Below, in pieces: positions 1 to 45,332 of a stretch of 45,332 bases of DNA. The translations under genes were made by a program, and so were the position numbers. This DNA is from a virus, in the IMG/VR virus record IMGVR_UViG_3300032285_001359, positions 1 to 45,332 of that record; one strand, given 5' to 3'. The notes beneath the pieces were generated by a model. That model was not told the DNA's origin, made no database searches, and saw only the letters and a list, made by a program, of their open reading frames with translations. Within the stretch, counting starts at the first letter, position 1, and every line of letters begins with the position of its first letter.

Positions 1-123
1 AGGCACAATGAGCGAAAGAAGCGAAAGAAGTCATCTCTCTCCACGCATGAAGGAGATGCAGAGGCGCATTGATTCGGCCTCGCCTAACAGAACTGGAGCC
101 GTCTCTAAATCTTATCAAGAAGG
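1..123. repeat. Terminal direct repeat, left copy
   Basis: These 123 bases are identical to the last 123 bases of the window (45210-45332). The repeat begins in the ribosome binding region of a small gene and runs through most of its coding sequence. It either marks a circular assembly (circular or circularly permuted genome) or is a short true terminal repeat. Continuity of the gene across the join favours circular closure. The sequence alone cannot separate the two. Confidence 0.97.
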
Positions 124-175
124 CTGGGACAGGATCTTCAAAACGAAATCTAAATCTTCTAAAAAAGCCTCATAA
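8..175 (+). CDS. Small basic hypothetical protein spanning the genome join
   Basis: A 55-residue ORF starts at ATG 8 and stops at TAA 173-175. It is preceded by AGGAGG (complete at the right end, where the sequence reads aaaggaggcaca before the ATG), one of the few good Shine-Dalgarno sites here. The product is rich in Ser, Arg and Lys (it starts MSERSERSHLSPRMKEM and ends KSSKKAS) with no membrane segment or known motif. It follows the gene at 44279-45220 by overlap across the join, and the next gene starts one base after its stop. Function unknown. It may be a small nucleic-acid-binding protein, which is only a guess from its charge. Confidence 0.7.
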   Translation: MSERSERSHLSPRMKEMQRRIDSASPNRTGAVSKSYQEGWDRIFKTKSKSSKKAS

Positions 176-176
176 A

Positions 177-437
177 ATGGCAAAGAATAAGAATTATGTT
201 CCTTGGAATGAATACCGCCACATCGAAACCCGTAAAACGGATGAGGACTGGGAAAATTACCTATTCAGACTCTCCAAAGTGGTAGGGGATGCCTGTGATG
301 CCTTCTTCGTGTCGCGTGGGATGACTCCTGGCTCCGTGGAGATAAGAACGGGAACATGGAAAAAAGCCCCACGAAGTGAGGAGGACACGAAAACACCTAT
401 TCCAGCGGATTCTAAATCTAGCAATCCCGCGCCATGA
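177..437 (+). CDS. Hypothetical protein, 86 residues
   Basis: The chosen start is ATG 177, directly after the stop of the 8-175 gene. The frame is open upstream to 69, but that part overlaps the better supported small gene. The product begins MAKNKNYVPWNEYRHIE and has a central helical stretch with Asp, Cys and Phe (residues about 35-48). Its C-terminal third is polar, Lys/Ser/Pro-rich and probably disordered. No family was recognised. It is the last gene of a rightward run and is followed by stem-loops and a terminator at 515-550. No Shine-Dalgarno sequence is visible. Confidence 0.7.
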   Translation: MAKNKNYVPWNEYRHIETRKTDEDWENYLFRLSKVVGDACDAFFVSRGMTPGSVEIRTGTWKKAPRSEEDTKTPIPADSKSSNPAP

Positions 438-479
438 AATGACCTGTTCGTGCAGAGTAGTGCGCTGGCGGGTGACTTC

Positions 480-508
480 GCTACGCTCGTAGCTTGATAA
501 AATCAAGC
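480..508 (+). other. Two overlapping hairpins ahead of the terminator
   Basis: GCTAC-gctc-GTAGC (480-493) and GCTTGAT-aaa-ATCAAGC (492-508) are perfect inverted repeats that share bases 492-493. They therefore compete rather than stack fully. They sit just upstream of the bidirectional terminator and may be a 3' processing or stability element. A regulatory role is unproven. Confidence 0.45.
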
Positions 509-514
509 CATGAG

Positions 515-550
515 AAAAGAGGGGGAAGTATAAACCCTCCCCCTCTTTTT
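515..550. terminator. Bidirectional rho-independent terminator
   Basis: A 9-bp stem (AGAGGGGGA at 518-526 with TCCCCCTCT at 538-546) extends with A·T pairs to about 12 bp. It is flanked by AAAA on the left and TTTTT on the right, so an intrinsic terminator reads in both directions. It lies exactly between the convergent genes ending at 437 (+) and 556 (-). Confidence 0.9.
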
Positions 551-555
551 CTTTG

Positions 556-765
556 TTAGGCGTAAATCACTTGGAAGCTATGGGGGAGCGGCTTGTCCCC
601 TGGTGAACTTGTCGCCTCTATTGCTTCTCGTACGGATGAAGGGGAAGGCCTTTCCCCTATTTGCGTCGCATAGTTAGGCATCACAATAGAGAAAGGCCTC
701 TTCCCGTATTTGCCAAGCCATATTCCCAGAAAGCTAGGATGCTCTTTAAGGATGATCTTTTTCAT
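556..765 (-). CDS. Hypothetical protein, 69 residues
   Basis: A leftward ORF of 69 residues, starting MKKIILKEHPSFLGIWLGKYGKRP. It has a mix of basic and hydrophobic residues and a C-terminal Ser/Pro-rich segment, with no clear membrane helix. It is the last gene of the leftward operon behind ardC and ends at the bidirectional terminator. The gap to the previous gene is only 3 bases, so the two are probably cotranscribed. No family recognised. Confidence 0.65.
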   Translation of the reverse strand: MKKIILKEHPSFLGIWLGKYGKRPFSIVMPNYATQIGERPSPSSVREAIEATSSPGDKPLPHSFQVIYA

Positions 766-768
766 GGT

Positions 769-981
769 TTAAGCGGCTTTAAATGCTTTCCTAGCTTCTC
801 CTAATGTATCGAAGCAATCCCATAGGAGCCGCTCCCCCTTGTCAAATTTTCTAACGTGCCATGATCCATCTCTATAGAGTTCAACTCTTCCCGATAAAGT
901 CTCCTTTTCTTGAATGTATCCGCAAGCAAAAGAATAAACAGACAAGTCTCCGTTTTTATTTTTGAATTGTAATGTTTTCAT
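769..981 (-). CDS. Hypothetical protein, 70 residues
   Basis: A leftward ORF beginning MKTLQFKNKNGDLSVYSFACGY. Alternating hydrophobic residues suggest a small beta-rich fold (strands near residues 3-7, 12-20, 31-36 and 41-46) followed by a C-terminal helix (GEARKAFKAA). This resembles small phage proteins that describe themselves only as conserved hypotheticals. It sits between a 25-residue membrane peptide gene and the 69-residue gene. Function unknown. Confidence 0.65.
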   Translation of the reverse strand: MKTLQFKNKNGDLSVYSFACGYIQEKETLSGRVELYRDGSWHVRKFDKGERLLWDCFDTLGEARKAFKAA

Positions 982-985
982 GTTT

Positions 986-1063
986 TTAGAGGATTACAAG
1001 GGCAAGCCAGAAAGCTACTAGGATGACAGAAACGACTAGAAAGTCTGATAAAATCTCTTTCAT
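986..1063 (-). CDS. 25-residue single-pass membrane peptide
   Basis: This short leftward ORF reads MKEILSDFLVVSVILVAFWL and then ALVIL. After a seven-residue polar start it is almost entirely a hydrophobic helix. A clear AGGAGG lies 8 bases upstream of the ATG, at the end of the ardC gene, which is notable because most genes here lack one. The position between ardC and the 70-residue gene, with short gaps, fits an operon. It could be a membrane-active early peptide; there is no direct evidence for a role. Confidence 0.55.
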   Translation of the reverse strand: MKEILSDFLVVSVILVAFWLALVIL

Positions 1064-1066
1064 GGT

Positions 1067-1924
1067 TCAGCCCTCCTTTGTCTTTCCAAGAATGAATTCA
1101 GCGGCTTCTTGCGCTTTGCTACTAGCTGAAACGACTAGCTTGCGATCATTCTTGAGAGCTTTAAGCCATGAAGCTATGTAGCTTGCCGAGTTGTCGATTG
1201 TGCGATCCATGATCCCTGCGACATTGCACAAAAACGATGCTCCCATCTCGGCAATCAATTCCTCTTTTGCATAAGTAGAATCTCCAAAGCGAGAGAACTT
1301 CTCTTGCATCCTTCCAAGGCGGCTCTCGTGTCCCGTTGCATGAGTTAATTCATGGAAGAGGGTAGAGTAATAGTTTTCCGCCGTGTCAAAAGTCTCTTTC
1401 TTTGGCATATTCACCCTATCCGCATTGCGCTGATAGTACGCTCTTTGCTCTTCATGCGTTAAAACGGGAGCCTTTGGCATAGAGTTGACAATCCTTTCGC
1501 ATTCTTCGATGGGATTGAACTCCCTAATCGGCAACTCTTCTTTAGGATATTCTAGGCCTTCGCATTGCTCCACGTTAAAGACACGATAGTAACGAAGCAT
1601 CGGAATAGTCTTCTTCTCTCCATCCTTTTCAGAATCGAACATCTTCCAGAATGTCACGAGATGAGACTTTTCCCCTTTCTTTACTTGTCCCCCTCTTTCT
1701 TGCGCTTGCTTGTAGCTAACCCAGTAGGGGGAAGAATAAGAAGCGCAACCCAGTAGCCAAAGATTGATCCCCCTATAGGCCTTGCCACTTGCCAAGTTTC
1801 TGGGAGTCTGACTTGATCCCCCGATCCAAGGTTTATTCCAGGGAACTGTTCCAGCTTCCAGTAGTTCAATGACACGATCAGTTACAATCTGATAGACATC
1901 GACGTTTTCTCTTTCTGTTTTCAT
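1067..1924 (-). CDS. ardC: ArdC-like antirestriction protein with zincin domain
   Basis: This 285-residue protein has the two-part layout of the ArdC family (also annotated DUF1738). The N-terminal ssDNA-binding domain spans about residues 8-125, with the typical PWNKPW, YRGINLWLL and KKGEKS segments. The C-terminal zinc-metallopeptidase-like domain carries HELTH at 191-195 and a downstream EELIAEMGA helix (221-229) supplying a further ligand. ArdC proteins protect incoming phage or plasmid DNA from host restriction enzymes. The gene is first in a leftward operon and faces a control region rich in inverted repeats. It has an A-rich leader without Shine-Dalgarno. The family call is secure; its target enzymes are unknown. 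Confidence 0.93.
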   Translation of the reverse strand: MKTERENVDVYQIVTDRVIELLEAGTVPWNKPWIGGSSQTPRNLASGKAYRGINLWLLGCASYSSPYWVSYKQAQERGGQVKKGEKSHLVTFWKMFDSEKDGEKKTIPMLRYYRVFNVEQCEGLEYPKEELPIREFNPIEECERIVNSMPKAPVLTHEEQRAYYQRNADRVNMPKKETFDTAENYYSTLFHELTHATGHESRLGRMQEKFSRFGDSTYAKEELIAEMGASFLCNVAGIMDRTIDNSASYIASWLKALKNDRKLVVSASSKAQEAAEFILGKTKEG

Positions 1925-2278
1925 TCTGTTTTGTGTTTTGTTTTTTGTGTGCGCTCGGAGATTGTCTCCTTGCTTGTCGCCACAATCTCAAAATAGAGGA
2001 CACGATCAAGAAAAATCTTCACCAACAGAGAAAAATTGTATGATGTCTCGCATTGCAATCATTGTCCCACATCGTCATCACGCTCCCATTCCTGCGCTTG
2101 TCTCATCCTGTAAGACAGGCCAAAAATAGCCACCTCTACCTACCCCTCCCGACTTGCAATCGCTCGATATAGCCAATCCTGGAGCGTCGATTTCCCCCGT
2201 TTCCTCTGTAAGACAATGCAATCATGCCCTTTTCCCTTGTCTTGACAATCTGTGTGACATAGTGTCACCATTTACAAA
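1925..2278. promoter_or_regulatory. Divergent control region with a cluster of inverted repeats
   Basis: These 354 bases separate the leftward ardC operon from the rightward gene at 2279 and hold no convincing gene. Short palindromes with 2-3 base spacers recur: GGAGA-ttg-TCTCC (1957-1969), CCTGT-aag-ACAGG (2107-2119), the related CTGTAAGACA (2206-2215), TTGTC-tt-GACAA (2237-2248) and GTGACA-tag-TGTCAC (2254-2268). A TTGACA (2242-2247) overlaps the fourth. This looks like operator sites at a divergent promoter. The -10 element for the rightward promoter is not obvious. Confidence 0.65.
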
Positions 2279-2806
2279 ATGACACGCCAAAAGAGAGAGA
2301 ACGTAGGAAAACCCCTTCCCGTGGACTGGGAGTCAGTAAAAGCATTTTGGCTTCAATCGGGGAGAGATTATGCCGCAACAAGCGAAGCCTACGGGATAAA
2401 GAGAAACACCCTGGCAAAGCGATTCTCAAGAGATAGCGAGAAGGGCAAAGCCCTAACAACTACCGCCGCACTCAAGAAGATAGAGAGAGCAAAGAAGGAG
2501 CTTGCCGAAGTAGCATGGGAAGATCCTCGACAAGTCACGTTGTCACCTGTTGACGCTTTCGAGAATCAGAAACAGGCTTTTATGGGAGGAATGTCACAAG
2601 GGCTTTCTCGCGCCGCATCCTTTATTGGCTCCATGACAGGGGAAGAGGTTGTTGCGGGATCGCGTGAAGTAAAGAATATCATGGATAGTGGGAAGGCTCT
2701 TTACATGATAGGAGGCGAAACATCATCCGCTTCCGTGTCAATTAACTTGCTTAACATGGACGCGAGTATGTTAGCAGGGCAAGTGAAGGTCATTCCTACA
2801 GAGTAG
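2279..2806 (+). CDS. Helix-turn-helix protein: terminase small subunit or regulator
   Basis: This 175-residue protein has an N-terminal helix-turn-helix (about residues 23-45: a FWLQSGRDYAATSEAYGI helix pair followed by KRNTLAKRF). A charged linker (55-75) and a C-terminal helical and strand region ending in VSINLLNM follow. That layout fits phage small terminases, which bind DNA through an N-terminal HTH and oligomerise, but a transcription regulator is also possible. The gene stands alone, 11 bases after a perfect GTGACA/TGTCAC palindrome, which would suit autoregulation. No Shine-Dalgarno. The large terminase is far away at 37.0 kb. Confidence 0.7.
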   Translation: MTRQKRENVGKPLPVDWESVKAFWLQSGRDYAATSEAYGIKRNTLAKRFSRDSEKGKALTTTAALKKIERAKKELAEVAWEDPRQVTLSPVDAFENQKQAFMGGMSQGLSRAASFIGSMTGEEVVAGSREVKNIMDSGKALYMIGGETSSASVSINLLNMDASMLAGQVKVIPTE

Positions 2807-3046
2807 AAGAGCCGTAACATCAGATAATACAGAACATGAATAGTTCTGTTAGTCGCTAGGGCTGGCCCAATTCTTTAAGCATTCTTTTTCTGTGAGGATA
2901 GGGGACGGGCACCACCCCTCGACGCGAAAGTTTCGCCGCCGTGTTCGCGAGAAAACCTCGCTATAAATTTTTCCTAAAAATCCCCTTGTGACATCTTTTG
3001 CAAAGTCTGGTTTACTTTACTTGGTTTGTGTAAAGTGAAAAGCGTT
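2807..3046. other. Convergent intergenic region with hairpins
   Basis: No gene is seen in these 240 bases between convergent genes. ACAGAAC-atgaata-GTTCTGT (2829-2849) is a perfect 7-bp stem just behind the 2279 gene but has no U-tract. CGCGAA (2923-2928) pairs with TTCGCG (2944-2949). Near 3010-3050 the motif TTTACTTTAC/GTAAAGTGAAA forms an imperfect inverted repeat and a TTTACTTTA motif recurs. These may serve as terminators or protein sites; none is a canonical intrinsic terminator. Confidence 0.5.
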
Positions 3047-3259
3047 TTACTTTATTTTCTTATACGCAGGAGGATGCGCTCTTCCGTAGATGGATAGTTT
3101 TCTGGTAGATTCTGGTAGCATTTGGGTATGGACTCGTAAGCGCATAGCGTATTCGGGGTCTAGTTTACCGACTAGGATGCTACAATCATTTCCTGACTCT
3201 AGGAGGCGTATGGCTTCGTTGTAGATAGCGTGTTGTTGGATTGAGTATGGGTTTTTCAT
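3047..3259 (-). CDS. Hypothetical protein, 70 residues
   Basis: An isolated leftward gene whose product starts MKNPYSIQQHAIYNEAIRLL. It looks largely helical in the first 30 residues and basic at the C-terminus (AYKKIK). No motif was recognised. It is transcribed away from a region with a 13-base direct repeat (3288-3300 and 3320-3332), which could hold its promoter. Its isolation between two intergenic regions on the minus strand, next to a control region, is typical of small early or regulatory phage genes; this is inference. Confidence 0.6.
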   Translation of the reverse strand: MKNPYSIQQHAIYNEAIRLLESGNDCSILVGKLDPEYAMRLRVHTQMLPESTRKLSIYGRAHPPAYKKIK

Positions 3260-3346
3260 AGCTTTAGCGTTGGAAACGCAGTTTTCATTATGGTCTAATT
3301 TTTTATTGATTGGATTAGGTTATGGTCTAATTCAATTGCGCTCGGC
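3260..3346. promoter_or_regulatory. Divergent region with 13-bp direct repeat
   Basis: TTATGGTCTAATT occurs exactly at 3288-3300 and again at 3320-3332, a spacing of 32 bases or about three helical turns. The stretch is A/T-rich and lies between the leftward start at 3259 and rightward genes. Direct repeats at helical phasing suggest paired sites for a regulator or a duplicated promoter element. No clear -35/-10 pair was identified. Confidence 0.5.
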
Positions 3347-3613
3347 GTGGGCTGGGTGGCCCCGCCGCGCTTGATTATTTTGTTTTGCGTGATTTGCTGT
3401 GGGCATAAGAAGCCCTATGTGATTATAGAGCTTCTGCATCCCCTCGGCTTCAAGTATGACCTATGGAGCCTTATCTGCTGGGTGGATTGGGATGAGGAGG
3501 AGGAGATGCGATATAGGAATCACTTTGGCAGAGCAACGATTCACTCCGCATGGGGCGGCATTTCATCGCAGTCCTCTCAAATTAAGGACAGGCGGCTATT
3601 CCTGTCCTCTTGA
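3347..3613 (+). CDS. Doubtful ORF, 88 residues, GTG start
   Basis: An open frame starts at GTG 3347 and encodes a Cys/Trp-rich sequence with a short hydrophobic stretch (LIILFCVICCG, about residues 9-19), then an acidic patch (WDEEEEM). No ribosome binding site or known motif is visible. Its 3' end overlaps a strong 8-bp hairpin (3585-3608), and another frame (3456-3695) is also open here. It may be non-coding leader sequence for the gene at 3704. Confidence 0.25.
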   Translation: MGWVAPPRLIILFCVICCGHKKPYVIIELLHPLGFKYDLWSLICWVDWDEEEEMRYRNHFGRATIHSAWGGISSQSSQIKDRRLFLSS

Positions 3614-3683
3614 CCTTCGCCTGCGGCCCGACAAGTTCGATCTCCGGAGGCTACACCAGATCAGTCATCCTGTGAGTGATCTG
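3585..3683 (+). promoter_or_regulatory. Structured leader upstream of the 3704 gene
   Basis: AGGACAGG (3585-3592) pairs perfectly with CCTGTCCT (3601-3608). CTCCGGAG (3642-3649) is a palindrome. CAGATCA (3657-3663) pairs with TGATCTG (3677-3683), with an inner TCA/TGA extension. No U-tract follows the first hairpin. The last hairpin ends about 20 bases before the GTG start of the glycosyltransferase gene, so it may control its expression as an RNA or a protein-binding element. It matches no riboswitch class known to me. Confidence 0.45.
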
Positions 3684-3703
3684 CTTGCAGGGTAGGGTGA
3701 GTT

Positions 3704-4408
3704 GTGGGTAATGTCAAGCCTGTGCAAGTAGATATTTTCATCCGGTCGTATCATGGGGATTTTCATTGGCTTGAGTATTGCTTGAGAAGCATCAAGAAGT
3801 ATGCTCGTGGATTTGGTAAAGTTCATATCTGTATTCCTGCCGATGATTACCCTCTATTGCCGCCGTGTGATGCGGAGGTGCATTTGGTGAAGCGGTGGGA
3901 TGACGATTATATTGGTCAACAGAATGACAAGCTCCATGCTGATTGGTATGCGAGGAGTCCGTATATCTTGGTGATGGATAGTGATTGCGTGTTCATTCGG
4001 GAGGTGACTCCCGAATGCTTCTTTCGTGAAGGGAAGCCGATCTGGTTGTACGAGGCAGTTCCGCAGAGTGAGTCTCCTTGGTATCCTATCACGGAGGAGG
4101 CGGTGAAGCATATGCCAGAGTTTGAGTTTATGAGGCGGCATCCCTTTGTATTCACCTCACAATCGCTCAAGGACTTCCGTAAATTCATGTTTGAGTGCCA
4201 CGGGGAGGATATTTGCCTTTGGCTGAAAAAGCGTCCTAAAGGCCGTTTTAGCGAGTTTAATGCGTTTGGGGCTTGGGCGTATCGGAATTACCGCAGGCAT
4301 TTCTCCTGGTTGCTTCCAGACGAGGTGGAGAGCTTTGTGCTTCAAAAATGGAGTTGGGGAGGGCTTTCTCCAGAGATTAAAGAGGAACTAGAAAAGATCC
4401 TAGCCTAG
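3704..4408 (+). CDS. Glycosyltransferase, GT-A type (DUF6492-like)
   Basis: This 234-residue protein opens with a beta strand and loop typical of GT-A enzymes (VDIFIRSYHGDFHWLEYCL, residues 9-27). It carries a DxD-type metal/nucleotide-sugar motif in MDSDC (91-95) after the strand PYILV. The C-terminal half is Trp/Phe-rich. It would transfer a sugar from a nucleotide donor in the cytoplasm; acceptor unknown (host surface glycan, virion protein or DNA). Start taken as GTG 3704; GTG 3722 is an alternative. It is one of three glycosyltransferase-like genes on this genome. Resemblance to the DUF6492 group is by motif recall only. Confidence 0.75.
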   Translation: MGNVKPVQVDIFIRSYHGDFHWLEYCLRSIKKYARGFGKVHICIPADDYPLLPPCDAEVHLVKRWDDDYIGQQNDKLHADWYARSPYILVMDSDCVFIREVTPECFFREGKPIWLYEAVPQSESPWYPITEEAVKHMPEFEFMRRHPFVFTSQSLKDFRKFMFECHGEDICLWLKKRPKGRFSEFNAFGAWAYRNYRRHFSWLLPDEVESFVLQKWSWGGLSPEIKEELEKILA

Positions 4409-4437
4409 TTCGTTGGCATGGGGTAGAAGGGGGGCGC

Positions 4438-4737
4438 ATGGCAAAGAAACGCAAAACTAATCCTGTTAAGGAAATCCCAATAAGGGAATCAAAACGTGCG
4501 GAACAAGCAATGCAACAAATCCGTAGTTTGGCGGCAGAGTTCTTTGACGTTGGGGTGATTCTGCTTTCAAAAGAAGTCGAGGGGCATACAGAGTTTCTTC
4601 ACTCTGAATTTGGCAATAGCTTTGCCGTGAAGGGAATAACTCAAGTGTTTGTGAATGAGGTTCTTGAAGACAACATGGAACCTGTTGACATGGATGGCGA
4701 TTGGGAGGGAGAATGGGACGATGATGAGGAGTCATAA
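4438..4737 (+). CDS. Hypothetical protein with acidic tail, 99 residues
   Basis: The N-terminus is strongly basic (MAKKRKTNPVKEIPIRESKR), the middle is helical, and the C-terminus is very acidic (WEGEWDDDEES). This basic-to-acidic polarity occurs in small phage DNA-associated proteins, but no family was recognised. A purine-rich AAGGGGGG lies just before the ATG. The gene follows the glycosyltransferase by 29 bases and overlaps the start of the broken HNH gene. Function unknown. Confidence 0.6.
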   Translation: MAKKRKTNPVKEIPIRESKRAEQAMQQIRSLAAEFFDVGVILLSKEVEGHTEFLHSEFGNSFAVKGITQVFVNEVLEDNMEPVDMDGDWEGEWDDDEES

Positions 4738-5356
4738 AAGAGGAGATATCCGAGAAGATGGGATGATCTTTTGGGCTTATAAGAAATCATGCAAGAATGG
4801 AGAGAACTGGATAACGCATGATGAATTTTTGCATAAAAGGAATGTGCAGAAAAAATGCAACAACAAATGGTATCTCTCTGATAAAGAAGAAAATTTGAAG
4901 AAAGCAAAATAATGGAAGTGTAAAAATCCAGATAAATGTCTTGATCAAAATAGGCGGTGGAGAAAAGAAAACAAAGACAGAACCAATTTTTTTCAAAGAG
5001 AAAGATATAAAATCAATAAAGATAAAATACAGGAGCAAAATAAAAAGTGGGCAGAAAACAATCCTGTCGCTTGTTATCAAATTAAAGCCAAAAGAAGGGC
5101 GGCAAAAAACGGATGTTATAAAAATTTATCTAAAGAAGAAAAAGAAATTCTTTTAAAATTTTATCACCACGCCAAATTGCTATCTTCTATTCTTGGAATC
5201 CCCCATGAGGTTGACCATATTATCCCTCTTGCCAAAGGTGGGTTACATCACCCCTCAAATTTGCAGGTTATACCAGCTTCAGTAAATAGAAGGAAATCTG
5301 CAAAAACTCCAGAGCAATTTAAAAATTCATTGACCTTTCTAAAGAGAAAGAGGTAA
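4721..5356 (+). pseudogene. HNH homing endonuclease interrupted by one in-frame TAA
   Basis: One reading frame runs from ATG 4721 (or 4724) to TAA 5354-5356 with a single internal TAA at 4910-4912. The part before the stop matches the start of the intact HNH protein at 18184 (KRGDIREDGMIFW versus KRGDVREDGMVFR, then a CNNKW/CNKKW match). The part after it encodes a classic HNH core (EVDHIIPLAKGG, then HHPSNLQVIP and NRRKS). The reading frame is otherwise intact and A/T-rich, unlike its neighbours. This is a recently disabled free-standing homing endonuclease gene, or readthrough or a sequencing error explains the stop. The first fragment alone would be 63 residues without the catalytic site. 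Confidence 0.9.
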
Positions 5357-5370
5357 TGATTTAAATAATT

Positions 5371-6084
5371 ATGCCGTCTTTGACATTTGCCCAAGCAAAA
5401 TCATTGTTTGCCTCTTTTGTGTCTTCACAGGGGCCATCCGACCCAGAGGTCGGACGGGCTATCAATTTCGTAAACGAAAAATTTATTAATTCGGGTCAGT
5501 TTAAAGGAAATCGTTTTATTCATTCCTTTACTGTTCAACAAGACTCTGATGGTAATAATTATTTTGATACAGTACCTGGAATTGAATCTGTATTAAAAAT
5601 TCTAGCAATTGACCCAGATTATATGACTGGGGAGATTGGAGCGGTAATGGCTGACTGGTTCCCTTGGGATGAAGGAAGCCTTGGTTGGTTGCCCCCTGAC
5701 TATGTGGGGGATCTGCAAGTGATTCGTCAGGGGAATGTCCCCGCCAGTCCTCTGCCGAGCGGACTCACGAGCGACACGCAAAGATACAGGGTCTTGGGTA
5801 AGATTCCAGAGAACCGCACCATGTATTGTATCGTGCGGAGGGGGTATGTGCCGCTTGTCAATGACACGGATCTTTTAATCCCCTCCAGCCGTAACGCCTA
5901 TCGTTATGGCCTACAAGCCTACAACTACGAGAGCAAAGACGAATTGGAGAGGGCAAAGGTGTATTGGGATCAAGCATTTGCGGCTCTCAATGACGTAACG
6001 AACAACTTTGAGGATGGGGAGCTTGCCCAGATTCAGATTCAAACCAAGGCATTTGCCCCTGGCATTATGCAGAACCTCGTCTGA
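5371..6084 (+). CDS. Probable head-tail adaptor / tail tube structural protein
   Basis: This 237-residue protein starts MPSLTFAQAKSLFASFV after an AATAATT leader without Shine-Dalgarno. It has an alpha-helical N-terminus, a Trp/Pro-rich middle (about 88-125) and a C-terminal helix pair (ESKDELERAKVYWDQAF). It is first in a rightward block that continues with three probable ejection proteins and a tail protein, the place where podoviruses keep the adaptor or tubular protein (gp4/gp11-type). The role comes mainly from context and length, not from a diagnostic motif. Transcription probably continues from the upstream genes. Confidence 0.55.
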   Translation: MPSLTFAQAKSLFASFVSSQGPSDPEVGRAINFVNEKFINSGQFKGNRFIHSFTVQQDSDGNNYFDTVPGIESVLKILAIDPDYMTGEIGAVMADWFPWDEGSLGWLPPDYVGDLQVIRQGNVPASPLPSGLTSDTQRYRVLGKIPENRTMYCIVRRGYVPLVNDTDLLIPSSRNAYRYGLQAYNYESKDELERAKVYWDQAFAALNDVTNNFEDGELAQIQIQTKAFAPGIMQNLV

Positions 6085-6085
6085 T

Positions 6086-6964
6086 ATGGCATTTGATTTT
6101 AAGAAATACTATAGCGAACTAGAGCGGAGTCCTTCCATGACTCCTGCACTGGTGAATGAGCTAAAGCAAATGCACCTACCTTCGGAGTCGGAGCGGCCCG
6201 ATCTATTTGGAGATTTTTCTCGTGTTCCACTTGGCAGGGAGCAGGCGCAGAACACGGCGCAGAGGGGTAAAGCCGCATCTAATTATATGCAAGACGCATA
6301 TAAAGCAGTAATGGATGCGCCTCAAGGATTCCCAGGGATTACTGGGCAACAAGTTCCATTTGAACAACAAGTAAAAGACCTTTCAAAACAATTAGAATCT
6401 CAATATAAAGAAAAAGGGAATTATATTACAGCCAGCGGAGCAATTGCAAAATCCCCAACCCCTGTAGAAGGAATGACTGGTTATCAACTAGGCCTTAAAG
6501 AACATCCAAGGGGATTTGAAACAATGGCTAAAGAAATTGTTGAAGGAATGCAAGACGTTATGAAAGGACTTCCATCGCGTCATGCTATTGAATTTATTGG
6601 TGGTTCTCATAAAGGAGCCGCTCCTAGAGATTCCAAAGGAAACATTATTCCACAACAATCCATCTCTACACCCAAGGCTGGAACAAAAGAATATGCTCAA
6701 CGAGCGGCAGAGGGATCATTGCCAGGGGTGGGAGGACTCTCCCCATACCAGCAAGAGACTGCAAAATATCAGTATGGTCAGATGGTAGCGCAAGAGAAAG
6801 CCGCCGCTGAAGAAGCAGAGAAGAAAAAGACTGCACAGCAACAGCCGCAATCAGCATCTACGCCATCCGTTGTTGATAGCACTCAATTTGGACAAATGAG
6901 CCAAGACCAATACAATAGAGGATCTTCTTTTCTGCAAACCCTTGGAATTAGCTTTCCTAAATAA
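6086..6964 (+). CDS. Probable internal virion (ejection) protein, 292 residues
   Basis: Start ATG 6086 lies one base after the preceding stop, in ctgatATGG. The product begins MAFDFKKYYSELERSP and is rich in Gln, Ala, Lys and Ser. It has a Gln/Glu/Ala coiled-coil-like stretch near residues 225-265 and a low-complexity QQQPQSAS segment. The N-terminal pattern KKYYSELE is echoed by SKYYANVEE at the start of the next protein, which may be a shared virion-targeting motif. With the next two genes it forms a set resembling the gp14-gp15-gp16 ejection proteins of podoviruses. No enzymatic motif seen. Confidence 0.5.
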   Translation: MAFDFKKYYSELERSPSMTPALVNELKQMHLPSESERPDLFGDFSRVPLGREQAQNTAQRGKAASNYMQDAYKAVMDAPQGFPGITGQQVPFEQQVKDLSKQLESQYKEKGNYITASGAIAKSPTPVEGMTGYQLGLKEHPRGFETMAKEIVEGMQDVMKGLPSRHAIEFIGGSHKGAAPRDSKGNIIPQQSISTPKAGTKEYAQRAAEGSLPGVGGLSPYQQETAKYQYGQMVAQEKAAAEEAEKKKTAQQQPQSASTPSVVDSTQFGQMSQDQYNRGSSFLQTLGISFPK

Positions 6965-6970
6965 ATTATT

Positions 6971-8344
6971 ATGGCTGATTATTCTAAATACTATGCTAAC
7001 GTAGAGGAACCGAAAGTAATTTCGGAACAACCTATTTCTGTATATCAGAAACAGAAAGGGGATATTTACGCAAAGCAAAGGGAGCAGGATATTCAGTCTG
7101 CCGCATATATCTATTCTCAAAAGATGGGAGTCCCTGTCTCTGATGCGCTAGATTTGATTAAAGCAAAGGATGAGAATATTCGCAATCAAGCCAAGTTCCA
7201 AGTTTCTCAAGAGACAAGGAATTTGAAGGCGCAGAATGATGTAATGAATGCTGGAATGGCATTGCATCAAGTTGATCTTACTAAAGAAGGTGCTACTGAT
7301 CAGCTTGCAAAGATTCAGTCTAGTATTGCACAGCATTCTGGAACAGAAGCGGCAAAGCCTGTTTTTGAAGAAATAAATAAAGCATTACAAACCGCAAAAG
7401 GATTTGATCTTGAAAGAATAAAACTTTCGGCTCAAGAAAGGGCTACCAAGGCAGAAGAACTTAAAACATCTCCAATCCAAGCAGGGCTGATGAAAGCGGC
7501 TGAAGTAAAGGCTGGCATTGAAGCTCAATCACAAGAAGAAGAAAACTTGAGAAAGATTGAAGAAGCAAAGCACCCTGGTCGTGCCGCCGCTCAAGAAAAG
7601 GCCGAACAATTAAAACAAAATATGCAAAACCTTCAGTTCTTTAAAGCTGAAGAGGAATCTGTTAGAGATCAATTAAAACAAAAAGGATTAAAAGGATCAG
7701 AAAGAAAACAGCTTCAGCAACAGCTTTCTGGGATCACTAGTCAAATTAGCGGTTTAAGATCATCTTTGTATGCGCCACAAGAGAGTGAACAAGTAACACC
7801 AGTTGTTTCTCCATCTGGTCAAATTAAAGCCACTCCAACTAAAACAACATCCATTCCTGCACCGCAAGCAACGCCGACTCCCGCTGAATCATTTTCTGCC
7901 GAAAATCCTTTTGCTGTTCAAGCACAGCAAGAACAACAAATTGTTGAAGCTAAAACTGCAAAAGAAAAAACTCAAAAAGAAAAAGAATCAATATCTGTTT
8001 CTAGATATAAAGCGGCCCAAGCAGAAAAAGTTGCTCAAGAGAATCTTAAAGATCCATCAAAACTTGTTTTTCAACAAGGAGAGTTTGCATCAGAGCCTAC
8101 TACTCAAGAGCTTGCTGGTGCGTATGAGCTTGCAAAAAAACAGCTTAACAAAGCTAGATCCACTAGGCTTTATTATGAGGCTCGTGATCCAGAATGGGTT
8201 TCAATTAACCTTCGCAATTTAAGTGGAGATGAGCTTGAATCATTTAAGACAGATTATTTGGCTCCAGCTATTTTTGAAGAGGCAGGAGGAGATCCAGAAA
8301 AAGCTCGTGCCATAGCCGCTGAAAGGGGATATTCTTTTGAGTAA
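6971..8344 (+). CDS. Probable internal virion (ejection) protein, coiled-coil, 457 residues
   Basis: The protein begins MADYSKYYANVEEPK and is almost wholly helical, with long Lys/Glu/Gln/Ala-rich coiled-coil stretches (about residues 25-250 and 325-360). A Thr/Pro-rich linker (TPTKTTSIPAPQATPTP, about 285-305) divides them. No membrane segment or enzyme motif is evident. Its stop overlaps the start of the next gene by one base (taATG), so translation is coupled. Position and composition fit a podoviral ejection protein. The leader aaattattATG has no Shine-Dalgarno. Confidence 0.55.
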   Translation: MADYSKYYANVEEPKVISEQPISVYQKQKGDIYAKQREQDIQSAAYIYSQKMGVPVSDALDLIKAKDENIRNQAKFQVSQETRNLKAQNDVMNAGMALHQVDLTKEGATDQLAKIQSSIAQHSGTEAAKPVFEEINKALQTAKGFDLERIKLSAQERATKAEELKTSPIQAGLMKAAEVKAGIEAQSQEEENLRKIEEAKHPGRAAAQEKAEQLKQNMQNLQFFKAEEESVRDQLKQKGLKGSERKQLQQQLSGITSQISGLRSSLYAPQESEQVTPVVSPSGQIKATPTKTTSIPAPQATPTPAESFSAENPFAVQAQQEQQIVEAKTAKEKTQKEKESISVSRYKAAQAEKVAQENLKDPSKLVFQQGEFASEPTTQELAGAYELAKKQLNKARSTRLYYEARDPEWVSINLRNLSGDELESFKTDYLAPAIFEEAGGDPEKARAIAAERGYSFE

Positions 8345-11300
8345 TGCCCGACATTTTCGATCAGCTTGCAGGACAGAAAAAAGATGCCGCATCTGCGGAC
8401 ATCTTTGATCGTCTTTCAAAACAAAAAGGAGGTGAACAAAATGAAGAACAAATCAGGAATCAGCCACAAGCCAACGTGGAAAGCAATGCACCACGAGGAA
8501 CCCAAGAACAAGAGCCGTCTATCGGATCTCAAGCAGGGTTACAAGCCGATGGACAATTGCGTACCCAAAACCAAGGCCAGCGTCAACGCAATGACCAAGC
8601 CAATCTAACTGGCGACATCTTTGATCGCCTAGCCAAAGGAAAACAAGCAAGTGAAGGACAAGCCAAAGATGCCCAAGGAGGAATCCAAGGGGCGCAAGCA
8701 GGGCAAGGGCTGGAAGGCCAAGTCCCTGCGGGGAACAAAGAGGAAGTAGATAAGGGTGGGGTTCAACCCCCTGCCCAAGGGTTTTTTGAACGCCTTATTA
8801 CCAAAGCGGCAGAAAAACCAAAAGAGGCCGCGATTGTTGCGGCAGAGTCAGGAATAGGCACAGCTATTGATCTTGCTGTTGGTGGTGCTGTTGCAAGCGG
8901 AGTTACCACTCTTGCCGAACTAGGAACCTTTGGAGCCGCTACTCCCGCTGTTCCAGCTATTGCTATGGCTGGTATGGCAGGTGGAGCATGGGCATCTAGC
9001 AAGATTCGCAAGGGACTTGAAAACCTTGTTGGCGTAGGTGAAGCCGTAAAACAAGCAGAACAAAGCCAAGAAGAGCTTGCTCAAGCCGCCAGCATTGCCG
9101 CAATGGTTCCTCAAGCAGGTAAATCATTGGTTAAACTTGCTGGCATGGGAGTTAAGAAAGGACTTCAGCAAGCCGCAATTGGAGCCGCTGGCGGTGCGGC
9201 ATTTGAGCCTATCCGTTATGGAGTAGAGGCGGTTGGAGGCAAAATCATTGGCGATGAAGAAGGGCCAGCACCCATCACTCTTGAAAGCGTTGGAGAATCC
9301 GCTTTGTTTGGGGCAATCATGGCTGGGCATGAAGCCAAGAAACAAGAGGGAGTTAAAAAAATTGAGGATGCTGGGCTTCCAGAAACAGCACAAGTTGCTG
9401 GAGTTGTTAAGTCGGATGAGGCAATAGAAAAAACTGCTGACCTTGTTCAACCAAAAAAAGAACCAGAAGGAGTTAGAATCGGGGCCGCCGCTTGGAAGAA
9501 TCCACGCACAGGTGCTATTTTCTATGGTGAAAACCATGAGCAAGCTATTGAGAGAGCCAAGGAAGCATCTCAAGATCCAGAACAAAAAGACAAGCTTGCT
9601 GTTGGTGATCTTCCAAAAGTAGATACAACCAAACCAGAGAACAGGGAGACGCAGGACTTTGGGTTTATTACCAAAGACGGAGAGTTTGTTTCTAGGGAAG
9701 AGGCGCAAAAGTTTGCTGAACAATCGGGGCAATTTCTTGGAAAAAAGACTGATCGACCTGTGATGCACTCTAATGAGGTGCAACTAGATTTTTATGAGAA
9801 GCCAGCGGAGAAGCCGAAGCAACTCCCTGGAGCCGCCACAAAGAGTGAATTTACAGAGTCCCGCCTAACTGAAAGCGTTAATGCAATGGACGATGCTGAA
9901 AAAGCAAAGGGCCGTGCGCTAGACGTTAATAATGAGGGAGACAAGAGGGCTTGGTTGCAAGAACTCAATAAGCGATTTGACGCAGGAACTTTCACGCTAG
10001 ATGAGCAGAACTCGTTGTGGAATCAAGCACATGAGGCGTATCGCATTCGTAACGCCGCTGGTAAAACCATTCCTGCGGAGCAAGCTGTAAAGCAGATTGG
10101 TGGGCAACGCATTCAAAGCCAGCGCATTATGGCGGCTAAAAATGAGGAGATCAATAAACGCAGGGAGGCTAGGGGAGATGCTCCACTACTTCCAGGGCGT
10201 GAGATTACCGAGCTTGGCGCATGGCAAGAAGCGGCAAAGCGAATTGCTGAAGACCCACAATATCTTTACAACCTTACTGCTGAATTAAAGCAAGGTAAGA
10301 GAACAGCAACGGCAGAAGAAGGAGCCGCCCTTCTCCAACATCGCGGGGAGATTGAAAACCGAATTGATGATCTTTCGGAGCAAAGGAACAAAGAAACTGA
10401 TCCATCAAAGATCAGCGCAATTGATACAATGCTTGAGAAAGAATACAACGATCTTCGGGATGCAGAGCAAGTTTATCGGAATGTAGGAACAGAACTATCT
10501 GGAGCATTTAGGATGCGCCAGATCCAAGCCGCCGCTGACTTTTCTTTGCCTCGTCAGATTGCCAGAAAAGAAAAATCACTTAATAGAAAACTAGACCCCA
10601 AAAATCCTAAAGACGCAAAAATACTTCGTGATCTTAAATCTGATTCAGACAAAGTAAAAAAACTTACTTCTGAAGTTCAAGGACTAGACAAAGAGAGAGT
10701 CGAAAAAAGAAAAGACGCTGATATTGAGAAGCAAGTAAAGCCTACTGGAAAAAAATCTAATCTGTCTGCTGAAGACGAGATCAAGAAATTTACGGCAAAG
10801 TTAGAAGCATTTAAAGATAATAAAAATAACAAGAAAAAATTATCTGACACAATTTTAAATCTTGCTAGGGCAATTACTCGACAAAGGATTGAAACAGCAG
10901 AATCAAAATTAGGAAGAAAGATCACAGAAAGCGAAAACAAAGAAATCGCTAAAGCTCGTGATATTACACAAGAAACTCATAATATTGTTTCAAAAATATT
11001 TGGAAATGAATGGGGTATTGAAGACACAAGAAACGCAATATCCAAATATGGAATTTATACTGAACCAGATCAAAGCGCATTAAGCATTGCGATTAATAGG
11101 CTTACTGGAGAAAACAGAGCTATTGGGAAAATTGAAACAATCGTTAGGGATCTTTCTGCTCCTGACAAAACAGGCAAGGGTAGATTAAAGCCTAGCTCTG
11201 GAGAACGAGCAAAAAATAAGTTGGTAAATAAACTTATTCGGAAATTTGGAATCAAAGTAGAAGATCCAGAAAAGCAATTGGCTGGAGCAATGGATGCTCA

Positions 11301-13434
11301 AAAAACTCGTCTAGAAAATCTTATAGAAGAGCTTGAGGATATTGCAATTAAAGGCAGACCGCTTACTGAAGAAACAAGATCTCAACTTGCTAATGAAGAT
11401 CCAGATATTTTAAATTTAAAATCAGAAGTGCTTGGCCTTCGCCAGTTGATTGAAGACACTTATGGGAAGCGAGAGATCCCAATCGAGCAGAAGGTTAAGT
11501 CCCTTGAGAAGATTTACGACAATCTTATCAAGCGATATGAGAAGGAGATTGCTTCTGGAGAGGTGTTTAAGACTACCAGCAAGGGAGAACCACTGACTAG
11601 CGAGAAGCTAGAGCAACAGCGGGAGAAGCTGAAGAATCTCCGTGCAGAGCGTCAGAATATCCGTGATGCAGATCAGCTACGAAGGGATGCACTTGAGCAA
11701 AACAAGTTAAAAAAACAAATTGAGACTCTTCAAAAACAAATTGATTCAAAATCAATTCCAGATAAAAAAGGAAAGCCTCCTCTTCAAAAGTCACCAGAAG
11801 TTATTGCTCTTGAAAAACAAGTTGAAGAGTTAAAAAATAAATTGATTTCAGAGGATTGGTATAAAGCTCGTAAGGAAGCGATTGCCCTGCAAGCCTACAA
11901 GAATCGCATCAATACGCAGATTGAGGATGCTAAACGCCGTCTCGCTGAAGGCGACTACATCAAGGCAGAACGAAAGGAGCTAAAGATTGACGAGGAGGCT
12001 CGTCAGAAGAAACTTGAGCTTGCTGAACTGAAAGACAGGATTCGTCAGAATCAAACGCTTGAGGAATGGAAGAATCGCCCACCTCTTCAGAAGGCAGTTG
12101 ATTCCGTGATCAAGTTTAAAAGGGCGGCAGTTCTTTCCTATGTCTCTACGCTTGGAAAACTTACTGCGGCATCTTTTGAGATTCCTCTTCTCCGTATTCC
12201 GACAGCCGCCGCTGGCAAGGTGTTGGAGCGCACTCCATTCTTTAGGGAGATTGCTGAAAGGGGTCGGCAAGAGTATGGAACACCTCTCACAAAAGATGTT
12301 GAGGCATACACCAAAGGACTTGTTTCTGGATGGAAAGAATTTTCAAACATTGCATTTAAGTTAGGAAGGTCACAACTTGATCTTGAATACGGAGACACAA
12401 GCCTTATCCCACTTGGTGCTTTGGATGTTCCTGGCAAAATTCACGAAGCCATCAAGAACCCAACCAAGAGGGCAAACTATGAGATGGCACTTGGTCGCTA
12501 CCTGCAATGGGCGGCTAGGGAAGGATTGAATATCCAAGACCCTGTTGTTCTTGAGAAGGCTGGAATAGAAGCCTACAAAGAGGCTAACGCCTCCATCTTC
12601 CTGCAAGACAATGGGCTTGTGAATAAATACAATCTTGTGATCAACAAGATGAAGGAAAGCGATAGCTGGAGGCAAAGGCTTGCCGCTCGTTTCCTTGAGT
12701 TCAATATCCCGATTGTTCGCATCCCTGCCAACATTGTAAAAGAAGCTCTTGAATATCAGTTTGGTTTCTTTACAGGAACCAGCAAGGCTATCCGTATGAA
12801 GATGAGCAAGGAGGTTGGAAAACGCCTTGAGGACATCTCTCCAGAGGATGCAGATAACATCATGCGCCAGATCAAGAAGGGAAGCGTGGGTCTTATGGCT
12901 ATGGCTATCGGCTATGCTCTTCCAGATTATTTTGGAGGGTTCTACCGCAAGGGCGCAGATAAGGATGAAGAGGCTCCCGAATACGGAGGCATTGGCCCTA
13001 TTCCAAAAACGCTTCTCCACCACCCTGCATTCGTTCCATTCCAGATTGGAGCCACGCTTCGCAAGGTTTGGGATGAGTCCATGTTTGACCGAGAAACATT
13101 TGGTGATGATGCCGCCGCTATTGCCCGTGGATTTGCTGAAGGACAAATGGGACTTCTTGAAGAACTTCCTTTTGTAAATCTATCTAGGAATGTTGGTAAG
13201 TATATTGATCCATCTAGGTTGCCAGAAACGGGTGGAGAATATGCCAAGTCCCTCATCCCAGGCTTTATCCAAGAGACTGCAAAGGTTCTGGATGTGCCAG
13301 AACAAGATGTAGGAGGTGCTTTAAAAACCTTGTTTTGGAATAAAAAGAATGTTACTGCTAGACGGGCAGAAACCTTCTTGGATCACCTCAAGGAAGGAAC
13401 TCCTATTCTCCGAGAAGAACTAGAACCTAAATAA
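8344..13434 (+). CDS. Giant internal virion / large polyvalent-type protein, 1,696 residues
   Basis: The largest gene here. The N-terminus has three copies of a DIFD[QR]L motif (near residues 3, 18 and 95) in a Gln-rich region. A hydrophobic Gly/Ala segment (about 160-225) could insert in membrane. The middle is long coiled coil (about 650-1230). The C-terminal domain (about 1240-1690) has hydrophobic stretches and a LEFNIPIVRIPANIV-type motif that recalls regions of large phage polyvalent proteins. By size, position and composition it is the equivalent of the gp16-like ejection protein that crosses the host envelope with the DNA. No lytic transglycosylase motif was recognised. Base composition varies along the gene, with A/T-rich blocks near 10.6-11.4 and 11.7-11.9 kb. 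Confidence 0.65.
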   Translation: MPDIFDQLAGQKKDAASADIFDRLSKQKGGEQNEEQIRNQPQANVESNAPRGTQEQEPSIGSQAGLQADGQLRTQNQGQRQRNDQANLTGDIFDRLAKGKQASEGQAKDAQGGIQGAQAGQGLEGQVPAGNKEEVDKGGVQPPAQGFFERLITKAAEKPKEAAIVAAESGIGTAIDLAVGGAVASGVTTLAELGTFGAATPAVPAIAMAGMAGGAWASSKIRKGLENLVGVGEAVKQAEQSQEELAQAASIAAMVPQAGKSLVKLAGMGVKKGLQQAAIGAAGGAAFEPIRYGVEAVGGKIIGDEEGPAPITLESVGESALFGAIMAGHEAKKQEGVKKIEDAGLPETAQVAGVVKSDEAIEKTADLVQPKKEPEGVRIGAAAWKNPRTGAIFYGENHEQAIERAKEASQDPEQKDKLAVGDLPKVDTTKPENRETQDFGFITKDGEFVSREEAQKFAEQSGQFLGKKTDRPVMHSNEVQLDFYEKPAEKPKQLPGAATKSEFTESRLTESVNAMDDAEKAKGRALDVNNEGDKRAWLQELNKRFDAGTFTLDEQNSLWNQAHEAYRIRNAAGKTIPAEQAVKQIGGQRIQSQRIMAAKNEEINKRREARGDAPLLPGREITELGAWQEAAKRIAEDPQYLYNLTAELKQGKRTATAEEGAALLQHRGEIENRIDDLSEQRNKETDPSKISAIDTMLEKEYNDLRDAEQVYRNVGTELSGAFRMRQIQAAADFSLPRQIARKEKSLNRKLDPKNPKDAKILRDLKSDSDKVKKLTSEVQGLDKERVEKRKDADIEKQVKPTGKKSNLSAEDEIKKFTAKLEAFKDNKNNKKKLSDTILNLARAITRQRIETAESKLGRKITESENKEIAKARDITQETHNIVSKIFGNEWGIEDTRNAISKYGIYTEPDQSALSIAINRLTGENRAIGKIETIVRDLSAPDKTGKGRLKPSSGERAKNKLVNKLIRKFGIKVEDPEKQLAGAMDAQKTRLENLIEELEDIAIKGRPLTEETRSQLANEDPDILNLKSEVLGLRQLIEDTYGKREIPIEQKVKSLEKIYDNLIKRYEKEIASGEVFKTTSKGEPLTSEKLEQQREKLKNLRAERQNIRDADQLRRDALEQNKLKKQIETLQKQIDSKSIPDKKGKPPLQKSPEVIALEKQVEELKNKLISEDWYKARKEAIALQAYKNRINTQIEDAKRRLAEGDYIKAERKELKIDEEARQKKLELAELKDRIRQNQTLEEWKNRPPLQKAVDSVIKFKRAAVLSYVSTLGKLTAASFEIPLLRIPTAAAGKVLERTPFFREIAERGRQEYGTPLTKDVEAYTKGLVSGWKEFSNIAFKLGRSQLDLEYGDTSLIPLGALDVPGKIHEAIKNPTKRANYEMALGRYLQWAAREGLNIQDPVVLEKAGIEAYKEANASIFLQDNGLVNKYNLVINKMKESDSWRQRLAARFLEFNIPIVRIPANIVKEALEYQFGFFTGTSKAIRMKMSKEVGKRLEDISPEDADNIMRQIKKGSVGLMAMAIGYALPDYFGGFYRKGADKDEEAPEYGGIGPIPKTLLHHPAFVPFQIGATLRKVWDESMFDRETFGDDAAAIARGFAEGQMGLLEELPFVNLSRNVGKYIDPSRLPETGGEYAKSLIPGFIQETAKVLDVPEQDVGGALKTLFWNKKNVTARRAETFLDHLKEGTPILREELEPK

Positions 13435-15458
13435 TGGCAAAAGAACCGAAAGATCCAGCATTCCCGCACCCAACGCTAGAGGTTGGCGTTCCGCAGTATC
13501 CTACGCCGAACGTGCCAGATTTCTATACGAAATCTGGGCATATCATCCTTGTAGAGCGGATTAGCGTGGATAAAGGGAGCTACAACCCCCTCCCGCTGGA
13601 TGGAAGCATCACTTACACTGGAAAGGACGCAAACAAGTTTCCTGACGATCTCTATCTCGTTGCTGAACGCCCTACGGCAGACGGCTTATTCTGTTATCGC
13701 TTCTGGGCCAATGACCGCACACTTACATCTCAAGACCCTTGGAATTACGGCATAGACTACAGCGCAAACAACCCCAGCTATCCAATTTATAGCAGGCAAT
13801 ACATCACTCCTAGATATCAGTATGCACCTGCCTCCTTGGGGGATACTGACCCTGTGTTTGGGGGATCTGCTATAATTTCGCAACAGAAGATGGTAGAGCT
13901 TGGAGATGATGACCCGCTTCGCTCTCGTTATGTGCAAGTGCAGAGGATTTATGAAACGATCCCTGGCCCTATAATAACGGGGAAGAGAATAGATGCTCGT
14001 GGAGATATAGAGACAGTTCTTGTGCAGACAGTAGCGGCTGGAACAGATCCAGCTACTGATGGGTTGTTTATTACAGAAGCTAAAGTAGATCCTATAGATT
14101 CAGTTAAAGGAACCAAGACCACTGCAAGCGTTGCGAGCTATGCCGCGCTTACATCGTACGAATATAAAGGAGGATTGCTTGGGCTTACGCACGTTTTAGA
14201 TAATATTGTTAGCCCAGGCACCAATCCAGATTCACTTTCAACGACTGTTCTTGAATCTTCTGTAGAGCAGATTAGTAAAACCAAGGCAAGGAAACGCACA
14301 ATTTCTTCTGATGGGCCTACTTTATTGAGTGGAGCAGGAGAATCAAGAGGCTTGCTAGGAACAACCAAGATAGAACAATCTATTGTAAGTTATAATTCTG
14401 CTCCAGATAGTTTATCTTATAAGATTATTTCTTCTACTGTAGATCCAATAGATAAATACAAAAGCAAAAAAACCACAATTATATCTAATGGCCCTACTGC
14501 ACTTCAAGGAGGCAAACTCAATAATAGGGGTGAGTTAGAATTAATAATAGAGTCAATTATTAATTCAACAGATACAATTTCTGCCGACAATTACACTCTT
14601 GTTTCGTCAGAAATAGAGCCAATTGATTACGCAAAAAGCAAAAAAACTGATGTTGTAATACCAAATTACAACACCCTTAATAGCGGTTTATTTGATTTTA
14701 GTGCGCCTTCTTCTGGGGCAAAAGTTTATGTTGAAAATACGATTGTTGACCCTCTACATTATACAACTCCCACATTGGGATTAAATATTGTTGGATACAG
14801 CGAAAAAAGAATTACTCCGACAAAATTAGAAATAACAAAGCAAACTGTTGATAGTTTTCCAACATTAATTGGTAGTCAAATTGATAAAATAACTGGGACT
14901 CAACATTACGAAACTGAAAAAGAAATTGTTGGAATAGGCAGTCTAGCTTCAGCTACTCTAGGTGTAATTAATGAATATCTCCCAATTGATATTATTCATT
15001 CGCAAAGAGTAACAACTGATTATTCGGCTTTAATTGGATATCAATGGACTGAATATGAAACAGAATCTTATACAATTCCTTCAAGACTTTGGGTGTATAA
15101 TTCTAATTGGGGAACTGGATATTGGACGCTCAACAATATATATCAATATACGCCATCTCGCTCTTTGTATGTAAATGCAACAATCACATACACAATTGAA
15201 TCTACTCCCACAATAGACACTTGTTACAATATAATTACACAAACACTTATTACGGATTTTGGTATGTTTCAAGATGTTATTCATAATGTTATAGATTATA
15301 GATATCAAGGACAAGTTATTACAGCGCAAGCATCTACACCAAATGCTATGTCTCTTCCTATGACTATTGTTATTAAATCTTCATCCACAAGGATTACACA
15401 AATGGGTGGTCTTTATTTAAACAAAAAGGTGGAGATTCCTTTTTCTTTTTTATTTTAA
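13434..15458 (+). CDS. Tail structural protein with four internal repeats, 674 residues
   Basis: The N-terminal 175 residues are Pro/Tyr-rich and conserved-looking. Residues about 178-410 are four tandem units of about 58 residues, each ending in a version of S-x-V-x-P-I-D-x-x-K-S-K-K-T. The C-terminal 260 residues are beta-rich and Thr/Tyr/Ile-rich. The gene follows the ejection protein genes with a one-base overlap (taATGG), so it belongs to the virion block; a tail nozzle, hub or spike component is likely. The second half is much more A/T-rich than the first. No enzymatic site recognised. Confidence 0.6.
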   Translation: MAKEPKDPAFPHPTLEVGVPQYPTPNVPDFYTKSGHIILVERISVDKGSYNPLPLDGSITYTGKDANKFPDDLYLVAERPTADGLFCYRFWANDRTLTSQDPWNYGIDYSANNPSYPIYSRQYITPRYQYAPASLGDTDPVFGGSAIISQQKMVELGDDDPLRSRYVQVQRIYETIPGPIITGKRIDARGDIETVLVQTVAAGTDPATDGLFITEAKVDPIDSVKGTKTTASVASYAALTSYEYKGGLLGLTHVLDNIVSPGTNPDSLSTTVLESSVEQISKTKARKRTISSDGPTLLSGAGESRGLLGTTKIEQSIVSYNSAPDSLSYKIISSTVDPIDKYKSKKTTIISNGPTALQGGKLNNRGELELIIESIINSTDTISADNYTLVSSEIEPIDYAKSKKTDVVIPNYNTLNSGLFDFSAPSSGAKVYVENTIVDPLHYTTPTLGLNIVGYSEKRITPTKLEITKQTVDSFPTLIGSQIDKITGTQHYETEKEIVGIGSLASATLGVINEYLPIDIIHSQRVTTDYSALIGYQWTEYETESYTIPSRLWVYNSNWGTGYWTLNNIYQYTPSRSLYVNATITYTIESTPTIDTCYNIITQTLITDFGMFQDVIHNVIDYRYQGQVITAQASTPNAMSLPMTIVIKSSSTRITQMGGLYLNKKVEIPFSFLF

Positions 15459-15463
15459 TAATT

Positions 15464-15712
15464 ATGAATGAAAATTTAATAGATAAGATTAAAGAATTTG
15501 CTAATTCGCAAAATCAAGAATTTATTGTTCAAGCAGGACAGGGAATATCTGTGACTAAAAGTAAAAATAGTTATATTGTTTCTTTAAATACTTCTTCAAA
15601 TCAAAACACAAAAATGATAAATCCTGTTTTAGTAACAATTAATGTCTGTGTTGATAATGTTCCTCATTATTTAGATGTTTGGGCAAATGGCACGCCTTAT
15701 GTAATTTCTTAA
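15464..15712 (+). CDS. Small putative tail-associated protein, 82 residues
   Basis: It starts MNENLIDKIKEFANSQNQEF after aataattATG, five bases beyond the previous stop. Residues 22-40 (VQAGQGISVTKSKNSYIVS) resemble the short GxGIxVT...YxVS repeats seen in phage tail-fibre and capsid-decorating proteins. The C-terminal half is beta-rich. The gene is A/T-rich like its neighbours. A minor tail protein or fibre adaptor is plausible from context only. Confidence 0.5.
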   Translation: MNENLIDKIKEFANSQNQEFIVQAGQGISVTKSKNSYIVSLNTSSNQNTKMINPVLVTINVCVDNVPHYLDVWANGTPYVIS

Positions 15713-15715
15713 ATT

Positions 15716-16513
15716 ATGGATGTTTTTATTGGTTGCCCAAATGGATGCAATGAACCTAAAAATGATCCAACGCAATCGTGGGGATGTTGCTGTTTGTATA
15801 ATTCAAAATTATTTCAATCAATAGATGAAAATCCTCCAATTTTAAGTGCGGAAAATGATCTCCCAGATGAAGTAAAAGTTTATTATTATACATCAGATCA
15901 ACCAAATGATTGCCTTGCTTATACTACAGAGCCAACAATAGTTAGTAAAACCTATTCAACAAGTCCAGGTTACCCAGCTGCATGGGGGTATAATTTAAGT
16001 TTTATAAATAACATATATGGTCAATATCAACCAAACGACCCTTATCGTCTTTTTGAAAAAAGATGGAATGAGACAGGTGAGGTTTACGGGGGGCGTGGAT
16101 TTAACGGAGGATTATGCCCATACACCATCTTAACAGATTGGTGCGTAGGTAACAACGATCCTTCTTTTGGGCCTTCTTCTACAGTAGATATTAGAATCAC
16201 AGACAATTTTGATGATAAATATCTGGTTTCATTTGGTGGTGATTTTGTTGAAGTATCAAGACAATCATCATGTTATTGGGAAGGGGAATTTATTTTTAAT
16301 GATAATCAATGCCCAAATTTGAAAAAAAAGATTAAATTACAATGGGGCGGGGATTGGAACCCCTATGGATGGTCGGTGCAAACTCTCCGAGATAATAGTT
16401 ACGGATCAAAAGAAACAAGGGGAGCAAAAACAGGATTTCAAAATACACCAGTTGGAGAATATCTTGATCCATCTTCAGGATATACATCAGTTGTTAAAAA
16501 AATAGATAGTTAA
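15716..16513 (+). CDS. Cysteine-rich putative virion protein, 265 residues
   Basis: The product starts MDVFIGCPNGCNEPKNDPTQSW and has a cluster of Cys in its first 27 residues (GCPNGC and GCCCLY). It is rich in Tyr, Trp, Asn, Gly and Asp and looks beta-structured throughout, without a membrane segment. No family recognised. It lies between a small tail-type gene and a zinc-ribbon gene with gaps of zero to three bases, so it is probably cotranscribed with the tail genes. It could be a tail tip or adhesin protein; this is inference. A/T-rich coding sequence. Confidence 0.5.
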   Translation: MDVFIGCPNGCNEPKNDPTQSWGCCCLYNSKLFQSIDENPPILSAENDLPDEVKVYYYTSDQPNDCLAYTTEPTIVSKTYSTSPGYPAAWGYNLSFINNIYGQYQPNDPYRLFEKRWNETGEVYGGRGFNGGLCPYTILTDWCVGNNDPSFGPSSTVDIRITDNFDDKYLVSFGGDFVEVSRQSSCYWEGEFIFNDNQCPNLKKKIKLQWGGDWNPYGWSVQTLRDNSYGSKETRGAKTGFQNTPVGEYLDPSSGYTSVVKKIDS

Positions 16514-16902
16514 TGATTTGCCAATTTGCATATCGCCAAGGCAACACAGGCCCATTCCATTGCTCTTTAGGGAGGTTTGGTGGATCTCCTTATTTGGGAA
16601 ATTGTGAGAAATGCATAGAACAAGGGCTAAACAAAGATGAACCATCCCTAGCAGAGAAGGCTAAATCGTTAGCCGCATCTGTAAAAACATGGGTTGGATC
16701 TGGATTGCAAATAGCAACAGAGGATCAAGTAAATTACCGACTAGAAATCTGCAAGTCTTGCGAGTTCTGGAACGCCTCTGGATTTGCTAGAACTGGTTCT
16801 TGCAAGAAATGCGGATGCTCCACGCAAGCAAAGCTCCGTATGGCTACTTCCAAATGCCCCATTGACAAGTGGGGAGCCATTGCGCTAGAAAAACCGCAAT
16901 AG
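16513..16902 (+). CDS. Zinc-ribbon-like cysteine-rich protein, 129 residues
   Basis: The start overlaps the previous stop by one base (taATG). Cysteines fall in two groups: a loose set in the first 35 residues (CQFAY, HCSL, NCEKC) and a tight C-terminal set (ICKSC, then SCKKCGC, then KCPIDKW), which should bind zinc. The motif IC-x2-C...C-x2-CGC is shared with the protein at 29657-30319. Such small Cys-rich proteins are common in phage structural regions and their function is unknown. It precedes the second glycosyltransferase gene. Confidence 0.6.
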   Translation: MICQFAYRQGNTGPFHCSLGRFGGSPYLGNCEKCIEQGLNKDEPSLAEKAKSLAASVKTWVGSGLQIATEDQVNYRLEICKSCEFWNASGFARTGSCKKCGCSTQAKLRMATSKCPIDKWGAIALEKPQ

Positions 16903-16905
16903 AAA

Positions 16906-17883
16906 ATGATTGTAGCAATCTCTTATCATCAAGGCGATCAGCCGCTCATGGTTCGTTGGGCCAAGCGAGTAAAGCAACTAGGCCCTTATCTCAACCACGA
17001 GATCATTGTCTCTCCTTGCCACGGAGCCTCCACGCAAGACATTAAGCTTCCGCTAGAGAATTGCTTTCGCAAAGTTACGATTGTCCCATCGGGACATACG
17101 GAGCGAGGGTGGCCTGTGAGTTGCAATCGCGCTTTCCAAAACATCTGCTGGCACTCCATGCTCACTACTCGTCAGCCGTTTCTCTTTATGGAGCCTGACG
17201 CTGTTCCTCTTTGCGAAGGCTGGATTGACGCAATTGAAGCAGAGTATCGGGCTTGTGGAAGTCCGTTCATGGGAGACCTTGTTGATTTATCCAAGTCGGA
17301 CGTAAGTGGTATTGACCACATGAGCGGCATTGCCGTTTATGATTGGAACCTATCCATCACAGCACCTCGCCTCTTCAACTGTAACAATGGCAAGGAAGAG
17401 TTTGCTTGGGATATTTTTGCCGCCTCCGACATTCTTCCCAAGATGCACCGCACTAATCTCATCCAGCACGACTGGGATAGATACAGGAGAGGAGATGTAG
17501 ATCCTTCTGCTGTGCGTGAAGGCGCAGTCATTTATCACCCAGACAAGCAAGGTGTATTGTTTAACGATGGTCTTGCTGGCCCTTTGAATAGTGTGCAGGG
17601 AGAGCCTGCAACGGGTGCGCCTGTGAGCGTTTCCTCATTTAAACACGAAGGGTCAGCCTCTATTTCCAATGAAGAAAAACCGCAAATACAATTTGAAGAA
17701 GCCCCGACAGATCAACAAGCCATCGTCCTTGAGCGGTTCAATTCAGTCCTTGTCTCTGCAAGAAGCGACTCCAAACTTAAACGACAAGTCAAACAATCCC
17801 TTATCCAGCACGGCTGGATCAAAGCCCCCAAAAAAGGAAAGCGTACTAGAAAAAAAGTTTCGCCTCCTGTGGGGGACGCTTAA
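16906..17883 (+). CDS. Glycosyltransferase-like protein, GT-A fold, 325 residues
   Basis: Residues 1-105 follow the GT-A pattern: an N-terminal strand (MIVAISYHQGD), a helix, a second strand (HEIIVSP), then PFLFMEPDAVPL (91-102), whose EPD occupies the DxD position. Residues about 110-225 contain a conserved-looking DWDRY and an acidic/aromatic acceptor region. The C-terminal 80 residues are a Lys/Gln-rich tail that overlaps the next gene in another frame for 215 bases. The sugar donor and acceptor are unknown. It is the second of three glycosyltransferase-type genes and does not resemble the other two closely. Confidence 0.7.
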   Translation: MIVAISYHQGDQPLMVRWAKRVKQLGPYLNHEIIVSPCHGASTQDIKLPLENCFRKVTIVPSGHTERGWPVSCNRAFQNICWHSMLTTRQPFLFMEPDAVPLCEGWIDAIEAEYRACGSPFMGDLVDLSKSDVSGIDHMSGIAVYDWNLSITAPRLFNCNNGKEEFAWDIFAASDILPKMHRTNLIQHDWDRYRRGDVDPSAVREGAVIYHPDKQGVLFNDGLAGPLNSVQGEPATGAPVSVSSFKHEGSASISNEEKPQIQFEEAPTDQQAIVLERFNSVLVSARSDSKLKRQVKQSLIQHGWIKAPKKGKRTRKKVSPPVGDA

Positions 17884-18160
17884 CGGGCCAGAGCTAGTTC
17901 AAGAACATCGCTTTCATCCTGTCCGTAAATGGCGGTATGATTTTGCTCATCTAGAGTCCAAGGTGGCTGTAGAGCTACAAGGGGGCATCTGGAGTGGCGG
18001 CAGGCATGGTCGCGGCTATGGAATCGTTGGAGATTACGACAAGATGAATGAGTCCCAGTTCTGCGGATGGGTAGTGATTCAGTTGTCTGCCAAACAGATC
18101 ACGATGGAGAATGTAGAAAAGATTGCTGAATTAATTAAGAGCAGATCATTGACAAAATAG
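17669..18160 (+). CDS. PD-(D/E)XK-type nuclease (Vsr/DUF559-like)
   Basis: Residues 57-163 carry the signature of Vsr/DUF559-like nucleases: a helix (LEKKFRLLW), then RYDFAH with Asp91, KVAVELQGG with Glu102 and Gln104, and a downstream GRHGRGYG and GDYDK. These form the metal-binding core of the PD-(D/E)XK fold. The first 56 residues are low complexity and are encoded entirely inside the end of the preceding gene in the +1 frame. ATG 17669 is the only ATG before the core, so either the overlap is real or initiation uses a non-ATG codon. A role in DNA processing, repair or homing is possible. Confidence 0.75.
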   Translation: MKKNRKYNLKKPRQINKPSSLSGSIQSLSLQEATPNLNDKSNNPLSSTAGSKPPKKESVLEKKFRLLWGTLNGPELVQEHRFHPVRKWRYDFAHLESKVAVELQGGIWSGGRHGRGYGIVGDYDKMNESQFCGWVVIQLSAKQITMENVEKIAELIKSRSLTK

Positions 18161-18168
18161 ATCATTGA
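18143..18168 (+). repeat. Direct repeat AGATCATTGA x2
   Basis: AGATCATTGA occurs at 18143-18152 and 18159-18168, a 16-base period. It spans the stop codon of the nuclease gene and lies 15 bases before the HNH endonuclease start. It could be a small duplication made when the HNH gene entered, or a regulatory repeat for that gene. Confidence 0.5.
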
Positions 18169-18183
18169 TGCCATCTTGTAGGC

Positions 18184-18807
18184 ATGGAAAAGAAATACAA
18201 GCGCGGTGATGTGAGAGAAGATGGTATGGTGTTCCGTAACTACACAGGTCGAGGAACTGAATGGTGGGTAACGCCAGAGGATCTTGCCGCCATGCGCGAG
18301 AGAAACAAGGTTGAGCGCAAACAGTATTACAAGAAAAATAAAAATGCAGTTGCAGAGTGCAATAAAAAATGGAGCGATAAAAACCCAGGCAGAAAAGCTC
18401 AACTTGCTAAAGAGTGGAGGCAGAAGAACAAGGAGTATGTCAATGCTGTTGTTAGAGAGTGGCAGAAAAATAATTCAGAGAAAGTTAAAGAAATGCAACG
18501 CAAAAGACTTGAAAGAGATCCAGATGGTTTTCGTTCAATGAAAAGAATGCACAGAGCAAAACGCAGAGCAATTTTAGAGGAGAGACTTCACCCAGATCAT
18601 AATTTTGAAATAGAGAAAACTTTAGCAGATCAATGCAAGCGTCTCTACAATAGGTTTGGAGTAAAATTTGAAATAGACCATATTGTTCCTTTAGATAAAG
18701 GAGGATGGAATCACCACTTAAATCTTCATGTTATTCCTATGGTTTGGAATAGGAGGAAGCATACAAAGGATACATTTATTTTGCCAGATTGTTGGAGGGA
18801 GAGATAA
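18184..18807 (+). CDS. HNH homing endonuclease, intact
   Basis: This 207-residue protein has an N-terminal KRGDVREDGMVFR segment. A long basic helical region with repeated K-x-W/KNP motifs (about 45-130) probably binds DNA. The C-terminal HNH core holds the EIDHIVPLDKGG motif (163-174), Asn180 in HHLNLHVIP, and NRRKH (189-193). It nicks or cuts DNA to spread its own gene. It sits between the nuclease gene and the capsid gene, next to a short direct repeat, and is a paralogue of the broken copy at 4721-5356. Start ATG 18184 without Shine-Dalgarno. Confidence 0.92.
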   Translation: MEKKYKRGDVREDGMVFRNYTGRGTEWWVTPEDLAAMRERNKVERKQYYKKNKNAVAECNKKWSDKNPGRKAQLAKEWRQKNKEYVNAVVREWQKNNSEKVKEMQRKRLERDPDGFRSMKRMHRAKRRAILEERLHPDHNFEIEKTLADQCKRLYNRFGVKFEIDHIVPLDKGGWNHHLNLHVIPMVWNRRKHTKDTFILPDCWRER

Positions 18808-18815
18808 TTTTCCCG

Positions 18816-18843
18816 TTGACAGATTAGTTAGTTGTATTGTAAT
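18816..18843 (+). promoter_or_regulatory. Candidate sigma70-type promoter for the capsid gene
   Basis: TTGACA (18816-18821), a 16-base spacer and TGTAAT (18838-18843) form a good sigma70-like promoter. It lies immediately after the HNH gene and about 145 bases before the capsid start, so it would give the capsid its own transcript with a long leader. Confidence 0.55.
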
Positions 18844-18988
18844 TGCTAGATCAGCGTAACCCCTTCGGGGGTCGGGTGTCGCGTACCAATTAAAATTAGG
18901 CGTTACCTCTTCCTTGCTTCGCCGACTAGGAACCAAGACAGGAACTTACATTAAGTAGGCTCCAATTAACCTAACAATATTTATAACT
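18844..18988 (+). promoter_or_regulatory. Capsid mRNA leader with UUCG hairpin
   Basis: The 145 bases between the promoter candidate and the capsid ATG contain ACCCC-TTCG-GGGGT (18859-18872), a 5-bp stem capped by the very stable C(UUCG)G tetraloop. A GGCG/CGCC pairing is possible further on (about 18899-18923). No U-tract follows, so it is not an intrinsic terminator. It may stabilise the abundant capsid mRNA or control its translation. The start codon follows an A/T-rich tract without Shine-Dalgarno. Confidence 0.55.
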
Positions 18989-20233
18989 ATGTCTAGCACA
19001 ATCTCTTGTTCCACAGTGAACGATATTTTTGAGCGCGAAACGAATAGATTTAACGTCGACATCTACGAGCGTTACTCGGTTGACGGCCCTTGGGGTCGTC
19101 TCGTGCGTGTTGGCAAGTTCCCCCTCGGAATGGGTACGACTCTGACTGAAGTCACTGTCGAGCGCGTTCTCTCTGGTAACTTTGAAAACACTTGGTCGAA
19201 TGTCTCCACCTCCTCTGGACTTGGTAGCCCCAACAATGTTGCGGGTTGCAATCCTACGCCTAACAGCCTTGCGTTTGGTCAGACCCTTCGCACTTGGCAG
19301 TTGCAGACCCAGAGCTATCAGACTCCTTGCATCTGCTTGGACGATCTGAAGACTGCGTTCCAGATTGAGGCACAGGTTGGCAAGACTGTCGATCAGCTTA
19401 CCCAGCTGACCAAGACTGTTCTTGATAACCGCCGCCGTTCGGAGTTCCTCCGTATCGCTGGCAAGCTCGTCGCTGGTGATGTGAGCCAGACTGTCTATCA
19501 GTCTGCAACCATCAACGGAACGACTGTCCCCAACGCTCTGTATAACAGCGCGACTGGCAATGCGATCCCCGCCCCCACCGCCAAGCTCTCGCAGGATCTC
19601 CTTGATGTTCTGCGTGTTCAGCTTATCCGTGATGGTGCTGGTCACAATGCCCTCGGTAAGGAGAACGGCGTTCCTGTGCTTGGTCTGATTACCTCGCCCG
19701 AAACGAGCCGCGATCTGCTCCGCAACAACGCTGACCTGCGTCAGGATATCCGCTATGCCACCCCTAGTGAGCTTATCGCTCCTCTTGGTGTCGAGCGTTC
19801 CTTCGCTGGCTTCTACCACATGATTGATCTGGAGCTTCCCCGCTTCACGTTCAGCGGCAACAACTGGCAACAGGTTTATCCCTACATCCAGTCTGCCACC
19901 TCTAACGGCTACACTTGGGAGGTTAACCCCGCTTACAATGTCGCCCCCTACGAGGTTTCGTACATCTTCCACCCCGATGTGTACGAGGAGAGCGTTCAGC
20001 AGGTTGGCCCGAACATCCCTGGTGCGCCGTTTGATGACTATCCGTACTACTACAGCGGACAGTTCTTCTGGCTCAACATCCGTGATGCCGTGAACAACCC
20101 GCTCGGTAAGATCGGTCGCTGGCTGGCAATCTTCCAGTCTGGTAGCCGCCCGATTGCTCCTTATCTTGGTCGCGCTGTGATCCACAAGCGTTGCCCCTAT
20201 GATTTGAGCTTCGCGGGATGCTCTTACTCTTAA
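18989..20233 (+). CDS. Major capsid protein
   Basis: This 414-residue protein has the length and composition of a tailed-phage major capsid protein, including the aromatic C-terminal segment YSGQFFWLNIRDAVNNP and an ELIAPLGVERS-type strand. It would form the head shell. The gene has its own promoter candidate, a structured leader and a strong terminator (20256-20288), as expected for the most abundant virion protein. Coding sequence is distinctly G+C-richer than the flanking genes, with many C-ending codons, suggesting optimisation or a different origin. The portal (30316) and scaffold candidate (35702) are far away. The leader lacks Shine-Dalgarno. The HK97-type fold is inferred, not demonstrated. 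Confidence 0.82.
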   Translation: MSSTISCSTVNDIFERETNRFNVDIYERYSVDGPWGRLVRVGKFPLGMGTTLTEVTVERVLSGNFENTWSNVSTSSGLGSPNNVAGCNPTPNSLAFGQTLRTWQLQTQSYQTPCICLDDLKTAFQIEAQVGKTVDQLTQLTKTVLDNRRRSEFLRIAGKLVAGDVSQTVYQSATINGTTVPNALYNSATGNAIPAPTAKLSQDLLDVLRVQLIRDGAGHNALGKENGVPVLGLITSPETSRDLLRNNADLRQDIRYATPSELIAPLGVERSFAGFYHMIDLELPRFTFSGNNWQQVYPYIQSATSNGYTWEVNPAYNVAPYEVSYIFHPDVYEESVQQVGPNIPGAPFDDYPYYYSGQFFWLNIRDAVNNPLGKIGRWLAIFQSGSRPIAPYLGRAVIHKRCPYDLSFAGCSYS

Positions 20234-20255
20234 TCGAGTAGTCTAACTCAAAAGA

Positions 20256-20288
20256 AAGCCCCTCTGGAGAAATCTGGAGGGGCTTTTC
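20256..20288 (+). terminator. Rho-independent terminator after the capsid gene
   Basis: AAGCCCCTC (20256-20264) pairs perfectly with GAGGGGCTT (20277-20285), a 9-bp G+C-rich stem with a 12-base loop. TTTT (20284-20287) runs out of the 3' arm. It lies 23 bases after the capsid stop codon and would end the capsid transcript. Confidence 0.88.
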
Positions 20289-20290
20289 TA

Positions 20291-20327
20291 TTGACTAGAT
20301 TGCGTTTATTATATTACAAATAATTTT
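20291..20327 (+). promoter_or_regulatory. Candidate promoter for the tail-fibre block
   Basis: TTGACT (20291-20296) follows the capsid terminator directly, and an A/T-rich tract (TTATTATATTACAAATAATTTT) leads to the ATG at 20328. The -10 element is ambiguous because spacing to the best match (TATATT-like, near 20310) is short. A promoter here is expected from the terminator-gene arrangement. Confidence 0.35.
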
Positions 20328-20675
20328 ATGTCCGCAGGCATTTTCAATCTTACTGATAGCTGTGCCATTGAGCAGGGAAGTGATTTTTCGTTTAGCTTTA
20401 TCTACAAGGATGTGAATGGGAATCCTGTTAATCTTACTTCTGCTACAATAACTGGTGAGATTAAGAAAGATTGGAACACATCATCATTGGCTTCTTTTAC
20501 AATTACAAAACATAATCCAGCTACAGATGGGTATGTTGGAATTAGCCTTGCGGCATCATCTTCTGAATCTATACCGCCAGATCGCTATAAATACGATATC
20601 CGTATTTCTCTGAATGGAGTGAATCATATTATCAAGGGTGTTTGCGATGTTGTGGAGTCAGTCACATTTGCATGA
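20328..20675 (+). CDS. Small tail/baseplate protein with Ig-like fold, 115 residues
   Basis: The product starts MSAGIFNLTDSCAIEQGSDF and is all-beta by pattern. It includes the YKDVNGNPVNLTSATITGEIK arrangement typical of the N-terminal domain of BppU-like baseplate proteins and other phage Ig-like adaptor domains. It is the first gene of the fibre block and overlaps the collagen-like fibre gene in an ATGA. It probably anchors a fibre to the tail. No Shine-Dalgarno. Confidence 0.6.
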   Translation: MSAGIFNLTDSCAIEQGSDFSFSFIYKDVNGNPVNLTSATITGEIKKDWNTSSLASFTITKHNPATDGYVGISLAASSSESIPPDRYKYDIRISLNGVNHIIKGVCDVVESVTFA

Positions 20676-21436
20676 ATGTATCTATTACATCTCCTGCTCC
20701 TTCTAATTTAGTAGATGTAAATATATCTACTCAATCAAATATTGTTGATATAACATCACCAAATCCAGCAAACATCATTGAGGTAACCCCACCTAATGGG
20801 GGATCTGTCGTTGAGGTTTATGCTGGTATTGCTGGCCCACAAGGAGAACAAGGCCCACAAGGAGAACAAGGCCCACAAGGAGAACAAGGGGATAAAGGAG
20901 ATACTGGCCCACAAGGGCCAAAGGGCGACCCGGGATCTGATGCAAACGTCACAGCGGCTAATATTGAATCTGCCTTGGGATACACTCCCATCGGTGACGC
21001 CCCGTCTGATGGTAGCCAATACGCCCGTCAGAATGCGGGATGGCAAGCGATCACGACGGGAAATCCCTTCGATCAGTCGCTGAATACGACGGATGATGTT
21101 ACTTTTAATTCTTTATCCGTACTCAATCAATCGTCTTTTGGCGACATATCGGTGAATGCCATCATTGCATACGATGAGATTTATTGGGCTGGTGCTGGAT
21201 CTGGTGGTAGTCAAGGTGCAGGGCAACTTCGTTATGACGGTTCTGCATCATTTGCAAATGGAGCGGCATCCATCGATTCCGTAGGTTCGGCATCCTTCTC
21301 ATCCCTGACCGTCGGCGGCAATTCTCTTGGCTCTGCGGCTTATCAGGCATCTACGGACTTTGATGCGGCTGGAGCCGCTTCCACCGCCCTTGCCACCGCC
21401 ACGACCCGCGCCATCGCTTTTTCAATCGCACTATGA
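20672..21436 (+). CDS. Tail fibre protein with collagen-like Gly-X-Y repeats
   Basis: Start ATG 20672 overlaps the previous TGA (ATGA). Residues 1-48 contain two similar Asn/Ile/Val-rich segments. Collagen-like triplets follow (GPQGEQ three times, then [16 protein letters not shown], about residues 52-88) and would form a trimeric rod. The rest is beta-rich with ESALGYTP (a common fibre motif) and Ala/Ser repeats. It is a host-recognition fibre or its shaft. Its end overlaps the next gene by four bases. Confidence 0.8.
20834..20887 (+). repeat. Three perfect 18-bp tandem repeats
   Basis: GGCCCACAAGGAGAACAA is repeated three times without a mismatch and encodes the GPQGEQ collagen triplets. 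Exact identity suggests recent copy-number change, which would alter fibre length. Confidence 0.92.
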
Positions 21437-22872
21437 AGCAACTCGCCTCTAACTACTCCATCAGCGGATCTGCCGTCACCCTTACGGGGGTGAACGTCCC
21501 TCTGTCCCAGATCCTGCTCATCTCGGATGCGTCCACAGGGAATGTCCTCTACTCAATGGCAGGCCCGTCGGCTTCCAGCTACACGCAGGCGGCTAATTCG
21601 GTTATCACGCTGGCGACGGCCCCCGGTGCCTCGGATAAGCTGACGATTTATTATGATGACGGGGCTACGGTCACCAACGGGCCGACGAGCGTTTCGGTCA
21701 GCAATTTCCCCGAGACCCAGCCCGTTTCGGGGACGGTTACGGTCAGTAATCCGCAGACCTCGGTTTCGGTTTCTAATTTCCCAGCAACGCAAGCGGTGTC
21801 AGGAACGGTCACTGCCAACACAGGCCTTTCCCAGCCGCTCACCGACACGCAACTTCGTGCAACCGCCGTTCCTGTATCGGTGGCTTCGTCTGTTGAAGTG
21901 GAGGTTAAAAACGACACTGGCAACCCACTTCCTGTATCTGGAACCGTATCGCTGGCTGGAGGCAATGCCACCGCCGTCAAGGTGGACGGGTCAGCGGTTA
22001 CCCAGCCAGTCTCGGCCTCCGCGCTTCCCCTGCCTACGGGTGCGGCGACAGCGGCAAATCAATCCACCCAGATCACGGCCCTCGGTCACCTGACAGACGG
22101 GACGCAAACGACCAAGATCGTCAACGGGGCGAACACGCTTGCCATCGACTCGCTCGGCGCGGCAACGGTGAATAATGCGGCTAGTCAGGTTTTTAATTAT
22201 ACTGGAACTGGCGTTGTTGCAATAAACACGGTTTTAATTGGGCCTATTGATTGTTCTGCAATTAAAGAAATATCGGTACAGTGTAGTTCGATCGGAACTG
22301 GATTGTATTATCAAGGCCAGTATTCAAATGATGCAACAAACTGGTATACAATGGCATATCTGAATGGTTCAAACATCAGTCTAAACACGATCAACTCTAC
22401 TGGATTAGTAACATTTAATACAGGATCAGCCCGATATTTTAGGGTAATTGCATCGGCGGCTCAATCTGCTGGAACAACAACTTTAATTGTCTATGGATCA
22501 CAGCAAAGTTCCCCCAAACTTTACACGTCAATCGTAGGAAATGTTTCTGTTGGAATTAACTCTGGCGGCAACACCATCGGTGCAGTGCTTCCTCCCACCA
22601 TCGCCACCCTGACCCAGACCACAGGAACAGCGGCAACGGGAACCTCGACACAGGCACTTGCGGCATCTTCGGCTTCCAAGCTCCTAGCCATTCAGAACAC
22701 GGCAACGAGCGGAACCCTCTACATCGGATTCGGGTCTGCTGCCACGGTCTGCACCTCGGCATCGTTTGCCCTCACGGCAGGCCAAGGCTACGAGTTCCCC
22801 GTGATTCCGACACAGGCTTGCTGGTTGCTCGGTTCCACCTCTGGCGTGACCTACTCCATCCTCTCTGCATAA
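21433..22872 (+). CDS. Repetitive tail fibre / decoration protein, 479 residues
   Basis: The middle of this Ser/Thr/Ala/Val-rich protein (about residues 82-200) holds repeats of the SVSNFPxTQxVSGTV type, a motif seen in many phage and prophage virion proteins. The C-terminal domain (about 250-479) is beta-rich with a typical SARYFRVIAS segment and ends in GVTYSILSA. It starts in an ATGA overlap with the collagen-like fibre. A structural role in the tail fibre or as a shell decoration is likely. The 5' third is G+C-rich, whereas 22180-22550 is A/T-rich, so the gene looks mosaic. Confidence 0.65.
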   Translation: MKQLASNYSISGSAVTLTGVNVPLSQILLISDASTGNVLYSMAGPSASSYTQAANSVITLATAPGASDKLTIYYDDGATVTNGPTSVSVSNFPETQPVSGTVTVSNPQTSVSVSNFPATQAVSGTVTANTGLSQPLTDTQLRATAVPVSVASSVEVEVKNDTGNPLPVSGTVSLAGGNATAVKVDGSAVTQPVSASALPLPTGAATAANQSTQITALGHLTDGTQTTKIVNGANTLAIDSLGAATVNNAASQVFNYTGTGVVAINTVLIGPIDCSAIKEISVQCSSIGTGLYYQGQYSNDATNWYTMAYLNGSNISLNTINSTGLVTFNTGSARYFRVIASAAQSAGTTTLIVYGSQQSSPKLYTSIVGNVSVGINSGGNTIGAVLPPTIATLTQTTGTAATGTSTQALAASSASKLLAIQNTATSGTLYIGFGSAATVCTSASFALTAGQGYEFPVIPTQACWLLGSTSGVTYSILSA

Positions 22873-22875
22873 GCC

Positions 22876-23796
22876 ATGCCCTTCTTCGGCCCATCAGGTT
22901 CGCAGACTCTTACTGCCCAGATCCTCGTCGTGGGCGGCGGCGGCGGGTCGGGAGGCAATGGTGGAACAGCCAACATTGGGCCTGCTGGAGCAGGAGCAGG
23001 AGGGTATAATTACCAGTCGTCTGCCACGCTACTCAAAAACGTCGCTTACAACATCGTGGTCGGTGCAGGTGGATCGGGTGGAACAAGTGCAAATACGTCG
23101 GCTGGTCATGGAACCAATGGATCTAACAGCTCCTTCGGGCCGTATCTCGCGCTGGGCGGTGGCTCATCCATGCACTACGGAGCAGGCCAACCCGGAGGAA
23201 GCGGAGGCGGTGGTGCTTTTTACACGGTAGGAACTAGCTACGCCGCTCCCGCTTTGATTTCTGGACAGGGAAATGCTGGCGGTGCAGTTCCCGCATTCAA
23301 TACATACAATGGCTCTGGTGGAGGTGGTTCATCAGCAACGGGAGGCTTGGGAACTAGCTCTGGATCATCTGGCAATGGAGGCAATGGGACTGCCAATCCA
23401 ATCAGCGGTTCGACTCTTGGTCAGAATGTTTCTGGCACGTTGTATGTCTGTGGTGGTGGAGGAGGTGGGCAAGGATCATCTGGTTATAGTGCTTCGGTTT
23501 TTGGCGCAGGAGGAAATGGAGGAGGAGGTCGAGGTGGATGGGGAGGATCTGGTCAAAATGCTGGAGCATCTGGTTCAGCAAATACTGGAGGGGGAGCGGG
23601 TGGCCCTGTTTATGCAAATGCTATAGCAACAGCAGGATCTTCTGGAGGGTCTGGTTGCATTTCTTTCCGTATCCCTAGCGGTATCATTGCAACCTTTTCT
23701 GCTGGCGTCACGCAGACCAATTCCTCATCTGGTGGATTTACGACTTACGACATCACGGCTACGTCCACCACGTCCGAAACCGTCACTTTCTCTTGA
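22876..23796 (+). CDS. Glycine-rich receptor-binding candidate, 306 residues
   Basis: After a short N-terminus (MPFFGPSGSQTLTAQILVVG) the protein is dominated by Gly-rich stretches separated by short non-Gly strands across residues 21-265. This matches the glycine-rich tail-tip family and resembles polyglycine-helix sandwiches in T-even type adhesins. The C-terminal 45 residues return to a normal beta-rich sequence. It follows the fibre genes directly, so a receptor-binding tip is the best guess. Repeated GGN codons make the gene prone to recombination. Confidence 0.65.
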   Translation: MPFFGPSGSQTLTAQILVVGGGGGSGGNGGTANIGPAGAGAGGYNYQSSATLLKNVAYNIVVGAGGSGGTSANTSAGHGTNGSNSSFGPYLALGGGSSMHYGAGQPGGSGGGGAFYTVGTSYAAPALISGQGNAGGAVPAFNTYNGSGGGGSSATGGLGTSSGSSGNGGNGTANPISGSTLGQNVSGTLYVCGGGGGGQGSSGYSASVFGAGGNGGGGRGGWGGSGQNAGASGSANTGGGAGGPVYANAIATAGSSGGSGCISFRIPSGIIATFSAGVTQTNSSSGGFTTYDITATSTTSETVTFS

Positions 23797-23797
23797 T

Positions 23798-24076
23798 ATG
23801 GCACACTTCGCAAAACTCGACGAACAGAACCGAGTCATCGCCGTTGTCGTAGGTCGTAATGAGGACGATGAAAACGAACTTACAGCTCGCACGGGTGAAA
23901 CCTACAAGCAGACCTCCTACAACACGAGGGAAGGCGTTCACTACGGGCCGGATGGATTACCAGACGGGAAACCAGCTTTTCGTTATCACTACGCAGGGAT
24001 CGGTATGATCTACGATGCCGAAAATAACATTTTCACTTTGCCTACAGAGCCTACTGAATCTATTTCTAATTCATAG
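23798..24076 (+). CDS. Small fibre-associated protein, 92 residues
   Basis: Start ATG 23798 lies one base after the previous stop. The product begins MAHFAKLDEQNRVIAVVVGR and has the TSYNTREGVHYG and HYAGIGMIYD motifs that I recall from a widespread small phage protein (MAHFAxxD...YAGIGYTYD) found beside tail-fibre genes. Its exact role is unknown; an accessory or chaperone for the fibre is possible. It ends the fibre block, after which an A/T-rich gap carries a promoter candidate. Confidence 0.7.
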   Translation: MAHFAKLDEQNRVIAVVVGRNEDDENELTARTGETYKQTSYNTREGVHYGPDGLPDGKPAFRYHYAGIGMIYDAENNIFTLPTEPTESISNS

Positions 24077-24088
24077 TAAATAAAAGCA

Positions 24089-24117
24089 TTGCTTGATTTA
24101 GTAAAAATAAATATAAA
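24089..24117 (+). promoter_or_regulatory. Strong sigma70-like promoter candidate
   Basis: TTGCTT (24089-24094), a 17-base A/T-rich spacer and TATAAA (24112-24117) are well spaced. Transcription would start near 24124, which is the ATG of the next gene, so the transcript may be leaderless. The promoter would serve the decoration and lysis genes. Confidence 0.55.
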
Positions 24118-24123
24118 GAAATC

Positions 24124-24411
24124 ATGGCTACCTCATTCTCCATCCCTAAAGATTACAATGTTCCCTCTGGTGTAAAGGATGGGGCAGAATTTAGCGACAT
24201 TGCCTCATTTAAGATCGACGGCGACCAGATTTACATCCTAGCTATTGGTGAGGACAAAACTCCAATTGTAGGTAAGTCCGATAAGGAAGAGAAGCCCAAG
24301 GGAGCTAAACAAGCCGTTAAGGAACAGCTTGCGGCTATGCAAGATAAAAGCGGATCTGCCGAAATGGAAGATACTGGAGAACAATACGCCGAAGGAGGCG
24401 AGGAGGAATAA
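24124..24411 (+). CDS. Hypothetical acidic protein, 95 residues
   Basis: The product starts MATSFSIPKDYNVPSGVKDG, with a beta-rich first half (SFKIDGDQIYILAIG) and a highly charged acidic C-terminal tail (EDTGEQYAEGGEEE). No family recognised. It lies between the fibre block and the 24415 gene and starts at the likely transcription start of the promoter before it. A structural or scaffolding-like accessory is possible. Confidence 0.6.
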   Translation: MATSFSIPKDYNVPSGVKDGAEFSDIASFKIDGDQIYILAIGEDKTPIVGKSDKEEKPKGAKQAVKEQLAAMQDKSGSAEMEDTGEQYAEGGEEE

Positions 24412-24414
24412 TTT

Positions 24415-24909
24415 ATGAGTGGATACCCTGCTGTCTATAACCCGACCTACGCCAATCCCAATGATGGGGAGAATATTACTCTATGTAAAATTCTTGATAT
24501 TGTTTCTTTGGGATCTCAAAACATCACGGCTGGAGGAAACGCTTTTGATGTGAATGTGGTTCCTGCTATCGGGAATGGACTTACTTCTGTAAAATCATTT
24601 ACTTCTAGCGCAACATCTACAAATAACCTTGTCCAAGCAAAGAATAGTGCCGCCCTCCTTGGAACAGTTGTTTTGAACAATACAACTGGAACAGATTATT
24701 TCCTTTCGGTGTATGATTCTGCCTCCGCGACTTCATCAACAACGCCTGTGTTTGTGATCCGCGCTCGTGCAAATTCAGTTATTACCGCCCCCTTAATTCC
24801 AAGTGGATTTAATCTTGTGAATGGGTTTGCTTTAGGTCTTACCACAACCTTTGGTGGATCTACCCTAATGGGAGCAACTGGGGTGGATGTAACTGCATTC
24901 TATCTGTAG
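24415..24909 (+). CDS. Putative virion protein, 164 residues
   Basis: This protein begins MSGYPAVYNPTYANPNDG and is rich in Ser, Thr, Asn, Val and Gly, with an all-beta pattern and no Lys-rich or membrane segments. That composition fits a head-decoration or tail-sheath-like protein. A good GAGGAGG lies 8 bases before the ATG, one of the few strong sites here. It precedes the lysis cassette by two bases. No family recognised; the virion role is inferred. Confidence 0.55.
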   Translation: MSGYPAVYNPTYANPNDGENITLCKILDIVSLGSQNITAGGNAFDVNVVPAIGNGLTSVKSFTSSATSTNNLVQAKNSAALLGTVVLNNTTGTDYFLSVYDSASATSSTTPVFVIRARANSVITAPLIPSGFNLVNGFALGLTTTFGGSTLMGATGVDVTAFYL

Positions 24910-24911
24910 TA

Positions 24912-25115
24912 ATGGTTCACCATATCGACACAGCCGCTACTGGAGCAATCGGGTTCACCGCACCTATCGCGGCGGCTACGATCTCCCTAGACCCTGCTTT
25001 AGACCTAGAGCTTCGGCTGTTGAGCATGGTCATTGGTATCCTTGTTGGACTCGCTTCTTTTGCAAAGTTGGCCTACGACCTTTACGCAGATCACAAAGAT
25101 CGCACTAAAAAATGA
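24912..25115 (+). CDS. Small membrane protein, possible holin or antiholin, 67 residues
   Basis: One clear hydrophobic segment (LLSMVIGILVGLASFAKLAYDL, about residues 36-57) follows an Ala-rich, weakly hydrophobic N-terminus, and the C-terminus is basic and charged (ADHKDRTKK). Position at the head of the lysis cassette, overlapping the spanin candidate by four bases, suggests a holin-like role. A second hydrophobic segment around 12-25 may make it a two-pass protein. The 121-residue protein at 25462 is the other holin candidate. Confidence 0.6.
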   Translation: MVHHIDTAATGAIGFTAPIAAATISLDPALDLELRLLSMVIGILVGLASFAKLAYDLYADHKDRTKK

Positions 25116-25480
25116 AAGCCACCCATATCATTGCAGGGCTTGCAATGCTTATGCTGGTGGGATGCGCTCACCATGAAGATCATTTCACGCCTCCTAGCTC
25201 TGTTGAAGTTCAACGCAATGTTGCTCGTGTCGCTCATTACGTTAAACCAGAAGGGAAAGCGGCCTACATTGACCTCCAGAAGTCGCTTGCAAACTACCAA
25301 GCGCAAGTGGAGAAGCAAACGGCCCTCCTCGCTAAAGCGCAAGAAGATGCGCTCTATTGGTACGAGAAGCAGGAGAAGGCTCTAAAGGAACTCTGGATCT
25401 GGAGGAGCATTGCCATTGCGTCCATCCTTTGCGTTGTAGGCTACATCGGGATCAAGACGGCATGGCGATTCGCTCTGTAA
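25112..25480 (+). CDS. Unimolecular spanin candidate (lipoprotein with C-terminal TM)
   Basis: The N-terminus is a lipoprotein signal (MKATHIIAGLAMLMLVGC) with a lipobox ending at Cys18. A helical periplasmic region (about 30-92, coiled-coil-like with many Gln, Lys and Glu) follows. A C-terminal transmembrane helix (IWRSIAIASILCVVGYIGI, about 96-114) ends in a short basic tail. An outer-membrane lipid anchor plus an inner-membrane helix in one chain is the architecture of u-spanins such as phage T1 gp11, which disrupt the outer membrane at lysis. It sits inside the lysis cassette and overlaps both neighbours. Implies a Gram-negative host. Confidence 0.8.
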   Translation: MKATHIIAGLAMLMLVGCAHHEDHFTPPSSVEVQRNVARVAHYVKPEGKAAYIDLQKSLANYQAQVEKQTALLAKAQEDALYWYEKQEKALKELWIWRSIAIASILCVVGYIGIKTAWRFAL

Positions 25481-25827
25481 TTGAAAAGAAGCTCACGCAA
25501 CCAGCGAGTGAGTCAAAGAAGGCACTCTATGCTTTCGTTGCGGCTGGTGCTGTGTTGGTTGTCTTTAGCATTTCTGCTATTCTTATTCTCCTTCATGCTG
25601 AAGCCGCAAAAGAGATCACAGAGTTGGCAAATCTTGTGGTTATGTTTTTTGCCGCCATCGCAACCACTTTGATTACTGGTCAGGCAGTAGTTGACTTCAA
25701 GGGGATGAGTGTCCTCCAGCATATTGACGAGGATCAGAAGATTGACTCCAATGAGGAGGCTCCTGCCGTAGAAGTTAAAAACTTCAGACTGCCTCGCCCT
25801 CGCTACTACGATGACGAGTCGCTTTAA
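25462..25827 (+). CDS. Holin candidate with two transmembrane segments, 121 residues
   Basis: Start ATG 25462 lies inside the spanin gene (19-base overlap). Two hydrophobic segments are evident: ALYAFVAAGAVLVVFSISAI (21-40, extending to 45) and ANLVVMFFAAIATTLITG (56-73). A long charged C-terminal tail follows (80-121). Two membrane helices beside an endolysin gene fit a class II holin, although the tail is long. The endolysin gene begins inside its 3' end (17-base overlap). The frame is open upstream to 25357, but the MAIRSV start fits the overlap pattern. Confidence 0.7.
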   Translation: MAIRSVIEKKLTQPASESKKALYAFVAAGAVLVVFSISAILILLHAEAAKEITELANLVVMFFAAIATTLITGQAVVDFKGMSVLQHIDEDQKIDSNEEAPAVEVKNFRLPRPRYYDDESL

Positions 25828-26242
25828 GAACGTGATCATCCCTTGGTTGTTTGACCATGAGGGAAGGGAATTTGAGAACGACAAAGACGATCCAGGTGGC
25901 GCGACCCGTTATGGCGTAGACCAACGCTCTCATCCCAACATCGACATCAAGAATCTCACCGCTGATGAGGCCACAACGATCTACTGGAATGAATGGTTGA
26001 GATATGGGTGCGACCATCTTCCAAGCCCTATCGACTGGCTTTACTTCGATGCGGCTGTCAATTGCGGCGTGGGCCGAGCGCATTCATTTTTGAATGCATC
26101 TGGAAGAGATCCAAAGAAGTATCAAGATGCCCGTAGAGGCTTCTACAATCGGCTTGCAGAGGCGAAGCCAACGCTCAAGAAATTCTTAAAAGGGTGGTTG
26201 GCGAGGGTGGATGACTTGAGCAGAATCAACGGAATCGTGTAG
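25811..26242 (+). CDS. Endolysin, GH108-type muramidase
   Basis: This 143-residue protein shows the GH108 N-acetylmuramidase signature at its N-terminus: the catalytic Glu17 in DHEG, then DDPGGATRYG (26-35). The rest of the domain follows through IYWNEWLRYG (59-68) and DAAVNCGVGRA (80-90). The usual GH108 second half is partly present (RGFYNRLAE). It has no signal peptide, so it needs the holin to reach the peptidoglycan. It overlaps the holin gene by 17 bases. Confidence 0.93.
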   Translation: MTSRFKNVIIPWLFDHEGREFENDKDDPGGATRYGVDQRSHPNIDIKNLTADEATTIYWNEWLRYGCDHLPSPIDWLYFDAAVNCGVGRAHSFLNASGRDPKKYQDARRGFYNRLAEAKPTLKKFLKGWLARVDDLSRINGIV

Positions 26243-26374
26243 CCCTCCGCAGGAGGAGAGTATGGGGGTACATAGGGGGTTTGGGGAAAGTGTGTCAAGC
26301 CTAAAGAGGGTCAATGAAAATTTTTTATTTTGGTGCTTGCATCCTGCATATCGCTGGATAATTCTCGCCTCGCC
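26243..26374 (+). promoter_or_regulatory. Intergenic region with weak promoter candidate
   Basis: These 132 bases separate the lysis cassette from the replication-type genes. A TTGCAT (26337-26342) and a TAATTC (26359-26364) at 16-base spacing could form a promoter for the ERF operon. There is also an unstructured G-rich stretch (26263-26290) and a T-rich tract. No terminator hairpin of note was seen after the endolysin gene. Confidence 0.3.
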
Positions 26375-26578
26375 ATGAGAAAGCCAACAACAACCAAACC
26401 CACAAAAAAATCCAATGAGTCCAATCAAGACCTCATTCTCGCAGACCTTCTTGACTCACTCCTTGACTCCCGACAAGCAACGCGAGAGCTTGCAGAAAGC
26501 GTGGACGCTTGGAAAGTCACAACGATTGTTTTCAGCGTTGTGTCCACCATCGCGCTGTTCGTCGCCATCCTCAAATGA
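26375..26578 (+). CDS. Small C-terminally anchored membrane protein, 67 residues
   Basis: Start ATG 26375 is preferred over an upstream in-frame start at 26330. The N-terminus is polar (MRKPTTTKPTKKSNES), followed by an Asp/Leu-rich helix (LILADLLDSLLDSRQ) and one C-terminal hydrophobic helix (TTIVFSVVSTIALFVAIL, about 48-65). Function unknown. It directly precedes the ERF gene region and overlaps the next gene by four bases (ATGA). Could be an accessory lysis or early membrane peptide. Confidence 0.55.
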   Translation: MRKPTTTKPTKKSNESNQDLILADLLDSLLDSRQATRELAESVDAWKVTTIVFSVVSTIALFVAILK

Positions 26579-26718
26579 GCGCATCAGCATCAAGCCCAAT
26601 GTCGCCAGAGGAGAAGGTTCAGCTTCTTCTTGAGACATTGGAATCCCTACGAGTCACGCTAGACGAAGCAATTTCCTATATCGACGATTCGATGATCGAA
26701 GCCGACGATAGAGGATAA
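26575..26718 (+). CDS. Hypothetical protein, 47 residues
   Basis: Start ATG 26575 overlaps the previous TGA. The product (MSASASSPMSPEEKVQLL and onward) is acidic and probably one long helix from residue 10, with a short Ser-rich start. It ends 13 bases before the ERF gene start. Unknown function; small and below usual gene-length cutoffs, but well packed with neighbours. Confidence 0.5.
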   Translation: MSASASSPMSPEEKVQLLLETLESLRVTLDEAISYIDDSMIEADDRG

Positions 26719-26731
26719 CCCAACAACAAAA

Positions 26732-27457
26732 ATGGAAAACACAAATGAAAATAAAGCTCTTTCCGAAGCCTTGGTTAAGGCAGTAGGAGAGCTTTCTAAT
26801 GTAGCCAAGACAGCCGCTAACCCGTACTTTAAGAGCAAGTATGCTCCTCTGGATGCGATCATTGATGCCACCCGACCAGTCCTTGCAAAAAATGGTCTGG
26901 CAGTAATCCAGCAACCTCTTTTTATGGAGGGAACCGCTGGTGTTGAAACAGTCATCATTCACAAGGATGGTGCATCCACATCTTCCACGCTTCTGCTTCC
27001 GCTGAAGGATCAGTCCCCGCAGGGGGTTGGATCTGCCATCACCTACGCTCGTCGCTACGCCCTAGCCGCAGTATTGGGGATTGCCTCCGAGGATGACGAT
27101 GATGGAAACGTAAGCACAGGACTTGTCAAGAAGCCAGAGCCAGCACCAGCCAAGTCTCCTGTCAGGGAAGTGAGCAAGGAGGAGCCAAAGGCAACGGCAA
27201 CTTGGAAGAACGTGGAGATCACCAACATCCGCGAAATCCAAGGGAAGAAAAGCACCTTCTTCTGCATTGAGTTTGACGGCAAGGCCGAAGCCCTCACGTT
27301 TGACAAGAAGCTCTACGCTACTGCTACTGACCTAGCTTTGGTTAAGGTGGATGCTGGAGTATCCCCTGGCAAGAACGACCCGTCCAAGTGGCAACTGATT
27401 AGCCTTGTTCCTACCAACGGAGCCAAGGCAAATATCACCCCAGATGAAAAAGCCTAA
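26732..27457 (+). CDS. erf: ERF-family single-strand annealing recombinase
   Basis: The first 135 residues match the ERF family: LSEALVKAVGELSNVAK, then the conserved NPYFKSKYAPLDAI (about 30-43), the KNGLAVIQQP strand, and the glycine-rich QGVGSAITYARRYAL segment (about 95-109), ending in EDDDDGN. ERF proteins bind ssDNA and anneal complementary strands for phage recombination and genome circularisation. The C-terminal 100 residues form a Lys-rich linker and a variable, probably OB-like domain. The leader is AACAACAAAAATG without Shine-Dalgarno. It overlaps the phosphoesterase gene by 14 bases. Confidence 0.9.
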   Translation: MENTNENKALSEALVKAVGELSNVAKTAANPYFKSKYAPLDAIIDATRPVLAKNGLAVIQQPLFMEGTAGVETVIIHKDGASTSSTLLLPLKDQSPQGVGSAITYARRYALAAVLGIASEDDDDGNVSTGLVKKPEPAPAKSPVREVSKEEPKATATWKNVEITNIREIQGKKSTFFCIEFDGKAEALTFDKKLYATATDLALVKVDAGVSPGKNDPSKWQLISLVPTNGAKANITPDEKA

Positions 27458-28217
27458 AGCAAAGGCAAGGGGGGCGAAAGCCCCCCATATTGCTACCAAG
27501 TATGAACGATTCATCGCTGTGGGATGTAGTCACGGAAAGTACGCTGATCATACAGCTACAGAAGCCGTCCTATCCTTGCGTGATAAGTGGAATCCATCCA
27601 TTGTGGTTCACTTGGGTGATTGGTGTGATACTACCGCATGGAGAAGCGGCGCGGCTGGAAGTTCTGACGAATCAGAACCAGTTGACCCCGACATTGATGG
27701 AGGACTTGCTTTCCTTCGACAATATCGACCAACTCATGTGCTGGATGGAAACCATGAAGACAGAATCCCGCGAATGTTATCCCATCGTAACGCTGTTGTG
27801 GCATACGCCGCGCAAAAGGCGACCGACTACATTGATCGGGCTTTTATTGAGATGGGTTGTCGCCGCATCCCGTATGATGGTGTGTTTCAGAGGTTAGTAA
27901 TTGGAAATGTTACATTCACACATGGTACGATCTATAATGAAAATAGTGCTAGAGATATGGCAGAAATGTACGGGGGGCAGGTCATCTTTGCTCACACACA
28001 TAGAGCGCAGATCGGAGAGGGCCGCACATTCCAAGAAAGCACAGGATATTGCGTGGGGACACTTACGCGACGAGGTGAGATGGATTATGCAAAATGCAGG
28101 CGAGCTACCTTCGGATGGAGGCAAGGGCTTGTGTTCGGAGAGATCGGGCCAAAAGACTCAGCAATTTGGCTCCTGACCCGTAATGAGTTTCAGAAAGAAT
28201 GGAGGTTGCCGATATGA
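27444..28217 (+). CDS. Calcineurin-like metallophosphoesterase, 257 residues
   Basis: Start ATG 27444 is preferred (27405 is an alternative in-frame start). Metal-binding motifs appear in order: GCSHGKYAD (27-35), HLGDWCD (56-62), GNHED (102-106), FTHG (158-161) and AHTHRAQ (about 185-191). The usual D-x-H at the first position is a C-S-H here. The enzyme could act on phosphodiesters of DNA, RNA or nucleotides. Its location immediately after the ERF gene suggests nucleic acid processing during replication or recombination (Mre11/SbcD-type or nucleotidase); this is inference. Confidence 0.85.
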   Translation: MKKPKAKARGAKAPHIATKYERFIAVGCSHGKYADHTATEAVLSLRDKWNPSIVVHLGDWCDTTAWRSGAAGSSDESEPVDPDIDGGLAFLRQYRPTHVLDGNHEDRIPRMLSHRNAVVAYAAQKATDYIDRAFIEMGCRRIPYDGVFQRLVIGNVTFTHGTIYNENSARDMAEMYGGQVIFAHTHRAQIGEGRTFQESTGYCVGTLTRRGEMDYAKCRRATFGWRQGLVFGEIGPKDSAIWLLTRNEFQKEWRLPI

Positions 28218-28459
28218 GTGCAAACGATTACGCAACAATCATAGCTAGGCTAAACCAGAAATCTTGCGATAAGGTAGAAAAGGATTTCTTTCCTAGAGAC
28301 GAATGGGCTAAAAGATGGAATATAGAAGCCGCTTTTACCAACAAAAGATTGTCTAAATTAGTTGCGGCTGGAATCATGGAGATAAAAAAATTCCGAGTCA
28401 TCACCCCTTCTGGCAAAACATACCCAACACCTCATTACAAACTCAAATGCACAAAATAG
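28214..28459 (+). CDS. Winged-helix-like small protein, 81 residues
   Basis: Start ATG 28214 overlaps the preceding TGA (ATGA) and has GGAGG 8 bases upstream. The pattern of a helix (DEWAKRWNIEAAFTNKRLSKL), a second helix and a hydrophobic beta turn (IMEIKKFRVITPSGKTYPTPHYKL) resembles a winged-helix DNA-binding fold. No family recognised. It may be a small transcription regulator, or a DNA-binding accessory of the neighbouring ERF/phosphoesterase genes. Confidence 0.5.
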   Translation: MSANDYATIIARLNQKSCDKVEKDFFPRDEWAKRWNIEAAFTNKRLSKLVAAGIMEIKKFRVITPSGKTYPTPHYKLKCTK

Positions 28460-28653
28460 CTAACGAATATACGATTGAACCTGACTTCACCATCCTTGCT
28501 GGCCCGTATTCTCCAGTCATCCCCCAAGAGATGAAGTGGCTTGATAATGTGGTGGAAGATATGAAGGATGGAAACATTGAGTATCGTGTCACGCTTGAGG
28601 ATGGATATTACTACGTTGAGCGTAAGGGCATGATCATCACCAAGCGCAAATGA
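28447..28653 (+). CDS. Hypothetical protein, 68 residues
   Basis: The product starts MHKIANEYTIEPDFTILAGP and ends in YYYVERKGMIITKRK, a mixed alpha/beta pattern with a basic tail. It overlaps the previous gene by 13 bases and the next micropeptide by four (ATGA). No family recognised. Tight packing supports it as a real gene. Confidence 0.55.
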   Translation: MHKIANEYTIEPDFTILAGPYSPVIPQEMKWLDNVVEDMKDGNIEYRVTLEDGYYYVERKGMIITKRK

Positions 28654-28724
28654 ACGCATTCACTATCTTCATCTTTGCCGTGATTACCCTTTGGGTAATA
28701 ACGGAGATGTTCAGACCACGATGA
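28650..28724 (+). CDS. 24-residue membrane micropeptide
   Basis: This tiny ORF (MNAFTIFIFAVITLWVITEM then FRPR) is a single hydrophobic helix with a charged end. Its start overlaps the upstream stop, and its stop overlaps the downstream ATG, both as ATGA, which is strong evidence for translational coupling rather than a chance frame. It resembles the 25-residue membrane peptide at 986-1063 in size and layout. Role unknown. Confidence 0.6.
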   Translation: MNAFTIFIFAVITLWVITEMFRPR

Positions 28725-28984
28725 AATTCAAATCGCTTGGACAAGTTGAGATCAATGGTGAAAAATGGCACGTAGGCTATGGATCACCACGAAACGCCGA
28801 TGGACTCTGCGACTACGACAAGCGCAGGATCACCATCAATAATCGACGCTCTCGCAGTCTCTTGTCTGTGCTGGCGCATGAGACAATCCATGCTCGTTTA
28901 CCTGATCTATCAGAAGAATCAGTTGATGCAACAGGAGAGCTTATTTCTCAAATCTATGATCTCTTTTCCCAACAATCTACCTGA
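28721..28984 (+). CDS. Small putative metallopeptidase-like protein with HExxH
   Basis: Start ATG 28721 is coupled to the upstream micropeptide. The product (MKFKSLGQVEINGEKWHVGY...) is 87 residues and carries AHETIH (about 62-67), a zincin-type HExxH motif in a helix after LLSVL. The first half is beta-rich (KRRITINNR). HExxH in so short a protein recalls SprT/WLM-like or small phage metalloprotease families, but the motif can also be chance. A third zinc ligand is not clear. Confidence 0.6.
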   Translation: MKFKSLGQVEINGEKWHVGYGSPRNADGLCDYDKRRITINNRRSRSLLSVLAHETIHARLPDLSEESVDATGELISQIYDLFSQQST

Positions 28985-29039
28985 CAACGAAGATGAAGAC
29001 ATCCCTTGGCACGAAGAAAGCCCCGAAGAATATGACTAA
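28956..29039 (+). CDS. Doubtful 27-residue acidic peptide
   Basis: This short frame reads MISFPNNLPDNEDEDIPWHE then ESPEEYD. It overlaps the ends of both neighbours, and its strongly acidic aromatic content is unlike random sequence. It has no clear ribosome binding site. It may be a real small protein or a shadow frame. Confidence 0.3.
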   Translation: MISFPNNLPDNEDEDIPWHEESPEEYD

Positions 29040-29247
29040 CTCCGCAGACTTCTTTAACGAGTGGTTCGATACCTTTGGCATCCGAACCTTCAGTAAGAAT
29101 CATGGTAATGCCGATGGGCATAGGGAATACATGAGCATGGCGTTCCAAGCTGGATACCATGCCTGTCTTGCCAATGACAACGGATACCAAGAACTCAAGG
29201 CCCAGAATCAACGGCTCAAGGATGAGCTTAACTGCCGACTATCGTGA
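29032..29247 (+). CDS. Hypothetical protein with Trp/Phe motif, 71 residues
   Basis: ATG 29032 is taken as the start (28993 is an in-frame alternative). The product (MTNSADFFNEWFDTFGIRTF...) has a central HGNADGHREYMSMAFQAGYHAC and a helical C-terminus (LKAQNQRLKDEL). It resembles small phage accessory proteins in which residues near an FxxGxxAC motif recur. Its stop overlaps the GTG start of the next gene. Role unknown. Confidence 0.55.
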   Translation: MTNSADFFNEWFDTFGIRTFSKNHGNADGHREYMSMAFQAGYHACLANDNGYQELKAQNQRLKDELNCRLS

Positions 29248-29420
29248 GCGCAGGAAAAGGAGATGCACCTCGCCCCGTAAAGGGAGATGATTACAGAAAG
29301 AACTACGACAAAATCTTCGGGAGGAATATTGACCATAGCTTACTCAAAAAATGGAGTGAAAACATACTACCCAACGATAGTATCAATGTAATACGCCCCA
29401 AGAGTAGTAACAGAAAATAA
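29244..29420 (+). CDS. Conserved small phage protein (SAGKGDxPRPV family), GTG start
   Basis: GTG 29244 overlaps the previous TGA. The product starts (M)SAGKGDAPRPVKGDDYRKN, then YDKIFGRN, a sequence pattern I recognise from a short protein conserved across many phages of varied hosts (SAGKGD-PRPV...NYD-IFG). Function unknown in all of them as far as I know. It is 58 residues, too short for usual gene-finding limits. The recognisable family motif makes it reliable despite the GTG start. Confidence 0.8.
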   Translation: MSAGKGDAPRPVKGDDYRKNYDKIFGRNIDHSLLKKWSENILPNDSINVIRPKSSNRK

Positions 29421-29421
29421 T

Positions 29422-29655
29422 ATGAGCAACACCCCAAGAGTTGATTATTTGGATGATACAGATATTCCATCTTACAAGATTTGGGATCTTGCTAGAGAAT
29501 TGGAAGTTGAACTTTCTGAAGCAAAAAAGGAAATAGAACAAATAAAACAAGGAAAGGTCTTTGTAGATCCAAAGTGGATTTACGATTTGGAAACACAACT
29601 AGCCCAAGCCCATGAAGAACTTTGCCAAGCTGGGCTACGAGAATACGGAAACTGA
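29422..29655 (+). CDS. Hypothetical coiled-coil protein, 77 residues
   Basis: It begins MSNTPRVDYLDDTDIPSYKI and then forms a long helix (about 20-70) rich in Glu, Lys, Leu and Gln, including ELEVELSEAKKEIEQIKQ. The leader is GAAAATAATATG, the A/T-rich non-Shine-Dalgarno type. It is separated from neighbouring genes by one base on each side. No family recognised. Confidence 0.6.
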   Translation: MSNTPRVDYLDDTDIPSYKIWDLARELEVELSEAKKEIEQIKQGKVFVDPKWIYDLETQLAQAHEELCQAGLREYGN

Positions 29656-29656
29656 T

Positions 29657-30319
29657 ATGAGCATCCTAAAGCTATCTAGGGAGGATCAAGTCCCCCCAGG
29701 CAACTACCGATTCACAGTCCCAGAGACAGGGTATCGCATTGCCGACATTCACACCCTAGCAGAGCTTTTTGATAAGGTAGAGCAACACTACCGCGACAAC
29801 AACATTCCCCTCCCCGACCAATGGAAAGAGTTGGTGGTAGATCAACTCTGCCGCCAACTCCCATCGGGGTGGTGCTATTACTCTGACGGGAAGCAACATG
29901 AGGGCAATACGCCCATCCTCTCCTTTGACAATATCCTAAAGGGGATCAAGAGCCTATCGGCGTTAGCTACTGAAGCCGCCACAGGGGGAGATCCTTTCGT
30001 AGATCAAGCCGAGGCAGAGGAAAGGGCCAAGATTTGCACCAGATGTTATTACAACCAAAAGAGTAGCTTCTGTATGGGATGCGGAGGAGCTAGAGTGATA
30101 TTAGATATGGTGGCAGAAGTGAGAGGGCAAAGGAAGACCTCTGTAGATTATATGCTCCAGAATTGCGGCATCTGCGGTTGCCGTAACGATGCCATTGTTC
30201 ATGTCAAGAAAAATATCTTGCTAAAAGGCGAGAAAGAAGAGACAACTAACAAGCGTCCAGATTGGTGCTGGCTTAAAGCCAATAGCCTTTCTGAAGCATC
30301 CTCTCAACTGCATCTATGA
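29657..30319 (+). CDS. Cysteine-rich zinc-ribbon protein, 220 residues
   Basis: Start ATG 29657 is preferred over the in-frame 29612, which lies inside the previous gene. The N-terminal domain (about 1-105) is Asp/Gln/Pro-rich with a DQWKELVVDQLCRQLPSGW segment. The C-terminal half binds metal: ICTRC (near 128), FCMGCGG (near 140), then CGICGC (near 173) and DWCW. The ICxxC...CxxCG pattern is shared with the protein at 16513-16902. It overlaps the portal gene start in ATGA. Function unknown; it may serve the portal or packaging, by position only. Confidence 0.6.
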   Translation: MSILKLSREDQVPPGNYRFTVPETGYRIADIHTLAELFDKVEQHYRDNNIPLPDQWKELVVDQLCRQLPSGWCYYSDGKQHEGNTPILSFDNILKGIKSLSALATEAATGGDPFVDQAEAEERAKICTRCYYNQKSSFCMGCGGARVILDMVAEVRGQRKTSVDYMLQNCGICGCRNDAIVHVKKNILLKGEKEETTNKRPDWCWLKANSLSEASSQLHL

Positions 30320-32544
30320 CCAACAATACCAATCAGCCTTACGGCCTCCTAGACCTCGACGAGAATGAGATTCCGAAAACAAGGGTGCAGGATGCAGGTT
30401 CCGCTAGGGCAATGCTCTACACGCTGATTGATGACGATCAGATTGCTTCTTATCGTAGGGCGCAGATCCAAGGTCAGATTGACGGCAACTCCCCCTTTAA
30501 CGATACCCAGCTTAAAGAAATGGGTCAGGGAGATCGGATCAACGTGAACTGGGGTCATGCCGAGGCCAAGATTGAAGCGGCAGTTATCCCTTACTTTGAC
30601 ATTCTCACCTCTGTAGGAAGCTATGCCACAGTCAAGACCAAGTATGGTAAGGACATGGGCAAGCGCGAGGAATGGAGCCGAATCATCACGGAGGAGTTCC
30701 ATCGCCTCCTAGACAAGACCAATCCTAATTTCATCCTCCAGCACCAAGTTGCTCACAAGCAGTTGGTGATTCATGGTCAGGCTTGTATGTTCTGGTCTGA
30801 TGCTATGGATTTCAAGGCTAGGGCAGTTGAGCCTTGGCAGTTGATTGTCCCCAAGGGATCGACTGTGGATTGGCAGAACTGGGAGTTCTGTTACGTTCTG
30901 GACGATATGTATACGGAGGAGCTTTACCGATACATTGAGAACGAAGAAGCCGCCTCCCGTGGAGGATGGGATGTTGAGGAGTGTAAGGAAGCCATCATGC
31001 AGGCCAAGGTGGACGAGCAGGATCAACGCCGTCCTTGGGAGTGGTATCAGAAGGAGTTCAAGAATAACTCGCTCTACTATTCCTACGCCAAGAGCAAGAT
31101 CATCAAGGTGGCTCATATGTATGTGAAGGAATACGATGGTCGTATTTCCCACTATGTCTTTGATCGTCTGAACTCCACCGAGTTCCTTTGCCGCCGCGAG
31201 TCCTGCTACAAGAGCTTTAGCAACGCCTTCACCATCTTCCTAAACGGAGTGGGTAATGGCTTCTATCATGGCGTGAGAGGGCTAGGCCAGAAGGTGTATA
31301 AGTATGCACAGGCTATGGATCGCATCAACAATGCTCTCCTTGAGGGAGTGATTGTGGATAGTGCGGTGATGATCCAGCCGCAGTCTGCCAAGGATGCCGA
31401 GTCTCTCAAGACTGTTCAGATTGGGCCTTATCGCATCCTTCCACCTGGCATGAACTTCGTGCAGGTCGGAACAACCTCCAAGCTGGCAGGAGCCATGCAG
31501 GTTGCCCAGATGTTCCAAGGTCAGGAGAGCGACGATATTGGTAGCTTCATGCCATCCGTTGCTGGAGGCCGCAAGAAGAGCAATAAGGAAGTTGAAGCAG
31601 AGATCGGAGAGAAGAGCCGACTCACCAATACCCGCGCTGAAATCTATCTCCAAGCTCTCGACACTCATTATCGGGAAGTCTATCGCCGTGCATCTAATCC
31701 CAACATCGTTGAGGAAGATCATGGTGGCCCAGAGGCTATTGCCTTCCAAGAAGCTTGCATCAATCGCGGAGTGCCTAAAGCCGCTCTGCTTGATATTGAT
31801 TCAGTCAAGGCAACTCGTAGCATTGGTCAGGGAAGCTCTGCCGCCCGTATGCAGGCTATGGAGCTTATCAGCGAATATCTCCCCCAGCTTCCAGAGAGCA
31901 ATCGCAAGCGGGTTATCAATGCCAACATTGCCGCCATTGCTGGTCAGACAGGAGTGGAGACGTTTGGTATCCCCGAAGAGGAGAAGCCAGAGGGCAACGA
32001 TCTTTCGATTGCTTCCCTTGAGAACAATGCCTTTGCTTCTGGTGGTCAAGTGCTGATTGATCCCGATCAGAACCACTACGTTCATCTCACAGTCCACCTC
32101 CAGTATGCAGGAAGTATCGTGGAGGCCGTGCAGAGCCAGAAGGAAGATCCTCGCAAGGCCGCTGTTACTATGCAGGCCGCGATCCCGCACATCCTCACTC
32201 ACCTCAAGTATCTGGAGGAAGACCCGACTCGCAAGGAGCAGTTTGATAATCTCAATGAGCAGACTAGCGAGTTGATGAAGATTGCCGATCAGTTGAACAA
32301 ACTGGCAGAGCAGATCAACGAGCAGGAGCAAGCTCAACAGCAACAGCAGAACCAGCCGCAAGATCCGAAGATGGCAGTTGCCCAGAATAAGATCATGCTG
32401 GATCGGGCGAAGGCTCAAAACGATATGCAGATTAAGGCCGCAAAAACTCAACATCAGCTTGCTCTTAAAGACAAGCAAATGGCACAGAGGCTTATGATCG
32501 ACAAGGTAAAATTAGCCTCTAAATACAGCACAATAGCTCCATAA
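30316..32544 (+). CDS. Portal (head-tail connector) protein, 742 residues
   Basis: Length and sequence fit a podoviral portal: an N-terminal helical region with a DDQIASYRRAQIQGQIDG start, a beta-rich core with YKSFSNAFTIFLNGVGNGF (about 299-317) and the GLGQKVYKYAQAMDRINNALLEG long helix (about 324-346), then an IGEKSRLTNTRAEIY helix. The C-terminal Gln/Glu-rich coiled coil (about 650-735, with AEQINEQEQAQQQQQNQ) is typical of the barrel or disordered tail. It forms the ring for DNA entry and binds terminase. Its stop overlaps the start of the HNH gene (taATG). No Shine-Dalgarno. Confidence 0.8.
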   Translation: MTNNTNQPYGLLDLDENEIPKTRVQDAGSARAMLYTLIDDDQIASYRRAQIQGQIDGNSPFNDTQLKEMGQGDRINVNWGHAEAKIEAAVIPYFDILTSVGSYATVKTKYGKDMGKREEWSRIITEEFHRLLDKTNPNFILQHQVAHKQLVIHGQACMFWSDAMDFKARAVEPWQLIVPKGSTVDWQNWEFCYVLDDMYTEELYRYIENEEAASRGGWDVEECKEAIMQAKVDEQDQRRPWEWYQKEFKNNSLYYSYAKSKIIKVAHMYVKEYDGRISHYVFDRLNSTEFLCRRESCYKSFSNAFTIFLNGVGNGFYHGVRGLGQKVYKYAQAMDRINNALLEGVIVDSAVMIQPQSAKDAESLKTVQIGPYRILPPGMNFVQVGTTSKLAGAMQVAQMFQGQESDDIGSFMPSVAGGRKKSNKEVEAEIGEKSRLTNTRAEIYLQALDTHYREVYRRASNPNIVEEDHGGPEAIAFQEACINRGVPKAALLDIDSVKATRSIGQGSSAARMQAMELISEYLPQLPESNRKRVINANIAAIAGQTGVETFGIPEEEKPEGNDLSIASLENNAFASGGQVLIDPDQNHYVHLTVHLQYAGSIVEAVQSQKEDPRKAAVTMQAAIPHILTHLKYLEEDPTRKEQFDNLNEQTSELMKIADQLNKLAEQINEQEQAQQQQQNQPQDPKMAVAQNKIMLDRAKAQNDMQIKAAKTQHQLALKDKQMAQRLMIDKVKLASKYSTIAP

Positions 32545-33119
32545 TGCACACCAATGCTAAAAACCTATCTGGTGGAAAGTTTGGAAAACTTACTGCAATT
32601 TGTCCTACCGATGAAAGAAAGAATGCTTGCGTTGTATGGATTGCTGATTGCGAATGCGGAAACAGAATAAAAACCACAGGAAGAAGTTTGTCTGCGGGGC
32701 ATACAAAAAGTTGCGGATGTTTGGCTAGAGATAAAACAAGGGAAGTTGGGAAAGCAAACACCAAGCACGGGCTTACCAAAACAACAGAGTATCGTTCATG
32801 GATGGCAATGCGGCGTAGATGTGACGGGAAAGCTGGGAAATATGAAAACAGGAACTACCACGAAAGGGGAATACGAGTTTGCAAAAAATGGCTTGGTGAA
32901 AATGGGTTCATAAACTTCCTTCACGATGTTGGCAATAAACCACATCCATCATATACCCTTGATCGTATTGATAATGATGGCAACTACGAGCCAAGTAATG
33001 TTCGATGGGCAAGTCCTAAAGAACAAGGCAAAAATAGAAGGAAGTTCGGAACTCTCCAAAATTTCACTACAAAAGAATTGCTTGACGAACTTAATAGAAG
33101 GGGCATAATCCCCAAGTAA
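32544..33119 (+). CDS. HNH-type homing endonuclease with zinc-binding N-terminus
   Basis: This 191-residue protein has a Cys-containing N-terminus (CECGN near 36-40 and SCGCLARD near 56-63). The conserved TEYRSWMAMRRRC segment follows, then YTLDRIDNDGNYEPSNVRW (137-155) and EQGKNRR, the signature of the phage AP2/HNH endonuclease group. It starts one base into the portal stop and probably moved in as a self-spreading element. It is unrelated in sequence to the other two HNH genes here (18184 and the broken 4721 copy). Confidence 0.9.
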   Translation: MHTNAKNLSGGKFGKLTAICPTDERKNACVVWIADCECGNRIKTTGRSLSAGHTKSCGCLARDKTREVGKANTKHGLTKTTEYRSWMAMRRRCDGKAGKYENRNYHERGIRVCKKWLGENGFINFLHDVGNKPHPSYTLDRIDNDGNYEPSNVRWASPKEQGKNRRKFGTLQNFTTKELLDELNRRGIIPK

Positions 33120-33135
33120 CCCCACCAAAACCAAA

Positions 33136-33366
33136 ATGAAAAACGAAAGCGGGAGTAATGACCCCGTGAATCCGAGTCACTACAAATCGGTTTATCCGAT
33201 TGAGGTGATTACCATCACAGAACACATGAACTTCAATCGCGGCAATGCGGTGAAGTATATCACTCGCGCAGGGCATAAGAACCCTGACGAGGAAGTGACC
33301 GACCTGCTTAAAGCTCGTTGGTATATTGATCGGGAACTCAAGCGCATTGGTCATGGAAACGCATAA
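33136..33366 (+). CDS. DUF3310 protein
   Basis: The sequence DPVNPSHYK, then IEVITITEHM, then FNRGNAVKYITRAGHK, then EEVTDLLKARWYIDREL is the DUF3310 family. It is a small conserved phage protein, often called SaV-like or a nucleotide kinase-like protein, with no proven reaction. It is 76 residues, the usual length. Its 3' end overlaps the next gene by 14 bases. The gene lies just downstream of the HNH gene. Confidence 0.92.
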   Translation: MKNESGSNDPVNPSHYKSVYPIEVITITEHMNFNRGNAVKYITRAGHKNPDEEVTDLLKARWYIDRELKRIGHGNA

Positions 33367-33667
33367 CGAATTAGAACAATTACGCAAGAGGGTTGAGCAA
33401 CTCACGAATGTGATTGTTGACCTAACTAACGAGGATACTGATTCTCTTGCTTCCCGATACATTCAAGAAAAGCTCACCACGCTTAACGCTCCAAACATTG
33501 AGAAGATTGGAAGGCAGGAAATGCTGGAGGAAATTATCTCGCTCGTTTATGAGCGTTACTTCATGTATAACCGCAACTTCCACGGCGTTGAGTCTGACCG
33601 CACAATTCAAATGAAGAATCTAATTCACGATCTCCGTGAGATGCAGGCACAGGAGATGGGAACATGA
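33353..33667 (+). CDS. Hypothetical helical protein, 104 residues
   Basis: Start ATG 33353 is preferred over the in-frame 33326. The product (METHNELEQLRKRVEQLTNV...) starts with a coiled coil and continues helical with an EEIISLVYERYFMYNRNF segment. No family recognised. It overlaps DUF3310 upstream and the 33664 gene downstream (ATGA), so this run of genes is translationally coupled. Confidence 0.55.
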   Translation: METHNELEQLRKRVEQLTNVIVDLTNEDTDSLASRYIQEKLTTLNAPNIEKIGRQEMLEEIISLVYERYFMYNRNFHGVESDRTIQMKNLIHDLREMQAQEMGT

Positions 33668-34149
33668 GTAACGAAATCGCATATGGGTATCCAGTAATGG
33701 ATGCAAATCAACTTGGATTGGATTCCTATTTTAAGGAAAATCCTCATGTTGCTGGCATGGCATGGGGAGGTGGAGAGAATGGAAGCGATCCTAAATCCCC
33801 CCGTGTTCTAGTTCCCAATCCATACAATGAATATATGCAAGATCCCAAGAAAAGGGCTGGGCTTTTGCGAATTGAGGCGGCTAGGCATTTAATGGGAGAG
33901 AAGGGGTATACTCCGCAATTTGATATTCCTAAAGAACAACAAAGCTGGAGAAAGGGGCTTGGTCAGTATGCCACAAACGATCTAGCGTTTAAGCAGTCAA
34001 TTATTTCTAGGATTCTTTCTGGAGATGAGGTTCCTAATGCAACCAAGCAACAGGTAACAGAAGCAGACAAAATTGCATCCATGCTTGACAAGCAACACGC
34101 CAGAGGAGCGAAGCAGTCTATCAAGGACACTCTAAATAAAATCAAATGA
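33664..34149 (+). CDS. Hypothetical protein, 161 residues
   Basis: The product (MSNEIAYGYPVMDANQLGLD...) has an N-terminal region with WGGGENGSDPKSPRVLVPNP and a basic, helical C-terminal half (GAKQSIKDTLNKIK). No family recognised. It immediately precedes the ATP-grasp gene with a four-base overlap (ATGA), so the two may act together. A role in head assembly or in the ATP-grasp reaction (as substrate or partner) is only a guess. Confidence 0.55.
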   Translation: MSNEIAYGYPVMDANQLGLDSYFKENPHVAGMAWGGGENGSDPKSPRVLVPNPYNEYMQDPKKRAGLLRIEAARHLMGEKGYTPQFDIPKEQQSWRKGLGQYATNDLAFKQSIISRILSGDEVPNATKQQVTEADKIASMLDKQHARGAKQSIKDTLNKIK

Positions 34150-35426
34150 GTAAGTGTTTAGTAATTGATCACGGGCTTTTCACGGCATTCGCAGAGCGAT
34201 TGGCTGAAGAGCATGAGGTGAGGTACTTTGTTCCTTTCAACGAAAAGTCGTTCCCGATCCCTGGCCCTGCGTTTATTGGCGAGGGGCTTAAAGGAATTGA
34301 GCGAGTCAATAGTTGGGAAGAAAACCTAGACGTTGACTTCGTTGTGATCCCCGATGTGGGATTCATGTATCTCGCAGAGCATATCCGCTCCCTTGGCATT
34401 CCCGTATGGGCGGCAGGGCTTGGAGAGAAGCTAGAAGTGCAGAGGTGGAGGGCAAAGGAAACCATGAGGGAGCTTGGCCTTCCTGTGGGCAAGACTGCTC
34501 TCGTTACTGGTATGCCAGCCCTGCGTGAGTACCTTGAGAACAACGACGATGTGTATGTGAAGATCAGCGGCTTCCGAGGACTAGCTGAAACCTTCTATGC
34601 ACCTACATGGAAGCTGGCAGAGCCTCGCGTTAATGAGCTTTGGGATGCCCTTGGTGGCCTTTGTAATATCTTCCCGTTCATCATAGAGCATAAGGTGGAA
34701 AGCGTTGTAGAGGCAGGATATGACGGCTATTGCATTGATGGCAAATATCCCTCCACTTGCTTGACTGGAGTTGAAGTCAAGGATTGCGGCTATGTGGGAT
34801 GCGTTAGGGACTACGCTGATCTTTCCGAGCCTGTTAAGGTGGTGAATGAGAAGCTGGCTCCCTTCATGGAGGAAGCCAAGTATCGTCAATGGTTCAGCAC
34901 CGAAATCCGAGTTACAGAGGAGGGAACCCCTTATCTCATTGATCTCACCACTCGTTGCCCTGCACCCCCTTCTGCCCTTGTGTGGGAGATGGTGGATAAT
35001 GTGGGCGAGATTGTGGAGGCAGGAGCCAACGGAATTTTGGTAGAACCAAAATGGAGAGCCAAGTATGGTGCGCTGGCTATCATCAAGTCCTCATTCGCAG
35101 AGGAGCGATCATTGCCAGTAGAGGTTGATCCCAAGGTGGAGAGGTGGATCAAGTGGCGCAATGCTTGCCGAATTGAGGACACCACCTACATCATTCCTAC
35201 TCTTGGAGTCAGGATGTGCGAGGTGGGAGACTGCATTGGCATTGGCGACACGATGGAGGAAGCCATTAAGAACTGCCAAGAACACGCTGAAGGCGTGAAG
35301 GGATTTGATGTGAAAGTCAATACTGACGCTCTTCCAGCGGCATTAAAAGAGATTGAAAACGCAGAAGAGAATGGCATCATCTTCACGGAAGATTCCCTTC
35401 CAAAAATGAAAGACCTACTAAAATGA
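34146..35426 (+). CDS. ATP-grasp family ligase, PurD-like, 426 residues
   Basis: An N-terminal Rossmann-like domain (about 1-95, from MSKCLVIDHGLFTAFAERLA to PVWAAGLG) is followed by the ATP-grasp fold. The lid motif lies in LEVQRWRAKETMRELGLPVG (about 97-116), DVYVKISGFRG (about 136-146) is the ATP-binding strand and loop, and the metal-binding STEIRVTEEGTPYLIDLTTR (about 247-266) holds Glu and Asp; the usual Asn is Thr. Such enzymes join a carboxylate to an amine via an acylphosphate. The substrate is unknown. It sits between head genes with ATGA overlaps on both sides, an unusual place for a ligase. Confidence 0.82.
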   Translation: MSKCLVIDHGLFTAFAERLAEEHEVRYFVPFNEKSFPIPGPAFIGEGLKGIERVNSWEENLDVDFVVIPDVGFMYLAEHIRSLGIPVWAAGLGEKLEVQRWRAKETMRELGLPVGKTALVTGMPALREYLENNDDVYVKISGFRGLAETFYAPTWKLAEPRVNELWDALGGLCNIFPFIIEHKVESVVEAGYDGYCIDGKYPSTCLTGVEVKDCGYVGCVRDYADLSEPVKVVNEKLAPFMEEAKYRQWFSTEIRVTEEGTPYLIDLTTRCPAPPSALVWEMVDNVGEIVEAGANGILVEPKWRAKYGALAIIKSSFAEERSLPVEVDPKVERWIKWRNACRIEDTTYIIPTLGVRMCEVGDCIGIGDTMEEAIKNCQEHAEGVKGFDVKVNTDALPAALKEIENAEENGIIFTEDSLPKMKDLLK

Positions 35427-35698
35427 AACTAAACGAGTGGAGAGAAAATGTTGATTATGCAATTGAGCTTGCAAAAATCTTAAAGAACCCTGTATTTGTT
35501 TTGGCTCAATCTGTTTTAGAAGAAATGACAGCCGCCAAAGTTATTGGGGGAACACCCCAGCTTTATCAACTAAACAATGCCCACATTCTTTTTGGGTATG
35601 ACGCAGGGAGAGCATCTATCCTTGCCGATCTATCTCAATTAGCCGAAGTACCAGAGGAACAAGTGAACATCGTTCCCACCTACACCAGCGAATTTTAA
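35423..35698 (+). CDS. Hypothetical protein, 91 residues
   Basis: The product starts MKLNEWRENVDYAIELAKIL and has a FGYDAGRASILADLSQLAEV segment typical of small phage proteins near scaffold genes. It looks alpha-helical with no membrane segment. The ATGA overlap with the ATP-grasp gene and its place directly before the scaffold candidate suggest a morphogenesis or accessory role. No family recognised with certainty. Confidence 0.55.
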   Translation: MKLNEWRENVDYAIELAKILKNPVFVLAQSVLEEMTAAKVIGGTPQLYQLNNAHILFGYDAGRASILADLSQLAEVPEEQVNIVPTYTSEF

Positions 35699-35701
35699 CA
35701 T

Positions 35702-36901
35702 ATGGACACCCCACAACCCACAACACCCGTAGCCACCATCCCAGCCGAACCGATCCCAGCGACTCCTATGGAGCGTCCTAGTGATCTGTCCCAGCTATCA
35801 AGGCAACTAAAGAACAAGCCCAACCTCCCGAAGGTAGATTACAAGAACCTAGCGGAGATCCCTGACGTTGGAACCAAGGAGATTGCTCCTACTCCCGCTG
35901 GCGTGGACGTAGTTCCAGAGACATCCGTGCAGGATTTCCTCAAGTCGATTGAGGAGAAGAAGAATACTGGCCCTATTGAAGAATCCCCCAAGGAGGATGC
36001 AAAGACTGAAGCCCCTGCTGACAGCTTTGACTTCTCTGATCTTGACCTCTCCAAAGATCCAGAACCCGTGGAGGAGAAGCCTAAAAAGAAAAGCAAGGAG
36101 GACAACCTTGCCGAGCTTCGCAAGAAGGCAGAGGCCGCAGAGTTTGAGATCAAGAGCCGCGACGAGAAGCTGGCTGAATACCAGAAGAGGGCTGAAGAGC
36201 TAGAGGCAGAGCTTGAGCGCACGGCATTTGAGCGTAGCCCCAAGTTCCGCGAGAAGTTCCAGGCTCCCTACGAGGCCGCTATCCAGCAGGCTACCGAGTG
36301 GGCTAATGAATATGCCGCTGACCCTGCTATCGCAGAGAAGGCTCTCTCGCTGAAGGGCAAGGAGCGCATTGAGTTTATCGACGAGAACTTCGTAGGAGGT
36401 GCGGCATCTGCCCAGTTCCTCTCCCTCATCAATAACGCTGATAGCAAGCGCGGTGCGCTGGTATCTGCGATGGAGAACCACAAGGAGACTTCCAACACGC
36501 TTGTGCAGGAGGAAGAGCGGTCGCGCCAGCAGACCACGGACAAGATCAACAAGAACTTTGATCGCGTTGCCCAGCACCTCGCCAGCAAGTCAGACTTCTT
36601 CCGTAAGGGAGATGACGATGATCACAACAAGGTGGTGGACGAGCGTATCGCGGCGGCAAAGCACATCCTCATGGGGACTGCTTCCGAGAATGATATGATG
36701 GTTACTCCATTCCTCGCGGTGATTGCCAAGGATGCCGTTGCCGAGAATGCCAAGCTCAAAGCTGAACTCGCTAAATACAAGGCTCGTATTGCTCAAGACA
36801 CAGCAGTTGCTCCATCTCCTCGCAGGGGAAGTAGCGATACCAACGAGACTACTGGAAAGCCCAAGGGGGCAATGGATTCTATTCGATCCTACTTCCGATA
36901 A
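35702..36901 (+). CDS. Probable scaffolding protein, 399 residues
   Basis: The N-terminal 125 residues are Pro/Thr/Glu-rich and disordered-looking, including an acidic patch (SFDFSDLDLSKDPEP, about 99-113). A coiled coil (about 130-185) and then a helical core follow, and the C-terminus is basic with SPRRGSSDTNE then MDSIRSYFR. A highly charged, helical protein with a small basic C-terminal end is the usual design of podoviral scaffold proteins, which assemble the procapsid and leave. It precedes the large terminase. The capsid gene is not nearby, so this is a strong but not certain assignment. Confidence 0.6.
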   Translation: MDTPQPTTPVATIPAEPIPATPMERPSDLSQLSRQLKNKPNLPKVDYKNLAEIPDVGTKEIAPTPAGVDVVPETSVQDFLKSIEEKKNTGPIEESPKEDAKTEAPADSFDFSDLDLSKDPEPVEEKPKKKSKEDNLAELRKKAEAAEFEIKSRDEKLAEYQKRAEELEAELERTAFERSPKFREKFQAPYEAAIQQATEWANEYAADPAIAEKALSLKGKERIEFIDENFVGGAASAQFLSLINNADSKRGALVSAMENHKETSNTLVQEEERSRQQTTDKINKNFDRVAQHLASKSDFFRKGDDDDHNKVVDERIAAAKHILMGTASENDMMVTPFLAVIAKDAVAENAKLKAELAKYKARIAQDTAVAPSPRRGSSDTNETTGKPKGAMDSIRSYFR

Positions 36902-36941
36902 GATTTAGTCTGGTCTTCCAAGCGCAGATATAAACGAGATG

Positions 36942-36957
36942 ACCGAGGACGCTCGGT
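36942..36957 (+). other. Hairpin between scaffold and terminase genes
   Basis: ACCGAG-gacg-CTCGGT is a perfect 6-bp stem in the 109-base gap between genes. No U-tract follows, so it is not an intrinsic terminator. It may be a processing site or lower expression of terminase relative to scaffold. Confidence 0.4.
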
Positions 36958-37010
36958 TGTCTGTTCTGGGGGAAGCTGATGTGGGGTAATGCCCAGCCAG
37001 ACTCCAATTT

Positions 37011-38702
37011 ATGAAGCTCCAAACCTACGGGCTGGACTTGAGTGCATTTCCAAAGGCAACGCAACTAGAGGTTGAGTTGCTGATGGTGAAAGATCCCGAT
37101 CCAAGTCGTTTCAGCGGCTTGAGTCGGGGTCAGCATATCAAGCACGTTCTCACCATGCTTTGGCCTGACGTAATGTCTCGCTGGAATGATTGGAACGAGC
37201 TTGCGTTGTGGGCATGGACGAACTACGACGAAATTGGAGTCACGGGATGCGCGGCGGCAGGAAAGACCTTTACGTTCACTTTGCTATCGCTTGTGGAGTT
37301 TCTAGCTTGTCCTATGGGGACTCGTATAGCCCTAACCTCTACCACAGTCCCTTCCCTGCGCGGGCGTATCTGGGCAGAGATGATGAAGTTCGTGCGCCCT
37401 GTGCATCCGTTGTTTGGGCTAAATGTGGTGGACTCGCAGACGAAGATCCAGTTCCAGAAGGGAGATGACCGCTCTGCAATCATAGCCCTTGCAGTCGATA
37501 GCGGAGCGATTGAGCAAGCTGTGGGTAAGTTGCAGGGTGTTCACATCCCCCGTGTGGTGATCGTTGCTGACGAAGCGGCGCAGACTAACCCAGCTATCTT
37601 CTCTGCCAGGGCCAACCTTGCCGTTGGTACGGACTTCTATCGCTTTATTGCTATCGCCAACGCATCATCGCAGTTTGACCCTCATGGGTTATTCTGCGAA
37701 CCCAAGATGGGATGGGGATCTATCCAAGATGATGATGAGTTTTGGGAAACCAAGACGGGAGTGTGCGTGAGGTTTGATGGGCTGAAGTCACCCAATGTGA
37801 AAGCGGGACGCTTAATTTATCCATACCTTTTTGGGCAGGACAACATTGATACGATTGCCAAGAATTTTGGTATTGGAAGTCTTGAATGGAACAGTTATGT
37901 GAGGGGGATGTGGTCGCGCTCTGGAGCGAGAAACACGATCCTCGACCAAGCCATGATCAACGAGGGCCGCGCCCGTGAGAGCGTCACTTGGGCTGGAGGA
38001 GGCATCAAGCAGATAGCCGCTCTTGACCCTGCATTCACGACTGATGGCGATGATTGTATCCTGCGCTTTGCCAAGGTGGGCAAGGCTCTTGACGGCGATC
38101 TTATCATCGAATGCGGCGACATCGTGCGACTCACGCTCACGGAAAGCGAGAACTACCCACTCTTCTACCAAGTGGCAGACCAGACCATCGCAGAGCTAAC
38201 GAGGCGCAACATTCAGCCAGAGGACTTTGCTATTGACGCGACAGGCGCAGGAGCAGGCATAGCCGACATCATCTCACAACGCTGGAAGACAGGCTTTGTA
38301 CGAGTGAGCTTTGGAGGAGGTGCTACGGAGCATCCTATCTCCATTGAAGATGATCGTCCCGCAAAACAAGTCTACGCCAATCGCGTGAGTCAACTCTGGG
38401 GACAGATCCGCACGATCATCATGGCTGGAAGGATGCGTGGGCTAGATGACCAGACTAGCCGAGAGCTATGCGCTCGTATCTACACTCTCAAGAACGAGAA
38501 GATGCTCCTTGAGAGCAAGAAGGATTTGAAGAAGCGCACGAAAGGAAATTCGCCTGACAGAGCGGATGCCTTGGCGTTGCTTGTAGAAGTGATGGTGACG
38601 AACTGGGGGCTTGGGAACAGCGTGGGGAGCCTTGCAGATTCAGATTCTGACTGGGATTCTTTTGTGCTTGCAAATCAGTTGGAGTCTACCTACGACTCGT
38701 AG
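37011..38702 (+). CDS. terL: Terminase large subunit (ATPase and nuclease)
   Basis: The ATPase domain has Walker A GCAAAGKT (79-86) and Walker B VVIVADEA (182-189). The C-terminal RNase H-like nuclease has acidic residues in ALDPAFTTDGDD (Asp339), AIDATGAG (Asp409) and SPDRADALALL (Asp516 or Asp519). It cuts concatemeric DNA and pumps it through the portal. At 563 residues it has the usual length. The gap before it (36902-37010) holds a hairpin and no gene. No Shine-Dalgarno (CCAATTTATG). Confidence 0.95.
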   Translation: MKLQTYGLDLSAFPKATQLEVELLMVKDPDPSRFSGLSRGQHIKHVLTMLWPDVMSRWNDWNELALWAWTNYDEIGVTGCAAAGKTFTFTLLSLVEFLACPMGTRIALTSTTVPSLRGRIWAEMMKFVRPVHPLFGLNVVDSQTKIQFQKGDDRSAIIALAVDSGAIEQAVGKLQGVHIPRVVIVADEAAQTNPAIFSARANLAVGTDFYRFIAIANASSQFDPHGLFCEPKMGWGSIQDDDEFWETKTGVCVRFDGLKSPNVKAGRLIYPYLFGQDNIDTIAKNFGIGSLEWNSYVRGMWSRSGARNTILDQAMINEGRARESVTWAGGGIKQIAALDPAFTTDGDDCILRFAKVGKALDGDLIIECGDIVRLTLTESENYPLFYQVADQTIAELTRRNIQPEDFAIDATGAGAGIADIISQRWKTGFVRVSFGGGATEHPISIEDDRPAKQVYANRVSQLWGQIRTIIMAGRMRGLDDQTSRELCARIYTLKNEKMLLESKKDLKKRTKGNSPDRADALALLVEVMVTNWGLGNSVGSLADSDSDWDSFVLANQLESTYDS

Positions 38703-38740
38703 CTGAACCAGAGGCAATGGCCTCGCAACCCACATAAAAA

Positions 38741-38938
38741 ATGAGAAGACCCCGACCATTCGGACAAACGCATTCATGTGAATGCGGCAAGGACACGGAG
38801 ATTGTAGTGTATCCCTACATCCCAGCCATAACCTCGCATCAATACGAGGACAATGAGGAAGCAGAGGGAGGCTACTGCGATCCAGAGGAATGCCCAGAAT
38901 GCGGATGCGGAATTGACTACGAGGACTACGCAGAATGA
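38741..38938 (+). CDS. Small cysteine-rich protein, 65 residues
   Basis: The product MRRPRPFGQTHSCECGKDTE... has four or five Cys in zinc-ribbon-like spacing (SCECGK near 12-17, then YCDPEECPECGCG near 45-57) and an acidic C-terminal end. It overlaps the Mom-like gene by four bases (ATGA), so the two are probably translated together and could be functionally linked. No family recognised. Confidence 0.6.
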   Translation: MRRPRPFGQTHSCECGKDTEIVVYPYIPAITSHQYEDNEEAEGGYCDPEECPECGCGIDYEDYAE

Positions 38939-39609
38939 ACTGGTCTGTGCATCAGATCACATTTCGAGATGCAGAGCCTTGGCTTTTGAAAAAGCATTAC
39001 GCCAAAAGGATTCCTCCAGTATCTTATGCCTTTGGCGCATTCTTTGATAAATCCTTGATCGGAATAGTTACATACGGAACTCCCGTTTCATCATCTCTTC
39101 GTGAGGGGGTTTGTGGAAAGGAGTATGCTGATTATGTGATTGAGCTTAATCGCCTGTGTTGTGAAAGCACTAAAAACCTAGCTGGGTTTTTAATATCAAA
39201 TTCATTAAAACTAATACCTCGACCAAAGATCGTTGTTAGTTTTGCTGATACTGCACAAGGCCATGTTGGATATGTTTATCAAGCAACCAACTTTGTTTAC
39301 ACGGGGTTGAGCGCAAAGAGAACAGATTGGAAAATCAAAGGCGAAGAGCATCTTCATGGAGCTACTGTAGCAGACAAATTCAGAGGAGTTGAAAACATGG
39401 CGCAAGCTCTCCGAGATAAATATGGAGATGACTTTTATTTAGAGGATAGGCCAAGAAAGCACAGATATATTTATTTTATTGGAACAAAAAAAGAAAAGAA
39501 AAAGATGAAGCAATCTCTTAAATATCAGATTGAAGAATACCCGAAGGGGGAATCGCAAAGATATAATGCTAGCGCAAAAATAAACACACAAATGCTACTA
39601 ATCAATTAA
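38935..39609 (+). CDS. mom: Mom-like DNA modification protein
   Basis: This 224-residue protein shows the layout of the Mom family: an N-terminal HYAKRIPPVSYAFGAFF (21-37), then IGIVTYGTP (42-50), YVIELNRLC (67-75), VVSFADTAQGHVGYVYQATN (100-119) and a downstream YTGLSAKRTDW. Mom of phage Mu is a GNAT-like enzyme that converts adenine to N6-methylcarbamoyl-adenine (shown for Mu) and blocks host restriction. The C-terminal 60 residues are Lys-rich. The assignment rests on motif recall; the substrate group in this phage is inference. Mu's transcription activator com was not recognised, although the adjacent Cys-rich 65-residue gene (38741) is Com-like in size. Confidence 0.85.
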   Translation: MNWSVHQITFRDAEPWLLKKHYAKRIPPVSYAFGAFFDKSLIGIVTYGTPVSSSLREGVCGKEYADYVIELNRLCCESTKNLAGFLISNSLKLIPRPKIVVSFADTAQGHVGYVYQATNFVYTGLSAKRTDWKIKGEEHLHGATVADKFRGVENMAQALRDKYGDDFYLEDRPRKHRYIYFIGTKKEKKKMKQSLKYQIEEYPKGESQRYNASAKINTQMLLIN

Positions 39610-39613
39610 CAAT

Positions 39614-40303
39614 ATGCAATCAGTAAAACTAGACCGACACAAAGAGCATCAGAAGTATCATCTATCCGATGGAACGAAAGTACCTGGGGGATCTACGATC
39701 AGCAAGATCGGAGACGATGCAGGGGCATTGATCCATTGGGCTTGGAAATTGGGATGCGAGGGGAAGAACTACCGAGACGTGAGTAAGGAGGCTTGCGACA
39801 TTGGAACGCTGGCTCACTTCTACATTGAATGCTTCCTCAATAACCAAGTTGCCGACCTATCCGACTACACACAGGAGGAGCGGGATAAGGCTCTTGTGTG
39901 CTACCATAAGTTTCTTGAGTGGTGGGAGACGCAGGATCTTGAAGTGGTGGCTACGGAGATTCAGCTTGTGAACGAAGTTTACAAGTACGGGGGAACCATT
40001 GATCTGATCGCCAAACGCAAGAATGGAGATCATGTGCTGATGGATTTCAAGACCAGCAAGAAGATTAGCGAGAGCTATTGGAGGCAGGCCGCAGGCTATG
40101 CTTGGCTATGGGAGGCCAACAACAAGCAAGCTCCCATCACCGATCACGCCATTGTGAGGATCGGCAAGGAAGAAGAAGGGGACTTTGAGGTGGTCTGGAA
40201 GGAAGACCTAGAAAAAGAATGGATCGTCTTCCAGAAGCAAGTGGATCTCTACTGGGCAATGAAGGCCGCTAAGCCAGAGTCAAAGAGGAAAAAGAAGAAG
40301 TGA
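39614..40303 (+). CDS. PD-(D/E)XK nuclease, RecB/Cas4-like
   Basis: The core motif set is visible: GTLAHFYIECFL (about 55-66, helix with His), then VATEIQLVNEVYKYGGTIDLIA (about 115-136, with catalytic Asp) and VLMDFKTSK (about 142-150, the D-x-K motif). YWRQAAGYAWLW follows, as in RecB-type nucleases. This 229-residue enzyme would trim or process DNA in recombination with ERF, or in replication. The gene follows the Mom-like gene and overlaps the next by four bases. Basic tail (KRKKKK). Confidence 0.88.
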   Translation: MQSVKLDRHKEHQKYHLSDGTKVPGGSTISKIGDDAGALIHWAWKLGCEGKNYRDVSKEACDIGTLAHFYIECFLNNQVADLSDYTQEERDKALVCYHKFLEWWETQDLEVVATEIQLVNEVYKYGGTIDLIAKRKNGDHVLMDFKTSKKISESYWRQAAGYAWLWEANNKQAPITDHAIVRIGKEEEGDFEVVWKEDLEKEWIVFQKQVDLYWAMKAAKPESKRKKKK

Positions 40304-41034
40304 AAAAACTCTCCGTATTACACTCTGGGCATATAGGCGACATCATTGCCTTTCTGCCACTCTATGAGGATTTGGGAGCAACTAAATTATACATCACTGA
40401 TAATAAATATATCCCCAATATGCTCCCGATGAATGGATTTAAATATGCAACACTTGAGCCTTTGTTGAAAAATATTGGAGTTGACGTTGAGTTTGTCAAA
40501 GACCCAGATTCTGTTGACATTAATATTGATACAACCAAATGGCAAGTGTATGGGCGTTATTATAGTCCAGACATGAATCTATTGGAGCAACAGGCTTTTT
40601 ATTTGGGCATAATAAAAAGAAACGAAAGATTAACAATTAATGATAAATGGATTGATGTAGATCCAGATCCAGCAACAAAAGGAAGAGTTGTATTTAACAG
40701 AACATCTAGATACAGAAATTACAATTTCTCATGGAAAGATGTGCGTAAATATTTTGGTGATAGGGCATTATTTATTGGAACAGATGCCGAATATAAACTT
40801 TTCAAAAAAGAAGTTGGCACAATTGAACGATATAAAGTGGACGATTGCTTGCAAATTGCTAGGGCAATAGCAGGCTCAGATTACTTTGTTGGAAATCAAT
40901 CAAGCTCGTTTTGGATTGCGGCGGCTATGCGGCATCCGCTTCTACAAGAAGTGTGTTTGTCTTGTCCTAATTCAATTATTAACAACGAAAATGCAACCTA
41001 TTATACAGGCGGCAAATTAAACATAAACATATGA
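40300..41034 (+). CDS. Glycosyltransferase, GT9-like GT-B fold, 244 residues
   Basis: GTG 40300 overlaps the nuclease stop. The first residues (MKKLSVLHSGHIGDIIAFLP) carry the GHIGD loop of heptosyltransferase-like (GT9) enzymes, and the C-terminal half has the GNQSSSFWIAAAMR segment where GT9 enzymes bind the nucleotide-sugar. The gene is A/T-rich compared with its neighbours, a sign of recent transfer. It is the third glycosyltransferase and the only one with a GT-B pattern. Acceptor unknown. Confidence 0.7.
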   Translation: MKKLSVLHSGHIGDIIAFLPLYEDLGATKLYITDNKYIPNMLPMNGFKYATLEPLLKNIGVDVEFVKDPDSVDINIDTTKWQVYGRYYSPDMNLLEQQAFYLGIIKRNERLTINDKWIDVDPDPATKGRVVFNRTSRYRNYNFSWKDVRKYFGDRALFIGTDAEYKLFKKEVGTIERYKVDDCLQIARAIAGSDYFVGNQSSSFWIAAAMRHPLLQEVCLSCPNSIINNENATYYTGGKLNINI

Positions 41035-42323
41035 GTCTTCCAGCCAATATTGACGCAGAGAAGGCATTCCTATCCTCTGCCCTCCAGAATCCATCCATCC
41101 TCGACATTCATGCCGATCACCTAAAGCCTGCTCTCTTCCATCATCCTGCTCATAAAAACCTGTTTAAGGGGCTTCTAGCCCTATGGAAAGAGGGCAAGTC
41201 GGTAGACTTGATTACCATCAGCGAGTGGTTGGAGGTCAATAATCTCATGGATGATTGCGGTGGCCCGTCAGAAGTCGCGGCGATATACTCTCATGTCAGC
41301 ACAAGCCACAACCATGAGGAGTATTTCAACATCATTCGTCATTATCACACGGCGCGTTTGGCTATTGCTGGCGCGGAGCGTATCATTGATTCAGCCCGTA
41401 ATCCTGTAGTCAACGGGGAGCTATCCGAGACTGTGCAGAAAGCCCTAGTAGCGATTGCGTCAGAAGCGGAGAGCGGAACCAAGATTGAGTCTATTGGGGA
41501 GGCTACTACCCGCCGTCTCAACGAGTATGAGGAGATGGTGAAGAACAAGGGAAAGCTCATGGGACTCACCTATGGCTTCCCCTCGCTAGACGAACACACG
41601 GGAGGCATGAGGCCTGGGCAACTGATCGTCATTGGCGCACCAACCAAGGGCGGCAAGACCGCTCTGGCTCTCAACATAGCCCAACGAACCGCCGATGCAG
41701 GGAACAACGTAGGAGTCTTCTCGCTTGAGATGAGTAGTGGGGAGATGGTGGATAGGCTTGTGGCCTCCCTCACGGGCGTGGACATATCCGTATTGTCCAA
41801 GAATCCAAGCAAGGAAGAGATGGGTAAGATCGCTTTCGGAGTGGGACAGGTGGGCAAGTTGCCGATCTGGATTCGGGATGAAAGCTCTATCAATCCGCTT
41901 CAAATCATGGCGGCGGCTCGACGCATGGTGGCGACACATGGCGTGAAGATGATTGTCTTTGACTACATCCAGCTTGCCATGCCTACCAATGCCAAGGACT
42001 CCCGTGAGAGGCAGGTGGCAGAAGTGAGTCGTTGCCTCAAGCTAGTAGCCAAGGAGCTAGGCATCACAATCATTGCCCTCTGTCAGCTTAACCGCAATGG
42101 AACAGCCCGTGAGTCTGATGCCATCCAACACGACTGCGATATGTTCTTGGTCATCCGCTACCAAGAGGCAGAGGAGGATAGCAAGAAAAAACAAGATTCT
42201 GACGAGTGCGGATACTGGCTTGACATTCGTCTCGCTAGGAATTGTAGTAGAACATCTTTCCCGCTATCCTTCCAGCCGCAATACCTGCGGTTTGAAGAAC
42301 GGGAGATAAAACAACACCAATGA
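41031..42323 (+). CDS. dnaB: DnaB-type replicative helicase
   Basis: The 430-residue protein has the DnaB N-terminal domain (about 1-110, NIDAEKAFLSSAL) and the RecA-like ATPase domain: Walker A GAPTKGGKT (202-210), the SLEMSSGEM motif (231-239), Walker B MIVFDYIQL (307-315), a LCQLNR segment and an RNCSRT finger-like region near the C-terminus. It unwinds DNA at the replication fork. No primase or polymerase gene was recognised, so it probably works with host enzymes. It overlaps the SSB-like gene (ATGA). Confidence 0.95.
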   Translation: MSLPANIDAEKAFLSSALQNPSILDIHADHLKPALFHHPAHKNLFKGLLALWKEGKSVDLITISEWLEVNNLMDDCGGPSEVAAIYSHVSTSHNHEEYFNIIRHYHTARLAIAGAERIIDSARNPVVNGELSETVQKALVAIASEAESGTKIESIGEATTRRLNEYEEMVKNKGKLMGLTYGFPSLDEHTGGMRPGQLIVIGAPTKGGKTALALNIAQRTADAGNNVGVFSLEMSSGEMVDRLVASLTGVDISVLSKNPSKEEMGKIAFGVGQVGKLPIWIRDESSINPLQIMAAARRMVATHGVKMIVFDYIQLAMPTNAKDSRERQVAEVSRCLKLVAKELGITIIALCQLNRNGTARESDAIQHDCDMFLVIRYQEAEEDSKKKQDSDECGYWLDIRLARNCSRTSFPLSFQPQYLRFEEREIKQHQ

Positions 42324-42577
42324 GCAACTACGACAACACCAATAGTGGCGCGGCATTTGAACGCGACAACCCGAACCCCAAGGCTCCCAAGTGGAGCGGC
42401 CCTCTCGATGTAGAGGGAAAGAAGTATGAGATCAGCATCTGGGAGAAGACCAGCAAGGCAGGAAGCAATTTCCTGTCCATCAAGGTCGGCCCTCCTCGTG
42501 AGAAAGGCGGGAACAAGAGCTTCACGCCGAAGCCCAAGCAGAACACATATTCCGACGATTCGGATATTGACTTCTAA
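42320..42577 (+). CDS. Small SSB-like/DUF736-type protein, 85 residues
   Basis: MSNYDNTNSGAAFERDNPNP opens a sequence that matches the small phage family of the YDNTNSG...G-x2-V-x-G-K-x-Y type. EKTSKAGSNFLSIKVGP is in the middle, and the C-terminus is acidic and ends in SDDSDIDF, similar to SSB tips. It may bind ssDNA or interact with the helicase that overlaps it. It is the last gene before the structured RNA and terminator. Confidence 0.7.
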   Translation: MSNYDNTNSGAAFERDNPNPKAPKWSGPLDVEGKKYEISIWEKTSKAGSNFLSIKVGPPREKGGNKSFTPKPKQNTYSDDSDIDF

Positions 42578-42580
42578 TTT

Positions 42581-42649
42581 TGCCGAGTAGAACGCAGGGA
42601 GATCCTGCGGCAAGGGGCTTGCTCTGTAGCTCCTTTGTTGATCACGGCA
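42581..42649 (+). ncRNA. Candidate structured RNA just upstream of a terminator
   Basis: Three stems fold in sequence: TGCCG/CGGCA closes the element (581-585 with 645-649, numbering after 42000), CGCAGG-gagat-CCTGCG forms a perfect hairpin (42593-42609), and GCAAG-ggg-CTTGC follows it without a gap (42610-42622). A three-way junction results, with a single-stranded 22-base stretch on the 3' side. It starts only four bases after the SSB-like gene stop and is followed at once by a terminator. It fits an sRNA or a 3' mRNA element; it does not fold as a tRNA. Confidence 0.5.
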
Positions 42650-42650
42650 G

Positions 42651-42681
42651 GGGGGAGGGGGAAACCCCTCCCTCTTTTTTT
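42651..42681 (+). terminator. Rho-independent terminator closing the replication block
   Basis: GGGAGGGG (42653-42660), a GAAA loop and CCCCTCCC (42665-42672) form a perfect 8-bp stem capped by a GNRA-type tetraloop, followed by TCTTTTTTT. It directly follows the candidate RNA and ends the helicase operon. Confidence 0.9.
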
Positions 42682-42999
42682 ATTGCAATCCATTTTGTAT
42701 TGCTTGATCATTCATTCGGAATCATTGCTGGTTGCATTGGAAATATCCGATGGCGGGTCGCTCCCGTAGGGCTGGAAACAGCCGCCAGAGATGAGTCCTA
42801 TACCCATGACCGCCTTCTCCCCTTGAGTGGCAGAAACAAGGAGGATCGGCACTTGGGTTTCTTCAAAGGTTCCTTGCCCCTGACAAGTCCCCAATCGGGA
42901 CTTCCTGCCAGATAGGGGGTGAGGTCATTTTTTTTATTGACTCGTTGCACGATTCTGAAAGCATGAGTCCCAGAGCATACAACCATGCTCCAAACAAAA
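42682..42999 (+). promoter_or_regulatory. Gap between terminator and early-type genes
   Basis: These 318 bases hold no supported gene. An open frame from TTG at 42580 to 42915 crosses the candidate RNA and the terminator hairpin, so it is unlikely to be translated. Near 42931 a T-run is followed by TTGACT (42937-42942) and an A-rich tract before ATG 43000, which could be a promoter for the 43.0-45.3 kb genes; no clear -10 is seen. Confidence 0.4.
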
Positions 43000-43269
43000 A
43001 TGAAAACAACACTCCGATCAGCCGCGCAACTAGTAGTCACCTACGATGCGCTCTTCAAGGTAGCAATCAAACACGCCGAACATCACGGCCTCTCCGAGAT
43101 CAAGATCAGCACCGCCCGTGCGCGATCCCTTTACAATGATCTTGTCGTACTGGATAAGGCATTGAGCATTCCAGAGCCTCGCAAGCCTGGGTATTTCAAT
43201 CGCCTTGACGCGATCTTCTCCGAGCAAGAGCGAGTCTTGGATCAAGCCCTCACCAAAATCATCGGATGA
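43000..43269 (+). CDS. Hypothetical helical protein, 89 residues
   Basis: ATG 43000 is preferred over 42985 because it has the ACAAAAATG leader seen elsewhere. The product (MKTTLRSAAQLVVTYDALFK...) is helical, with an IKISTARARSLYNDL segment and a RKPGYFNRLDAIF turn. No family recognised. It starts the small-gene run that continues through the genome join. Its end overlaps the next gene in ATGA. Confidence 0.55.
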   Translation: MKTTLRSAAQLVVTYDALFKVAIKHAEHHGLSEIKISTARARSLYNDLVVLDKALSIPEPRKPGYFNRLDAIFSEQERVLDQALTKIIG

Positions 43270-43496
43270 TTATCATCGTCGCCGCCTGTGCCATCGCCGC
43301 TCTCATCTTGTCCTACGCATTGGGAGCCTATCTCATTGCCGAGAACGTGAGGAAGAAAACCGAGACTGCGATTGCCTGCTATTATCGTGACCATCCAACC
43401 GATTGCACGATGATGCTTAACCGCATCTCGCTCATCGAAACCAAGAAAGAAATCGCAAAGCAAAAGCTCCAGAATGAACTATCCACAAATCTCTAA
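43266..43496 (+). CDS. Single-pass membrane protein, 76 residues
   Basis: One N-terminal hydrophobic helix (MIIIVAACAIAALILSYALG, 1-20, ending near AYLIAENV) would act as an anchor. A basic, Cys-containing region (ACYYRDHPTDC) and a long helix (LIETKKEIAKQKLQNEL) follow. It starts in an ATGA overlap and ends two bases before the next gene. Function unknown; it resembles small inner-membrane phage proteins. Confidence 0.6.
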   Translation: MIIIVAACAIAALILSYALGAYLIAENVRKKTETAIACYYRDHPTDCTMMLNRISLIETKKEIAKQKLQNELSTNL

Positions 43497-43497
43497 T

Positions 43498-43638
43498 ATG
43501 AACTACAACGACCTAGCCGCAGAGTTTGACGGCCTCCTCCGCACATTAGAGGAGATCCAGAAGCTCAACTCCCTTGGAAAAACCCTCCTCATCCATGAGG
43601 AGATTGAAAAGATCCTTACCGCATTCAACCGCAAATAA
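43498..43638 (+). CDS. Hypothetical protein, 46 residues
   Basis: ATG 43498 follows the TAATATG leader type. The product (MNYNDLAAEFDGLLRTLEEI...) is a probable coiled-coil helix with alternating Leu, ending in FNRK. It is below the usual length limit, but the leader and one-base spacing to the next gene (TAAT-ATG) support it. Function unknown. Confidence 0.5.
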   Translation: MNYNDLAAEFDGLLRTLEEIQKLNSLGKTLLIHEEIEKILTAFNRK

Positions 43639-43639
43639 T

Positions 43640-43801
43640 ATGAAAAACAAAACCAGTCAGTCAGTCCGTATCTACAACCACCTCGTTAAAGGCAAGAGCC
43701 TCACGGCAATCGAAGCTCTCAAGAAGATGGGCATCCGCATCACAACCACCACTAAACATAACCGCAAAACTGGCAAGAAATTCGCCTGCTATTCCATCTA
43801 A
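43640..43801 (+). CDS. Small helix-turn-helix protein, 53 residues
   Basis: ATG 43640 (AATAATATG leader). The product MKNKTSQSVRIYNHLVKGKS, then LTAIEALKKMGI and RITTTTKHNRKTGKKFAC, has the layout of a small phage helix-turn-helix protein (KG-x-LT-x-x-EAL-x-x-x-GI followed by a basic wing, as in Pfam PF14090-type domains). It could bind DNA as a small regulator, for example at the inverted repeats near 1957-2268. That link is a hypothesis. Confidence 0.65.
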   Translation: MKNKTSQSVRIYNHLVKGKSLTAIEALKKMGIRITTTTKHNRKTGKKFACYSI

Positions 43802-43803
43802 TT

Positions 43804-44127
43804 ATGATCATCAACGACAATCCTATTGAGTTTAAATTCCCTATCAAAGCCGATGCCGACCGAATCGTGGATGCCGATGGGCTGGAAATTTGTTCCATCT
43901 CGCCTCTCTGTTCCCCAGAAGAAGCGATCCGCTGGGCAAAGTTCCTCGCAGGAAGCTACCAGGCTTATGCCTTCCTCGACGGGATCAAGCAAATCCTCAT
44001 CGCGGCAGGCGGTCACGACCCAGAAACTCACGAAAAAGGCGCACCTTGCATGATCTGCGACATCGACGAGTTCTTTGAAGAGGTGATTAACGAGCCTAAA
44101 AAGCCGTCTAGCATCATCACCGAGTGA
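43804..44127 (+). CDS. Hypothetical protein with CxxC pair, 107 residues
   Basis: The product (MIINDNPIEFKFPIKADADR...) is acidic. It has an N-terminal beta region and a SPEEAIRWAKFLAGSYQAYAFLDGI helix, then CMICDIDEFF (about 84-93), which could bind a metal with a nearby His. The leader is TAATTATG. Its stop overlaps the GTG start of the next small membrane gene. No family recognised. Confidence 0.55.
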   Translation: MIINDNPIEFKFPIKADADRIVDADGLEICSISPLCSPEEAIRWAKFLAGSYQAYAFLDGIKQILIAAGGHDPETHEKGAPCMICDIDEFFEEVINEPKKPSSIITE

Positions 44128-44282
44128 ACTGGCTCTCCGATCCCCGTTCCATCAACTACGCATTGCTGGGCTTTTACGGGCTTCTGCTAGTGCGTTGGTT
44201 GGTGGCGGGGAATTGGAACCAAGTCCTCTATTGGACAGGAGCCTTGATGCTAAACATTGCAGTAATTAAAGGACTTAAATGA
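44124..44282 (+). CDS. Small membrane protein, 52 residues, GTG start
   Basis: GTG 44124 overlaps the preceding TGA and the frame ends at TGA 44280-44282, overlapping the ATG of the next gene. Two hydrophobic stretches (INYALLGFYGLLLVRWLVAG and VLYWTGALMLNIAVI) suggest two membrane passes with a Trp-rich short loop. Coupled ends on both sides support it as a real gene despite its size. Confidence 0.55.
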   Translation: MNWLSDPRSINYALLGFYGLLLVRWLVAGNWNQVLYWTGALMLNIAVIKGLK

Positions 44283-45220
44283 AGCAACTATTTGAGTTAG
44301 TTGCCGCAATGGACGCTCTCTACCAAAAAACAAAAATGAACCCACAGACACCAGACAACGAGGTCGCACTTTCAGAATCCGTATGGGGAGCATATTGGCC
44401 CGATTGGGAATCAAGGGCGAAAGCCATGAAAATGGCTTGTGAAAAATTAGAGGAAGAGATCGCAAGGTTGCGTGGACTACTAAAAGACCACGCTACATTT
44501 CTGCGTAAGAACGGATTCGACAGACAGGCAGACGATCTTATGCGGTTCGCCCCCGCGCCAGAAGAACCCGTGAGCGAATGCCAAGATTGCGGAGTTCCGC
44601 TAGCAACCGCTGAACAAATTAACAAAAGATGCTCGCCTTGTATGATGGCAAGAACTGAACTATTGGGGGCAACGATGGACGAGTGGTATGGAGGATTTTC
44701 AAAGATCGAAAGCACGGAACCAGTTATCCAAGAAAATCGAATAACTGAACCCGTGAGCGAATACAAAGAATGCGAGAAGTGCGGAGGCCGTGGGGTTGTC
44801 TATGGATTCCTTCAAGGTTCATACGGGCCGTCAGCTTGCCATGAATGCTCTGGTTGGTCAGAAAAAACTACCCAAGTTTCTGACAAGGAACCCGCTTTCG
44901 AATGGCGAGAGCTTGGCCCTGACGAGGTGATCTGCGAGGGGGATGAGGTTCAGCCAAAACACCATGTTGGAAGTGAATGGGTAAAGGCATGGTCATTTGA
45001 GTTAGGGGTAAAAGCTGGACACTTCAAAGCCATGCGATACCGCACCCGCCGCCCGTTGCCAAAGCAGGAGGAGATGCCGCTGGAGGGTGACATCGAAGAC
45101 CTAGAAGAGATGGCAAACTCCGAAACCCTGCCAACATCCATAGTATCAATAGCTGCAAAGACAGCATGCGCCCTCCGCTACCTCCGCGACGAGATCCATA
45201 AGCTAAAGGAGGCACAATGA
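44279..45220 (+). CDS. Hypothetical zinc-finger-bearing protein, 313 residues
   Basis: The product (MKQLFELVAAMDALYQKTKM...) has a helical N-terminus with a coiled coil (CEKLEEEIARLRGLLKDH). Two zinc-binding segments follow: SECQDCGVPLA then KRCSPCM (about 98-121), and ECEKCGGRGVVYG then ACHECSGW (about 163-190), a DnaJ-type CxxCxGxG motif. The C-terminal third is acidic with helices. A role in nucleic acid or protein binding is possible; no family recognised. It ends by overlapping the small gene at the join (AATGAG). Confidence 0.6.
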   Translation: MKQLFELVAAMDALYQKTKMNPQTPDNEVALSESVWGAYWPDWESRAKAMKMACEKLEEEIARLRGLLKDHATFLRKNGFDRQADDLMRFAPAPEEPVSECQDCGVPLATAEQINKRCSPCMMARTELLGATMDEWYGGFSKIESTEPVIQENRITEPVSEYKECEKCGGRGVVYGFLQGSYGPSACHECSGWSEKTTQVSDKEPAFEWRELGPDEVICEGDEVQPKHHVGSEWVKAWSFELGVKAGHFKAMRYRTRRPLPKQEEMPLEGDIEDLEEMANSETLPTSIVSIAAKTACALRYLRDEIHKLKEAQ

Positions 45221-45332
45221 GCGAAAGAAGCGAAAGAAGTCATCTCTCTCCACGCATGAAGGAGATGCAGAGGCGCATTGATTCGGCCTCGCCTAACAGA
45301 ACTGGAGCCGTCTCTAAATCTTATCAAGAAGG
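45210..45332. repeat. Terminal direct repeat, right copy
   Basis: Identical to bases 1-123, so the contig can be closed into a circle of 45,209 bp. Confidence 0.97.
45217..45332 (+). CDS. Truncated right-end copy of the small basic gene
   Basis: Same reading frame as the gene at 8-175, cut by the end of the window after codon 38. The Shine-Dalgarno AGGAGG is complete here (aaaggaggcacaATG). Joining the ends restores the 55-residue gene. It overlaps the stop of the 44279 gene. Confidence 0.8.
   Translation, partial: MSERSERSHLSPRMKEMQRRIDSASPNRTGAVSKSYQE

Follow-up and report, generated by a model that had tools for sequence, protein, structure and literature searches.

The divergent gap between ardC and the HTH gene at 2279 raises the question of whether its five palindrome-like elements form one operator array, as had been proposed in the preliminary description, and, if they do not, what the separate parts of the gap serve. 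The gap (354 nt) lies in a virus record of 45,332 nt (IMGVR_UViG_3300032285_001359), and this whole stretch of DNA is referred to as the window; ardC runs leftward from 1924 and the HTH gene rightward from 2279. Because the window carries a 123-nt end repeat, a circular map was adopted. This repeat, and one of 127 nt in the relative G006, are of the assembly type and fit either a circular map, as expected of a circularly permuted, terminally redundant genome of the headful type, or an assembly overlap.

Five relatives, all uncultivated phages, were picked up through the 2279 and 3704 proteins, namely G001 (L005, 42.6 kb), G006 (L042, 44.9 kb), G007 (L044, 44.4 kb), G008 (L052, 44.5 kb) and G009 (L051, 20.5 kb). 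Together with the window, six genomes (∼242 kb in total) were compared. G001 was syntenic with the window across most of the genome, and the layout of a leftward gene, a gap of 350–520 nt and the HTH gene was kept in all. Since the six lineages share a common ancestry, their sites are not fully independent. Contig L038, retrieved with TTGTCTTGACAATCTGTG, was discarded as an unrelated contig with a chance 19-mer.

Palindromes of the divergent gap

The coordinates and letters of all five elements were correct as first described. Four of them are perfect palindromes with arms of 5–6 bp, namely GGAGA-ttg-TCTCC (element 1, 1957–1969), CCTGT-aag-ACAGG (element 2, 2107–2119), TTGTC-tt-GACAA (element 4, 2237–2248) and GTGACA-tag-TGTCAC (element 5, 2254–2268), whereas element 3 (2206–2215), also presented as an inverted repeat, has arms of only 3 bp. 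Their clustering was clear in terms of GACA/TGTC words, of which the gap contains 12 against 4.6 expected (matched by 0 of 1000 shuffles), but marginal in terms of palindrome density. Four palindromes with arms of at least 5 were counted in the gap, where shuffled sequence gave 1.3 (P = 0.04), 7.7% of the same-size stretches of the window were equally palindrome-dense, and palindromes of the types of elements 2, 4 and 5 were not in excess in the window. It is these near-chance figures that speak for the whole cluster being accidental; the cross-genome statistics of GTGACA and TGTAAGACA and the conserved leader, all given below, speak against it, and we consider it highly improbable. The palindromic form of element 4 is still put down to chance.

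The claim of one recurring half-site fails because the order of the half-sites differs between elements: element 4 reads TGTC..GACA and element 5 GACA..TGTC, elements 2 and 3 share TGT..ACA, and element 1 is built from GGAGA/TCTCC. A multi-site repressor operator would show one half-site in one geometry, at sites confined to the promoter; here elements 1, 2/3, 4 and 5 differ from one another, and GTGACA is also found inside and behind the gene. With differing half-sites and orders, and with no excess of the element-type palindromes, a single operator array was rejected, although element 5 has the appearance of a conserved site for protein binding at the 2279 promoter. Judged from the sequences, the true array is that of GTGACA, which reaches inside and downstream of the 2279 gene. 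A view of elements 2–5 as non-conserved, drawn from G001 alone, was overturned by the further relatives. The motif comparison with related phages, which had been suggested as a check, splits the gap into distinct parts, in that GTGACA and TGTAAGACA recur and the element 4 palindrome does not.

The leftward leader and the nine-letter motif

The leftward gene and the region in front of it comprise the following features:

1067–1924, minus strand: ardC, anti-restriction protein, the first leftward gene (Pfam ArdcN 1.7e-34, MPTase-PolyVal 2.4e-40; phrog_7245 6e-80)
1925–1955, minus strand: A/C-rich stretch of the ardC leader, without a Shine-Dalgarno sequence, conserved in G001, L042, L051 and others
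1957–1969, minus strand: element 1, predicted to fold as a stem-loop in the leftward 5′ leader, with pairing stems in seven leaders
1982–2009, minus strand: likely leftward promoter, TTGATC (2009–2004), 16 nt, GATTGT (1987–1982), read by eye, weak consensus

When the window and G001 were compared by blastn, positions 1932–1975 were the sole part of the gap that aligned (86%). The leader consists of a short stem-loop followed by the A/C-rich stretch up to the start codon. The stem-loop could be drawn in all six lineages and again before a second leftward gene of G006, which gave seven leaders. As expected of a structured 5′-leader RNA, the stem was kept through changes on both sides; stem sequences varied among the seven leaders, the type of pair changing at a given stem position, and pairing was retained. 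The loop reads AAUNNC in four of the seven. The z-scores of the leaders relative to shuffles were −1.1 to −4.2 and summed to −6.6, for a small set in which the stems were chosen per sequence and aligned by hand (a MAFFT alignment misplaced them). An Rfam search of the window gave no match for element 1. An intrinsic terminator at 1957, listed by the scan, was rejected because no real T run follows it on either strand. The conserved pairing stem-loop in the leftward leader thus identifies element 1 as a predicted 5′-leader RNA hairpin of the opposite transcript, and not as an operator of the HTH gene. Upstream of this leader we infer a leftward promoter from two hexamers of weak consensus, ∼16 nt apart, which are similar in most relatives.

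Each phage has its own first leftward gene, and ArdC was found only in the window. ArdC had no match in G001, and neither ArdC nor the leftward proteins of G001 and G006 had a match in the G007–G009 loci. Pfam gave no match for the swapped leftward genes of the other phages (L005, L042, L044, L051, L052), the regions upstream of ardC in ArdC relatives (L006–L028) did not resemble the gap, and a search of viral contigs with the leader pattern recovered only the known relatives. The slot behind the conserved leader looks as if it takes in accessory, perhaps anti-defence, genes. A Mom-like DNA modification protein (38935–39609; phrog_1384, 1e-55) is, with ArdC, a second likely anti-restriction function of this phage. 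The constancy of the leader, with a variable gene behind it, may be of use in the search for anti-defence genes in these phages.

Elements 2 and 3 lie further to the right, upstream of the 2279 gene, which is the probable terminase small subunit gene (terS) discussed below:

2109–2117, plus strand: TGTAAGACA copy 1, inside element 2, one of six copies in the six genomes, none of them outside the gap
2207–2215, plus strand: TGTAAGACA copy 2, element 3, likewise confined to the gap

Element 3 matters despite its 3-bp arms because the 10-mer that makes it up, CTGTAAGACA (2206–2215), is the same as in element 2. All six copies of the 9-mer TGTAAGACA in the six genomes were located in the gap, of which it is the top 9-mer (log10 P −17.6). 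It was found in four of the six lineages, in either orientation, 72–222 nt upstream of terS, and it is absent from G001 and G008. In the relatives, the 9-mer is kept without the outer arms that make element 2 palindromic (e.g., CTTGTAAGACACG in G006); by this comparison, elements 2 and 3 are a motif distinct from element 5 and essentially asymmetric.

The TGTAAGACA copies would be the sites of another, separate putative regulator. One such regulator might be a late-gene activator that switches on the terS promoter, like the Ltr/RinA-type regulators in Gram-positive phages. Late regulators have their binding sites in repeats ahead of packaging genes (PMC13123087), and the restriction of TGTAAGACA to the gap upstream of terS in four lineages agrees with such a role; its varying orientation and copy number, its loss from two lineages and the fact that no activator gene was identified weigh against it. 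We regard a late activator as a plausible guess at well under even odds, and it can hold together with the packaging-signal explanation given below.

GTGACA and the probable small terminase gene

The rightward half of the gap and the gene that follows it contain:

2237–2248: element 4, covering the likely −35 TTGTCT (2237–2242), a palindrome only in the window
2254–2268: element 5, an inverted pair of GTGACA sites covering the likely −10 (TAGTGT 2260–2265 or CATAGT 2258–2263), with TGACA-N3-TGTCA also at the G008 and G009 promoters
2279–2806, plus strand: probable terS, 175 aa, N-terminal HTH, orthologues matching phrog_1206
2541–2546, minus strand: GTGACA site inside terS, an internal site being present in six of six lineages
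2592–2597, minus strand: second GTGACA site inside terS, from the GTGACA listing
2904–2993: GC-rich, conserved stretch of non-coding DNA downstream of terS, with GTGACA at its end (2988–2993), a candidate packaging cut region

The last element ends 10 bases ahead of 2279, as had been noted. Element 4 does overlap a TTGACA, but this hexamer lacks a −10 at the usual distance; the best promoter pair was the weak TTGTCT(2237)-N17-TAGTGT(2260). The promoter scan found no 9/12 site on the plus strand here, and the promoter calls rest on register and a weak consensus. The element 4 palindrome was not found in the five relatives. Its right half falls within TTGACAATCTGT (2243–2254), of which ACAATCTGT is common to the operators of G008 and G009. 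The centre of TTGACAATCTGT is 11 bp ahead of that of element 5, and it may be the decayed remnant of a further operator copy.

The motif TGACA-N3-TGTCA occurred in four copies in the six genomes, one in a G007 coding sequence and the others at the promoters of the window, G008 and G009, where it covers the likely −10 in all three. The full element 5 palindrome is absent from the promoter in G001, G006 and G007; at this place G001 and G006 retain one half-site (TGTCAC), and G007 has TGTCAT. G006 is without the palindrome although its HTH helix closely resembles that of G009. A perfect palindrome of L042, GTTCATT-TTTG-AATGAAC, ∼60–43 nt upstream of its HTH start at 4983, stands where the other phages have the terS promoter and may be a replacement operator.

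An unbiased 6-mer ranking was performed on the terS regions (−60 to +820) of the six genomes, that is, 5.3 kb against the remaining 237 kb. GTGACA ranked first by far, with 23 copies in the former and 17 in the latter (log10 P −32). For 17 other orthologous genes, mostly better conserved, the best log10 P was −5 to −15; the extremes of this control fell at genes 90–99% identical, compared with just 41–48% identity (tblastn) for the 2279 proteins. The prediction made from the window held in each of the five relatives (P = 1.2e-5, 2.5e-4, 3.9e-4, 1.0e-5 and 2.9e-6), and both genomic copies of G007 are near terS. In the window, GTGACA/TGTCAC has only 8 copies, 5 of them within 2254–2993. The enrichment was ∼60-fold for GTGACA against at most 8-fold for its one-letter variants, each of which is more frequent than GTGACA outside the terS regions. 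There, the 17 observed copies compare with 33 (maximal-order Markov) or 83 (first-order) expected, whereas within the terS coding sequence 9 were observed against 0.2 expected.

The sites are located at the promoter, at +206 to +262 in the gene, in some lineages also at +313 to +361, and 120–233 nt behind the gene, where they mark the 3′ end of the GC-rich block. The GC-rich block (GACGGGCACC...TTTTTCCTAAAAATCCCC..GTGACA), which could be aligned in eight contigs, is 80–89% identical over the shared part in most lineages and is among the best-conserved non-coding stretches near terS. The first internal GTGACA of the window is 7 nt off the position in the relatives and uses other codons, which suggests that the internal site is under selection at the DNA level. 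The constant V86 GTC codon was discarded as evidence for the internal site, given that the window's own site is 7 nt further on. A headful pac site of the SPP1 type would be placed at terS, overlap its promoter and carry short repeats specific to it; here element 5 sits on the likely −10, more sites are found within and behind the gene, and GTGACA is a repeat of this kind.

Two proteins had been suggested as the binder. The small winged HTH protein at 43640 (43640–43801) is unlikely, since the window copy is without DKFGCFRLAARIAEL, 15 residues across the HTH core that are present in G001, G006, G008 and G009; among the genomes compared, only the window showed this in-frame deletion. The favoured candidate is the 2279 protein, which looks like a small terminase and not like a plain repressor. 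The PHROG terminase small subunit family phrog_1206 was matched by four of the six orthologues (best 1.2e-8), over the N-terminal 55–85 residues only, and the G007 orthologue matches the annotated TerS of HK639, SEN34 and Klebsiella phages (E 1e-3 to 2e-2). The window protein itself gave only weak DNA-binding matches and a poor match to TerS families. The 2279 gene is thus probably terS, as far as the HTH half is concerned and, for the window protein, by orthology. In the AlphaFold model of TerS (pLDDT 55.5), a three-helix HTH (17–53) was fairly confident and the rest poor, so that the model was of too low a quality to assign a fold such as the ring-forming one of a small terminase. The fold search with this model gave no significant match, and its top PDB neighbours (not significant) were a Myb-like domain and PrrA; the DNA-binding domain of SF6 TerS is reported to be closest to hTRF1 and PrrA (PMC4737164). 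A host search of genome contigs with the TerS alignment as query gave no match.

The large subunit candidate is at a distance from this locus:

37011–38702, plus strand: probable large terminase gene (terL), from its motifs and weak tblastn matches to annotated terminases

Its protein contains GCAAAGKT, VVIVADEA, ALDPAF, IDATGAG and DRADAL, which we take to be the ATPase and nuclease motifs expected of TerL; its AlphaFold model (pLDDT 37) was too poor for fold assignment. Adjacency of terS and terL is usual, not universal, and the two probable genes are ∼10.5 kb apart on the circular map.

Based on these data, we propose, at about even odds, that GTGACA is the word by which TerS recognises a pac-like signal, one that overlaps the terS promoter. 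The gap would be a divergent control region of two separate halves, the rightward one being part of the packaging signal and the leftward one comprising a promoter and the stem-loop leader of element 1 ahead of a phage-variable gene, ardC here. TerS would recognise GTGACA and, bound to the promoter, gene-internal and block sites, would gather the DNA and bring the large terminase into place, and the first cut would follow within or close to the GC-rich block. Once abundant, TerS on the −10 would shut off its own promoter, and the locus would switch from transcription to packaging.

The palindrome over the −10 in three lineages and the N-terminal HTH of the 2279 protein could also be those of a plain autorepressor, with element 5 as operator, the other GTGACA copies as auxiliary operators and no role in packaging. 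This appears unlikely, as every lineage has sites within the gene and ∼180 nt behind it, the last of them in the conserved GC-rich non-coding block, and the family matches are to terminase small subunits. Alternatively, GTGACA could serve another protein, which might be a nuclease of the phage (e.g., the HNH endonuclease encoded at 32544), a host factor, or an initiator of replication from an origin close to terS. The GTGACA binder is a candidate only, and clustered short sites also occur at origins; against this, terS lies at the centre of the cluster and contains part of it in six of six lineages, the spacings are irregular, not iteron-like, and we judge a different binder improbable.

Comparison with known packaging systems

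We put forward, tentatively and at rather less than even odds, the wider view that this phage family uses a strict, genome-scarce hexamer as a dual TerS code, in which the promoter sites would silence terS and the sites in the gene and GC-rich block would mark the packaging start, and that the same gap holds a fixed promoter and RNA-hairpin cassette taking in accessory genes such as ardC. How small terminases select viral DNA is an unsettled question, and GTGACA would offer a direct, testable recognition code. A hexamer of this type would also be a route to the computational finding of packaging sites in uncultivated phages.

In lambda-like cos and PaP3 TerS-cos systems, TerS sites adjoin terS, like the putative ones here, a GC-rich block is present, and in HK639 and SEN34, whose TerS resembles the G007 protein, terS is at the left end of the deposited records. 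The fixed genome ends expected at a lambda-type cos site left no sign here, as far as metagenome contigs can show them; the end repeats of the window and G006 are of the assembly type, and the linear contigs do not end at the terS locus. The pac site of phage P1, a lead only, likewise has short hexanucleotide repeats, located within and near its gene for the small terminase; its word and arrangement are different.

The Ltr/RinA/Alt activators of Gram-positive phages, with repeats upstream of packaging genes (PMC13123087), are a model for the TGTAAGACA copies, whereas in these phages no such activator was identified and the copies are few and of varying orientation.

The closest parallels were found with SPP1/SF6 pac and gp1. 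The SPP1 pac overlaps the terS promoters (PL1/PL2), the RBS and the start of terS (gene 1) (PMC6316719), and the complex of TerS with pac reportedly reduces motor-operon transcription (PMC4737164). A pac over the terS promoter and gene start, repeats and lowered transcription would thus be shared features (PMC6316719, PMC4737164). The host group and proteins differ, and the cut region proposed here is a candidate from sequence. Moreover, SF6, the best-studied pac-type TerS, shows little sequence specificity in vitro (PMC4737164), and its recognition is described as largely sequence-independent, whereas in the present phages a strict hexamer is placed at the promoter, in the gene interior and in the downstream block. 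If true, the novelty would lie in a strict word that is scarce elsewhere in the genome, instead of the shape-based recognition described for SF6.

Follow-up and report, generated by a model that had tools for sequence, protein, structure and literature searches.

A Mom-family DNA-modification gene is exchangeable cargo beside the terminase gene in a clade of uncultured phages

Organization of the locus

The locus described here belongs to IMG/VR viral record IMGVR_UViG_3300032285_001359, analyzed over its whole length of 45,332 nt (hereafter the window), and all of its features lie on the plus strand. The left anchor is terL (37011..38702), encoding a terminase large subunit of 563 aa that is conserved in 50 viral-contig loci and was recognized by eye from a Walker-A-like GCAAAGKT, VADEAAQ and a nuclease-like AALDPAFTTDGDD, with no match in Pfam, PHROG or PDB searches. 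Adjoining the first gene after terL is a hairpin leader, GAGGC-AATG-GCCTC, followed by an A-rich tail (38705..38740). Two genes follow, as the initial annotation had proposed: a 65-aa product with six cysteines (38741..38938) and mom, of 224 aa (38935..39609), which overlap in ATGA at 38935-38938. The stretch that we call slot 1 (38941..39610), delimited by breaks in DNA homology to five relatives, holds mom as its cargo. Its right anchor is a RecB/Cas4-like exonuclease gene (39614..40303; PHROG 298 exonuclease, 4.9e-29), and beyond this lies slot 2 (40300..41034), which is likewise delimited by homology breaks, and then the gene for a DnaB-like replicative helicase that forms the right anchor of slot 2 (41031..42323; Pfam DnaB_C, 1.4e-53).

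The window carries an exact direct terminal repeat of 123 nt (1-123 and 45210-45332); this probably marks the contig as a complete genome, although a circular assembly could by itself give rise to such a repeat. Most structural genes (5371-22872), together with the terminase (37011-38702), are without a Pfam or PHROG match, and the clade is therefore a poorly described phage group. A TerL profile found no relative among 84,980 species genomes, and searches of cultured phages with TerL and with the zinc-ribbon protein gave neither a relative nor a pointer to the host. The best matches of DnaB in cultured phages reach 31-32% identity over nearly the whole protein and indicate no host. The label of virulent podovirus given in the initial annotation is a tentative one. 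Elsewhere in the genome, window 1067-1924 (minus strand) encodes an ArdC-like anti-restriction protein with a zincin-like metallopeptidase domain (PF08401, 1.7e-34; PF18818, 2.4e-40), a second anti-restriction gene of this genome.

The initial annotation assigned the 224-aa product to the Mom family from short sequence segments, which are present, and profile searches bear the assignment out. Pfam PF25680 (Mom) is matched at 136.6 bits (E=1.2e-39; curated cut-off 27.1 bits) over profile positions 2-202 of 202, PHROG 1384 is matched at E=1e-55, and the Mu Mom structure 8bv8 is found in a sequence search at E 1.1e-11. An AlphaFold model (pLDDT 84.7) retrieves the same structure as the best PDB match in a fold search (E 1.7e-11, TM 0.68). 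By sequence and predicted structure, the product is a full-length Mom-family protein with a GNAT-like fold. Mom relatives, all below 60% identity, occur in 270 cultured-phage records, which makes Mom an established gene among phages of diverse hosts. Compared with its nearest relatives, mom shows a dN/dS of 0.02-0.03 at dS 0.42-0.44, while the zinc-ribbon gene shows 0.08-0.22 against its nearer relatives; given these low ratios, both reading frames behave as genes. Both cargo genes are AT-rich relative to their surroundings: the GC content is 0.385 in mom and 0.359 in the slot-2 gene, but 0.529, 0.495 and 0.522 in the flanking genes (0.529 and 0.495 for those beside mom).

Slot contents are exchanged among close relatives

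Relatives were gathered in IMG/VR by anchoring on terL and the exonuclease gene, and all of them are metagenomic contigs. Slot contents were mapped in about 60 loci, with genes placed by tblastn and cargo enzymes confirmed by Pfam. The order does not vary: terL, the leader hairpin, in some loci HNH or small genes, the zinc-ribbon gene where present, slot 1, the exonuclease gene, slot 2, dnaB and ssb. Slot 1 contains mom in the window, L002, L133, L160/L161 and L148; a C5 methyltransferase of family A in L128, L131, L140, L165 and L171, or of family B in L096, L106 and L153; and an N4/N6 methyltransferase in L086. Among the 32 rows of a TerL tree the slot is occupied in 14, every time by a DNA-modification gene, and the commonest state (18/32) is a slot without any modification gene. 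On this tree the slot contents require 13 changes, against an average of 13.3 for shuffled labels, and are thus no more clustered than random labels.

Pairs of close relatives with different contents are found repeatedly. The left flank is 97% identical between L148, with mom, and L145, with an empty slot; it is 98% identical between L096 (C5 methyltransferase) and L103 (empty), and 93% identical between L086 (N4/N6 methyltransferase) and L133 (mom). The homology of the window to L096, L103, L086, L131 and L106 is lost at 38940/38941, immediately behind ATGAAC, and returns at 39606-39614, on the exonuclease ATG or shortly ahead of it. A trace of swapping is seen in L171, where 16 nt of the exonuclease start persist before the methyltransferase. 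Chimeric assembly of metagenomic contigs is possible, but it is countered by the recurrence of the same junctions in several samples (e.g., L103-L105 and L126; L139, L140 and L164). We therefore find that mom is one exchangeable cargo of slot 1, with start codons as boundaries. We note that a 36-aa remnant of a C5-methyltransferase N-terminus also lies right ahead of mom in L009 (4823-5001), an unrelated phage; this suggests that there, too, mom took the place of a methyltransferase.

Similarly to slot 1, homology around slot 2 breaks at 40303-40306 and at about 41023-41032. In the window slot 2 holds an AT-rich orphan gene of 244 aa with no family match and no relative in the collections searched; its N-terminus, GHIGDIIAFLP, looks glycosyltransferase-like by eye only. 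L133 has two different mom genes, one per slot (8310-8981 and 9699-10328), and its second Mom, in slot 2, is about 45% identical to the window Mom.

The zinc-ribbon gene end and the translation start of the cargo

Alignment of 17 homologues of the 65-aa product reveals invariant C13, C15, C51 and C54, in a pattern of C-x(1-4)-C and C-x2-C, and by this pattern the product is a zinc-ribbon protein with four cysteines. The last codons of its gene read GAGGACTACGCAGAATGA before mom, before a C5 methyltransferase gene, before an N4/N6 methyltransferase gene and before an empty slot. They include a Shine-Dalgarno-like GAGGA (38921-38925) that is separated by a 9-nt spacer from the mom ATG (38935-38937; putative element 38921..38937) and that probably serves as a ribosome-binding site. 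Folding of the mRNA at the mom start shows no excess (z 0.49), and the Mu control is likewise without signal. The overlap varies among relatives: in L002, 4 nt separate the zinc-ribbon stop from mom with no overlap, and in L148 mom stands without any zinc-ribbon gene.

Upstream, the hairpin leader is identical at 36/36 positions in L133 and L086, against a terL DNA identity of 85-86%. Sixteen loci retain it; 97% of their stem cells are paired, and two pairs carry compensatory changes on both sides. The hairpin is possibly a leader or translation-start element of the clade. The hairpin and then CAACCCACATAAAAA stand directly before the start codon, and a similar element precedes the ORF at 43000.

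The zinc-ribbon protein could instead be an Ogr/Delta-like general regulator that acts on translation or late transcription and boosts the expression of any modification gene placed behind it. The gene is under purifying selection, seven of the 17 family members give weak Ogr_Delta zinc-finger matches (best 3.2e-4), and it co-occurs with occupied slots: zinc-ribbon and cargo presence are associated (12/4 vs 2/15, p=3.6e-4, with counts that ignore the tree). This association proves nothing about function, since it reflects just two independent changes on the tree. Moreover, the gene also stands before empty slots (L103, L135, L141, L152), it is absent beside mom in L148 and beside the C5 methyltransferase gene in L171, and a fold search with its model gave no significant match to solved structures. 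On balance we regard a general regulator as unlikely, and favor the zinc-ribbon gene as the border of an exchangeable slot.

Conserved residues and the likely chemistry of Mom

Mu Mom converts adenine to N6-methylcarbamoyl adenine. In an 87-row Mom alignment, residues H21, Y22, R25, E70, N72, R73, S102, D105, Y115, H141, R177 and Y178 are present in 86-87 of 87 rows and are kept in the window protein, as is the family-invariant N81. Accordingly, the invariant pattern of the family (HY..R, ELNR, SxxD, Y, H, RY) is present. The sole exception among the residues checked is the equivalent of Mu S124, which is Gly84 in the window protein. This position is Ser in 79/87 rows and Gly in the window and seven other rows, which represent six distinct contigs with one contig present twice. 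S124 is a feature of the Mu enzyme and lies outside the criteria of the family model. The title of PDB 8bv8 calls S124A inactive, and the Ala is seen in the chain sequence RNSEARAIS. Gly at this position possibly represents an alternative form of the acyl-CoA pyrophosphate loop.

The replacement of S124 by Gly84 means that the activity and product of this Mom are not guaranteed. It fits a reading in which the protein is a diverged GNAT that acts on a protein or small molecule and no longer modifies DNA, as does the plain annotation of several phage relatives as acetyltransferase. However, the whole Mom family model is matched, all other invariant residues checked are retained, and the slot is otherwise occupied only by DNA methyltransferases, so that we consider a loss of DNA modification quite improbable. 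The strong purifying selection on mom (dN/dS 0.02-0.03) argues that the gene works, and a DNA-modifying Mom with methylcarbamoyl chemistry is, with Gly84 taken into account, likely.

Comparison with the com-mom operon of phage Mu

In phage Mu, translation of mom is activated by Com, a CCCC zinc-finger protein of 62 aa (PMC6483171). As in Mu, the window carries a Mom, by sequence and by fold, and a gene for a small zinc-binding protein upstream that overlaps mom, and the initial annotation had proposed a com-mom-like cassette. The 65-aa product does share with Com the character of a small protein with a four-Cys zinc site. However, the overlap with mom is about 80 nt in Mu but 4 nt here, and the two Cys pairs are separated by 35 residues in the window protein compared with 16 in Mu Com. 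While Mu Com itself is recovered by PF10122 as a positive control (2.7e-9), the window protein gives no PF10122 hit; PF10122 (Zn_ribbon_Com) is also absent among the matches listed (25/31 families) for the 17 homologues. An hhalign comparison of the zinc-ribbon family with Com yields a probability of 2.7%.

The genomic context is decisive. The zinc-ribbon gene of L083, 100% identical to that of the window, shares the same ATGA with a C5-cytosine methyltransferase gene; that of L086, at 94% identity, overlaps the N4/N6 methyltransferase gene, and the 88% identical copies in L087-L090 have no modification gene behind them. The upstream gene is therefore common to methyltransferase genes as well, contrary to Mu. 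Zinc-ribbon relatives in other genomes are found downstream of the SSB gene, where no modification gene accompanies them. Conversely, only 5/77 mom loci, four of them from this clade, are preceded by a short ORF whose product has two Cys pairs, and an upstream gene of the zinc-ribbon kind is missing in the other 72. Judged on its sequence and these contexts, the 65-aa zinc-ribbon protein is neither Com nor dedicated to Mom. Consequently, a Mu-like cassette in which it binds mom mRNA and specifically switches on Mom translation, for all its Com-like gene order, size and zinc site, is highly improbable.

Discussion

In sum, the comparisons show a Mom-family gene as cargo of an exchangeable slot and a zinc-ribbon gene that fails to match Com, and we hold it likely that the full picture, with translation of the cargo by coupling, is correct. 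In this picture, Mom would most likely modify adenines of the phage's own DNA, and this modification would keep host restriction enzymes from cutting. On its left the slot borders the conserved zinc-ribbon gene or else terL, and on its right the conserved exonuclease gene; in relatives it houses a C5-cytosine or an N4/N6 methyltransferase gene, or stays empty. The end of the zinc-ribbon gene would supply both GAGGA and the ATG of the cargo, so that an incoming gene may inherit a ribosome-binding site and be translated by coupling. Recombination would drive the swapping, possibly helped by neighboring HNH endonucleases; several relatives have HNH-type genes, called by eye and with no Pfam hit, in the stretch that separates terL from the slot. 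Against the picture weigh Gly84 in Mom, the preponderance of slots that hold no modification gene, the gap before mom in L002 and the missing zinc-ribbon gene in L148.

Related arrangements are known from other phages. In lactococcal 936-type phages, orphan methyltransferases, shown to protect against restriction enzymes, and HNH endonucleases are inserted in the terminase module (PMC4190342). Both there and here, modification and HNH endonuclease genes are inserted beside a terminase gene. The 936-type hotspot lies between the small and large terminase genes and holds methyltransferases only, whereas the slot described here lies between terL and the exonuclease gene, exchanges Mom for methyltransferases and has its boundaries on start codons. 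At locus 0.3 of T7 and T3, ocr and a SAM hydrolase, which are unrelated anti-restriction genes, alternate in related phages. The slot resembles locus 0.3 in placing unrelated anti-restriction genes at one locus of related phages; the T7 and T3 genes encode inhibitors or cofactor destroyers, while those of the slot encode DNA-modifying enzymes. We know of no conserved leader gene at locus 0.3.

A broader proposal joins two claims: that the leader gene, with its built-in ribosome-binding site and start codon, is a standardized expression socket that has repeatedly taken Mom, C5 and N4/N6 enzymes within one uncultured clade, and that the Gly84 Mom makes a different adenine adduct. We put this combination forward as a speculative one that is rather doubtful as a whole.

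These results carry a warning that a small Cys-rich gene preceding mom should not be taken for com. Near-identical phages that differ in carrying mom, a cytosine methyltransferase, an adenine or N4-cytosine methyltransferase, or an empty slot constitute natural near-isogenic pairs, and such pairs let one ask which restriction systems each modification defeats.

Follow-up and report, generated by a model that had tools for sequence, protein, structure and literature searches.

A family of three-way-junction RNAs of about 70 nt in phages, with two copies per genome in one phage group

A family of phage RNAs of ~70 nt was identified that fold into a three-way junction, in which the junction and the loop of the P2 hairpin are conserved and the helices change in a compensatory manner. 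In the phage group of the window (the whole 45,332-nt stretch of IMG/VR virus record IMGVR_UViG_3300032285_001359 that was analysed), the RNA is present in two copies, one located behind SSB/DUF6321-like genes (copy 1) and the other inside a coding region upstream of a DUF559-like gene (copy 2). Since the fold recurs next to unrelated genes, and twice per genome in this group, it is evidently kept by selection. With a probability of about 0.5, the RNA is a cis-acting recognition element of mRNA, via which a trans factor would set the expression of adjacent genes at two operons. The features of both loci are listed in Table 1.

Table 1 Features of the two RNA copies and their flanking genes in the window
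Feature	Position	Strand	Basis
Copy 1, three-way-junction RNA	42581..42649	+	match to relative-built model R2; pair counts
P1, 5' strand TGCCG	42581..42585	+	partner is CGGCA, 42645-42649
P1, 3' strand CGGCA	42645..42649	+	sequence and fold
J1/2 and base of P2, AGTAGAA	42586..42592	+	18-row alignment
P2 hairpin	42593..42609	+	CGCAGG/CCTGCG, loop GAGAT; perfect pairing
P3 hairpin	42613..42634	+	fold and alignment; one-base bulge
J3/1, TTGTTGATCA	42635..42644	+	family consensus TTGTYGAWCA
Upstream SSB-like gene	42320..42577	+	phrog_18154, E 5e-9
Intrinsic terminator, GAAA loop, directly 3' of P1	42650..42682	+	sequence and terminator scan
Copy 2 of the RNA	17582..17650	+	R2 30.2 bits; R3 42.3 bits, E 2.6e-10 (filters off)
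ORF containing copy 2, glycosyltransferase-like (authors' reading, no Pfam match)	16906..17883	+	
Next ORF, other frame, DUF559-like	17669..18160	+	Pfam DUF559, E 0.0013, just below cut-off

The sequence-only reading had placed a candidate structured RNA joined to a terminator at 42581-42681, and these coordinates agree with the sequence. Copy 1 begins 3 nt past the SSB-like gene and abuts the GAAA-capped terminator. Perfect pairing had been claimed for all three stems, which holds for the closing stem (P1) and the first hairpin (P2) but not for the second (P3) with its bulge. The 8-bp terminator stem with a GNRA cap is present as described, formed by GGGAGGGG (42653-42660) and CCCCTCCC (42665-42672) and followed by seven T (42675-42681); up to 12 pairs were counted by a mechanical scan. 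An intrinsic terminator, defined by a GC-rich hairpin with a run of T behind it, is confined to 42650-42682. The window element has the features that define the family, namely the P1-P2-P3 junction, the invariant GAGA(N) loop of P2 (42599-42603), the J1/2 U and G that are invariant across the aligned members (U42588 and G42590) and a J3/1 ending in ACA. G42587, likewise in J1/2, co-varies with U42642.

On folding, this structure is the energy minimum. Junction and terminator together have an energy z-score of -4.16 (0 of 200 shuffles equally stable); without the terminator, the score is -2.31 (5 of 200), and it spans +0.34 to -3.69 in 14 sequences of relatives. In the relatives, folding energy is weak evidence and covariation is strong evidence.

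For this site, at the end of an operon, a structured RNA had been suggested, with covariation over related phages as a check. Pairing is indeed kept in the relatives: the helices covary, and homologous sites retain their pairs. Eighteen rows were aligned by hand. Of the 19 pairs, 16 have compensatory double changes in this alignment, in which 96.4% of cells are paired and 77 cells carry double changes. None of these three values is reached in any of 1000 tree-based null alignments, the means of which are 51.5% paired cells, 7.5 double-change pairs and 14.5 double-change cells. This count omits near-duplicates (L009, L144 and copy 2 of G001), a member found later (G430) and identical records, as well as the letters of the P3 loop and of inserts. 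P1 has compensatory changes at 5/5 pairs. Taken by itself, P3 is significant in its cells but not in its number of double-change pairs, which 109 of 1000 nulls reach. When the window is excluded, 95.1% of cells pair in 13 distinct relatives and 13/19 pairs show double changes; the covariation score is 0.440, with 0.130 (sd 0.024) obtained from shuffles and no more than 0.125 when the partners are slid. An alignment of 16 sequences gave 95.3% paired cells, 16 pairs and a score of 0.539, and is biased towards the model to which it was fitted. A per-pair test similar to R-scape on 14 sequences yielded no pair below E 0.05 at columns at least 4 apart (best E 0.29); the two pairs that it flagged were not counted, as they are adjacent only because the P3 loop was removed. 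The covariation is therefore to be read as significant in aggregate, not pair by pair. On the sense strand of the 18 rows, G-U occupies 19 of 335 cells and A-C only 2, a bias that a folded sense RNA would produce.

Model R2, built from the 13 relatives with the window left out, scores copy 1 of the window at 48.4 bits (E about 1e-13). As a specificity control, it was run over 98 unrelated loci (820 kb), where the best match has at most 15.8 bits. The training set of model R3 included, among others, copy 1 of the window and copy 2 of G002. Besides U and G of J1/2, the GAGA loop and the terminal A-C-A pattern of J3/1 are invariant. The N-X pair at the base of P2 is C-G, G-C or A-U, with A opposite G in two rows, and is absent on both sides together in copy 2 and in L321; the purine contact next to it alternates between G-A and A-G. 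Most rows have A-A at junction positions x and y; G-U is found in copy 1 of the window, L143 and copy 2 of G009, and C-A once, an apparent tertiary covariation.

Relatives of copy 1 were gathered via the DnaB helicase encoded two genes upstream, which gave 23 IMG/VR loci. Three of them (L002, L011, L018) stop short of the site, as inferred from locus length, and the element is present in 19 of the remaining 20. In L015, the junction is absent and a short P1-like stem persists, followed by a terminator (5780-5820), which suggests that the junction was deleted naturally. Since the terminator is kept there without the junction, it looks like a separate part placed beside the RNA. Pattern scans added members outside the DnaB gene context (L171/L176, L304, which is a near copy of L143, and L321/L322), and another (L300) was reached through the helicase of L176. 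The gene contexts of L171/L176, L300 and L321/L322 are unrelated; besides that of the window, two phage groups with different gene neighbourhoods carry the fold. P1 of L176 and L300 is lengthened to ~12-13 positions and reaches into the stop codon of the ORF upstream, and in L321/L322 the element is located behind a DUF2589 gene in a terminase operon. No single gene adjoins the element across all phages. At all phage sites examined, it is oriented in sense to the flanking genes. An ORF between SSB and the element in L001 (5350-6080) presumably encodes an HNH-type homing endonuclease.

The terminator directly follows copy 1 in the window, L001, L005, L010, L012 and L016; its stem letters differ among these six, and the GAAA loop is found in each. 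A contact of this tetraloop with the junction is conceivable. A different structured terminator follows in L003 and L013. At most copy-1 sites, the terminator and a new promoter-like stretch come next, not a start codon. In L143-L147, a terminator is lacking, and a Zn-ribbon gene starts 10-15 nt past the core. Given both placements, before a terminator in most phages and before a start codon in L143-L147, the RNA is more than a part of a terminator.

Several other structured stretches are found downstream in the window. Element B (42718-42798, GGAATCATTGCTGG ...) has three hairpins, one of them GAAA-capped. Its closing stem is longer in L001, and in L003 and L013 a shorter element B, followed by T7, replaces the first terminator. 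A foldable stretch (42803-42945) has a run of eight T at its end, closely followed by a promoter-like TTGAC box. At 42937-42965, TTGAC is followed by TCTGAAA at a fixed distance, upstream of the 42973-42990 hairpin in the relatives; this may be a phage promoter type that is unlisted by the sigma-70 scan. The hairpin (GAGCAT-ACAACC-ATGCTC) is located in the leader of a 94-aa gene. Stem and loop are present in 8 loci including the window, with T/ACAACC as loop and a compensatory stem change in L016, and the hairpin is possibly another conserved mRNA element. No tRNA genes were found in the window.

Copy 2 was recognised via a relative. The first whole-record search gave one extra match, within a coding region of G002, and filter-free scoring of the homologous stretch of the window exposed copy 2. 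With filters off, R3 scores 65.9 and 42.3 bits in the window, then 9.7 bits, and the only sites are 42581 and 17582. Exactly two copies each are found in G000, G001, G002, G005, G009 and G015. The gene around copy 2 is present in just these 6 of 19 records, and copy 2 is kept in all of them (6/6); G012 and G013 gave no second copy with filters off. The next ORF overlaps the gene that contains copy 2; from the RNA core to the start codon of this ORF, the distance is 15 nt in G009 and 18 nt in the five other records. P1 of copy 2 extends to 17575-17657 (12 bp) in the window. In this extended form (11-12 bp), GCTGGCCCTTTG pairs with CGAAGGGTCAGC in the window and GCTGGAGAGGG with CCTTCTCCAGC in G002. 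Most inner P1 pairs are changed on both sides between the two records, and the encoded peptides also differ, in a protein that is 71% identical overall. As P1 is rewritten in a compensatory manner while the peptide changes, selection seems to act on the RNA and not on the linker. Behind copy 2, two ORFs overlap by ~215 nt in different frames (17669-17883), and both are conserved in the relatives.

In bacteria, a single match was found among 392 genomes of Planctomycetota (L377, 1501-1562, minus strand). It is located ~150 nt downstream of a tRNA-Arg(TCT) gene, and the genes around it on the chromosome appear to be ordinary host genes. Within the order of this genome, 1 of 17 genomes matches, namely the same one. 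The match was accepted as probable because the N-X pair is missing as in copy 2 and P1 extends outwards. Bacteroidota gave 0/395 genomes. The filters of the bacterial scans were strict, and weak members may escape them. In 387 Verrucomicrobiota genomes, three weak matches to R2 and one to R3 were obtained, none of which was counted after alignment: L319 and L320 are without the core letters and L318 is doubtful. A pattern scan of genome contigs gave no convincing member among the matches listed, mostly a recurrent Pelagibacteraceae match, which does not show absence from bacteria.

The sequence-only reading had matched the element to no class, and this is borne out in that none of the Rfam 15 families matches it. 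The whole window gave 0 matches at the gathering threshold, and three members searched in E-value mode gave chance matches below threshold only. The sub-threshold matches to RsmZ, mir-207, STnc400 and similar families were rejected as terminator or composition matches. A blastn search of named phages with the window stretch and three members returned nothing that covers the element. The full-text literature on structured phage RNAs contained no obvious description, in a search that was not exhaustive and leaves absence from print unproven. The ~70-nt three-way-junction family is not described in the sources searched; its kind, a structured cis-RNA of phages, is already known.

Packaging RNA of the phi29 type is a phage RNA with a three-way junction as well. 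The present RNA differs from it in its two copies per genome, its mRNA-like contexts and the lack of an Rfam match. The STAXI motif is presented as a tandemly repeated pseudoknot near SSB and antirestriction genes (PMC2864571). Like STAXI, the RNA is a structured element of mobile DNA located close to SSB genes; unlike its two or three tandem pseudoknot units, it forms a single three-way junction, and STAXI gave no match in Rfam scans up to E 5. The L17 downstream element is a structured RNA behind a gene, for which a role as 3'-UTR regulator was proposed (PMC2864571). A position behind a gene is shared with it and with other 3'-UTR RNAs, but the structure and the organisms differ, and the second copy of the present RNA is situated within a coding region, ahead of a start codon. 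In the com/mom system of phage Mu, a structure in phage mRNA is read by a small Zn-finger protein (PMC6483171). The layout at 38741-39609 of the window is similar: a 65-aa Zn-ribbon ORF (38741-38935) overlaps the start of a Mom-family gene. However, the Zn-ribbon ORF has no Pfam match to Com, the element is not beside mom, and R3 located no copy in the mom translation start region of the window. Mom is found in 4 of 19 records and the Zn-ribbon in 13 of 19.

Several other explanations of the RNA were weighed. A chance fold next to an ordinary terminator would suit the modest z-score of the junction alone, and can practically be dismissed, being refuted by covariation in several lineages, by detection with R2 and R3 and by the second copies. 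A DNA-level signal, e.g. a single-strand hairpin acting in replication, recombination or integration, is highly improbable: DnaB and SSB genes are nearby in the window's group and the sole bacterial match lies close to a tRNA gene, but the excess of G-U over A-C on the sense strand, the constant sense orientation to flanking phage genes and the conservation of loops and junction letters argue against it. Unlikely, too, is a stable sRNA derived from the 3' UTR, or a module that protects mRNA 3' ends, to which the terminator directly after most copy-1 sites and the P1 of L300, itself leading into a T tract, would point. A 3' regulatory element, as the initial reading had it, describes copy 1, which mostly precedes a terminator, but not copy 2 of the window or L143-L147, which have no terminator and lie directly upstream of start codons. 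Invariant junction letters would, moreover, be needless for passive end protection.

In its conserved three-way-junction core with free helices, the RNA is generally similar to small ribozymes and riboswitch aptamers, from which it is set apart by the lack of a family match and of shared target genes. A metabolite riboswitch aptamer with two expression platforms, a terminator and a start-codon context, is unlikely. An aptamer-like core is present at two loci per genome, one by a terminator and one by a start codon, and both the conserved junction and the apparent x-y covariation would fit. Yet the terminator and P1 have no letters in common, no conserved antiterminator or alternative pairing was seen by eye in the terminator-bearing members, no pathway is common to the neighbouring genes, and in L015 a terminator occurs without an aptamer. 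We consider it quite unlikely that the RNA is a new class of small self-cleaving ribozyme that separates or trims phage mRNAs. Small ribozyme classes are of comparable size, combine a fixed junction with free helices, occur in phages and are placed between cistrons or at 3' ends; the RNA resembles them in all these respects and in its independence of neighbouring genes. However, copy 2 lies in a coding region in 6/6 records, and cleavage, if constitutive, would sever the upstream mRNA there; no Rfam ribozyme matches. The junction strands of the hammerhead ribozyme carry conserved CUGANGA and GAAA. These core letters are absent here, and the junction strands differ from them in all 18 rows.

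One core at two loci with different downstream signals fits a recognition element in mRNA better than a terminator accessory, and the former is the reading we prefer. We infer that the function resides in the mRNA and that the junction would be recognised at both operons by a trans factor, either a ligand or, more likely, a protein. At copy 2 and in L143-L147, control would probably be exerted at translation initiation of the next gene, while the form with a terminator may act at the mRNA 3' end or on read-through. The Shine-Dalgarno sequence as a target is uninformative, since a motif of this type precedes only 5 of 53 chosen window ORFs. A frameshift stimulator was rejected, as copy 1 sits after a stop codon. 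A weak candidate for the factor is the small Zn-ribbon protein conserved in the phage group. It is kept in 13 of 14 DnaB-group records, and the gene that starts just after the element in L143-L147 codes for a relative of the mom-overlapping window ORF. The one DnaB-group record without it is L015, a partial record of 20 kb that is also without the junction. No homologue was found in five element-bearing records of other phage groups, and the protein thus cannot be a general partner.

Conserved RNAs with a fixed junction are few in DNA phages and are often riboswitches, ribozymes or specific protein sites. Tentatively, the two sites may form a regulon based on a new phage RNA class, operated by a trans factor (a small protein or a metabolite) or by the RNA's own chemistry, in which selection on the fold would override the linker sequence at one site. 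A defined set of short RNAs is now testable for binding, cleavage and translational control, and the family suggests a phage regulon that annotation would overlook.
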